Assembly: GCA_025923195.1 (NCBI GenBank)
Contig: JAICGJ010000039.1
Span: 1-37,432 of the forward strand
DNA: 37,432 nucleotides
From: Chryseolinea sp.
GTDB lineage: Bacteria; Bacteroidota; Bacteroidia; Cytophagales; Cyclobacteriaceae
Reading direction: 5' to 3'
A model generated the notes under the pieces. That model made no database searches. It saw only the letters and a list, made by a program, of their open reading frames with translations, and was not told the DNA's origin. A program made the position numbers and the translations under genes. Shown one piece after another: positions 1-37,432 of the stretch. Position 1 is the first letter of the stretch, and every line of letters begins with the position of its first letter.

Positions 1-231
1 GTCTTGTTGTATCCGAGAAAATATTTAATTGGTTACGAAATAAATTATTGGATACAAATCGATGAAATTAAAATAAACGGAAGTAGAGCTTCTATCCTCT
101 TTAAGATAGTGCACTCTAATGATAACTGGTTCGCGGAGAATGATGTTACTAAAATGAAAGGCGAATTGTATTTTGTGCGCTTAAACGGATCATGGGAAAT
201 TACTAAAAAGAAAATAAGGGGCAGAAGATAG
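1..231 (+). CDS. C-terminal fragment of an unknown protein (runs off left edge)
   Basis: The frame is open from the first base and ends in TAG at 229-231, so this is the 3' end of a gene that begins outside the window. The only candidate start inside the window is a TTG at position 4, which I do not believe. The visible 77 residues alternate hydrophobic and charged residues and end with a basic tail (KKKIRGRR). The pattern GELYFVRLNGSWEI would suit the last strands of a small alpha+beta fold such as an NTF2-like domain, but I cannot assign a family. It is convergent with arsM, with a 38-base gap. Confidence 0.5.
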   Translation, partial: VLLYPRKYLIGYEINYWIQIDEIKINGSRASILFKIVHSNDNWFAENDVTKMKGELYFVRLNGSWEITKKKIRGRR

Positions 232-269
232 ATTGATGTTAGGTTCAGGATAGTACCGATCATCGCTCC

Positions 270-1118
270 TCAATCACAACAACCTGGAGCGCAACAACTA
301 GTAGGTTTTTCTGCGTATACAGTTATGCTGAAAATCCCTGTCTCACCGGTGGTAAATTCCTGGATTTGCTGAGGTGACAAGTAGGCTTTTAGAATTTCCT
401 CGGGAAGTGTAATTCTTTTTTCCTTTTGGACAGAGATGTTGGTAAAGCCAGCCTGTTGAATGATCGATAAGTATTCGTCCTTTTGAATAGCACCAGATAC
501 ACACCCTGCATACATCTCTGCGCTTTTCTGAAGCCCTTCGGGTAATTCTCCCTCTAAAACAATATCGGATACACTGAAATGACCGCCCTTCTTAAGTACG
601 CGGAAAGTTTCGGCGAACGCTTGCTTCTTGTTTGGCACCAGATTCAGCACACAGTTGCTCACTACGACGTCAGCTACATTGGATGCCAGCGGCAAATTCT
701 CAATGTCACCCTTCCTGAACTCAACATTCTTATAGCCTAGTTTATCGGCATTGATTCTCGCTTTCTCAAGCATCTTGTCGGTGAAGTCAACTCCGATAAC
801 TTTGCCTTTGTCACCGGTTATCGAACGAGCGACGAAGCAATCGTTTCCTGCACCCGATCCGAGGTCTACGACAGTATCACCTTCTTTAATTTGGGCAAAC
901 GCCGTGGGTAATCCGCAACCGAGACCGAGGTCTGCGTCAGCTACGTATCCCTCCAAGGTGGTATAGTCATCTGACATTACTTTGAAGTCAACAGTGGAGC
1001 ACCCACACGTAGCGCCACAACAACTGGATTCATTCAATTCCTTATCCTGCTCAGCGATCTTGCTATATTTTTCTCTAACAATTTCCTTGAGTTGTTCCCC
1101 TGTTCCAGTTGTGCTCAT
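270..1118 (-). CDS. arsM: Arsenite S-adenosylmethionine methyltransferase ArsM
   Basis: A 282-residue class I SAM-dependent methyltransferase that methylates As(III) in the cytoplasm. The SAM-binding motif I VDLGSGAGND is at about residues 84-93, with the acidic end of strand 2 (GVDFT) near 110. Three cysteines lie where ArsM proteins bind arsenite: C68 in GLGCGLP, C156 in VVSNCVLNL and C206 in MYAGCVSG. Further cysteines cluster near the N-terminus (SSCCGATCGC, about 32-40) and at the extreme C-terminus (SCCAPGCCD), as in many bacterial ArsM proteins that carry extra arsenic-binding tails. The length is normal. It lies 58 bases downstream of the arsR-like regulator on the same strand, so co-transcription and arsenite induction are likely. 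Family identity is strong; activity is inferred. Confidence 0.95.
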   Translation of the reverse strand: MSTTGTGEQLKEIVREKYSKIAEQDKELNESSCCGATCGCSTVDFKVMSDDYTTLEGYVADADLGLGCGLPTAFAQIKEGDTVVDLGSGAGNDCFVARSITGDKGKVIGVDFTDKMLEKARINADKLGYKNVEFRKGDIENLPLASNVADVVVSNCVLNLVPNKKQAFAETFRVLKKGGHFSVSDIVLEGELPEGLQKSAEMYAGCVSGAIQKDEYLSIIQQAGFTNISVQKEKRITLPEEILKAYLSPQQIQEFTTGETGIFSITVYAEKPTSCCAPGCCD

Positions 1119-1176
1119 ATTTATTTTTATTGAGGTAAATGTATTATTGTAAGATTACGTTTTGAAAAGAAATGTA

Positions 1177-1506
1177 CTAACAGCAGTCATTCTTCTTAAT
1201 ATACTTGGAAAACATATTCATGAATATATCCTTAGCTTCCTCCCAGACATTTTCATCAATGCAATAATTTACTTTTGGACCTTCTACTTCACCTTTGATA
1301 ATTCCGATTTCCTTTAGCTCTTTCAAATGTTGTGTGATGGTAGATTGAGAGAGCGGAAGTACATCTACCAGATCGTTGCAAATACACGTGTTATTGTCCA
1401 ATATATATTCCAGAATCGCTACCCTTGCAGGATGATCAAACGCTTTGGCCAATGTTGCGATCTTATTCTGCCGTTTTTTGAACAATTCCGATTTTGTAAT
1501 CCCCAT
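1177..1506 (-). CDS. arsR: ArsR/SmtB-family metalloregulatory repressor
   Basis: A 109-residue winged-helix repressor of the ArsR family. The winged HTH spans about residues 20-80, with the recognition helix around LSQSTITQHLKEL. The CxC pair C41-x-C43 (TCICNDLV) corresponds to the ELCVCDL arsenite-binding site on the DNA-contacting helix, and another cysteine pair ends the protein (KKNDCC). In the family, As(III) binding to these cysteines releases DNA. The gene is directly upstream of arsM on the same strand. A 26-base imperfect palindrome overlaps its promoter and touches its start codon, so autoregulation is expected. ATG is the first codon; the predicted transcript would have only a few untranslated bases. 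Confidence 0.93.
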   Translation of the reverse strand: MGITKSELFKKRQNKIATLAKAFDHPARVAILEYILDNNTCICNDLVDVLPLSQSTITQHLKELKEIGIIKGEVEGPKVNYCIDENVWEEAKDIFMNMFSKYIKKNDCC

Positions 1507-1507
1507 A

Positions 1508-1533
1508 TATCGTTATAATGCAATATTACGATA
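1508..1533. promoter_or_regulatory. Candidate ArsR operator (imperfect 26-bp palindrome)
   Basis: The arms ATCGT and ACGAT flank a symmetric AT-rich core centred on TGCA at 1519-1522; over 1508-1533, 22 of 26 positions obey dyad symmetry. It sits immediately upstream of the arsR start codon and covers the predicted -7 element. ArsR/SmtB proteins bind imperfect 12-2-12 type inverted repeats in this position. The sequence symmetry is observed; binding is inferred. Confidence 0.6.
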
Positions 1534-1550
1534 AAAGGTTCACTTACAAA
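1521..1550 (-). promoter_or_regulatory. Bacteroidota-type promoter for arsR-arsM
   Basis: Reading the minus strand, TTTG (complement of 1547-1550) is followed after 18 bases by TAATATTG (complement of 1521-1528). This matches the Bacteroidota -33/-7 consensus TTTG ... TAnnTTTG with one mismatch. Transcription would start near 1514, giving a 5' leader of under about ten bases. The -7 element lies inside the operator palindrome, so a bound repressor would block polymerase. Confidence 0.5.
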
Positions 1551-1579
1551 TGGGCTGGATTACTATATTTCATCTTATT

Positions 1580-2332
1580 TTACCTATCCAGCCATTTTTT
1601 AAATTCACCTACCTTCTCGCGACTAACGATCAGATCCAGGTGATCAATCTTATTGATTTTTATTCCAAGGCGGCTTGAGGAATAGTTGTAAATATCCTGA
1701 ATAGCATTTATGTGAATCAGATAGTTTCGATTTATTCTGAAAAACTTTTCTGGGTCGACGAGTTTTTGTATCTGGTCGAGTGAGTAATCGAGATCATACT
1801 TCCTTCCATTGTTTGTGTTACAAAAAACCGCGCGTTCAATCGTATAAAAGCAGTCGATGTTATCTACTGGAATAGAGTGGAAATGGTTGCCGATCTTTAT
1901 GAAAAAGCGGGTCTTATAACTTTTTACCAATTGAGTGGATAATTCATCAAGAGACTGATTATTGGAAGCACCTTTGTCAAAAAGCAATCTATACTTTTCA
2001 AGAGCCTTCGCTAAAGATTCTTTCTCAATCGGTTTTAGCAAATAGTCAACACTGTTCACTTGAAAAGCGCGAATGGCATAGCTGTCGTACGCCGTAGTAA
2101 AAATGACGGGCGTTTTAATTTTAACGGCATCAAATATTTCGAAACAAATTCCATCATCGAGCTGGATGTCCAAAAAGATCAGATCCGGATTAGGGTTTGC
2201 ATGAAACCAATTAATTGACTCGAGTACCGACTGCAACTTACCCATGATTTCAACGGAAGGGTCGAGGCTTATCAACAAGCCTTCCAGCTTCTCTGCTGCA
2301 AGAATTTCATCTTCTATGATCAACACCTTCAT
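1580..2332 (-). CDS. LytTR-family response regulator
   Basis: A 250-residue regulator with an N-terminal receiver domain (about 1-120) and a C-terminal LytTR DNA-binding domain (about 145-248). The receiver has the acidic pocket in LIIEDE (7-9), the phosphoacceptor D55 in IFLDIQLDD, the switch threonines T79/T80 (FTTAYD) and the conserved lysine K100 in YLLKP. The LytTR half ends FFRINRNYLIHINAI... as usual for the family. Its ATG lies inside the end of the kinase gene (26-base overlap), implying translational coupling and that the two form a cognate pair. The targets are unknown; the co-transcribed exported protein upstream is an obvious candidate for autoregulation. Confidence 0.93.
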   Translation of the reverse strand: MKVLIIEDEILAAEKLEGLLISLDPSVEIMGKLQSVLESINWFHANPNPDLIFLDIQLDDGICFEIFDAVKIKTPVIFTTAYDSYAIRAFQVNSVDYLLKPIEKESLAKALEKYRLLFDKGASNNQSLDELSTQLVKSYKTRFFIKIGNHFHSIPVDNIDCFYTIERAVFCNTNNGRKYDLDYSLDQIQKLVDPEKFFRINRNYLIHINAIQDIYNYSSSRLGIKINKIDHLDLIVSREKVGEFKKWLDR

Positions 2333-3398
2333 GATTCGTTTTCATTATGGGCAATTTAACGAGGAATTTCTCCGGGCCTTCGTCAATGAAAAGTTGTTTA
2401 TTCATCATCAGGAAAATTCTTTCTTTAAGGTTCTTCAAACCCACCCTTGACGATGGCTCAAGATTCATTTTTCTTTGAATGTTGTTCTCCACAATGAGAA
2501 TATTATCGTTCTCAAGATAAATTCTGATTTTCAACGGATTTACGTGCGTAGCGGCATTGTGTTTTAATGCGTTTTCAACAAGAAGCTGAAGTGAAATGGG
2601 CAGAATCTGGTATGCTTCCGGACGCGTCACTTCAATGCTCAGGTTAATTTTTCCATCATCTCTGATTTTTTGCAAAAAGAAATAATTTTCGATAAACTCA
2701 ATCTCCTCATCCAGTCCAACGGTATCTCTTTCTGCTTTTTCAAGAATGTAACGATAGATCGTAGAAAATTTCGCGATGAATCGTTCTGACAAGACTGGAT
2801 CTTTAGGAATCAAAGAAGACAACGTATTTAAGCTGTTAAACAAGAAGTGAGGATTGACCTGGTTTTTCAGCGTTTCATATTGGAAAACAAGTTTTTCCTC
2901 TCGGAGTTTCTGCTCTCGCTTGAGGGCATGGTTCCACTCCATATAGAAGAACGCTGCAGAGGCTATGGTGACTGAAATGATCCATGAAAAAAGAAACCGT
3001 TTTAAGTCGTGTGACAAAAATTGGTCGAGTATTTCAGAAAGCTTAACATCATTGAACGGCATAGATGCCACAACGGCTAAAAAAACAAATGCCGTTGCAA
3101 TCACCAGCACAATCAGGTAAAAAACTGCCAGTCTCGTGATGATCCTCTTCTTATACTCTTTGCCTGGTTTAGCAAGGCGGACGGCAAATATTTTGAGTGC
3201 AATGATCAGAAATATTTCAAGCTGGATAATGACCAAGATAAGCGTAATCCAGAAGCTCTGCGTAAAGAAAGAGCCCGTCCAAATCAGGTTGAAAAATATG
3301 GTGATGAGAATCCCTGCCAGTAAAATCTTTACGTGGTAAGCTACTTTTGACGGTAGATAGAGATCTGATAGCGCTCTCGAAGGCATATTACACCGCAA
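2307..3398 (-). CDS. LytS/YehU-type membrane sensor histidine kinase
   Basis: A 363-residue inner-membrane kinase. Four hydrophobic segments at about residues 24-42, 49-71, 90-111 and 134-153 form the sensor part, without a recognisable extracytoplasmic domain. The His_kinase domain follows: the phosphoacceptor H184 is in QVNPHFLFNSLNTLSSLI, and the ATPase lobe has the N-box LLVENALKHNA (about 268-278) and the glycine motif VGLKNLKERI near 330. It starts three bases after the stop of the upstream exported-protein gene and overlaps the response regulator gene, so the three form one operon. ATG at 3398 was used; M5 is an alternative. The signal is unknown. Confidence 0.93.
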   Translation of the reverse strand: MRCNMPSRALSDLYLPSKVAYHVKILLAGILITIFFNLIWTGSFFTQSFWITLILVIIQLEIFLIIALKIFAVRLAKPGKEYKKRIITRLAVFYLIVLVIATAFVFLAVVASMPFNDVKLSEILDQFLSHDLKRFLFSWIISVTIASAAFFYMEWNHALKREQKLREEKLVFQYETLKNQVNPHFLFNSLNTLSSLIPKDPVLSERFIAKFSTIYRYILEKAERDTVGLDEEIEFIENYFFLQKIRDDGKINLSIEVTRPEAYQILPISLQLLVENALKHNAATHVNPLKIRIYLENDNILIVENNIQRKMNLEPSSRVGLKNLKERIFLMMNKQLFIDEGPEKFLVKLPIMKTNHEGVDHRR

Positions 3399-3401
3399 AT
3401 C

Positions 3402-4226
3402 TCAATTTAATTTTTCAAACTTTATTTCCCTCGTGGTATTAAGCAATTGGCCGGCCGGTTGCCCGGTCATCTTCATATCCATGACCACATCTTCATACAT
3501 TAGCGCATGCTCAATTTGTTTATCTTTCAACGATACTAAAATTGTTCCCCAATAGTGGCTCCGCCCTTTGATCTTTATTTGTTCCGTGTCAACAACAAGC
3601 GGATTGTCAAAAGTACGATACTCGATTAAGGCACATACCTCGCCATTCATTTGAGAAATGCCCGCCCATTTAAGTTGAATGTCCTTGTTTGTAAAAGTGC
3701 CTTCTCCTGCCAATGGTATTTCTTGCGGAAGGTTAGCGGGCCTGAACGTGCGGTTGAGCTCCAAAGAATCAAAATAGATCCATGCGAAGGTTTCTATGGC
3801 AAGCATATCCCAAATCAGGTTTTTTGAATGAAAGCTATTGGCTGGAAAGGAAGAAAAAGATGCTGCGTCCAGCATTTTGTCTGATGGAACATACGAGAAA
3901 TTCTCCATGTAATCCTGAGACACCGCATTTTCGAAGGAACCTTCTCGGGTACTGCCATTCGCAATTGCAACTTTATTCCATTTTACAGAACCATCTTTAA
4001 AACCTCTTGTGTAATCTCCAGTCACGCGGGTCTTATTCATAAAGTTTCCAAAGATATCCCCGTTAAAATAGTCGGCAGTAATCCTGTACTTCTGGGGACT
4101 TTGTTCATTCAATTTCAAATCTTTAGGAAGGCCATTCAAATATTTTGCAAGAATTTCCTGTTGAGCGACTGCGAAGTGAGCATTTGCGCCCACAAAAATG
4201 ATCAACATGTAAATTGAACTTTTCAT
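3402..4226 (-). CDS. Exported protein of unknown function, first gene of a LytTR two-component operon
   Basis: I do not recognise a family. The frame is open to 4253, but ATG at 4226 is preferred because it begins directly with a signal peptide (MKSSIYMLIIFVGANAHFAVAQ, cleavage after about residue 22), giving 274 residues. The mature part is rich in aromatic and beta-forming residues (NFMNKTRVTGDYTRGFKDGS, GRSHYWGTILVSLKDK, YEDVVMDMKMTGQ), suggesting a beta-sandwich or barrel-like periplasmic or outer-membrane-associated fold. Only three bases separate its stop from the kinase start, so it is translated with the signalling pair and may supply or modulate the signal. Function is unassigned. 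Confidence 0.8.
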   Translation of the reverse strand: MKSSIYMLIIFVGANAHFAVAQQEILAKYLNGLPKDLKLNEQSPQKYRITADYFNGDIFGNFMNKTRVTGDYTRGFKDGSVKWNKVAIANGSTREGSFENAVSQDYMENFSYVPSDKMLDAASFSSFPANSFHSKNLIWDMLAIETFAWIYFDSLELNRTFRPANLPQEIPLAGEGTFTNKDIQLKWAGISQMNGEVCALIEYRTFDNPLVVDTEQIKIKGRSHYWGTILVSLKDKQIEHALMYEDVVMDMKMTGQPAGQLLNTTREIKFEKLN

Positions 4227-4511
4227 TATCCTACGATTTTGGTGAATAATCACTCAAAAATGGGGGCAGCAGTCTTACGAATGAAAAAAAACCTGCAGAG
4301 TCGCGGAATGCCAAGGCTGAATCGTGGACAGGGCTCAGAGACCGGCGAGTGTTTTCCTAAAGATCTTGATGCGTGTGCGATGTGCTGAGCGATCGGTGAA
4401 GGAGACATTTATCACCTGCCACTCAATCACTCCTATAACCATGCAGAACAAAAGTGTAAGGAATTTTGGCATCGCGCTGCTTATATATCATATTCGTGAG
4501 TTAAGCTTCTG

Positions 4512-5231
4512 ATGTTTAGACATTGCTTCTTATTGCTAGCTTTGTGTGTGAGCGACACAATGTACGCCCAGCTAACGTATCGGGTCATGGCCATCAGTGA
4601 AAAAATCACCATCGATGGAAAATGGGATAAGCCTGTCTGGGAAAATGTCAAGCCGATCAAGATCGAGAACAGGATGGGAGAAGAGCCTCGATTCCGTCCG
4701 TTAACGGAGGCAAAGATGGTCTACGATGCTGCGAATGTCTACGTCATTTTCCGCGTGCACGACAAGTTTGTAAAAAGCACAGTAACAACCTATAACGGAC
4801 ACGTATCGGGCGACTCATGTGTTGAATTTTTCTTTTCACCCAACAGCGCCGAGCCCGGCCACTACTTTAACCTCGAAGTTAACGCTGGCGGGACGCCTCT
4901 TATTTTTTTTATCACAAATTCGAGGAAAGAATTCACCAGGCTGCCAGACAAGACAATCGATAAGATTGAGATTGCGCACTCGCTGCCTTCCGTTGTCAAT
5001 CCCGAAATTACCGACGAGGTTACGTGGACGATCGAATATCGCATTCCTCTTGAAATGCTCAAGGAGTTTACCAACGTCACCCTGCCTAAACCTGGTGTTA
5101 CCTGGCGAGCCAACTTTTACAAGACAGGGAGTGGTACCAGCAACCCACACTACTATACGTGGTCGCCAGTATCAAATCCGGAACCGAATTTTCATTTACC
5201 AAAATACTTTGGAACACTGACTTTTGATTGA
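4512..5231 (+). CDS. Exported carbohydrate-binding family 9-like protein
   Basis: A 239-residue protein with an N-terminal signal peptide (about 1-19, ending MYAQ) followed by a single CBM9-like beta-sandwich. Typical family features are ITIDGKWDKPVWENVKPI at the start of the domain, the TEAKMVYDAANVYVIFRVHD strand pair, SCVEFFFSP near residue 105, EVTWTIEYRIPLEML, and the closing WSPVSNPEPNFHLPKYFGTLTF. Stand-alone CBM9-like proteins are common in Bacteroidota and are thought to bind glycans or sit beside sugar-oxidation genes. It is the first gene of a plus-strand unit; the SelA-like enzyme begins 62 bases later. The ligand is unknown. Confidence 0.85.
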   Translation: MFRHCFLLLALCVSDTMYAQLTYRVMAISEKITIDGKWDKPVWENVKPIKIENRMGEEPRFRPLTEAKMVYDAANVYVIFRVHDKFVKSTVTTYNGHVSGDSCVEFFFSPNSAEPGHYFNLEVNAGGTPLIFFITNSRKEFTRLPDKTIDKIEIAHSLPSVVNPEITDEVTWTIEYRIPLEMLKEFTNVTLPKPGVTWRANFYKTGSGTSNPHYYTWSPVSNPEPNFHLPKYFGTLTFD

Positions 5232-5293
5232 ATCTACGATCGATGTCGCAAGGTCGCTGGTATCGATGATCATGAAACAACCTACTCACACAT

Positions 5294-6505
5294 ATGAAAA
5301 GAAGAGATTTAGTTAAAGGCATCACCCTCCTGCCACTTGTGGGCGGTTCAACGGTATCGCTGGGTGCTTCACTATCAGGTCCACTACCTGAGCGCGATTT
5401 CTTTAAAGAGCTGGGCATCCGGGTGTTCATAAATGCAGCAGGTACATACACATTTATGACGGCCTCCCTTATGCCACCTGAAGTAGTAGACGCCATCCGC
5501 GTAAGCGCCAAGCAATTTGCTCTCCTGGATGACGTGCAGGATAAGGTGGGGGAAAAGATTGCACAGATCTGCAAAGCAGAGGCGGCTATGGTTACCGCCG
5601 GGTGCTGGTCCGCACTGGTTATAGGCATGGCGGGTATACTCACGGGTATGGACAACAAGAAAGTAGCCATGCTTCCTTTCCCTGAAGAATCCGGTTTGAA
5701 ATCAGAAGTGATTGTGCAGAAATCCCACGCGAATGGATATCATTTGGCTTTAACGAACACAGGGGTTAAGATAATAATGGTGGAAACGAGCGATGAACTG
5801 CGGAAAGCTGTGAATGAAAAAACCGCATGTCTCTGGTTCCTTAACCGTGAAGCACCCGTTGGATCAATCAAACATGAAGAGTGGTTAAGTCTTGGTAAGG
5901 AATTTGGGATCCCGACGATGATTGATATTGCCGCGGATGTACCACCCGTTGAGAACCTGTGGCGATACAATGAAATGGGATTTGACCTCGTAGCAATCTC
6001 TGGCGGAAAAGGACTCCTTGGCCCCCAGAGTGCGGGCATATTGATGGGAAAGAAGGACCTGATTGCAGCGGCGCGTTTAAATGCTCCACCTCGTTCAAGC
6101 ATTGCGAGGGGGCAAAAAGTGAACAAAGAGGAAATTATTGGGATGTATGCCGCGCTTGACCGGTACGTCAAGCTGGATCACAAAAAGGAATGGAAGGAAT
6201 GGGAACAAAAGATTGCCGTCATTAATACCGCCGTAAAGAAAGTGAAGGGGATGAAAACAGAGATGATCGTGCCTCCGGTGGCCAACCATACGCCATCACT
6301 GAAGGTCACATGGGATCCCAACGTCACCACCCTTACCAGCGAAGATTTGGGGAAGCGACTCCGCGAAGGATCGCCGTCTATTGAGGTTGTATCGTGGGAA
6401 GAAAAGGATAGCATCAAGCTAACGGTGTTTATGTTGAAGAATGGTGAAGAAAAAATTGTTGCCCAAAGACTCAAAGAAGAGCTCGAAAAAGCAAGTAAAG
6501 CGTAA
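5294..6505 (+). CDS. Tat-exported SelA-like PLP-dependent enzyme (copy 1)
   Basis: A 403-residue fold-type I PLP enzyme of the group related to selenocysteine synthase SelA and D-glucosaminate-6-phosphate ammonia-lyase DgaE. The probable Schiff-base lysine is K239 in AISGGKGLLGPQSAG, and D211 (MIDIAAD) should contact the pyridine nitrogen. The substrate-side motif INAAGTYT is near 47 and AAMVTAGCWSALV near 97. Unlike cytoplasmic relatives it starts with a twin-arginine signal (KRRDLVKG plus a hydrophobic run to about residue 28), implying export folded with cofactor. There are no selenium-system genes nearby, so SelA function is not suggested. It lies between the CBM9-like and PQQ/cytochrome c genes, and a paralogue lies at 13503-15128. 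The reaction is unknown; beta-elimination or ammonia-lyase chemistry is plausible. Confidence 0.88.
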   Translation: MKRRDLVKGITLLPLVGGSTVSLGASLSGPLPERDFFKELGIRVFINAAGTYTFMTASLMPPEVVDAIRVSAKQFALLDDVQDKVGEKIAQICKAEAAMVTAGCWSALVIGMAGILTGMDNKKVAMLPFPEESGLKSEVIVQKSHANGYHLALTNTGVKIIMVETSDELRKAVNEKTACLWFLNREAPVGSIKHEEWLSLGKEFGIPTMIDIAADVPPVENLWRYNEMGFDLVAISGGKGLLGPQSAGILMGKKDLIAAARLNAPPRSSIARGQKVNKEEIIGMYAALDRYVKLDHKKEWKEWEQKIAVINTAVKKVKGMKTEMIVPPVANHTPSLKVTWDPNVTTLTSEDLGKRLREGSPSIEVVSWEEKDSIKLTVFMLKNGEEKIVAQRLKEELEKASKA

Positions 6506-6552
6506 CGGCCTTATGATCGTCACGTTATATCTTGAAGTTCCATAACCATATT

Positions 6553-8322
6553 ATGAAGAGAGTACTATTTTCAAGCGCCCCGCGTATGTCTTACGTTGCG
6601 CTCGGCGTGGCGTTGCTGTTGTTTAGTCAGTGTGCACAAAATGAAAGGCTTCTTCCTCCTGGCGATCCTGATAACGGGAAGATTTCATTACCGGACGGCT
6701 TTGAGGCTGTCGTCGTTGTTGACAGCGTGGGCAGGGCCAGGCACATTGCTGTTAATGACAATGGCGATATCTACATGAAACTTCGGGGAGTCACGAGCCA
6801 GGGGGGCTCGGTGGCGCTTCGCGACTCAACAGGCGATGGCAAGGCGGATATTATAAAATACTTCGGTACATACAAAGATCCCAGGTCTTACGGTACCGCT
6901 ATGCGCATTCATAATGGTTATATATATTTTAGCACCACTGGGACTGTATACAGGAACAAACTTATCCCGGGTCAGCTATTGCCAGATACTACAACGGAAG
7001 CAATTGTCATCGACGATTATCAGAGTCGCCCGTACGGAACTGAACATATTGCCAAGCCTATCGCATTTGATAATAAGGGTCACCTTTACGTGCCGTTCGG
7101 AGCCCCAGGCGATATGTGCCAGGTGGAAAACCGGGTCCCGGGATCTCCTGGAAAATTTCCCTGTCCGGAACTGGAGATCCATGGTGGTGTCTGGCAGTTC
7201 GATGCCAACAAAATCGGCCAGAAGCAATCGGATGGCAAACGATACGCTACGGGTATTCGCAGCCTTGTCGCGATGGAGTGGAATTTTGAAGATGGAAATC
7301 TCTTTGCTATTCAGCACGGACGCGACGACTTTTTCCGCACATGGCCTGAGCTGTATTCAGCATATCAAAGTGCTTTGTTGCCGTCAGAAGAGTTTTTTCG
7401 CGTGACAGAAGGCTTAAACGGAGGATGGCCCTATTACTATTTTGATCAAGTCCAGAACAAGAAAGTATTGAATCCCGAATATGGCGGTGATGGTAAGAAA
7501 AGCGATGGCGCGGATACGGTCGCCATGCCATTGATAGGCTTCCCGGGACACTTTGCACCCAACGATCTTCTTTTTTATAAAGGGGATCAATTTCCGGCCC
7601 GGTACAAGAATGGCGCCTTCATCGCGTTTCATGGTTCTACGATACGGGCGCCCTATCCGCAGGCAGGATATTTCGTTGCTTTTGTCCCGTTCAACAATGG
7701 AAGTCCGTCGGGGCCATGGGAAGTATTTGCTGACGGATTCGCTCAATTGGACACGATCGTGAATGTCTTCGATGCGAAGGGGCGCCCTATGGGACTTGCA
7801 GAGGGGCCAGATGGCTCATTGTACATCACCGAGAGCGTGAAGGGTAAAGTTTGGAGGGTCATGTTCAAAGGCAACAAAGAGACGTTTGGTGAACCACAAC
7901 TCGCCGCAATGGAGCAAAGAAAAATCCGTACCAACGTCAAAACTCCCGATGAAATTAAAGACAACTTGTTAAAAGGAAAACAACCACCGGGCGCCGAGGC
8001 CTACACCCGCTACTGCGCCTCGTGTCATCTTCCGGGCGGACAGGGAGATGGTAACAGGTATCCACCTTTGTTTGGTTCTGAGTGGGTAAGTGGTCCGAAG
8101 GCGAGATTGATTAAAATAGTACTGAACGGAATGTCGGGCCCCATTACGGTAAGACGTAAACCATACGATGGCGTAATGCCAGCGCATGCATTTCTGAGCG
8201 ATCAACAGGTAGCAGAAATCCTCACTTATATAAGGACAAGAATGAATCATGGCGGAACACCGATTTCCGCGGAAGAGGTGCAGACCGTACGGTCGGAAGA
8301 AACGAGCGGACAAAGCCGGTGA
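6553..8322 (+). CDS. PQQ-type sugar dehydrogenase-like lipoprotein with C-terminal cytochrome c
   Basis: A TTG at 6532 extends the frame, but ATG at 6553 gives a better lipoprotein signal: MKRV..., a hydrophobic stretch and the lipobox LFSQC with lipid-bearing Cys27 (589 residues). Residues about 40-440 resemble a six-bladed beta-propeller of the soluble aldose dehydrogenase type, with repeated blade motifs such as ARHIAVNDNGDIYMKL, AKPIAFDNKGHLYVPFGAPGD and PMGLAEGPDGSLYITES. The C-terminal domain (about 475-570) is cytochrome c: CASCH near 488-492 binds haem, and a methionine in DGVMPAH is the likely sixth ligand. The fusion should oxidise a sugar or alcohol outside the cytoplasm and pass electrons to the respiratory chain. 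It is 47 bases after the SelA-like gene. The substrate is not determinable. Confidence 0.9.
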   Translation: MKRVLFSSAPRMSYVALGVALLLFSQCAQNERLLPPGDPDNGKISLPDGFEAVVVVDSVGRARHIAVNDNGDIYMKLRGVTSQGGSVALRDSTGDGKADIIKYFGTYKDPRSYGTAMRIHNGYIYFSTTGTVYRNKLIPGQLLPDTTTEAIVIDDYQSRPYGTEHIAKPIAFDNKGHLYVPFGAPGDMCQVENRVPGSPGKFPCPELEIHGGVWQFDANKIGQKQSDGKRYATGIRSLVAMEWNFEDGNLFAIQHGRDDFFRTWPELYSAYQSALLPSEEFFRVTEGLNGGWPYYYFDQVQNKKVLNPEYGGDGKKSDGADTVAMPLIGFPGHFAPNDLLFYKGDQFPARYKNGAFIAFHGSTIRAPYPQAGYFVAFVPFNNGSPSGPWEVFADGFAQLDTIVNVFDAKGRPMGLAEGPDGSLYITESVKGKVWRVMFKGNKETFGEPQLAAMEQRKIRTNVKTPDEIKDNLLKGKQPPGAEAYTRYCASCHLPGGQGDGNRYPPLFGSEWVSGPKARLIKIVLNGMSGPITVRRKPYDGVMPAHAFLSDQQVAEILTYIRTRMNHGGTPISAEEVQTVRSEETSGQSR

Positions 8323-8358
8323 AGTTCTTTTTTTTTTACACAAAGGCCCTAGAGCTGA

Positions 8359-8452
8359 ATTTCGAAGGTCGATCTCCGAACGTCGAATCCCCGATGTCTA
8401 GCTTCTGATATTCGCGTTCTTCGCGGATTTACTTTGCGAGCATTGCGTGAAC
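8359..8452. repeat. Degenerate intergenic repeats (TTCGA-type and GCG-type)
   Basis: Between two convergent genes, 8359-8400 carries TTCGA/TCGAA-rich words (TTTCGAAGGTCGATC, GAACGTCGAATCC). Bases 8412-8452 carry TTCGCGTTCTTCGCGGATTT ACTTTGCGAGCATTGCGTG. Related words recur at 10425-10665 and 13424-13498 (TTCGA type) and at 11944-11990 and 19319-19392 (GCG type). These look like decayed copies of dispersed intergenic repeat families. No open frame covers them. Confidence 0.5.
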
Positions 8453-8484
8453 TGAATTTTTTTATAGAAGCACATGCTAATCAA

Positions 8485-9120
8485 TCATTTATTGCCACGG
8501 TATGTGATGTCAGAGAATTCCACCCTGCAGCTATTGCCTACTGGCGATTGAGAGTAGAATCCGATTCTAATTTGCTCAGGTTTTTGATAAACGAACTCTC
8601 TAATCACGGTCCACTCTTTTCCGTCTGGTGAGGTCAGGAAGTTAAAAACTTTTCCGACTTTCGTAATCCTCAAGAACACATCTTTCCCCTGAGGGATAAA
8701 GTATGCGTCATCGGTAACTTGATCCTTCACAACTGAGATTCCTAAGATGGGCTTTTTGTCGATATACTGGAGAAGAGCTTTTGCCCAATTTTCCTTATCA
8801 CTATAGAGAAGTATTGCGCCTCCGTCATATTGATTTTCAAAGGAAGGTTTTATCTGCGCTGAAAAGACAAAGTTGGCGTCCGGTTTAAAGAGAAATTTTG
8901 GCGCGTTGTGTCTGAAATAACTTCCATTCGCAGGATTATGAAGGTCCGTTTCTTTACCTGCGGTCATTACGATAGAATTATCGGATAACACTTTAAATTC
9001 TTTGGGATTTTCAAGCAGCGTGTAGGGATGAGGGATGGCTTTTATTGGTGGGAGGGATGATTGGCCACACACCGTTAGAGATGGAAGGCAGAGCACGAAA
9101 AACCAGAAATGTGTTTTCAT
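8485..9120 (-). CDS. Exported DUF1349-like concanavalin-type beta-sandwich protein
   Basis: A 211-residue protein starting with a signal peptide (MKTHFWFFVLCLPSLTVCGQ, about 20 residues). The remainder matches the DUF1349 / 'regulation of enolase 1' jelly-roll pattern: a ligand strand ANFVFSAQIKPSFENQYDGG, then AILLYSDKENWAKALLQY, a middle VTDDAYFIPQGKDVFLRITKVG, and the typical SPDGKEWTVIREFVY and IRIGFYSQSPVG closing strands. The fold is related to concanavalin-like lectins and is common in exported glycan-related proteins; no catalytic function is assigned. It is divergent from the aldo/keto reductase gene across 236 bases that contain a 14-base palindrome. Confidence 0.85.
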   Translation of the reverse strand: MKTHFWFFVLCLPSLTVCGQSSLPPIKAIPHPYTLLENPKEFKVLSDNSIVMTAGKETDLHNPANGSYFRHNAPKFLFKPDANFVFSAQIKPSFENQYDGGAILLYSDKENWAKALLQYIDKKPILGISVVKDQVTDDAYFIPQGKDVFLRITKVGKVFNFLTSPDGKEWTVIREFVYQKPEQIRIGFYSQSPVGNSCRVEFSDITYRGNK

Positions 9121-9309
9121 TAGATTTTATTTAAAAATAAAGCAATGAAAAAGACCATGATCCATATGAGTGTGACGGGAAAGATGTCAGAGCAAAAGGA
9201 ATTGATCCATAGGCAACAGTGCGTTCGTTATTATAGATCCCAGTAAGAAATGTAAAACTTTTTAATTTCAAAAAATAGACGCCTGATCAACTTTTTAGTG
9301 ACTGAAATC

Positions 9310-9323
9310 GCGTTACATAACGC
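9310..9323. promoter_or_regulatory. Perfect short inverted repeat upstream of the aldo/keto reductase
   Basis: GCGTTACATAACGC has 6-base arms and a 2-base spacer, and ends 33 bases before the reductase start codon. The position suits an operator in the divergent region shared with the DUF1349-like gene. No cognate regulator is encoded nearby, so this is a weak call. Confidence 0.3.
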
Positions 9324-9356
9324 TATATTGATGCAGAACAAATCATGATTTAGAAA

Positions 9357-10409
9357 ATGGAATATAGGCAATTGGGAAACTCGGGACTAAGAGTTCCGGT
9401 GCTTAGTTTTGGCACAGCAACGTTTGGCGGTGCAAACGATTTCTTTAAAGCGTGGGGTAGTACTGAAGTGCGGGAGGCTACGCGAATGGTGAACCAGTGC
9501 CTGGACGCGGGGGTAAATTTATTCGATACTTCAAATGTATACTCTCATGGAATGGCGGAAGAAATATTTGGTAAAGCAATTTCCGGATTGCGTAACAAAA
9601 TATTGATTTCTACGAAGGCGACTTTTCCTATGTCAGAAGAGGTGAATGATTATGGGTCTTCGCGACTCAACTTAATAAAGAGCTGTGAAGATAGCCTAAG
9701 ACGGCTCGGCACTGAGCACATCGACATCTACCATATGCACGGATTTGATGCCAACACTCCAGTTGAGGAAACGTTGAAGGCCTTAGACAATTTGGTGACG
9801 AGCGGAAAAGTACGTTACATCGCATGTTCCAATTTTTCAGGTTGGCATCTCATGAAATCATTATCTGTTTCAGAACGCTATGGATGGGCAAAATATGTTG
9901 CTCATCAAGCTTACTATTCACTGGTCAACCGCGATTTTGAATGGGAGCTAATGCCATTGGCTATTGATCAAAAGATAGGGACCATTGTGTGGAGTCCCTT
10001 GTCAAGCGGCTTGTTAAGTGGCAAGTATCGCAGAAACCAACCGATACCCAAGGACGCGAGAGTCGCCCAGGGAGGAAGTCCGGTGCCAGGCGAAGCCGTT
10101 GATAACGAAAGATTGTATAAGATCGTTGACCGACTGGATGTCATAGCCTTTGAAACTGGAAAAACCGTGGCTCAGGTATCCCTTAACTGGCTTTTACAAC
10201 GTCCCACAGTTTCCAATATCATCATTGGCGCAAGAAATGAAGAACAGCTTAAACAAAACCTTGATGCTGTCGGATGGAATTTAACGATCGATCAAGTGAA
10301 GTCCCTGGACGAGGTTAGCGAGGTGTACCCGGTTTATCCGTATTGGCACCAGCGTCAATTTCCTATGCTGAATGCAGCGCCGAAATTATATGGAGACAGA
10401 AACGGGTAG
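9357..10409 (+). CDS. Aldo/keto reductase
   Basis: A 350-residue cytoplasmic NAD(P)H-dependent oxidoreductase with the (alpha/beta)8 barrel of the AKR superfamily. All four catalytic residues are visible: D57 (NLFDTSNVYSHG), Y62 in the same motif, K87 (LISTKATF) and H128 (DIYHMHGFD). The N-terminus MEYRQLGNSGLRVPVLSFGT is typical of AKR families similar to YajO and potassium-channel beta subunits. The cofactor loop IIIGARNEEQLKQN is near residues 290-303. There is no signal peptide, so unlike most of its neighbours it acts inside the cell. Its context among sugar-processing genes suggests a sugar aldehyde or keto-sugar substrate, but none can be named. Confidence 0.93.
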   Translation: MEYRQLGNSGLRVPVLSFGTATFGGANDFFKAWGSTEVREATRMVNQCLDAGVNLFDTSNVYSHGMAEEIFGKAISGLRNKILISTKATFPMSEEVNDYGSSRLNLIKSCEDSLRRLGTEHIDIYHMHGFDANTPVEETLKALDNLVTSGKVRYIACSNFSGWHLMKSLSVSERYGWAKYVAHQAYYSLVNRDFEWELMPLAIDQKIGTIVWSPLSSGLLSGKYRRNQPIPKDARVAQGGSPVPGEAVDNERLYKIVDRLDVIAFETGKTVAQVSLNWLLQRPTVSNIIIGARNEEQLKQNLDAVGWNLTIDQVKSLDEVSEVYPVYPYWHQRQFPMLNAAPKLYGDRNG

Positions 10410-10424
10410 TTTCGGCATGAATCG

Positions 10425-10665
10425 AATTTCGAAGTACGCTTCCATTCATCATTCGATGTTCCTTGTTCGATGTTCTGTATTCATGCATTTTTTTAACACC
10501 GAATATCGATCAAAGAATATCGAACATCGAAGTATGCGCCCTTCGACATTCATCATTCCTTGCTCGGGGTTCGATAGTTAATTTTAGAGAATTTTTTGGA
10601 CATTAAATGTAGATCAAAGATATCGAACATCGAAGTGGCCTTCCATTCGACATTCGATGTTTTTT
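10425..10665. repeat. TTCGA-type inverted intergenic repeat, two adjacent copies
   Basis: Between convergent genes, two tandem copies of a long imperfect inverted repeat are visible. Left arms carry CATTCGATGTTCCTTGTTCG (from about 10449) and CCTTCGACATTCATCATTCC (from about 10541). Right arms carry GAATATCGAACATCGAAG (from about 10516) and GATATCGAACATCGAAGTGG (from about 10618). RNA from either strand could fold into long hairpins, which would suit a bidirectional 3' end. The same words recur at 13424-13498. The small open frame across this stretch is not credible. Confidence 0.65.
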
Positions 10666-10672
10666 GAAATTT

Positions 10673-11887
10673 TCATTTTGTAAATTTCACAGCAGAAATT
10701 CCATTCAAATCCCACACGATTTTTCCAGCGCGAATCGTTAACTCCGCTTCAAATTTTTGGTTGCCTTCAATTTTATTGCCACCGGCGTCGACAAAACCGA
10801 AATTTCCGTCGCGTAAACTCAAGACTGCGACATCGGCCACTGCTCCTTCACTCAAGTGTCCGAGATCAGGTCGTTTGATCGATCTTGCCGGACCCGCCGT
10901 GGCCCGTATGATAATATCTTCTTTTGTCATACCCATACTCAAATATTTGGACATCACATTTAACATGTCTTTCATTCCGGCATTCATGCTGAATCGATGC
11001 AGGTCCGTGCCAAAAGAATTGGGAGCGAGCCCCTGTTGCAACGCCGGCATCGCTTCACTAAACCAAAAGCCAGCTCCGCCATGACCAAGGTCGAATAAGA
11101 TTCCTTTTTTTTGAGCTTCCTTTACGAAGGACCGCACTTTGCCTTGCTCATCGATGACTGACATTCGTTCCGACACTTTTTCAAAAGAGTGTGTAATAAT
11201 GTCTCCGGGGCGCATGCGTTTCAACTGGTCTTCCAATGAGTATTGTGGTAGATGACATTCTACGAACAAGGGCATGTTGGATCGGCTGGCTGCGGCTAAA
11301 GCGTTTTCAAACGGCGTCCATTGGCTCCCTTCGTAGTGACCAATTTTTACGCCGACGATGACATCCGGATATTTTCGAATTGCCTCGGTAGCTTTAGCGG
11401 GGTCCATATCATTGATATTTTCCTGCGCCTGCTTACCGCTCATGCCAGCACCGGCAATATTCAGAAATGCAAGGATACGTGTTTTGGATTTATCAATCAC
11501 CTGATCCTTAAAAACAGGAAAGTTCCGCCAACCGGAAGTTCCCGCATCCACCACGGTTGTAACACCTGACCTAAACGTAAAATCATCGGGAGATAAACTT
11601 AAAATGCCATCTGCAAAAGTATCCGGATTGCTTCCTACGAAGACATGGGTATGTATATCAATTAGCCCTGGGCATACATACATGCCAGCGACATCAACAA
11701 TTTTCTTTGCTTTCTCGGACGAAATATCAGGTCCTACCTTCACAATCTTCCCATCTGCAATAGCGACATCCAATTGAGCATTAATATTGTTTGCAGGGTC
11801 AACGACATGCCCGTTTTTAAGTAATAGGTCAATTTCCTGAGCGTGTGCAAAGGAGGTCAGCAACAAAAAAACAAGGATCGTCAACAT
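10673..11887 (-). CDS. Exported amidohydrolase/deacetylase-family metallohydrolase (copy A)
   Basis: An amidohydrolase-superfamily protein resembling the EF_0837/AHA_3915 dihydroorotase-like group. The frame is open to 12022, but the first 45 codons include a GCG-type intergenic repeat, so I start at ATG 11887, which opens with a hydrophobic export segment (MLTILVFLLLTSFAHAQ); this gives 404 residues. Metal ligands in this numbering are H79 and H81 (IDIHTHVF), a probable carboxylated lysine K181 (VGVKIGHY), H212 (FVECHLPQ), H233 (DIITHSF) and D294 (GTDLH). It is last in a minus-strand unit, 35 bases or more after its paralogue. This family is known to occur beside SelA-like PLP genes, as here. 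The substrate is unknown; amide or cyclic-amide hydrolysis or deacetylation is expected. Confidence 0.88.
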   Translation of the reverse strand: MLTILVFLLLTSFAHAQEIDLLLKNGHVVDPANNINAQLDVAIADGKIVKVGPDISSEKAKKIVDVAGMYVCPGLIDIHTHVFVGSNPDTFADGILSLSPDDFTFRSGVTTVVDAGTSGWRNFPVFKDQVIDKSKTRILAFLNIAGAGMSGKQAQENINDMDPAKATEAIRKYPDVIVGVKIGHYEGSQWTPFENALAAASRSNMPLFVECHLPQYSLEDQLKRMRPGDIITHSFEKVSERMSVIDEQGKVRSFVKEAQKKGILFDLGHGGAGFWFSEAMPALQQGLAPNSFGTDLHRFSMNAGMKDMLNVMSKYLSMGMTKEDIIIRATAGPARSIKRPDLGHLSEGAVADVAVLSLRDGNFGFVDAGGNKIEGNQKFEAELTIRAGKIVWDLNGISAVKFTK

Positions 11888-11943
11888 TGCAATACCATGC
11901 TTGCTTTGTGGGGTCTTTGGCTGTTTAGTAAGAGCGACAGAAA

Positions 11944-11990
11944 TTTTCTCCGCAAAGGCGCTAGGGCGCAAGAATTTGCCAAGGAATTTT
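11944..11990. repeat. GCG-type intergenic repeat inside the apparent 5' end of amidohydrolase A
   Basis: The words TCTCCGCAAAGGCGCTAGGG and GCGCAAGAATTTGCCAAGG belong to the CGCAAAGGCGC-type repeats seen in intergenic DNA of many Bacteroidota. Related but more decayed copies lie at 8412-8452 and 19319-19392. Its presence in the extended reading frame argues that the frame upstream of 11887 is not coding. Confidence 0.55.
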
Positions 11991-12017
11991 ATGTCGTATT
12001 TGTGCGTACCACTTAGC

Positions 12018-12070
12018 ATCACCTGATTGCCCGAATACCGACCACCTGATTACCTGATCACCGATTACCT
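12018..12070. repeat. Short degenerate tandem repeat between the two amidohydrolase genes
   Basis: Variants of ACCTGATTAC / ACCTGATCACCGATTACC follow each other about five times in 53 bases (ATCACCTGATTGCCC, GACCACCTGATTACCTGATC, ACCGATTACC). The array includes the stop codon and last three codons (G-N-R) of copy B, so the C-terminus of that protein is partly written in repeat sequence. Function is unknown. Confidence 0.5.
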
Positions 12071-13374
12071 GCTGCCGCTACTTCGTCCCAAGCCGGTGCG
12101 CTAAGGCCATTCAAGTCCCATACAACTTTTCCGGCCCGAATAGTCAGCTCTGCCTCTAGCTTTTGCGTGCCTTTCAATTTGGTACCACGGACATCCACGA
12201 ATCCAAAATCACCTTTTCTCACATTGAAGACTGCTACATCCGCTTCGGTGCCGACACTCAGATGACCCAGTTCTTTTCTGTTGATGACATTAGCAGGCGC
12301 CCACGTAGCCCCGGCGATCGCATCCTGAACAGACATTCCCATGTTGATGAACTTTGACAGAACATTTGCGAGATCCTTCATTCCCCCATTCATACTTTGA
12401 ATATGCAAGTCTGTGCTGATAACATCAGGTTTAAAACCCTGCTTCATGGCGGGGACCGCCTGGCGCCACGAAAAAGCACCGCCCCCATGACCAACATCGA
12501 AGATGATGCCTCGTTTCCGAGCATCGGCGATAAATGGTTTTACTTTTCCATTTTCATCCACTACCGTCTCACGTTTAGTGGGACCGTAAGAATACGTGTG
12601 TGTGAATATATCGCCGGGACGCAGGTGTTTCATGAACAACGCTTCAAGGGAGTTGGGAGGATCATGTTCCCCAAAATCAACCATAACCGGTACGTTGGCT
12701 AATGTACCGGCTTCGACGGCGCGGTCCACTTGCGTGAAATCACCCCAATAATGAGCGGCTTTAATGCCTACGATAATATCCGGAAAAAGTTGTTTGATCA
12801 TATGCGCCGTCATTACCGGATTCATGTCTGACACATCCTGTTCCTCATAGCGTCCAACCATACCGGTACCGACAATGTTTAATAAAGCAAGCACCCTAGT
12901 TTGAGACTTGTCAATGGTTTGCTCTTTCATCTGGCGAAAGTTTCGCCATCCGGAAGAACCGGCATCGACTACTGTGGTCACCCCGGCTCGAAAAGTAAAG
13001 CCATCCGGTGCTACGCTTGTCGGGCCGTTAGCGATGTAGGCATCCAGATCGTTTCCCATAAAGACGTGCACATGCATATCGATTAGGCCTGGCGTTACAA
13101 ACAAGCCTTTGACATCGATTACTTTTTTAGCATTGGTTACGGGTATGTTGGTTGCAACCTGCACGATTTTTCCTTCGTAAATGGCGACATCCATATTTGT
13201 GTCGATTTTATTTTTTGGGTCGATAACATGTCCTCCCTTTAATAAAATATCGATCTGTTGCGCCTCCAGTGTGCCAATTTGAATCAAACAAAAAAGAAGA
13301 GGAATCCACCAGAATGCATGTACAGCGAAACCACGACGTAAATACTTTTGATTTACCATGCCTTGTTTAATCAT
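12058..13374 (-). CDS. Exported amidohydrolase/deacetylase-family metallohydrolase (copy B)
   Basis: A 438-residue paralogue of the downstream copy A, with parallel motifs throughout (GVTTVVDAGSSGWRNF versus GVTTVVDAGTSGWRNF; the same ending KLEAELTIRAGKVVWDLNG). An export signal spans about residues 1-39 (YLRRGFAVHAFWWIPLLFCL..., cut before QQID). The likely binuclear metal site is H101 and H103 (IDMHVHVF), K205 (VGIKAAHY), H237 (FGEHDPP), H259 (IFTHTYS) and D322 (STDLH). It is 128 bases downstream of the SelA-like copy 2, separated by an inverted repeat, and is followed after about 35 bases by copy A in the extended frame. ATG at 13374 is used; M6 is an alternative. The substrate is unassigned. 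Confidence 0.9.
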   Translation of the reverse strand: MIKQGMVNQKYLRRGFAVHAFWWIPLLFCLIQIGTLEAQQIDILLKGGHVIDPKNKIDTNMDVAIYEGKIVQVATNIPVTNAKKVIDVKGLFVTPGLIDMHVHVFMGNDLDAYIANGPTSVAPDGFTFRAGVTTVVDAGSSGWRNFRQMKEQTIDKSQTRVLALLNIVGTGMVGRYEEQDVSDMNPVMTAHMIKQLFPDIIVGIKAAHYWGDFTQVDRAVEAGTLANVPVMVDFGEHDPPNSLEALFMKHLRPGDIFTHTYSYGPTKRETVVDENGKVKPFIADARKRGIIFDVGHGGGAFSWRQAVPAMKQGFKPDVISTDLHIQSMNGGMKDLANVLSKFINMGMSVQDAIAGATWAPANVINRKELGHLSVGTEADVAVFNVRKGDFGFVDVRGTKLKGTQKLEAELTIRAGKVVWDLNGLSAPAWDEVAAAGNR

Positions 13375-13423
13375 ACTTTGTCATAATCAAGATTTTTAAT
13401 TAACTAAGCCCACTCCGTCATCC

Positions 13424-13498
13424 ATTCGATATTCGGTGTTCCCTGTTCGATATTTGATGTTTAATATCGAACAAGGAACTCCGAATAATGAATATCGA
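13424..13498. repeat. TTCGATATTC-type long inverted repeat after SelA-like copy 2
   Basis: The left arm 13424-13454 contains TTCGATATTCGGTGTTCCCT then GTTCGATATT. The right arm 13463-13498 contains AATATCGAACAAGGAACTCC then GAATAATGAATATCGA. The arms pair over about 30 bases with a small bulge, giving a strong hairpin with an 8-base loop. It lies just after the 3' end of SelA-like copy 2 and before amidohydrolase B, where it could attenuate read-through or protect the upstream mRNA. It belongs to the same family as 10425-10665. Confidence 0.65.
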
Positions 13499-13502
13499 GG
13501 TT

Positions 13503-15128
13503 TTAGGTCGCTAGCGGTGGCCCTCCTGGGATCATGATCCGCTTCCTTTCCATCTTGTAGCTTGATTTTTTGGCTGTAAACTTGGCATTAAGGTATTCAC
13601 CCAAAAATATGGAGCCAGAGATGGTGGACCCGGAAACTTTCCCCGAGAACATATAGGTGATACCATCGCCTGGACGACGCAGATTACTTCTGAGTGTCAC
13701 TTGATCTCCTTCCACCATTCCCATTATTTCCTGCTGCGAAAAATCCGAGGTATGAGTGCCCTGAATCCAATTTCCGTCTTGTTCGATGAAAAATTTGTGA
13801 TCGCTTTTGCTGGTGAAAAATTCGACCGTTACATCCCAGTAGCCACCGATTGTTACTGAGGGTGCCGTCATGCTGGTAGACCTTGGGTTGCGCTTCTGAG
13901 AAAGCAGGTTATAGATTCGCTCAGCGACGACCTTGTCATTGCCCGGCTGCATTTGCCCCGTGGTAATATGGATCGATGTTGCACCAGGTCCGTTACTGCT
14001 ACCAATCGCGATACGCGGTTTAGTGCGTGCGAAGTTTTCCGCTACCTCGTCGCCCGTAATATTTAACACATCGGGATCCCATGAGATTTTTAGCCTAGGG
14101 GAACGGTTGGAAAGCTCCGTAGGCTCCTCTACAGTGGTCTGGATACCATTTATTTTTGAAACTTGCTTTGAAATATTGTCAAGGTAGGAAAGCCATGTTT
14201 TCCACTCAGCCTGGTGGTCGCGGCTAACCCATGCCTCTACCGCCGCAAGCATACCCATCATTTCTTCCTTGCCTACTTTATTGTCGCGCCCAGGGCCATG
14301 GTGAGGGGAACTGGCCTGCCAGGCAGACATAAGAAGATCTTTGTTTCCCAGCAATAACCCTGCGCACTGTGGCCCACAGATCGCTTTTCCTCCGCTGTAT
14401 GCTACGACAGTGGCGCCTGCTTGCAAATGCACATTTGGGATGGTAAGGATCTCTGCTGCAGCGTCGGCAAGAATGGGTATATTTTTGGGCTTCGCTATTC
14501 CCGCTATGACTTCTAATGAAAGAGGCTGGCCGCTAACGGAGTCGTTACCCGTCATAATATATATTAACGCCGTCTTTGGATTGATGGCGTTCTCCAGTTC
14601 TTCAGCAGTATTTACCGTGATGATCGTCACACCAATGTTACGGACGGCATGGTCGTAGGCATTTCGGGAGTAACCGGGGATGATAACTTCCGTTTTTTCA
14701 AATCCGGTCAGATCGGGGATGCGAATCAATTTCTCGGGGTTGCCTCCTGTAACACAAGCAGCGGTGACATGCTTCATGCCGGCGGCGCACCCTGCTGAGA
14801 CCATGCCCCATTCCGCCCCCGTAACTGCCGCTAATCTCCGGCCGACACCGTAAGCCAATTCGTCGTATTGTACAAAGTATCCTGATGCTGCTTTCATCGC
14901 TGCAATTACTTCGGGCCGCTCAACCGATCCACCGATTATGGTAAATGTACCGCGACAATTGATAACCGGATCCACACCTATAGACTCGTAAATATTAGGC
15001 CCAATCACAAGTGGACCCGAGGGGAGCAGTCCATTTTCGTCAGCCGGAGATGCTGCTGATGTGAGCGGTATAAAACTTCCGGCGAAAGGTAAAACAGATA
15101 AATTCTTAATGATGTCTCTGCGTTTCAT
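13503..15128 (-). CDS. Tat-exported SelA-like PLP enzyme with C-terminal beta domain (copy 2)
   Basis: The frame is open to 15158, but ATG at 15128 starts exactly at the twin-arginine signal MKRRDIIKNLSVLPFAGSFI, giving 541 residues. Residues about 30-430 are the SelA/DgaE-like PLP fold: the probable catalytic lysine is K248 in AYSGGKAICGPQCAG, with D222 (ILADAAAE) behind the ring and INCRGTFTIIGGS near the substrate end. A second domain of about 95 residues follows (GGYWDVTVEFFTSKSDHKFF ... GDQVTLRSN ... YMFSGKVSGSTISGSIFLGE), a lipocalin-like beta fold absent from copy 1. It is the first gene of a minus-strand unit with two amidohydrolases. It probably works in the periplasm, with the extra domain as a binding or assembly module. 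The reaction is unknown. Confidence 0.88.
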   Translation of the reverse strand: MKRRDIIKNLSVLPFAGSFIPLTSAASPADENGLLPSGPLVIGPNIYESIGVDPVINCRGTFTIIGGSVERPEVIAAMKAASGYFVQYDELAYGVGRRLAAVTGAEWGMVSAGCAAGMKHVTAACVTGGNPEKLIRIPDLTGFEKTEVIIPGYSRNAYDHAVRNIGVTIITVNTAEELENAINPKTALIYIMTGNDSVSGQPLSLEVIAGIAKPKNIPILADAAAEILTIPNVHLQAGATVVAYSGGKAICGPQCAGLLLGNKDLLMSAWQASSPHHGPGRDNKVGKEEMMGMLAAVEAWVSRDHQAEWKTWLSYLDNISKQVSKINGIQTTVEEPTELSNRSPRLKISWDPDVLNITGDEVAENFARTKPRIAIGSSNGPGATSIHITTGQMQPGNDKVVAERIYNLLSQKRNPRSTSMTAPSVTIGGYWDVTVEFFTSKSDHKFFIEQDGNWIQGTHTSDFSQQEIMGMVEGDQVTLRSNLRRPGDGITYMFSGKVSGSTISGSIFLGEYLNAKFTAKKSSYKMERKRIMIPGGPPLAT

Positions 15129-15625
15129 GGGTGTTGAATTTTTTGATAATGCCGACACGCACTAAAGATAAAGGTATTCTCGGCTCGTCTTCTGTGCTGA
15201 CAGACAAATTAAGTTTTTTTAAGGTGTTCATCAACGTTGAACGAAGTTAGTGGCTCATCCGCAGATATGAGCGCGACTGCACAAGAAACACAAGGCACAA
15301 TGACATGCCCTGCTTGCCACAGCAACATCATCGCTTGATCACAAAAAGCTGAGTGCGCAGCGAGGGCAAAGAGCCTAATGATGCAATTCTGGTTGTCTTT
15401 TAACATTCTTTCATTTTGTCAGCTCAGTTTTTGCCTTACGTACTTTTTTTAGTGACATCCGTTGTGTTTTTTATAGGCGACATGAGTTGGAGTATTCAAA
15501 GTATTTCCTAAATGAGATACGCCAAACCGCGTCGCTGCGCTATAAAGCCAACTTCAACTAAGACCTTCAAAAAATTCCTTTTTTTTGGTTAGATTAAGAC
15601 AAAAAGTTGTGGAAAAACCGAAAGA
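15129..15625. other. Divergent intergenic region with no convincing gene
   Basis: 497 bases between the SelA-like copy 2 start and the membrane protease start. It presumably holds both promoters, but I found no clear -33/-7 pair. A 65-codon minus frame at 15209-15406 and a 23-codon plus frame ending in TCPACHSN near 15305 overlap each other; neither has support as a gene. The stretch ends with a T-rich tract (15580-15589). Confidence 0.5.
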
Positions 15626-16405
15626 ATGAAGGTATCCCTGACCCCAAAAAACAGTATAGCATTACTTTCCTTGTCCTTCATAATGCAGGAAACACATGAG
15701 ATTGCACACACCGTGGTGGGGAGGATCATTTGCGGCTGTTGGGGAAAAAGAAATTTTAATTTGTGGGGACTTTGTAGTGGATGTTCTGAAGTTGAGCCCT
15801 TGTCAATCTTAGCTACTTTTGCAGGGCCATTCTACACTTTTTCGATCATTTGGATTGGGTATTTCCTGCTTTTCAAATCTTCTCCTAAATTAAAATCAAT
15901 AGGATTTGCACTAATTATTGCCAGCATGCCATTATCCAGAATACTAACACCCATTTTTGGAAGCGGTGATGAAATTTACGCGCTAAATAAGCTGTGGAAT
16001 AATCATACATTAGCGTGGATAGTTGGATTGCTCTTTGTTTTTGCACTCGTCATTCCACCGGTAGTCAAAGTATGGAATGTAATTGGAAATAAAAGGAAAA
16101 TATTGTGGTTTATCGGCTTGTTATTAGTGCCGTTTCTCATGACCGGCGCAATAGTATTTGGGATATTACAATCTTTGCTTTTAGAAAACGGCGTTATGAA
16201 TGCCTACTGGATATTAGGTTCACCAAAATTGGTTACAGTGTGGCTGACTTTTTTGATAATTGTTTTTACAGTATTTAGTAAATCGATATCAACCTTGTTG
16301 AGGCATTCACCTGAAAATAAAGATAATAATACAACTTCAAGCGTTATGAGATCACCATTAAAAGGTGTACAAGGCGCTGACCTTAAAGCTGCCCCCCCAT
16401 TCTGA
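15626..16405 (+). CDS. M50-like integral-membrane zinc metallopeptidase (putative)
   Basis: A 259-residue membrane protein with roughly six hydrophobic segments (about 8-22, 57-82, 91-110, 128-150, 158-182, 200-220). The zinc motif HEIAH at 24-28 lies in the first segment (QETHEIAHTVVGR). An AGPFYTF motif at 66-72 resembles the GGP/AGP loop that follows HExxH in M50-like families, and SMPLSRIL...GSGDE at 100-116 is a possible third-ligand region with D115. The cysteines in IICGCWG and GLCSGCSE could form a metal or disulfide site. The last 25 residues are low in order and not membrane-like. Site-2-protease-like cleavage is inferred from motifs only. No anti-sigma factor or other obvious substrate gene is adjacent. 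Confidence 0.7.
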   Translation: MKVSLTPKNSIALLSLSFIMQETHEIAHTVVGRIICGCWGKRNFNLWGLCSGCSEVEPLSILATFAGPFYTFSIIWIGYFLLFKSSPKLKSIGFALIIASMPLSRILTPIFGSGDEIYALNKLWNNHTLAWIVGLLFVFALVIPPVVKVWNVIGNKRKILWFIGLLLVPFLMTGAIVFGILQSLLLENGVMNAYWILGSPKLVTVWLTFLIIVFTVFSKSISTLLRHSPENKDNNTTSSVMRSPLKGVQGADLKAAPPF

Positions 16406-16547
16406 TCGTGCTTATCAGGAACTAAGAGAAGGGATTAGACAACGATTCAGGTTTGTCTTCTGAATAAAGAGGGAGGTACTGTTTGACGTTAATACGATTA
16501 TTAGATGAACCATAACTAACCTATTTGGCATTTCAAAATCAACTTCT

Positions 16548-16745
16548 ATGACCGAGAGAGAACTGCTCAAACTGGAAGGAACGATCCGTAAGAAAATGGA
16601 AGATATCAGAAAACAACGTGTGAGTCTCAGAGATTCTGGCATTGGTGGGTTGATGAATACGTTGAAGAAGGTGGACCTGAGCCTTTACGAAAAGATTCTT
16701 CCAGAATACAAAAAGATGGTCGCGGAGAGCAACATTTTTAAATAG
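16548..16745 (+). CDS. Small helical protein of unknown function
   Basis: A 65-residue frame with a coding-like composition: charged amphipathic helices (MTERELLKLEGTIRKKMEDI, YEKILPEYKKMVAES) around a short glycine-containing turn (DSGIGGLMNTLKKVDLSLYE). No signal peptide, membrane segment or known motif is seen. It lies 142 bases after the M50-like gene and 40 bases before the sugar isomerase-like gene on the same strand, and could share the latter's transcript. A longer minus-strand frame covers the same bases but looks less protein-like. Confidence 0.55.
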   Translation: MTERELLKLEGTIRKKMEDIRKQRVSLRDSGIGGLMNTLKKVDLSLYEKILPEYKKMVAESNIFK

Positions 16746-16785
16746 CTCCTTAGTATCTTCAAGCACCTTTTAAATTCGTGCTGGT

Positions 16786-17715
16786 ATGTCCACCCGGAGA
16801 GAATTTGTCAAACAGACTGTGCTAGCGACTTCGGCGTTCTACATGACACCATCCATTCAACCCACATCCTCCTTAGAAATTTCATTGGCGGAATGGTCAT
16901 TGCACCGCGGCCTTAAAGCTGGAACGATCGATCACCTCGATTTCCCTTCTATTGCAAACAAACAATTTGGGATCAACGTTGTCGAATACGTAAATGGGTG
17001 TTTCGGCAGTTACAAGAGAGATTTCAAGGAAGCTGGAAAGGACATGGCCTATCTACGTGAACTGCTGAATCGAAGCAAAGATGCAGGTGTCACAAATCAT
17101 CTCATCATGGTGGATGAGGAGGGATTCCTGGCGATCCCGGACGACAAGGAGAGATTGGTGGCTGTGGAGAATCATAAAAAATGGGCCGATGCAGCTAAAT
17201 TCCTGGAATGCAAAACGGTTCGTGTTAATCTCCATGGACCCGGGGAAAGCACGGCAAAAAAAACTGCTTCCGTAGATTCTCTTTCACGGCTAGGTGAATT
17301 TGCAGGACAATTGAATATCAACATTGTAGTTGAAAATCATGGAGGCGATTCATCCAAGGGTTTTTGGATTGCTGACGTTATGCGTCAGGTGAACAAGCCT
17401 AATGTCGGTACGCTGCCCGATTTTGGAAACTTTTGCATATCCCATGAGTGGGGTACTACCCAGGGTGAATGCAAGGAGATTTACGATCGTTATAAAGGCG
17501 TTGAGGAAATGTTACCCTTTGCCAAGGGTGTTAGTGCCAAAAGCTATGATTTTGATCTCAACGGCGAGCAGCCAAAGATCGACTACAAGCGATTGATCAA
17601 ATTAGTAAAGGCCTCCGGCTTTAAAGGGTTTATTGGAATAGAGTTCGAAGGTGAAACTCAACCAGAGGACGAAGGTATAAGAAAAACAAAGGCATTGCTT
17701 CAGAAGTACCTGTAA
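16786..17715 (+). CDS. Tat-exported sugar phosphate isomerase/epimerase-like TIM barrel
   Basis: A 309-residue protein of the xylose isomerase-like / AP endonuclease 2 superfamily. It starts with a twin-arginine signal (STRREFVKQ and a hydrophobic run to about residue 25), so the barrel should fold before export. Barrel motifs include FGINVVEYVNGCF near 63, KTVRVNLHGPGES near 145, the metal-site segments NIVVENHGGDSS near 182 and TLPDFGNFCISHEWG near 212, and the last strand GFKGFIGIEFEGE near 285. Those E, D, H and E positions are where the family binds its divalent metal. It may epimerise or isomerise a free sugar in the periplasm; the substrate is unknown. It continues the theme of exported sugar enzymes seen from 4.5 to 15 kb. 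Confidence 0.9.
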   Translation: MSTRREFVKQTVLATSAFYMTPSIQPTSSLEISLAEWSLHRGLKAGTIDHLDFPSIANKQFGINVVEYVNGCFGSYKRDFKEAGKDMAYLRELLNRSKDAGVTNHLIMVDEEGFLAIPDDKERLVAVENHKKWADAAKFLECKTVRVNLHGPGESTAKKTASVDSLSRLGEFAGQLNINIVVENHGGDSSKGFWIADVMRQVNKPNVGTLPDFGNFCISHEWGTTQGECKEIYDRYKGVEEMLPFAKGVSAKSYDFDLNGEQPKIDYKRLIKLVKASGFKGFIGIEFEGETQPEDEGIRKTKALLQKYL

Positions 17716-17788
17716 TGACCTAAATGGCACGTGCCGTTACTGGTTATTCTTGACACTTAGGATGTAGAACGAGGAAAAAATTGTTTCC

Positions 17789-18892
17789 TTACCTGACCGT
17801 AGCAGGCGCTGGAACAATAGAAATAAGCTGCAACTCCTTTTCTTTGCCCCTTAATTTGATATGGCCAAGTGATTGTGTGATATAATTATTTAACACTTGA
17901 ATTCTTGACACCAACTCAGCGGACACAACCAATTCTTTATTTAATTCATTACACATCGATAAAATGCGTGATGTCGTGTTCAACACATCTCCCGAACAGG
18001 TTATATCTCTTTTAATGATCCCAATTTCTCCTACGGTTACTTTTCCATAATGAATCCCTGCTTTAAAAGAAGGTACCAAGCCATATTTGGAAAGATATTT
18101 TTGTCGATTCCTTTCTATATGAAGCTTGATCTCAAAAAAACATTCAATGCATCGTCGGTGTGGTGTTTGATCTCGCAGCGACCAGGTTATGACGATTTCA
18201 TCTCCGACATACTGATAAATCTCACCTTTATTTTCAATAATAGGATGCGTTATATCTGCAAAGAAATCTTTAAGGAGACTGTGATACATGGTATTTCCCA
18301 ATCGTTCAGCAATGGCTGTCGAGGAATTCAAGTCCAGGAACATAAAAATTCTTTCTTCCTCCTTGGCAGTGTTATACTTTCCACGGATAATATTCCAAAA
18401 TGCTCCCTGACCAAATTTACTATTGACTTGAAGTACCAATTGTGTAACAGCAACTACCAGTGACCATGCTAGGGCTGATTTCAAGTGAGAGGTGTTGTTA
18501 AGAAATTTGATCAAGGCTTGTTGTGTATCAGGGTTTGTCAGCGGTTTTCCGCTTTGATACGAAGCTATGACTGAGCCCATTAATAATGTAACGATCGTGA
18601 AGATGACAGTGAAAGCAAGACTTACAGCAAATATTGTATATGCATAAGGTTTATCCTGATATTTTACATTTACAAAAAATACCAGGAAAGTTCCTCCTAA
18701 AAGCGCACCCGACAAACCTCCGATCATGCTTCTTGTCGCTTCCGTAATAAAAGAATAATGCTGCTTGGGTCCCTGAGAAATATTAACGTGAAAGGCCAGG
18801 TCGTCGTAGACAGCCATAATAAATCCGATAACTAGGTAGGCAACTATGATTACAGCCAGTTGCTTAAATTGTAGTTGCGTGCGTCGTTTCAT
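17789..18892 (-). CDS. Membrane-anchored class III adenylate/guanylate cyclase
   Basis: A 367-residue protein with four transmembrane segments (about 11-28, 56-76, 84-110, 138-156) and a C-terminal class III cyclase domain (about 180-360). Both metal-binding aspartates are present: D187 in MFLDLNSST and D231 in YVGDEIVITW. The transition-state residues N305 and R309 are in GDVLNTTSRI. The purine-specifying pair appears to be K277 (FKAGIHYG) and T298, the combination typical of class IIIb adenylyl cyclases, so cAMP is the likelier product. There is no HAMP or recognisable extracytoplasmic sensor, and no regulator or cAMP effector gene nearby. It is convergent with the isomerase gene; a palindrome GGCACGTGCC lies between the two 3' ends. 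Confidence 0.9.
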   Translation of the reverse strand: MKRRTQLQFKQLAVIIVAYLVIGFIMAVYDDLAFHVNISQGPKQHYSFITEATRSMIGGLSGALLGGTFLVFFVNVKYQDKPYAYTIFAVSLAFTVIFTIVTLLMGSVIASYQSGKPLTNPDTQQALIKFLNNTSHLKSALAWSLVVAVTQLVLQVNSKFGQGAFWNIIRGKYNTAKEEERIFMFLDLNSSTAIAERLGNTMYHSLLKDFFADITHPIIENKGEIYQYVGDEIVITWSLRDQTPHRRCIECFFEIKLHIERNRQKYLSKYGLVPSFKAGIHYGKVTVGEIGIIKRDITCSGDVLNTTSRILSMCNELNKELVVSAELVSRIQVLNNYITQSLGHIKLRGKEKELQLISIVPAPATVR

Positions 18893-19592
18893 TTAGTCAC
18901 GTGCTATTACAATTTAATTACAGGAGAGATTTTGAAGTATAATCGTTACGCTATAAGGTCGCTTGTACGGATTCAAACTTATCGCTCGCAAGCATAATAC
19001 TATTTTCTACGTATTGACAATACAAAAGTTGACAGATCAGAGCGATCGCGCACCCATTGGATGCAAATGTAGGACAATATCACTGCAATATGCGATTATC
19101 TCAAACCTGATAAAAAAGCTCTTTATGCACCCGGTCGATCATCCGACGGGAAGATTTCAAATGAGTACTCGAGAAATTCACAGGAATAAATTCCTTTTCC
19201 TAATGGATTTTCGGTAAATTCAGCAATGTGTTATTCATCGCGGGAACTCTTTCGGAGCCTGGCCTTTGATCGATGGTAGTGCTTCTAGTTGGTTTCCTTC
19301 TATAACATCAAAAAATTTAACCGCAAGGGCGCACCGGCGCCAAAAGTATGACGAGTGATCAGTGTAAACTTGGCGGTACATGTTCGCGGAGAATTGCTGA
19401 AACATGAAGACGTGTGGCCTTCAAGAAGTTTTAACGACAAAGAAGGAACAGCCCCAAAGTACAATTGACTCGTCCTTACTTATTCTTGCACCTTCTCAGG
19501 GGTGAAAAAAACTGCATCAAGTATCGACTTTGACGACAGGCTCCAATTAGATTGAAAGAAAGGATTTCTTAAAAAAGAAAAAAGCTCCTTTT
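18893..19592. other. Long gene-free region upstream of the NfeD gene
   Basis: 700 bases without a convincing gene. An 84-codon plus frame at 18963-19217 has a non-protein-like composition and is not called. Bases 19319-19392 hold a decayed GCG-type repeat. The last 60 bases are A-rich (AAAAAAGAAAAAAGCTCC just before the NfeD start) and are the likely leader of that gene. Confidence 0.5.
19319..19392. repeat. Decayed GCG-type intergenic repeat
   Basis: AACCGCAAGGGCGCACCGGC followed by AAACTTGGCGGTACATGTTC and GCGGAG resembles the CGCAAAGGCGC and ACTTTGCGG words at 11944-11990 and 8412-8452. It lies in non-coding DNA. Confidence 0.4.
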
Positions 19593-20870
19593 ATGAAATG
19601 CATTATTTTGTCCCTCATATTCATTATTCCTTGCCTGGTCTTTGCACAAAAAAAAGTCATCTCCCTGCAAATTGATGGAACTATAAATCCTGCATCAGCG
19701 GCATTTATTCACAGTGGTATTAAAAAAGCCAATAAAGAGAACGTCGCATGTCTTGTTATTCACATCAACACTCCTGGAGGTTTACTAAAATCAACGCGCG
19801 TTATTGTCAGTGATATTCTCGAGTCTCCGGTACCTGTAGTTGTTTACGTTTCTCCTGGTGGAGCTCACGCTGGCTCAGCAGGAGTTTTCATTACACTTGC
19901 GGCCCACATTGCTGCTATGGCACCCGGAACAAACATCGGTGCGGCCCACCCTGTTGCTATGCAGGGCTCACAAGACACTATCATGAACGAGAAAGCGACG
20001 AACGATGCGGCTGCATTTATCCGAAGCATTGCAGAAAAACGAAAGCGTGATGTGCAGTGGGCAGATGAGGCCGTCCGCAAAAGCATTTCGATCACAGAGA
20101 AAGAGGCTCTCGAAAAAAATGTTATTGATATGATTGCGATAAACACGCAGGATTTGCTCCGTCGTCTAGACGGTCGGAAGGTCTTGACAACGTCCGGAAC
20201 ACTGATAATAAATACGCACCAGGCAAACATTGAACATCTTGAAATGGGAATCTTTGAAAAATTTCTCGATGTAATCAGCGATCCCAATATTGCATACGTG
20301 TTGCTGCTTTTGGGACTCTATGGCCTCGTGTTTGAACTCTATAGTCCGGGAGCGATCGTTCCGGGTATTATCGGAGTCATCTGTCTCACCCTGGCGTTTT
20401 ATTCCATGCATACTCTGCCTGTAAACTATGCAGGCTTAGCGCTCATTATTTTCGCCATCATATTGTTTATACTTGAGATCAAAATTTCAAGCCATGGTGT
20501 ACTCACCATCGGAGCAATTATTTCTCTTCTGCTTGGGTCGATGATGCTGCTTCGTACAGATGAGGCAATAGAGTTTTACAGAATATCCTGGGGTGTGATA
20601 ATTTCATCGGTAGTTTTCTCATCATTGTTTTTTCTTTTTGTGCTGGGGGCGGGATTAAGAGCTCAGCGTTCAAAACCTGCTACGGGTTTGGAGACGATGA
20701 TAGGAGAGACGGGCGAATCACTTGAAACGCTTAACCCTGCGGGCGCTGTCTTGGTTCATGGAGAAATATGGCATGCAGAATCTCTTTCGGGAACGATAAA
20801 CAAAAAAGCAAAAGTTCGTGTAGCACAATTTAGGAACCTGACCCTTCTAGTTGAGCATATTAGTGGCTGA
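19593..20870 (+). CDS. NfeD family membrane protein with ClpP-class serine protease domain
   Basis: A 425-residue long-form NfeD protein. A signal peptide (about 1-18) is followed by a ClpP-class protease domain with nucleophile S95 in GGAHAGSAG and general base K134 in MNEKATNDAA, the Ser/Lys dyad spacing known from archaeal 1510-N. Four membrane helices occupy about 236-355, and a C-terminal NfeD OB-fold is near 365-425 (GLETMIGETGESLETL...). Relatives cleave the C-terminal segment of the partner SPFH protein. That partner starts only 15 bases downstream, the usual stomatin operon pair. A role in membrane or lipid-domain quality control is likely. Confidence 0.95.
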   Translation: MKCIILSLIFIIPCLVFAQKKVISLQIDGTINPASAAFIHSGIKKANKENVACLVIHINTPGGLLKSTRVIVSDILESPVPVVVYVSPGGAHAGSAGVFITLAAHIAAMAPGTNIGAAHPVAMQGSQDTIMNEKATNDAAAFIRSIAEKRKRDVQWADEAVRKSISITEKEALEKNVIDMIAINTQDLLRRLDGRKVLTTSGTLIINTHQANIEHLEMGIFEKFLDVISDPNIAYVLLLLGLYGLVFELYSPGAIVPGIIGVICLTLAFYSMHTLPVNYAGLALIIFAIILFILEIKISSHGVLTIGAIISLLLGSMMLLRTDEAIEFYRISWGVIISSVVFSSLFFLFVLGAGLRAQRSKPATGLETMIGETGESLETLNPAGAVLVHGEIWHAESLSGTINKKAKVRVAQFRNLTLLVEHISG

Positions 20871-20885
20871 TAAAATAATAAGGAT

Positions 20886-21653
20886 ATGGATATAATTGTC
20901 TTAGAACTTGTGCTTATCACCGTTTTCTCAATTATTATTCTTGCTAACGCAATCCGCATTCTGCGGGAATATGAACGTGGCGTTGTTTTTCGTCTCGGGA
21001 GGTTAATTCCGGCCGGAGTCAAAGGACCTGGGTTGGTGCTTCTCATTCCCATCATAGACAGGATGGTAAAGGTAAGTCTTCGCACGATCGTGATGGATGT
21101 TCCGCCTCAGGACATAATAACGCAGGATAATGTTTCAGTCAAAGTAAACGCGGTAATTTACTTTCGGGTAATTGTACCTCAAAAGGCCATTATAGAAGTA
21201 GAAGATTTTCTTTCTGCGACTTCTCAACTCTCACAGACAACGCTAAGAAGCGTGTTAGGGCAATCTGATCTTGATGACCTTCTCTCACAACGGGAAAAAA
21301 TAAATCTTAAGTTGCAGCAAATTATTGATTCTCATACAGGGCCCTGGGGCATCAAAGTCTCTACAGTTGAAGTGAAGCAAATAGATTTACCACAGGAGAT
21401 GCAGCGAGCAATGGCGAAGCAGGCGGAAGCAGAGCGCGAAAGGCGTTCGAAAGTAATTGCAGCGGAGGGCGAGTTTCAGGCCTCTCAGCGACTAGCCGAT
21501 GCCGCAAAAATTCTAAGCGATCAACCCAGCGCGCTTACCTTGAGGTATCTGCAAACCTTGCGCGAGATTGCAACAGAAAATAACTCGACGACGATTTTTC
21601 CCATCCCCATTGACCTGCTGAAGCCATTCCTAAGTACCACTGAAAAAAAATAG
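20886..21653 (+). CDS. SPFH/band 7 (slipin/stomatin-like) membrane protein
   Basis: A 255-residue stomatin-family protein. One N-terminal membrane segment (about 3-24) is followed by the SPFH domain, with signature stretches [36 protein letters not shown]-like [20 protein letters not shown] and the coiled region [20 protein letters not shown]. The C-terminus ([14 protein letters not shown]) holds the hydrophobic segment that NfeD proteases cut in relatives. It is translated right after the NfeD gene (15-base gap). It probably forms oligomeric membrane microdomains. Confidence 0.95.
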
Positions 21654-22250
21654 CAGTTTTATTGACTTTTTCATCAACGAATTCGCTAGAAACAGAAACC
21701 CTGCCAGCCCAAGATCGTGTCCGACTCATGGCGGAAAAAAAATTAGATCAGAGAAGCGTGGGAGGTTTTCAAAGCCCGGCAGTTGTCGAAAGATAGTAAT
21801 GTCGCGGGGAAAGTAATTTTGATTGACTTTTGCGAACCATTCTATAGCGACAACGGAGAACTACAACGTTCAATTTAGGCTCGGAGCCGTATATACTTCC
21901 ACCGCTTACAAAAGCTTTCCAGATGAAGATGGCACAAAATATACGCTGACTATTCTAAGTGATTAATCATCGGGTTCTCTAATAGAATCCACCTGATACA
22001 ATCCAGAATTCAGTGGAAAAGCAACGGTCAGCATATCCGCAAATATGGCCGAGAGTATCATGGTATACGTTGACGTGACAAGCTTCATATCATTGATACA
22101 CTAATCATCTTTCACTTCACGCTTTGTTAAAATTCTAAAGTCACATCACCGCTCATACGACATAACATTGTTTGCCTTCAATGGGTTAAATAGTTTAGGG
22201 ATGCAAAACGGCGTCACGACAAGGCTATTAAACATTTTTGAGCAAAAAAG
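21654..22250. other. Gene-free region with two short coding-like remnants
   Basis: 597 bases between the SPFH gene and the RND operon. Two short plus-strand frames look protein-like but lack starts and company: 21686-21796 (LETETLPAQDRVRLMAEKKL...) and 21823-21966 (ending YKSFPDEDGTKYTLTILSD). They may be decayed gene fragments. TTTG at 22171 and TAGTTTAG at 22191 are 16 bases apart, an imperfect candidate for the RND operon promoter. A 17-codon frame at 22201-22254 overlaps the start of the next gene. Confidence 0.35.
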
Positions 22251-23693
22251 GTGAGGATATTGCAAACTGGTGACATAAAATACATCATAAAAAAAATCCA
22301 TTTCGGCACAGCAACCGCTGTTATGTTCCTTTTTTGGTGCTGTATCGTGATTTGGGGATGTTCGCCAAAGGTTGCAAAAGTCGATTTACCTTATGATACC
22401 CTACAAGCCTTCTCCTTATCTGGTGAGAAAGAAGCGCCGGCAAGATGGTGGCTGGCCTTTGAAGACCCCGACCTCAATTCCCTGATTGATTCGGTCCTAC
22501 GTGGTAACCTGCCTTTGAAGAGTGTTTGGTACCAACTGGAAGAAGCGGGTGCGTTGGTAGATGTTACAGCATCGGCGCGGTGGCCACAACTCTCCCTCGG
22601 GATTCAAAGTGGATTCAGCGTGCCAGAGCCAGACTTTGTCGGAGGTGAAAACACACAAGTTTCGCTAAGGGCCGCCTATGAGGTCGACCTATGGGGGCGG
22701 ATCAGATACAGTATGCATGCCGATCAATACCAATTCAAGGCAAGCTATTACGATTATAAGACAGCTGCGGTCACACTTTCAGCCGAAACGGCCTTAACGT
22801 ATTTCCGACTGAAAGCCACCAGCGAGCAGCTGCGGTTGACAAAAGAACAACTCGATACCAATGAAAAAGTCCTGGCGCTTATCAGAGCCCGTTTCGCCAG
22901 CGGCCAAGTGCGCGGCGTGGATATCCTGCGACAGCAGCAATTGATCGAAAACACCAAAGAGCAACAGATCGGACTGGAAATGCAGTTGGAGGTCCTTAAA
23001 AATCAGCTGGCTGTTCTTTTAGGCACGCCGCCGGGAGAGGATTTCAGAAACTCCATCCATGTTTTTGATTCGTTGCCTGAACTTCCTCCCTTACCACAAA
23101 CGGGCGTTCCGCTCCAATTGGTAAACCGAAGGCCCGATGTCCTTAACGCGTACTACCAGCTCCAGGCGGCCGATCGGGACTTAGCCGCTGCCATTAGCAA
23201 CAGATATCCGCGGCTTAATTTTTCTATTGCTACTGCCGTAAGGTCAAATACTATAGAAGGTCTGCTTGAATCGCAAGCTGGCTCTCTAGCGGGTAGTTTG
23301 CTGGCTCCTTTATTCTATGGTCGCAGCCTAAATGCGCAGGTAGACCGTGCGGAAGCAGTAAGACAACAACTCACCAACTCCTACGGGCAGACTGTTCTTA
23401 CTGCTTTTCAGGAGGTAGAAAACGCCCTGGTACAGGAAGTGAAACTAACGGACCAAATCGAAGTGATTGAAGAGCAGCTGGAACTGGCGGGGAAAACCTT
23501 CCGACAGCTAGGAATCGAATACCTTAACGGCTCATTGCCCTATATCGATGTGTTGGCAACGCTTACTCAGCAGCAACAGCTTCGCAGGGGGCTCACTGAT
23601 GCCAGGATGACTTTGTACGAAGTCAGGATTGGCTTGTACCGTGCTTTGGCAGGAGGTTTCGAAACAGCAAGCATTGCTGGCGAAGATCTGTAA
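22251..23693 (+). CDS. RND efflux outer-membrane channel lipoprotein (TolC/OprM/NodT family)
   Basis: A 480-residue outer-membrane factor. The GTG start at 22251 is chosen because it supplies a basic n-region (IKYIIKKIHFG) before the hydrophobic core and lipobox VIWGC (Cys37); ATG at 22323 would leave no charged region. The early motif ARWWLAFEDPDLNSLIDSVL and two repeated OEP halves are typical: coiled helices such as LSAETALTYFRLKATSEQLR and the second-half RRPDVLNAYYQLQAADRDLA AA. It should trimerise as the exit duct of the pump encoded by the next two genes (adaptor 44 bases on, then the permease). The TGA of a 17-codon upstream frame overlaps this GTG. Confidence 0.94.
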   Translation: MRILQTGDIKYIIKKIHFGTATAVMFLFWCCIVIWGCSPKVAKVDLPYDTLQAFSLSGEKEAPARWWLAFEDPDLNSLIDSVLRGNLPLKSVWYQLEEAGALVDVTASARWPQLSLGIQSGFSVPEPDFVGGENTQVSLRAAYEVDLWGRIRYSMHADQYQFKASYYDYKTAAVTLSAETALTYFRLKATSEQLRLTKEQLDTNEKVLALIRARFASGQVRGVDILRQQQLIENTKEQQIGLEMQLEVLKNQLAVLLGTPPGEDFRNSIHVFDSLPELPPLPQTGVPLQLVNRRPDVLNAYYQLQAADRDLAAAISNRYPRLNFSIATAVRSNTIEGLLESQAGSLAGSLLAPLFYGRSLNAQVDRAEAVRQQLTNSYGQTVLTAFQEVENALVQEVKLTDQIEVIEEQLELAGKTFRQLGIEYLNGSLPYIDVLATLTQQQQLRRGLTDARMTLYEVRIGLYRALAGGFETASIAGEDL

Positions 23694-23737
23694 GGAAGAC
23701 CTCAGAAAACAGTCTCATAGCTTTAGATTCATTGCGT

Positions 23738-24952
23738 ATGTCAAAAAAGAGAACCATAGTAATCAGTTTAGTTATACTTCTAACAAGTGCTGTATTCACT
23801 TTTGTTCTATTCGTGACAGAACCAGAAGCGCAACGCGAGGGCGCAACCAAAAAGACGGCCATGCTCGTGGACGCTGTAAAAGTTAACAGCGGCAATTTTA
23901 GACCGACCGTTGTGGCTACTGGCAGTGTGCAGGCGGCGAAAGATATCATTCTAAGCCCGCAGGTCGGCGGCGAGGTTGTGAGAATTTCCGAGAATTTCAT
24001 CCCTGGTTCATTCGTGAAAAAGGGTGAGTTGTTGCTGCAAATCAATCCCGCGGACTACAGAAATACGCTGTTGCTGAGGAAGAGGGATCTGGAACTGGCT
24101 AAAACAAATCTGAGCATTGAGATGGGGCGTCAGGATGTAGCCAGGAAAGACTTTGAGCTGATTGGACAGGAAATGACGGAGGAGAATCGCGCATTGGTAC
24201 TCCGCGAACCTCAACTTGAATCCGAGAAGGCCAACGTGGAAGCTGCGGAGGCTGCCGTCAACCAGGCGCAGTTAAACCTGCAAAGAACGACCATCCGGGC
24301 GCCTTTTGATGCACATATCCTCAGCAGAAATACAAACGTGGGTGCCCAATTGTCGCCCGGCGCAGAGATCGGCCGTCTCGTAGGAATGGACGAGTACTGG
24401 GTGGTGGCCAACGTTCCTATGGGGAAGGTGAATTGGCTAACCTTCTCGGACAATGATTCTGGCGCCGGTTCGGCCGTTAAAATATACAGCAACAATTGGT
24501 CCCGCGGTGAGTATAGGGAAGGTAAACTATTCCGTTTGGTGGGGGCACTTGATGCACAAACAAGGCTGGCAAGAGTACTGATTTCGGTCCCCGATCCATT
24601 GGTTCGCAAAGCAGGTATGGACACCATACCACCGTTGATGATTGGCGCCTTCGTGGAGTGCCATATTCAGGCCAGGGAAATTCAGGAGGTGGTTCGCCTT
24701 AGCCGTGACCACCTCAGGCAAGGCGAAACGGTGTGGGTGATGGAAAACGATAAGCTCCGAATACGAAATGTGGAGATCACATTTCAGGATGCTGATTATG
24801 CCTACATCAGTAAAGGCCTTTCTGATAATGACCAAGTGATCGTCACCGATCTTTCAACCGTAGTGGAAGGATCTGACCTGCGAACAGAGCGTGAAGAAAC
24901 CTTGAGCAGACCGCCGAAACAAACAAAAACGAGGAATGATATGAATTTGTGA
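23738..24952 (+). CDS. RND efflux periplasmic adaptor (membrane fusion protein)
   Basis: A TTG at 23732 extends the frame by two codons, but ATG at 23738 is the natural start (404 residues). One N-terminal membrane anchor (about 6-25) is followed by the adaptor modules: a lipoyl-like half GNFRPTVVATGSVQAAKDII with VGGEVVRISENFIPGSFVKK G near 70, an alpha-hairpin (about 105-175), the returning lipoyl half TTIRAPFDAHILSRNTNVGA, then beta-barrel and membrane-proximal domains ending with DNDQVIVTDLSTVVEGSDL. It bridges the RND pump and the TolC-like channel. It lies between their genes in the same orientation, so all three are likely one transcript. Confidence 0.94.
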   Translation: MSKKRTIVISLVILLTSAVFTFVLFVTEPEAQREGATKKTAMLVDAVKVNSGNFRPTVVATGSVQAAKDIILSPQVGGEVVRISENFIPGSFVKKGELLLQINPADYRNTLLLRKRDLELAKTNLSIEMGRQDVARKDFELIGQEMTEENRALVLREPQLESEKANVEAAEAAVNQAQLNLQRTTIRAPFDAHILSRNTNVGAQLSPGAEIGRLVGMDEYWVVANVPMGKVNWLTFSDNDSGAGSAVKIYSNNWSRGEYREGKLFRLVGALDAQTRLARVLISVPDPLVRKAGMDTIPPLMIGAFVECHIQAREIQEVVRLSRDHLRQGETVWVMENDKLRIRNVEITFQDADYAYISKGLSDNDQVIVTDLSTVVEGSDLRTEREETLSRPPKQTKTRNDMNL

Positions 24953-25045
24953 TTCTAATGAGTCGTCGTTTAGGCATGTGGCTAGCGGAACCAGGAGGTC
25001 AACATTTCTATATAAAAGCAGTTATCCTTAAACATACACAGTGCA

Positions 25046-28000
25046 ATGACAAAACATACATTGATGGACAACGGTAACTCATCCGGTGAGACGCACAAAG
25101 GCGCTATCGCTTTCATGGCGCGCAACCCGATCATCACGAATCTGTTAATGATTGTCCTTATTGGTGGTGGTATTTGGACGATGTATAACATCCAGAAAGA
25201 AGTCTTTCCTCAGTACCAGCTTGATTTTGTCCAAGTGAGTGTAATCTATCCCGGCGCCTCGCCGAATGAAGTTGAGCAGGGAATCGTACTTCCAGTGGAA
25301 AACGCGATCATTGGACTACAAGGGATCAAGGAAATAACATCAACCGCCAATGAGGGTTCTGGCAATATTCTAATAGAACTGGTGCCCGGCACCAACAGGA
25401 TGAAGGCGTTACAGGACATTGACCAGGCTGTAAGCCGTATCCAAACGTTCCCGGATGATATCGAGCAACCTCAGGTAAGACTACAAGACCAGGTGCAGGA
25501 TGTCATGCAGATCGGCTTGTTTGGGGATGTGGATGTCTGGACACTACGGGTTTTGGCAGAAAGGTTGCGAAATATTCTGTTAAGTAATGACAAGATCACC
25601 CAGGTAGAGATCGGTAATGTGCCTGATTTTGTAACACACGTGGAGATCCCCGAGCATCGACTCAGAGAATATAATCTCACGCTGGGCCAGGTTGCAGATA
25701 TCATCCGCCAGTCAAGTCAGGATGTACCCGCTGGTGCAATTGAGACTCAGTCTGGCGAAATACTATTGAGGATGGAAGAACGGAAGCTATGGGCAGAAGA
25801 ATTTGCGAATATCGACATCATTTCATCCGGATCAGGCGCCACCGTTAAACTTGGCGATGTCGCAGAAATAACGGATGGGTTTGAGGAGTCCGGCTTCCAT
25901 GGACAGTTCAATCAGCAGAACACCGTAGATCTTGAGATATTCCGAATAGGCAAACAGTCTCCTCTTGAAATTGAAGAGACTGTCAAAGAAATTCTAGCGG
26001 ACTTCGAACATTCATTGCCACCTGGCGTAAGCGTTCGAATCGACAGCAACAGGGCAGAAGATTTTCGAGAGCGCCTATCCTTACTGACAACGAACGGGCT
26101 ACAAGCTATTGTCATAGTCATAGCGATACTCGGCCTGTTTTTAGAATATCGCCTGGCTTTTTGGGTTATGATCGGAATGGTCATTTCATTTATAGGGTCT
26201 ATGATGTTTTTGCCATTGGTCGATATCAGCATTAACATGATCTCGATGTTTGGCTTTTTGATTGTACTTGGGATCGTGGTCGATGACGCCATTGTGGTAG
26301 GGGAGAATATTTACGAATACCGCCAGAAGGGATTTGGCTACATGGACGCCGCTATTTTGGGCACTCAGGACGTGGGCAAACCCGTTGTTTTCAGCATCCT
26401 GACCACCATACTCGCTTTTGTACCATTGCTTTTTATTCCCGGACAAACGGGCAAATATTGGTGGCCATTGCCCGTGGTTGTCATTGTCATGCTATCGATC
26501 TCGCTTTTCGAAGCTCTTTACATTCTACCCTCCCACGTAGCGCATAAGTCCAAGAAAGAATCTAACAGAGTAGTGCAAAGGCTGGAAAATGCTCAAAGGC
26601 ACATCGCCAGAGGCTTTAACAATTTCGTCAAACGTTTTTATGAACCGTTCCTGGACCGTTGCCTCCGTAATCGTTACGTCACGCTTAGCGCGGCTCTTGC
26701 TATTTTACTACTGATCGGTGGTTATGGGTGGAGTGACCACGTGGGTATGGTGCTGATGCCAGAAGTCGCTGCCGATGAAATTGAAGCAGCAGTGAGATTG
26801 CCGGTAGGTACTACTACCGACAAAGCTGCCAAAGTTGCCAATGAGATTACCGTTTCCACCCAACGTATGTTTGAGCAGCACAATCTGTATGAGGTGGCAG
26901 AAGGCATTAAGACCAATGTTCGTGGAAAAGATTTTGTTGATGTGGAGATCGTAATGAAACCACCGGATGAAAGAGACATGACCGCCAAGCAGATGATAGA
27001 CCTATGGCGAGAAAACATTGGTGATATTGAAGGCGTGGATCAAATCACTTTTGAAGCGGAAAGGGGGCCGGGGGGAGCGAGACAAGACATCAGCATAGAC
27101 CTTAGCCATCCGGATATCAATGTGTTGGAAAAAGCAAGCCATGCATTTGCCGAAAGGGTTGGGACTTTCCAGGAGGTACGCGACGTTAACGACAACTACA
27201 ATATGGGAAAAGTGCAGCTTGGTTTTGAGCTGCTTCCCGAAGGCAGAAATCTTGGCTTGACACCGTCCGAAGTTGGTCAGCAGGTCCGCGATGCTTTTTA
27301 CGGAGCACTTGCCATGCGCCAACTGCGGGGAATCAATGAAATAGAAGTGCGTGTGAAGCTTCCGTTGGAAGAGCGGAAGGATCTCTATAACCTTGAGGAT
27401 TTTATTGTCCGAACACCGGATGGCACAGCCGTCCCGTTATTAAACGTAGTGAAAATAACAGAGGGGGAGACTTTCACCAATATTAACCGGCGGGATGGAA
27501 AAAGGGTTGTAAATGTAAACATGGACGTAGAGCCTCCTGGTGCGCAGACGCGTGTACTGAAGTCGTTGAATGAAGAAGTTCTTCCGCTCCTGAGGGCTGA
27601 CTTCCCCGGAGTAACGTGGACTTTTGAGGGTAATCAGGCGGATATGAGAGAGTCAACGCAAGCACTCTGGTCCGGCTTTGTCATCGCCATGCTATTAATT
27701 TTTGCGCTCCTTGCAGTGGCACTGAACAGTTACATCCAGCCACTGGTGGTGATGCTGGCAATTCCTTTTGGTATCGTAGGCGCTGTGATCGGTCACGTAT
27801 TGCTTGGTTACGATCTCTCGCTCGTAAGCCTTATGGGAATAATCGCCCTTTCCGGTGTAGTGGTAAATGATTCTTTGATCATGATCGATCATGCCAACAG
27901 ACATAGGCGCGACCTTTCAGCTCATGATGCCATTCACGAAGCTGGGATAAGGAGATTTCGGCCCATTGTCTTAACGACACTCACAACATTCGGAGGGCTG

Positions 28001-28189
28001 ACACCAATCATTTTGGAAACATCCAGTCAGGCTTATCAGCTAATTCCTATGGCGATTTCTCTGGGGTTCGGAATAGTCTTTTCCACTGCCATCATTCTTG
28101 TGATTGTGCCTTGTCTCTATTTGATCCTGGATGACATTGCAAAGGCGACGAAAGAAAAAGCAAAGGAACTAAAGGCTGCCTCGAATTGA
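25046..28189 (+). CDS. RND family efflux permease (AcrB/MdtB-like)
   Basis: A 1047-residue inner-membrane proton-driven exporter of full RND length. TM1 follows [20 protein letters not shown], and the large periplasmic domain starts [20 protein letters not shown]. The paired proton-relay aspartates D413/D414 are in [19 protein letters not shown] of TM4. The internal repeat begins near residue 545 ([20 protein letters not shown]), and TM10-12 include [20 protein letters not shown]. The second half retains NDS rather than DD, as expected. The pattern is of the multidrug HAE family rather than heavy-metal RNDs. There is no TetR/AcrR or two-component regulator beside it. Substrates are unknown. 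Confidence 0.95.
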
Positions 28190-28457
28190 AACTGCCGCAC
28201 TGCGGTGGCCAACGATACTACGGCATTTAAAAACCTGGTGATACAACAATTCTGTTGCGGAGTATACTGTGGTTTTTTTTTCTGGCTTGAGACGTCATTA
28301 TTAAGGATGCCTAAACTCTTTATGAGGCCTACTAACAAACAAAATTGAGCTTGTGATGGTGTGAAACTTTTAAGGATGAATTGCTTCTGCCAACCGAGTT
28401 TGTGAGTCTTTAAATTTTGTACAAATTTGGACGAACCTTGCTATAACACCAGTATTA

Positions 28458-30704
28458 ATGGAAATCTCACCGTTACGATCCACTCAAACCGATCTTAGTT
28501 CGCTCAATGACAGGCAGAGAGATGCAGTTGTAAGCGATAAAAAGCGGCTACTGGTTCTGGCGGGAGCTGGTTCCGGTAATACCAAAACATTGTTGCAGAA
28601 ACTTGTCTATTTGATCGAGGAAAAATCGGTCGGCCCTTCGTCCATTCTGGCCATTACATTTACTAAGAATGCGGCCAATGAAATGACTGATCGCTTAATC
28701 ATGATGGCAGATCGGTCGGGCGCATTTTATCAAACGATGTCGGATAAAAATATCTCCTCTGCAGTCAGAGAGCAGGAAAGGCGGAGTTTTAGAAAGAAAT
28801 TTAAGTGGATTGAAAATATCACTTTGAGAACGTTCCACAGTTTTTGTTATTCCGTACTAAGAAATTATGGTGTCAACGAATTCGACAACAAGTTTCGGAT
28901 AATTAGTGACGAGAAGCGTATGGAGGACGACGAGTTTTCGAAGTACGTTGCACCAGAAACAGCATTTGAAGTTTTTCACAAGCTCCTGATTGAACTTTGT
29001 GAGGATAGCGATTACCTGCTGAATCTAAAACGATATATTTTGGATTATGTGGTTGATAGACTTCATATCGAAAAGTTTCGTAAGACGCTTTCAAAAGATG
29101 GCAAATATTTCACAACGCTTAACGGAATAAAAGTTCGATCGAAATCCGAACAATATATCGCAGACTGGTTATATCGCCATAATCTTCAGTTTGAGTATGA
29201 ACCGCTGCTGAATATAAAAGACTTTGAATTCACCCCAGACTTTTACATACCTGCAGCTAACGTTTATCTCGAGCATGTAAGCTTGAGAAGCTATGCTATG
29301 CGGGATAAAGAAGAACAGTTTGAAAAAGGCAAATTACTTCTCGTTCGTACCTATGAACCGATGACAAAAGACTCGGCCTTGTTCAATCATACCCTCGATA
29401 TGATCATCAAAAGCCGAGTCTCCAAAAATGCATATTCTGGCAAATTTGTCACTTACCGTGAAGAATTCAACAACTATCATGAAGATGTGAAGGACTTTGT
29501 GTTGCAGGCGATGCGAATTACAGACATGATTAAGGTTGAAAACTTTGATCTGAAACAAATCAGTCAGCGTGCGAGCACAGATCAACATGAAAGGGTCAGA
29601 GATTTCTATAAGCTAGCATTACCTCTCATCGAGAAATACCAAGAGTATTGCATCAACAAATCATATCTGGATTTTAATGATATGATCTCACGCACCATTT
29701 CCCTGTTCAAAAATCATACTGATATCCTGGAGAAGTTTAAATCAAAGTACAGGTACATACTTGTTGATGAATTTCAGGACGTAAACAACCTACAGGTTGA
29801 ACTAATTAAACTGCTGTTGACGGGAGAGACTCAGTTATTCTGTGTAGGGGATGATTGGCAAAGTATCTACGGCTTCAGGGGATCAAATGTGAGTTATATT
29901 ATAGAATTTGAAAAGCACTTTGCGAATTCGACAGTCATAAAACTCGACCTTAATTATCGAAGTACCGAAAATATAGTTGGCGCTAGTAATGAAGTCATTA
30001 AGAGAAATAAATATAAAGTTGAAAAGGAAATTCGTGCCTCAAAAAAATCAGAACATAAAATAGTGATTTACGCAGGCAACGACGAAGAAGATAACTTGAA
30101 GTTTTGTACTCAACGATACCGAGAGTTGTTGAACGAAGGCCTCCGTCCGGACGACATTCTTTTCCTTTACAGGAGAAGCAATATGTATAAGCCTTATTTC
30201 TTCCAATTCAAGAATGAAGGTCTAAAGGTTCAGGCAAAAACTATTCATGCAGCAAAAGGTCTTGAGGCGAAAGTAGTATTTATTATTGGTCTGACAGAAG
30301 GATATGGTGGATTTCCAGACATTTGGCTTGAAGACAGGATTTTTCAGGTGATTAAAAAAGCGAATCACGATCAGCTTTTGGAAGAAGAACGGAGATTATT
30401 TTACGTTGCCATAACACGGGCTAAAGACAAACTATTTTTGATCACGGAAAAGGGGAATGAGTCAAGTTTCTTAAAGGAAATACCGGAATCTTTTACTGTT
30501 AAAACAACAACTGTACTACCACCAGTGGTGGAAAAGGCGTTGTCTTGTGAAAACTGTTTCAGTCAGCTCGATAGTAAGTTATATGCGTTCTGTCCCTATT
30601 GTGGTTTCAAAATTCCCAACGCATTAGCCGACGAAGTCAGCCGCCCCTGGCTACTGGTGGGTGGTCTAGCATTACATCAACCCAAGTTAGCACTCAATCA
30701 ATAA
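28458..30704 (+). CDS. UvrD-like SF1 helicase with inserted nuclease-like domain, zinc ribbon and altered Walker A
   Basis: A 748-residue superfamily 1A helicase. Motifs in order: Q-motif LNDRQRDAVV (16-25), motif I AGAGSGNTKT (35-44), motif Ia ILAITFTKNAANEM, motif II VDEFQD (436-441), motif III FCVGDDWQSIYGFRG (461-475), motif IV LDLNYRS (496-502), motif V TIHAAKGLEA (595-604) and motif VI EERRLFYVAITRAK (643-656). In motif I the invariant lysine is N41 (AAT at 28578-28580). A PD-(D/E)xK-like insertion lies at about 225-300: E231 (RSKSEQYIADWL), P260-D261 (FTPDFYIP) and E272 (VYLEHVS). The C-terminus has a CxxC/CxxC zinc ribbon (C697, C700, C712, C715). Similar helicase-nuclease insertions occur in HelD-like proteins. 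The role is DNA repair or defence; without the lysine, ATPase activity is doubtful. Confidence 0.92.
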   Translation: MEISPLRSTQTDLSSLNDRQRDAVVSDKKRLLVLAGAGSGNTKTLLQKLVYLIEEKSVGPSSILAITFTKNAANEMTDRLIMMADRSGAFYQTMSDKNISSAVREQERRSFRKKFKWIENITLRTFHSFCYSVLRNYGVNEFDNKFRIISDEKRMEDDEFSKYVAPETAFEVFHKLLIELCEDSDYLLNLKRYILDYVVDRLHIEKFRKTLSKDGKYFTTLNGIKVRSKSEQYIADWLYRHNLQFEYEPLLNIKDFEFTPDFYIPAANVYLEHVSLRSYAMRDKEEQFEKGKLLLVRTYEPMTKDSALFNHTLDMIIKSRVSKNAYSGKFVTYREEFNNYHEDVKDFVLQAMRITDMIKVENFDLKQISQRASTDQHERVRDFYKLALPLIEKYQEYCINKSYLDFNDMISRTISLFKNHTDILEKFKSKYRYILVDEFQDVNNLQVELIKLLLTGETQLFCVGDDWQSIYGFRGSNVSYIIEFEKHFANSTVIKLDLNYRSTENIVGASNEVIKRNKYKVEKEIRASKKSEHKIVIYAGNDEEDNLKFCTQRYRELLNEGLRPDDILFLYRRSNMYKPYFFQFKNEGLKVQAKTIHAAKGLEAKVVFIIGLTEGYGGFPDIWLEDRIFQVIKKANHDQLLEEERRLFYVAITRAKDKLFLITEKGNESSFLKEIPESFTVKTTTVLPPVVEKALSCENCFSQLDSKLYAFCPYCGFKIPNALADEVSRPWLLVGGLALHQPKLALNQ

Positions 30705-30736
30705 GCCCCAATAGCCTCTGCGTTAGCGATGGGGGC
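30705..30736 (+). terminator. Possible stem-loop just after the helicase gene
   Basis: Directly after the helicase TAA, GCCCCA (30705-30710) can pair with TGGGGGC (30730-30736, one bulged G) around a 19-base loop. It is followed by ATTTGTAAAATC rather than a clean T tract, so it is at best a weak intrinsic terminator between this gene and the convergent permease. Confidence 0.3.
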
Positions 30737-30826
30737 ATTTGTAAAATCACTGCACCATCACGCCTGCCCAGTACCCGGGAACTATACAGTATTTACCTAA
30801 ATCACTATAACACCGCTCGTATGATG

Positions 30827-33214
30827 CTACTCCGTCCTTAACGAGCTGAGCGGATTAACGATCGAAGCTTTGATTGTCTGGACGCTAATGGTCAGTAATG
30901 TAATGATAAGAGCCGAAGCGCTCACTCCCACAAACACCCACACTGAAATTTCTGTATGATAGGCGTATGTCTCGAGCCAGTTCGCCAGGTACTTCCAAGC
31001 AATCGGAATACCAATCAGACATGCAATGCCGACTAGCATAACAAACTCCATCGACAGCATTCGCCACAGGTTGGTAACTGATGCCCCCAGTATTTTCCGT
31101 ATGCCGATCTCTTTCTTTCTTTGCTCAGCAACAAAGGATGCCATTCCAAACAGTCCTAGACAGCTGATAAATATCGCAAGAGAAGCGAACACGGTCGCAA
31201 GCTTGCCTATGCGTTCCTCTCCTGCAAATTTCAATGCATATTCTTCGTCGACGAATTTATATTCGAACGGAGCCGCTGGCACCAATTTTTGAAACACCTT
31301 TTCAGCCCTGGCCACCGCCTCACTTGTGCTTAGTTCCGGGTTCAGCCTGATGTTGATCCAAAGACCTTGAAAGGGATTGAGTCTGAAGACACTTTGCTTC
31401 ACAGGTTCATACGGCGAAGACATGACCATATCCTTCATTACGCCGATAACATGATATGTCTTTCCTTGCCACACAATCTCTTCGTCTACAGGGTTTTCTA
31501 ATCCCATGTACTCCACGGCGGCCTCGTTCAGCACCAGAGCAGATGAATCAGTCACTCGATCCCTTGAGAAATCACGACCTTGGACGAACTCCCATCCCAT
31601 GGTCCTACCGTAGTCATGCCCAACGTCGATGTTCACAAAATCATCGTGCATGTTCGGGTCCTTGCCCTTCCACGTAAAACCTGTGTTCTCGAACCAGACG
31701 TCTGTCGGCGGCCCAGCCGATTCTGCTACGTGAGACGCAGCCCCGGAAGCGATAAGTTCAGTTATGATTGTTTCAGCATTACGCCAATACTCAGGCGTAG
31801 TCTTCCGTACCATGATCAGTCCTTCGCGCGTATAGCCGATAGGTCGGTCTTTCGCATATTGAATCTGTTGCCACACGATAATGGTACCGATGGCGAGTGC
31901 AATTGAAACAGTGAACTGTACTACCACAAGTACTTTCCGGGGAAGGGACGCAAATCGCCCCGCTTTGAAGGTGCCCTTGAGAACTTTTACTGGTTGAAAC
32001 GATGAGAGGAACAGGGCTGGATAACTTCCGGAAAGGAGACTTGTGACGAGGATAAATCCAAGGCTTACAAGCCAGAAGCCGACGTTCGTCCATGGGACTG
32101 ACATTGCTTTGCCTGCGAGGTCGTTAAACCAGGGCAAAACAAATCCAACCATCGCAATCGCCACGAACCAAGACAGCATGACTACCATAAATGATTCGCT
32201 CAGGAATTGCCAGATGAGTTGTGTGCGTGCCGAGCCTATGGACTTGCGTATGCCTACTTCCCTCGCGCGCTTTTCCGACTGCGCGGTACTGAGATTCATG
32301 AAGTTTATGCAGGCAAGGAGTAAGACAAAACCGCCGATGATGACAAACAGAGATACAAACTGTATCCTTCCTCGAACTTCTTGACCATTTTCCCATTCCG
32401 AATAAAGATGCCACCGGTCCATGGGTTGGATAAAGAGCCTGGGATTTTCTTTCTGTGCTTGTTCCTTTGGAAGCTTTTTGAATTTTACCTCTGCTATCTT
32501 TGCGGAAACACTTTCGAAAGTTGTATTGGGCTGGATTTCTACCAGGGTGACCAGCCTATTGTTCCAGTTATTTTCTTCATTCTTCATCCAGAAGTTGGAT
32601 GCAACCCAGATATCCCACGTGGATATGAACTTCAGTGAATGGAACCTGGAGTTTTTCGGTATATCCTCGTACACGCCCGTCACCTTTACATCAATGCCGT
32701 CGTCGATTCTGATCATTTTACCGATAGGATCATCAATGCCAAAGAGCGCCATTGCGCCCGACTCGGAAAGAACAATGGACGCCTGATCTCTCAACGCCGA
32801 CCAGTCGCCGCGTGTCATCCTGAACGAGAGCATTTCAAGGACTTCGCTGTCCATGAATGTGCCGTTCTGCAATACTTTGTGGTCGTCGATCGAAAGTATG
32901 TGTTCGCTCTCCCACCACATCCTGACAACATGCTTAAGATCACTTTTGTAAGTTTCTTTGAGTTCAGTAGCCAATGGGCCACATCCAGCGGTAACCGTTG
33001 TGATCCCGCCGTTCGTACCTGCGTGATGCTGGTAAATGTCGCCGATGCGATCGTAGTTTTTGTGATAATGGTTAAATGTCAGCTCGTCATACACCCACAT
33101 CCCAATAAGCATAGTTACGCTCATTCCTACCGCGAGGCCGGCGATATTGATAACAGAGTATCCCGTATTCCGAGAGATCGTGCGGAGTGCGATTTTCAGG
33201 TAATTTTTTATCAT
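30827..33214 (-). CDS. MacB/FtsX-type ABC transporter permease (paralogue 1)
   Basis: A 795-residue inner-membrane protein of the duplicated-FtsX type common in Bacteroidota. The N-terminal helix (NIAGLAVGMSVTMLIGMWVY, about 24-43) is followed by a MacB_PCD periplasmic domain (about 50-270). The first FtsX module (about 281-400) has LSTAQSEKRAREVGIRKSIG; then come a second periplasmic domain and a C-terminal FtsX module (about 665-785) with SLAIFISCLGLFGMASFVAE and RKKEIGIRKILGAS. No ATP-binding subunit is encoded in the window, so a distant partner would be required. It is divergent from a paralogue at 33578. Possible functions include mechanotransmission, lipoprotein handling or peptide/drug efflux; the substrate is unknown. 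Confidence 0.94.
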   Translation of the reverse strand: MIKNYLKIALRTISRNTGYSVINIAGLAVGMSVTMLIGMWVYDELTFNHYHKNYDRIGDIYQHHAGTNGGITTVTAGCGPLATELKETYKSDLKHVVRMWWESEHILSIDDHKVLQNGTFMDSEVLEMLSFRMTRGDWSALRDQASIVLSESGAMALFGIDDPIGKMIRIDDGIDVKVTGVYEDIPKNSRFHSLKFISTWDIWVASNFWMKNEENNWNNRLVTLVEIQPNTTFESVSAKIAEVKFKKLPKEQAQKENPRLFIQPMDRWHLYSEWENGQEVRGRIQFVSLFVIIGGFVLLLACINFMNLSTAQSEKRAREVGIRKSIGSARTQLIWQFLSESFMVVMLSWFVAIAMVGFVLPWFNDLAGKAMSVPWTNVGFWLVSLGFILVTSLLSGSYPALFLSSFQPVKVLKGTFKAGRFASLPRKVLVVVQFTVSIALAIGTIIVWQQIQYAKDRPIGYTREGLIMVRKTTPEYWRNAETIITELIASGAASHVAESAGPPTDVWFENTGFTWKGKDPNMHDDFVNIDVGHDYGRTMGWEFVQGRDFSRDRVTDSSALVLNEAAVEYMGLENPVDEEIVWQGKTYHVIGVMKDMVMSSPYEPVKQSVFRLNPFQGLWINIRLNPELSTSEAVARAEKVFQKLVPAAPFEYKFVDEEYALKFAGEERIGKLATVFASLAIFISCLGLFGMASFVAEQRKKEIGIRKILGASVTNLWRMLSMEFVMLVGIACLIGIPIAWKYLANWLETYAYHTEISVWVFVGVSASALIITLLTISVQTIKASIVNPLSSLRTE

Positions 33215-33577
33215 AACAGGTGATTGGACGAGGGTTTAAGACAAGATGTGTGCCGCGCGTAAGAACGTTTTCTGACGTATCTGGTGGACTGATGTACAAG
33301 GGCTTGTTCACAACTGGGATGTTGACGTACGAATACGGGCGGGTAGGCATCAAATTACTAGGTGTACCTCGGCTCGCGATCGTTGAAATACCTTATTGTT
33401 CTTTTTTGTAGTGCCCGGGATATCTGCGGGCACTTGTGGATTTCATCGGCTTCTTATTTCATCCACAAATTCGTTTCTATAGCTTTCGTCGACGCAACCT
33501 TTTAATTTTATTCGTGTCATACTAATTGTAACCTTTAGGTTTTTTGCAGTTTCTCTATTTGGCCAAACCACCTGCTC
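33215..33577. other. Divergent intergenic region of two permease genes
   Basis: 363 bases separating the two permease start codons; both promoters must lie here. No gene is credible: a 63-codon plus frame at 33220-33411 overlaps an opposite frame. The clearest structure is an 8-base-arm inverted repeat at 33410-33434. Two T-rich stretches (33400-33407 and 33538-33546) flank the region before the second permease gene. Confidence 0.5.
33410..33434. promoter_or_regulatory. Perfect inverted repeat with 8-base arms in the permease intergenic region
   Basis: AGTGCCCG (33410-33417) and CGGGCACT (33427-33434) are exact complements around a 9-base loop. The repeat is about 145 bases upstream of the second permease start. 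The T tract precedes rather than follows it on the plus strand, so it is not a normal terminator; an operator or leader hairpin is possible. Confidence 0.4.
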
Positions 33578-36052
33578 ATGATCCGTAATCTTTTCCTTAC
33601 CGCGCTCCGCAGCCTCAAAAAAGATAAATTCTTTTCATTCCTGAATATTGCGGGATTGGTCATTGGTATGTCGGTTTTTCTAATGATCGCCCTGTACGTA
33701 CACTTCGAGAAAAGTTATGAGGACTTTGTTGCTGACCGGGAAAATATCTATCGCCTTGCCCTGACAACTTATATTAATAACGAACTGGTTACGTCAAGTG
33801 CGGAAAACTATCCAGCCGCAGGACCGGCCCTGAAGGATGAACTCCCGGAAGTTGAAGATTATGCCCGACTTTATAATATGGGTTATAAGAACAACGTAAT
33901 CATTACCTATGAGGAAGCCAAGCCCGATCCCGTGGCTGTGAAGCAGCGAAGATTTCTTTATGCAGATTCATCCTTTCTGCCGCTGATGGGATATCCGATG
34001 GTGACAGGAGACCCAAAAACTGTGTTAGCCCAACCCTTTACTGCGGTGGTTTCGGAGACGTATGCCAAAATATTTTTTGGCAGCGAGGATCCAGTGGGTA
34101 AGATGATACGCATGCAGGATGATGACCAGAACAATGAACTTGTTAAGGTGACAGGGGTTTTTAAAGACCTTCCTCCGAACACGCACCTAAAGTTTGATGT
34201 CTTGTTTTCATACAAGACTTTGTTTGCAAGGTCCGAAGGCCCTGACCAAGCCCGTGAGCGCTACGACCTGGCATGGTGGAGAAAAGACATGTATACCTTC
34301 CTTAAAGTACGACCCGGCACTGACCCAAAAATGTTGGAAGCCAAGTTTCCCGAAGTCGTGGAAAAACATAATCCCAAATTAAAAGAAGGCAATCAACGCG
34401 ATACACTGTACCTCCAGCCTCTCAAAGACATTCACTTAAAATCTAACCTTGTTGACGAGGCGGAAGCAAACGGTGACGCCGAGATCGTACTTTTTCTGAC
34501 TGTGATTGGCATTTTCGTGATGGTAATAGCCTGGATCAATTATGTAAACCTCTCGACTGCCAAAGCGCTTGAACGGGCCAAGGAAGTTGGTGTTCGCAAG
34601 GTTATGGGGGCTTTCAAGGCGCAACTCGTTCGACAGTTCCTGGTCGAAGCTGCGCTTGTTAATTTGGTATCCGTGATCTTGGCTGTTGTAGTCGCAGCGC
34701 TAGCCATCCCTTTCTTTAATTCTATTTCTGGATTGCAACTTCAGGCTCGCGACCTTATCCAATTATGGTTTGTGATCTTAACTCTTGGGCTATGGGTTGG
34801 CGGCACGCTTTTGTCGGGATCTTATCCAGCCCTGGTGCTCTCATCATTTAAGCCGGTAACCGTTCTAAAAGGAAAGCTAAAAAATAGTGTGAGTGGCATC
34901 CTTCTTCGTAAGTCACTGGTGGTATTGCAGTTTATGGCCTCCGTAGGACTGATTGCGGGTACGCTCATTGTGTATCGTCAGCTCGATTTCATGATGAAGC
35001 AGGACTTGGGGATGAACATCGATCAGATATTGGTCGTAGAACGCCCTGGCATAATGCCTCGAGATAGAAATGCGTTTAGATCTGCCATTGACGTGTTTAG
35101 AAACGAAGTGAAGAAAGATCCTTCTATAGAGGGACTATCCATTTCCGCGACCATCCCGGGAAAGCAAAGAGAATATAAAAGTATTGTTAAGAAGTACGGC
35201 CACCAGGACGATCAAGCGGTGACGCTGCGCATGAATAGCATGGACTATGAATTCATGAACGTATTCAAAATGAAATTGATTGCCGGCCGGACTTTCTCGG
35301 AGGACTATACTCATGACCCTGATACTGCTGTTATTCTTTCTGCGTCTGCCGCACGCCTTCTGGGCTTCAACAATCCGGAAGATGCTGTGGGACAGACGAT
35401 CACGTTGACCACGTGGCAATGGAGCCCAATTGTTGTCGGTGTGGTTAACGATTATCACCAGGTCTCACTCAAAAAGTCATTAGACCCTATGATCTTCGCC
35501 TGCTTACCCTATCAGGGAGAATATTACTCCGTGAGGATCAGGACTAAGGATATCTCAGGTAGTGTGTCGCATGTGAGACAGGCATGGGAAAAAGTATTTC
35601 CAGGCAACCCGTTTGAATTCTTCTTTCTCGATGATTTTTTCAACAGGCAGTATGAGAATGAACGAAAATTCGGAAGACTGTTCACTACGTTTGCATCGTT
35701 GGCCGTCGTCGTTGGCTGCCTGGGCCTATTTGGACTTTCTGCCTACACAGCGACTCAAAGGACGAAAGAGATTGGCATCCGCAAAGCTCTGGGGTCGACC
35801 GATAAGGGTATCTTTATCTTGCTGTCAAAAGAATATATAAAGCTTGTTTTTCTATCGATTATGCTAGCGGTCCCGTTGGTTTGGTTCTTTATGAGCGACT
35901 GGATTGAAAGTTTTCCGTACCGGACGGACATTTCACCCTTGATCTTTGTCATCGCTGGTTTCTCCGTGCTGTTGGTGTCTTTACTTACGGTCAGCATTCA
36001 AACCATGAAAGCCGCACGTACCAACCCTGTCGATACACTGCGTTACGAGTGA
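33578..36052 (+). CDS. MacB/FtsX-type ABC transporter permease (paralogue 2)
   Basis: An 824-residue paralogue of the divergent permease with the same arrangement: an N-terminal helix (FLNIAGLVIGMSVFLMIALY, about 21-40), a MacB_PCD domain (about 45-290), a first FtsX module (about 300-395) with LSTAKALERAKEVGVRKVMG, a second periplasmic domain, and a C-terminal FtsX module (about 697-820) with SLAVVVGCLGLFGLSAYTAT and RTKEIGIRKALGST. It ends NPVDTLRYE, as in many relatives (the partner ends NPLSSLRTE). No ATPase gene is adjacent. Sequence differences outside the FtsX modules suggest the pair is an old duplication or arose separately. The transported or sensed ligand is unknown. Confidence 0.94.
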   Translation: MIRNLFLTALRSLKKDKFFSFLNIAGLVIGMSVFLMIALYVHFEKSYEDFVADRENIYRLALTTYINNELVTSSAENYPAAGPALKDELPEVEDYARLYNMGYKNNVIITYEEAKPDPVAVKQRRFLYADSSFLPLMGYPMVTGDPKTVLAQPFTAVVSETYAKIFFGSEDPVGKMIRMQDDDQNNELVKVTGVFKDLPPNTHLKFDVLFSYKTLFARSEGPDQARERYDLAWWRKDMYTFLKVRPGTDPKMLEAKFPEVVEKHNPKLKEGNQRDTLYLQPLKDIHLKSNLVDEAEANGDAEIVLFLTVIGIFVMVIAWINYVNLSTAKALERAKEVGVRKVMGAFKAQLVRQFLVEAALVNLVSVILAVVVAALAIPFFNSISGLQLQARDLIQLWFVILTLGLWVGGTLLSGSYPALVLSSFKPVTVLKGKLKNSVSGILLRKSLVVLQFMASVGLIAGTLIVYRQLDFMMKQDLGMNIDQILVVERPGIMPRDRNAFRSAIDVFRNEVKKDPSIEGLSISATIPGKQREYKSIVKKYGHQDDQAVTLRMNSMDYEFMNVFKMKLIAGRTFSEDYTHDPDTAVILSASAARLLGFNNPEDAVGQTITLTTWQWSPIVVGVVNDYHQVSLKKSLDPMIFACLPYQGEYYSVRIRTKDISGSVSHVRQAWEKVFPGNPFEFFFLDDFFNRQYENERKFGRLFTTFASLAVVVGCLGLFGLSAYTATQRTKEIGIRKALGSTDKGIFILLSKEYIKLVFLSIMLAVPLVWFFMSDWIESFPYRTDISPLIFVIAGFSVLLVSLLTVSIQTMKAARTNPVDTLRYE

Positions 36053-36097
36053 TCGGATAACAGTCACCAAGGGATTCAGGATCCGCCGAAGGCAAAT

Positions 36098-36835
36098 CTA
36101 ATTTTTCGATAATACTTGAACGGAGACATTTTCAAGCACTATGTCAGAGAGTTTTTGCAGCTTCCCATTTTTATAGAGATTTTCTATTTCATCAAGCGAA
36201 ACGGTGCTGTCCGCCGGCTCAAAGTTTATATAATCCTGAAAGAGAATGCCTTTGATGCTTCGCCTGTTTTTAGCTTCACGAAATCGGATTCCTCCACCGT
36301 CGGTTTCATAAGTGTAAGCCAAGTAATCAACTTTTTTTGAGTCCTGATCAATCCAATACAAAAAAACATCTTCATAGTCCTTTCCTCCACCTTCCTTTTC
36401 GAAAGTGATTCTGATCACATGATATCGTTTACCATTGATCTCGGTTTGATGCACATACTCCTTTTGAACGGCACGATCATTTAATCCATAAGGGAGCAAG
36501 GCAAAGTAAATAACTGAGTTGACGGAATTCGAGAAGGCCTTGGCCCGTTCGTCCGTTATTTTTGCACGTTGCCCGTTTATTTCGCGGTAGAAGCCATCGT
36601 TGGTGAATACGTCTCTGACATTGCCTGTACTGTCTTTGAATTCCCTCGTGTAGGTAAAAATACCTCCCTGCCGATGGGACGTGTAATGTCGGTTTCTAAA
36701 ATCAAATTCTATGTGAACGTTTTCAAAAAGTCTTCCGCCATGGGCATCGATGGAGCTGTCGACAATTGTTTGTGGGTTGTTCTTTCCACAGCTGCCCAAT
36801 AGAATAACAGAAAAAACAAGGATGATATATTTCAT
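36098..36835 (-). CDS. Exported lipoprotein of the DUF6503 type
   Basis: The frame is open to 36877, but ATG at 36835 begins the lipoprotein signal MKYIILVFSVILLGSC (lipobox LGSC, Cys16), giving 245 residues. The mature part starts SSIDAHGGRLFENVHIEFDF and carries the stretches LPYGLNDRAVQKEYV, YHVIRITFEKEGGGKDYEDV and VDYLAYTYETDGGGIRFREA, the last followed by IKGILFQDYINFEPAD. I recall these as hallmarks of the DUF6503 family of Bacteroidota lipoproteins, whose function is unknown. The fold resembles LolA/LppX-like half-barrels in pattern, but that is speculation. It is convergent with permease 2 (45-base gap). Confidence 0.85.
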   Translation of the reverse strand: MKYIILVFSVILLGSCGKNNPQTIVDSSIDAHGGRLFENVHIEFDFRNRHYTSHRQGGIFTYTREFKDSTGNVRDVFTNDGFYREINGQRAKITDERAKAFSNSVNSVIYFALLPYGLNDRAVQKEYVHQTEINGKRYHVIRITFEKEGGGKDYEDVFLYWIDQDSKKVDYLAYTYETDGGGIRFREAKNRRSIKGILFQDYINFEPADSTVSLDEIENLYKNGKLQKLSDIVLENVSVQVLSKN

Positions 36836-37170
36836 TTGGCAATTTAAAGACTTTAAAATAATGATCGTAAAGGTCATGTGCGTCCCTTATGATCAGATGC
36901 GTCAATTTATATTCATTCAACTTAAGTTGAGGAGTCCGAAAGTCAGCCTAAATGGGAATTTCTTTAGTGACTAAGATTTTCGTAAACAATGAGTGAATAT
37001 TTTTATACTTTTTTGGCTGGCAACATTTACAATCGATCTGAGATTCTCTCGTTTTCAAGAATCAAGTTTAGCATGGCAATAAAACGATAAAGGAATTAAT
37101 TGCCGTGATCCAGGAAGAAAACGGATGCACCAACAATGCTGATGCAAATCCGCTTTCCGAAATCTCTTGC
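36836..37170. other. Intergenic region with a perfect 14-bp palindrome
   Basis: 335 bases upstream of the lipoprotein gene and downstream of the last gene of the window, both on the minus strand. TCAACTTAAGTTGA at 36917-36930 is an exact palindrome about 82 bases upstream of the lipoprotein start, a possible operator. AT content rises at 36990-37040. No gene is credible here. Confidence 0.45.
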
Positions 37171-37432
37171 CTATTGAACACTCACAACCGGGCAGTTTAC
37201 TGTAGCGCCAAGATTCATGCTAGTTGATGTTTGGGCCGTGGTTAAATCGTTGACGTCATCGAACTCTGCATTGTCGTACGCATTTACCAGCCAAAGCGGC
37301 GAATAACCCACACTGGAAGGAATGGTGGCGACAACATTATGGGTTTGCATTGTACCCGTCTCAACTTTGAATCCGGATGGTGGACCACCTCCCACTTTGT
37401 CAGCATTAATGTTAAAGCAAACGTAAATAGGA
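37171..37432 (-). CDS. C-terminal part of a protein that runs off the right edge, probably exported
   Basis: The frame is open from the right edge to a stop at 37171, giving 86 visible residues; an internal GTG at 37395 is not a credible start. The segment contains THNVVATIPSSVGYSPLWLV then NAYDNAEFDDVNDLTTAQTS and ends with NLGATVNCPVVSVQ. A GYSPLW motif after a short hydrophobic strand is familiar from exported Bacteroidota and Actinobacteria proteins of unknown function. I cannot name the family with confidence. The small polar and beta-forming residues suggest an extracytoplasmic protein. Confidence 0.6.
   Translation of the reverse strand, partial: PIYVCFNINADKVGGGPPSGFKVETGTMQTHNVVATIPSSVGYSPLWLVNAYDNAEFDDVNDLTTAQTSTSMNLGATVNCPVVSVQ

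Follow-up and report, generated by a model that had tools for sequence, protein, structure and literature searches.

The 37,432-nucleotide window analysed here, a contig of Chryseolinea sp., carries an island of exported enzymes that probably supplies some of the steps of a non-phosphorylated, oxidative pathway by which N-acetylhexosamines (GlcNAc and/or GalNAc) are degraded outside the cytoplasm. Such a route would run in the periplasm from N-acetylhexosamine through the lactone and the aldonate to deacetylation and a PLP-dependent beta-elimination that yields a 2-keto-3-deoxy acid. Oxidation at C1 to the lactone would fall to a PQQ dehydrogenase/cytochrome c protein here and to an N-acetylhexosamine oxidase homologue in Granulicella, after which SMP-30 or 7-bladed lactonases, encoded at related loci, would open the lactone. 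An exported cog3964 amidohydrolase would then take the acetyl group off the N-acetyl-hexosaminate, and a Tat-exported PLP protein would eliminate the 3-OH of the D-hexosaminate, with the enamine released and converted by a Tat- or Sec-exported RidA to keto acid and ammonia. The 2-keto-3-deoxy acid might be imported by an MFS or BASS carrier and passed to DgoK kinase and KDPG aldolase or, alternatively, be cleaved outside by an exported RraA-like protein. The window encodes candidates for the oxidation, deacetylation and elimination steps only. What we observed is gene content, co-occurrence, predicted signals and active-site residues, and from these we infer every reaction, the reaction order and the substrate.

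The island genes form two convergent runs, 4512-8322 (+) and 15158-10673 (-). The first holds an exported CBM9-like protein (4512..5231, +), a Tat-exported DgaE/SelA-like PLP protein of the short type (5294..6505, +) and a fusion of a PQQ-type sugar dehydrogenase with cytochrome c (6532..8322, +), while the second holds two copies of an exported amidohydrolase/deacetylase of the cog3964/PRK09237 type (copy 1, 10673..12022, -; copy 2, 12058..13374, -) and a long-type Tat-exported DgaE/SelA-like PLP protein whose C-terminus is longer by about 110 residues (13503..15158, -). All genes named in the initial annotation are present where it placed them, and profile searches returned the same families, but the single island that it drew across 4512-17715 stands as a conserved unit for the two runs and not for the remainder. 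At the clustering threshold used, and with some loci short, the DUF1349 protein (8485..9120, -), a membrane ORF (15626-16405) and a Tat-motif xylose-isomerase-like TIM barrel (16786..17715, +) had counterparts at 0/87 other loci, and the family of the cytoplasmic aldo/keto reductase (9357..10409, +) was found at just 4/87. All four were dropped as island members: the membrane ORF is not a conserved one, the DUF1349 protein and the barrel are probably not part of the island, and membership of the reductase is doubtful, so that conservation does not support the earlier inclusion of the reductase, the DUF1349 protein and the barrel. A promoter scan returned 23 against 21.7 expected, no more than chance, and a terminator scan 22 against 14.5.

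Both PLP proteins have TIGR01437/DgaE as their best match (152.2 and 152.7 bits, E ~1e-44), below its curated cut-off of 385.3 bits, and they also scored 134.5 and 144.3 against a cut-off of 600. The twin-arginine signals reported previously for both were recovered as MKRRDLVKG and MKRRDIIKN, and for the short type the RR motif is present in 10/10 aligned sequences. The Schiff-base lysines proposed there, K239 and K248, likewise agree with ours, which are K239 in the short protein and, in the long one, residue K258 of a 551-aa ORF, or K248 if counted from an internal Met; the long protein probably starts at Met11 (15128), and it has a same-architecture counterpart in Granulicella (39% over 537 aa). 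Across the exported clade the Schiff-base Lys and Asp189 are each kept in 117/117 sequences. At the DgaE phosphate columns 301/332/346, at least two R/K occur in 0/117 and exactly one in 6/117; His at DgaE column 163 occurs in 0/117 and at column 162 in 5/117, with some His elsewhere in the His-163 loop in 35/117. The three lost arginines are those near the docked substrate phosphate of DgaE. In DgaE itself, His-163 is the C3 proton donor, and the H163A enzyme is still active and releases the enamine (PMC9529869). Judged from these residues, the exported clade is predicted to act on a non-phosphorylated substrate because the phosphate arginines are lost, and to release an enamine, for RidA, because His-163 is missing. 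The idea that RidA generally accompanies His-163 loss failed outside the exported clade, where among 8 relatives and 7 plasmid loci (with an incomplete gene table) a Rid was annotated at 1/6 plasmid loci without the His pair and found at 1/1 with it; in R. etli the enzyme has the pair, and a RidA gene adjoins it.

The two exported paralogous amidohydrolases of the initial annotation both lie above the NF006689/PRK09237 cut-off, at 434.5 and 451.6 against 371 bits. In 107 aligned sequences the metal ligands HxH, Lys (106/107), one His and Asp are kept, and the strand-5 ligand His is replaced in 107/107, by Asp in 100 (as in copy 2) and by Glu in 7 (as in copy 1). The exported amidohydrolases thus do not have the full Atu3266-type set of HxH, Lys, His, His and Asp, which we take to be the binuclear ligand assignment of that enzyme. 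Atu3266, of the amidohydrolase family, is weak on N-acetyl-D-serine and good on acetyl-(R)-mandelate; given the strand-5 replacement in all 107 sequences, its activity is not transferable to the exported proteins.

For the PQQ-type protein, earlier read as a dehydrogenase/cytochrome c lipoprotein, that reading gained support from a GSDH match (PF07995 at 7.4e-10) together with a cytochrome c domain whose CxxCH residues C495, C498 and H499 are invariant in 24 sequences, and the protein is likely a lipoprotein that probably starts at an internal Met. Its model (pLDDT 80.6) is closest in fold to AA12 pyranose dehydrogenase, soluble PQQ glucose dehydrogenase and aldose sugar dehydrogenase, which is consistent with a GSDH beta-propeller joined to a haem c domain and makes it a putative PQQ sugar dehydrogenase. 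The CBM9-like protein was also borne out (PF16011 at 9.4e-36).

The association of the PLP protein with its partner families is far beyond chance. Conserved co-occurrence, set as a test beforehand, was found: PLP protein, amidohydrolase and Tat-exported RidA occur in exactly the same 5/247 Bacteroidota genomes, the PLP carriers at E<1e-40 with the next best at 7e-10. Weak TIGR01437 matches (E 7e-10 and weaker) in 158 further Bacteroidota genomes, which may be no more than partial hits on other PLP enzymes, were left out of this carrier count. Related loci were drawn from the best 80 of 514 relatives in a contig profile scan (79 kept); of 88 loci examined, counts were made on the 62 of at least 20 kb, the window and 25 shorter loci being set aside. 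Among these 62 loci from the best 80 of 514 relatives, an amidohydrolase is present at 55, any Rid at 49, the PQQ-type protein at 45, the CBM9 cluster at 37 and any lactonase at 27; after grouping at 80% PLP identity, amidohydrolase, Rid and PQQ are found in 27/32, 24/32 and 21/32 groups. In the same best-80 set, 70/120 PLP genes have an amidohydrolase gene immediately after them, with a median gap of 36.5 bases; 2 or 3 PLP genes are present at 20/62 loci; and SusC, SusD, ECF and FecR occur at 17, 15, 20 and 19 of 62. Loci in this set without an amidohydrolase number 7/62, without Rid 13/62 and without the PQQc protein 17/62, with 5/62 (L031, L033, L038, L059, L091) having none of the three. 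The amidohydrolase, Rid, PQQ, CBM9 and lactonase families were all absent from 20 control stretches. These were taken from four island genomes, one of which supplied 12, and they gave one BASS and one SusC match.

Related loci carry exported RidA, lactonases, an RraA-like protein and carriers, none of which is in this window, and this genome encodes a Tat-RidA in its second island, on contig C21. Among the best 80 of 514 relatives, Tat-type calls were made for 112/120 PLP proteins and 52/55 RidT, export signals of some kind for 108/114 amidohydrolases and 14/14 RraA, and none for DgoK (0/8) or aldolase (0/7), by a home-made rule that was also positive for 12 (Tat), 103 (Sec/TM) and 20 (lipoprotein) of 338 control ORFs. 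One RidT matched PF01042 at 2.9e-20 and two RidL matched PF14588 plus PF01042; the conserved Arg, which we presume to be catalytic, is kept in RidT 55/55 and RidL 20/20 of the same relatives. Cytosolic keto-deoxy-galactonate kinase and KDPG aldolase accompany the set in a few lineages, where DgoK (PF05035), an Eda-type aldolase scoring above its cut-off and a galactonate-type MFS carrier scoring below its own share an operon with PLP and amidohydrolase genes (L037, L054, L055, L056, L060, L064). With DgoK, aldolase and MFSb at 5, 4 and 3 of the 62 best-80 loci and in 2, 1 and 1 of their 32 groups, the product argument rests on few lineages. KDPG aldolase matches in this genome are below cut-off.

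The substrate is suggested by an operon of Granulicella (Acidobacteriota) in the order RraA-PLP-RidA-PLP-amidohydrolase-lactonase-FAD oxidase, which has counterparts of both PLP types and of the amidohydrolase, with the FAD oxidase replacing the PQQ enzyme. This oxidase matches the N-acetyl-D-hexosamine oxidase 7zzk at 4e-162, an enzyme that turns GlcNAc into the C1 lactone (PMC9299179). No recognisable signal peptide was found on the Granulicella oxidase, and upstream stops exclude a longer N-terminus. The oxidase link comes from one Acidobacteriota locus. The core of what the initial annotation proposed, a periplasmic, non-phosphorylated pathway in which an N-acyl amino sugar undergoes oxidation, deacylation and a DgaE-like beta-elimination to a keto-deoxy sugar acid, gains support from the co-occurrence, the lost phosphate arginines, the oxidase homologue and the kinase, aldolase and carrier genes at some loci. 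The proposal as a whole is partly supported. Its order, deacylation before oxidation, is disfavoured, since the characterised oxidase prefers N-acetylated sugars and oxidation first is thus likelier. NagB is above cut-off in 5/5 island genomes, so the standard GlcNAc route is present there; no GH20 match of these five genomes falls within an island stretch, and GH20 adjoins the NagB gene in two of them (G126, C34; G203, C43). GH20 lies beside the island just at L044 and L048, and GH18 just at L017, among the 88 loci from the best 80 of 514 relatives. A role exclusive to GlcNAc is weakened by the NagB genes and the two GH20 neighbours.

The same chemistry could serve N-acylated D-beta-hydroxy-alpha-amino acids other than hexosaminates, such as amino-sugar uronates, muramate-derived acids or D-Ser/D-Thr derivatives, with the PQQ protein oxidising something else. 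The paralogous PLP and amidohydrolase genes within islands (2-3 PLP genes at 20/62 best-80 loci) suggest several substrates, and the NagB and GH20 placements and the activities of Atu3266 point in the same direction; set against these are the oxidase homologue within the Granulicella operon, the DgoK, KDPG aldolase and galactonate-type carrier genes in operons of few lineages, and the SusC/SusD pairs and CBM9, which indicate carbohydrate, and we regard this account as unlikely.

Rather less probable still is that the exported PLP proteins work as oxygenases or oxidative decarboxylases instead of ammonia-lyases, in the manner of Cap15 or of PvdN, a further PLP enzyme with oxygenase chemistry that is Tat-exported. 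Cap15 (8t7j) is the top structural match of the PLP protein model and uses oxygen on a beta-hydroxy-alpha-amino acid (PMC7497351). By sequence it comes second, however, with DgaE closer (1.2e-28 versus 1.2e-22); it retains R301, R332 and R346, all lost in the exported clade; and genes for RidA, keto-deoxy kinase and aldolase suit elimination, not decarboxylating oxygenation. That unrelated exported enzymes merely share polysaccharide-type islands, which collect diverse enzymes and at some loci here include SusC/SusD, ECF and FecR genes, is highly improbable given three families in the same 5/247 genomes and absent from the control stretches, PLP-amidohydrolase adjacency with short gaps, and a set conserved in another phylum.

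The extracytoplasmic N-acetylhexosamine route would have relatives among known systems. In Pseudomonas and Agrobacterium, oxidative glucosamine degradation converts glucosaminate to 2-keto-3-deoxygluconate with a PLP glucosaminate dehydratase, without phosphorylation. In other bacteria, Klebsiella and Rhizobium jaguaris among them, DgaE-like and cog3964 genes are adjacent or within ~1.5 kb, as here; these pairs are known here from gene adjacency alone, and relative to them the oxidase, lactonase and RidA partners are new. The Salmonella Dga pathway (DgaABCD PTS, DgaE lyase, DgaF aldolase) uses a PLP enzyme homologous to those here, with the Schiff-base Lys and core residues in common, and a 2-keto-3-deoxy acid would be expected here too (PMC9529869). 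Dga works intracellularly on a PTS-made 6-phosphate, whereas the islands encode Tat-exported PLP proteins, add an exported RidA, have lost the DgaE phosphate arginines and His-163, and have no PTS among loci from the best 80 of 514 relatives. The Ralstonia N-acetyl-D-hexosamine oxidase NagOx/HexNAcO (EC 1.1.3.29, 7zzk) has its homologue in the Granulicella operon, whereas Bacteroidota islands have the PQQ-type protein instead; the authors who described the Ralstonia enzyme state that oxidised N-acetylhexosamines have no known pathway there (PMC9299179). A GlcNAc route predicted for Natrarchaeobius shares a DgaE homologue, glucose dehydrogenase and a RutC (Rid) gene, in chitinase clusters, but its authors assume a kinase, a phosphorylated intermediate and RutC as repressor (PMC12343721).

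Open-licence literature yielded no description of an exported RidA, a Tat PLP protein with amidohydrolase, the combined pathway or an exported glucosaminate lyase, and a periplasmic amino-sugar route with this enzyme set is apparently undescribed. If true, the route would place amino-sugar deamination in the periplasm, along with an enamine-handling system outside the cytoplasm, of which that literature likewise gave no example, and would explain why many Bacteroidota loci (79 kept of 514 relatives) code for exported proteins whose families are annotated as selenium transferase, aminotransferase class V or endoribonuclease. It would also offer a testable pathway for N-acetylhexosamine oxidase, an oxidase without a known role. 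The stronger proposal, that a Tat-exported lyase lacking His-163 frees an enamine, needs a dedicated exported RidA and so constitutes the missing pathway for N-acetylhexosamine C1-oxidases, we hold tentatively, at a little under even chances. Why DgaE retains His-163 could be probed through the exported clade as a natural experiment: these proteins are without that residue, and at 49/62 loci from the best 80 of 514 relatives a RidA gene lies close by.

Open reading frame and profile searches confirmed that every gene named in the initial annotation is present in the window, itself the entire contig C39 of a 6.57 Mb Bacteroidota genome, and showed the island to be made up of two convergent gene runs. 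The forward run carries a CBM9 gene (4512..5231), a Tat-exported DgaE/SelA-like protein of short type (PLP protein, 5294..6505) and a PQQ-type sugar dehydrogenase fused to cytochrome c (PQQ protein, 6532..8322), spaced 62 and 26 bases apart; the reverse run carries a long-type PLP protein (13503..15158) followed by amidohydrolase copies 2 (12058..13374) and 1 (10673..12022), spaced 128 and 35 bases apart. Among named genomes, the first PLP protein had its best listed matches in Chryseolinea, at 84 and 87% identity. A second island, on contig C21 of the same genome, is a single run of PLP protein, CBM9, PQQ protein, Tat-exported RidA (RidT), amidohydrolase, DUF5009 protein and GH18 protein.

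A co-occurrence survey of the kind proposed in the initial annotation placed the PLP protein (TIGR01437; 11 strong genes at E 3e-44 or better, next-best match 7e-10), the amidohydrolase (NF006689, E 1e-80 or better) and RidT (E 1e-20 or better) in the identical 5 of 247 Bacteroidota genomes. Treating the genomes as independent, which is not the case, gives a probability of 1.4e-10 for one such coincidence. Island stretches contain all 10 listed amidohydrolases and 6 RidT genes of these genomes, together with 3 of 10 RraA-family matches and, in about 0.5% of bases, 11 of 25 RidA-family matches. The enzyme families are known ones and their combination is real and conserved; a search of an open-licence literature library found no description of it.

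Named genomes yielded at least 514 relatives, of which the best 79 loci, from more than 20 genera as named in their records, were kept; open reading frames were clustered across 88 loci and counts made on the 62 of at least 20 kb, window excluded, with families named by profile searches using one or two members each. Among these 62, drawn on the best 79 relatives, we found the amidohydrolase at 55, the PQQ protein at 45, CBM9 at 37, RidT at 40 (any Rid at 49), a lactonase of any kind at 27, SusC at 17, SusD at 15, a BASS carrier at 16, RraA-like proteins at 13, DgoK at 5, KDPG aldolase at 4 and MFSb at 3. Grouping the PLP proteins of the same best-79 sample at 80% identity gave 32 groups, with amidohydrolase in 27, Rid in 24, PQQ protein in 21, RraA in 10, DgoK in 2, and aldolase and MFSb in 1 each. 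Island families were not found in 20 control stretches, save a single match each to BASS and SusC. Near 4 of the 62 islands (L050, L053 and others) lay members of the enolase superfamily that are close to galactonate dehydratase, 4 of 5 of them with a Tat-type start.

A single operon on a Granulicella tundricola plasmid (Acidobacteriota), its genes spaced by -8 to 156 bases, encodes, in order, RraA-like protein, short PLP, RidA, long PLP, amidohydrolase, lactonase, FAD oxidase, a small protein and GH35. Its short PLP (37% identity to the window), long PLP (39% over 537 aa) and amidohydrolase (52%) are counterparts of those in the window, so both PLP architectures occur in two phyla. The long-type C-terminal extension, about 110 residues, has no Pfam match in the window copy (13503-15158) and is kept in Granulicella. 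The FAD oxidase, in which a signal was looked for and none found, aligns along almost its full length with structure 7zzk, an N-acetyl-D-hexosamine oxidase (4.2e-162). That enzyme is described as oxidising GlcNAc at C1 to the lactone, with GlcNAc and GalNAc preferred (PMC9299179, PMC9850908), and by its authors' account no pathway for this oxidation is known in their organism (PMC9299179).

Because of this match, an N-acetylhexosamine would be the best candidate substrate, with oxidation as the first step, and we infer all reactions of a route in which lactone, aldonate, deacetylation and PLP-dependent beta-elimination would lead to a 2-keto-3-deoxy acid outside the cytoplasm. The weak points of this candidate are that the oxidase link comes from one locus, that this oxidase shows no signal, that NagB was found in 5/5 island genomes, and that GH20 adjoins NagB rather than islands in 2/5. 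The N-acetylhexosamine reading is consistent with GH20 genes beside the related islands L044 and L048, and with a GH18 gene adjoining the C21 island (2 and 1 of 88 loci, drawn on the best 79 of at least 514 relatives). In genomes G126 (contig C34) and G203 (contig C43), GH20 lies a few kb from NagB-type genes, with islands elsewhere. Natrarchaeobius chitinase clusters include genes for a DgaE homologue, glucose dehydrogenase and a RutC-family protein, which the authors describing them interpret as a phosphorylated route (PMC12343721).

For oxidation in the window, the PQQ protein model (pLDDT 80.6) matches AA12 pyranose dehydrogenase, soluble PQQ glucose dehydrogenase and aldose sugar dehydrogenase, and a haem c domain is present; the modelled fold therefore supports sugar oxidation, indicating neither position oxidised nor substrate. 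By score the amidohydrolases are members of the cog3964 family. The strand-5 His, which we take to be a metal ligand in Atu3266, is Asp (100) or Glu (7) in 107/107 amidohydrolases of related loci (drawn on the best 79 of at least 514 relatives; window pair at 10673-13374) and Asp in Granulicella, and an acidic residue here is a trait common to the exported clade.

The short PLP protein model (pLDDT 81.1) has Cap15 and DgaE as its best structural matches. Across 117 sequences the Schiff-base Lys, Asp189, Arg242, Lys245 and Glu249 of DgaE are invariant, and the arginines near which substrate phosphate was docked (301, 332, 346) are lost, with one R/K at these columns in 6/117, two in 0/117 and R or K at 346 in 0/117; the column of Arg226, partner of the docked carboxylate, holds K in 68 and R in 42. 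His is found at column 163 in 0/117, at 162 in 5/117 and somewhere in that loop in 35/117. DgaE H163A is reported to retain activity and to release the enamine into solution, and its authors cite RidA as the type of enzyme that degrades such enamines (PMC9529869). The exported clade resembles a naturally occurring form of that change. Rid genes lie near it at 49/62 loci (best 79 of at least 514 relatives), with an invariant catalytic-type Arg. Loss of His-163 with RidA was rejected as a general rule, as the link fails outside the exported clade, and it is therefore a prediction for that clade only.

By a simple rule for predicting signals, Tat-type starts were called in 112/120 PLP proteins and 52/55 RidT, and some export signal in 108/114 amidohydrolases, 56/58 PQQ proteins, 17/21 of the second Rid type (RidL) and 14/14 RraA-like proteins, compared with 0/8 DgoK and 0/7 aldolases. 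Five loci (L054, L055, L056, L060 and L064, the last with its amidohydrolase split into two pieces) share the one-strand order PLP, amidohydrolase, DgoK, aldolase, MFS carrier, PLP, which L037 follows as far as the carrier; few lineages stand behind these six. This order and the signal calls thus predict a split between periplasm and cytoplasm at the carrier. We infer that the island is a variant of oxidative amino-sugar degradation, differing from the known kind in its predicted place outside the cytoplasm, non-phosphorylated substrate and exported Rid partner.

Judged by eye, the window also holds a Cys-rich-ended, arsenite methyltransferase-like methyltransferase (270-1118) and a row of outer-membrane factor, membrane-fusion protein and RND transporter genes (22251-28189). 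Like the window (8485-9120), a Rhizobium etli plasmid carries a DUF1349 gene (L127, 1127-1711), there near a DgaE-like gene paired with RidA.
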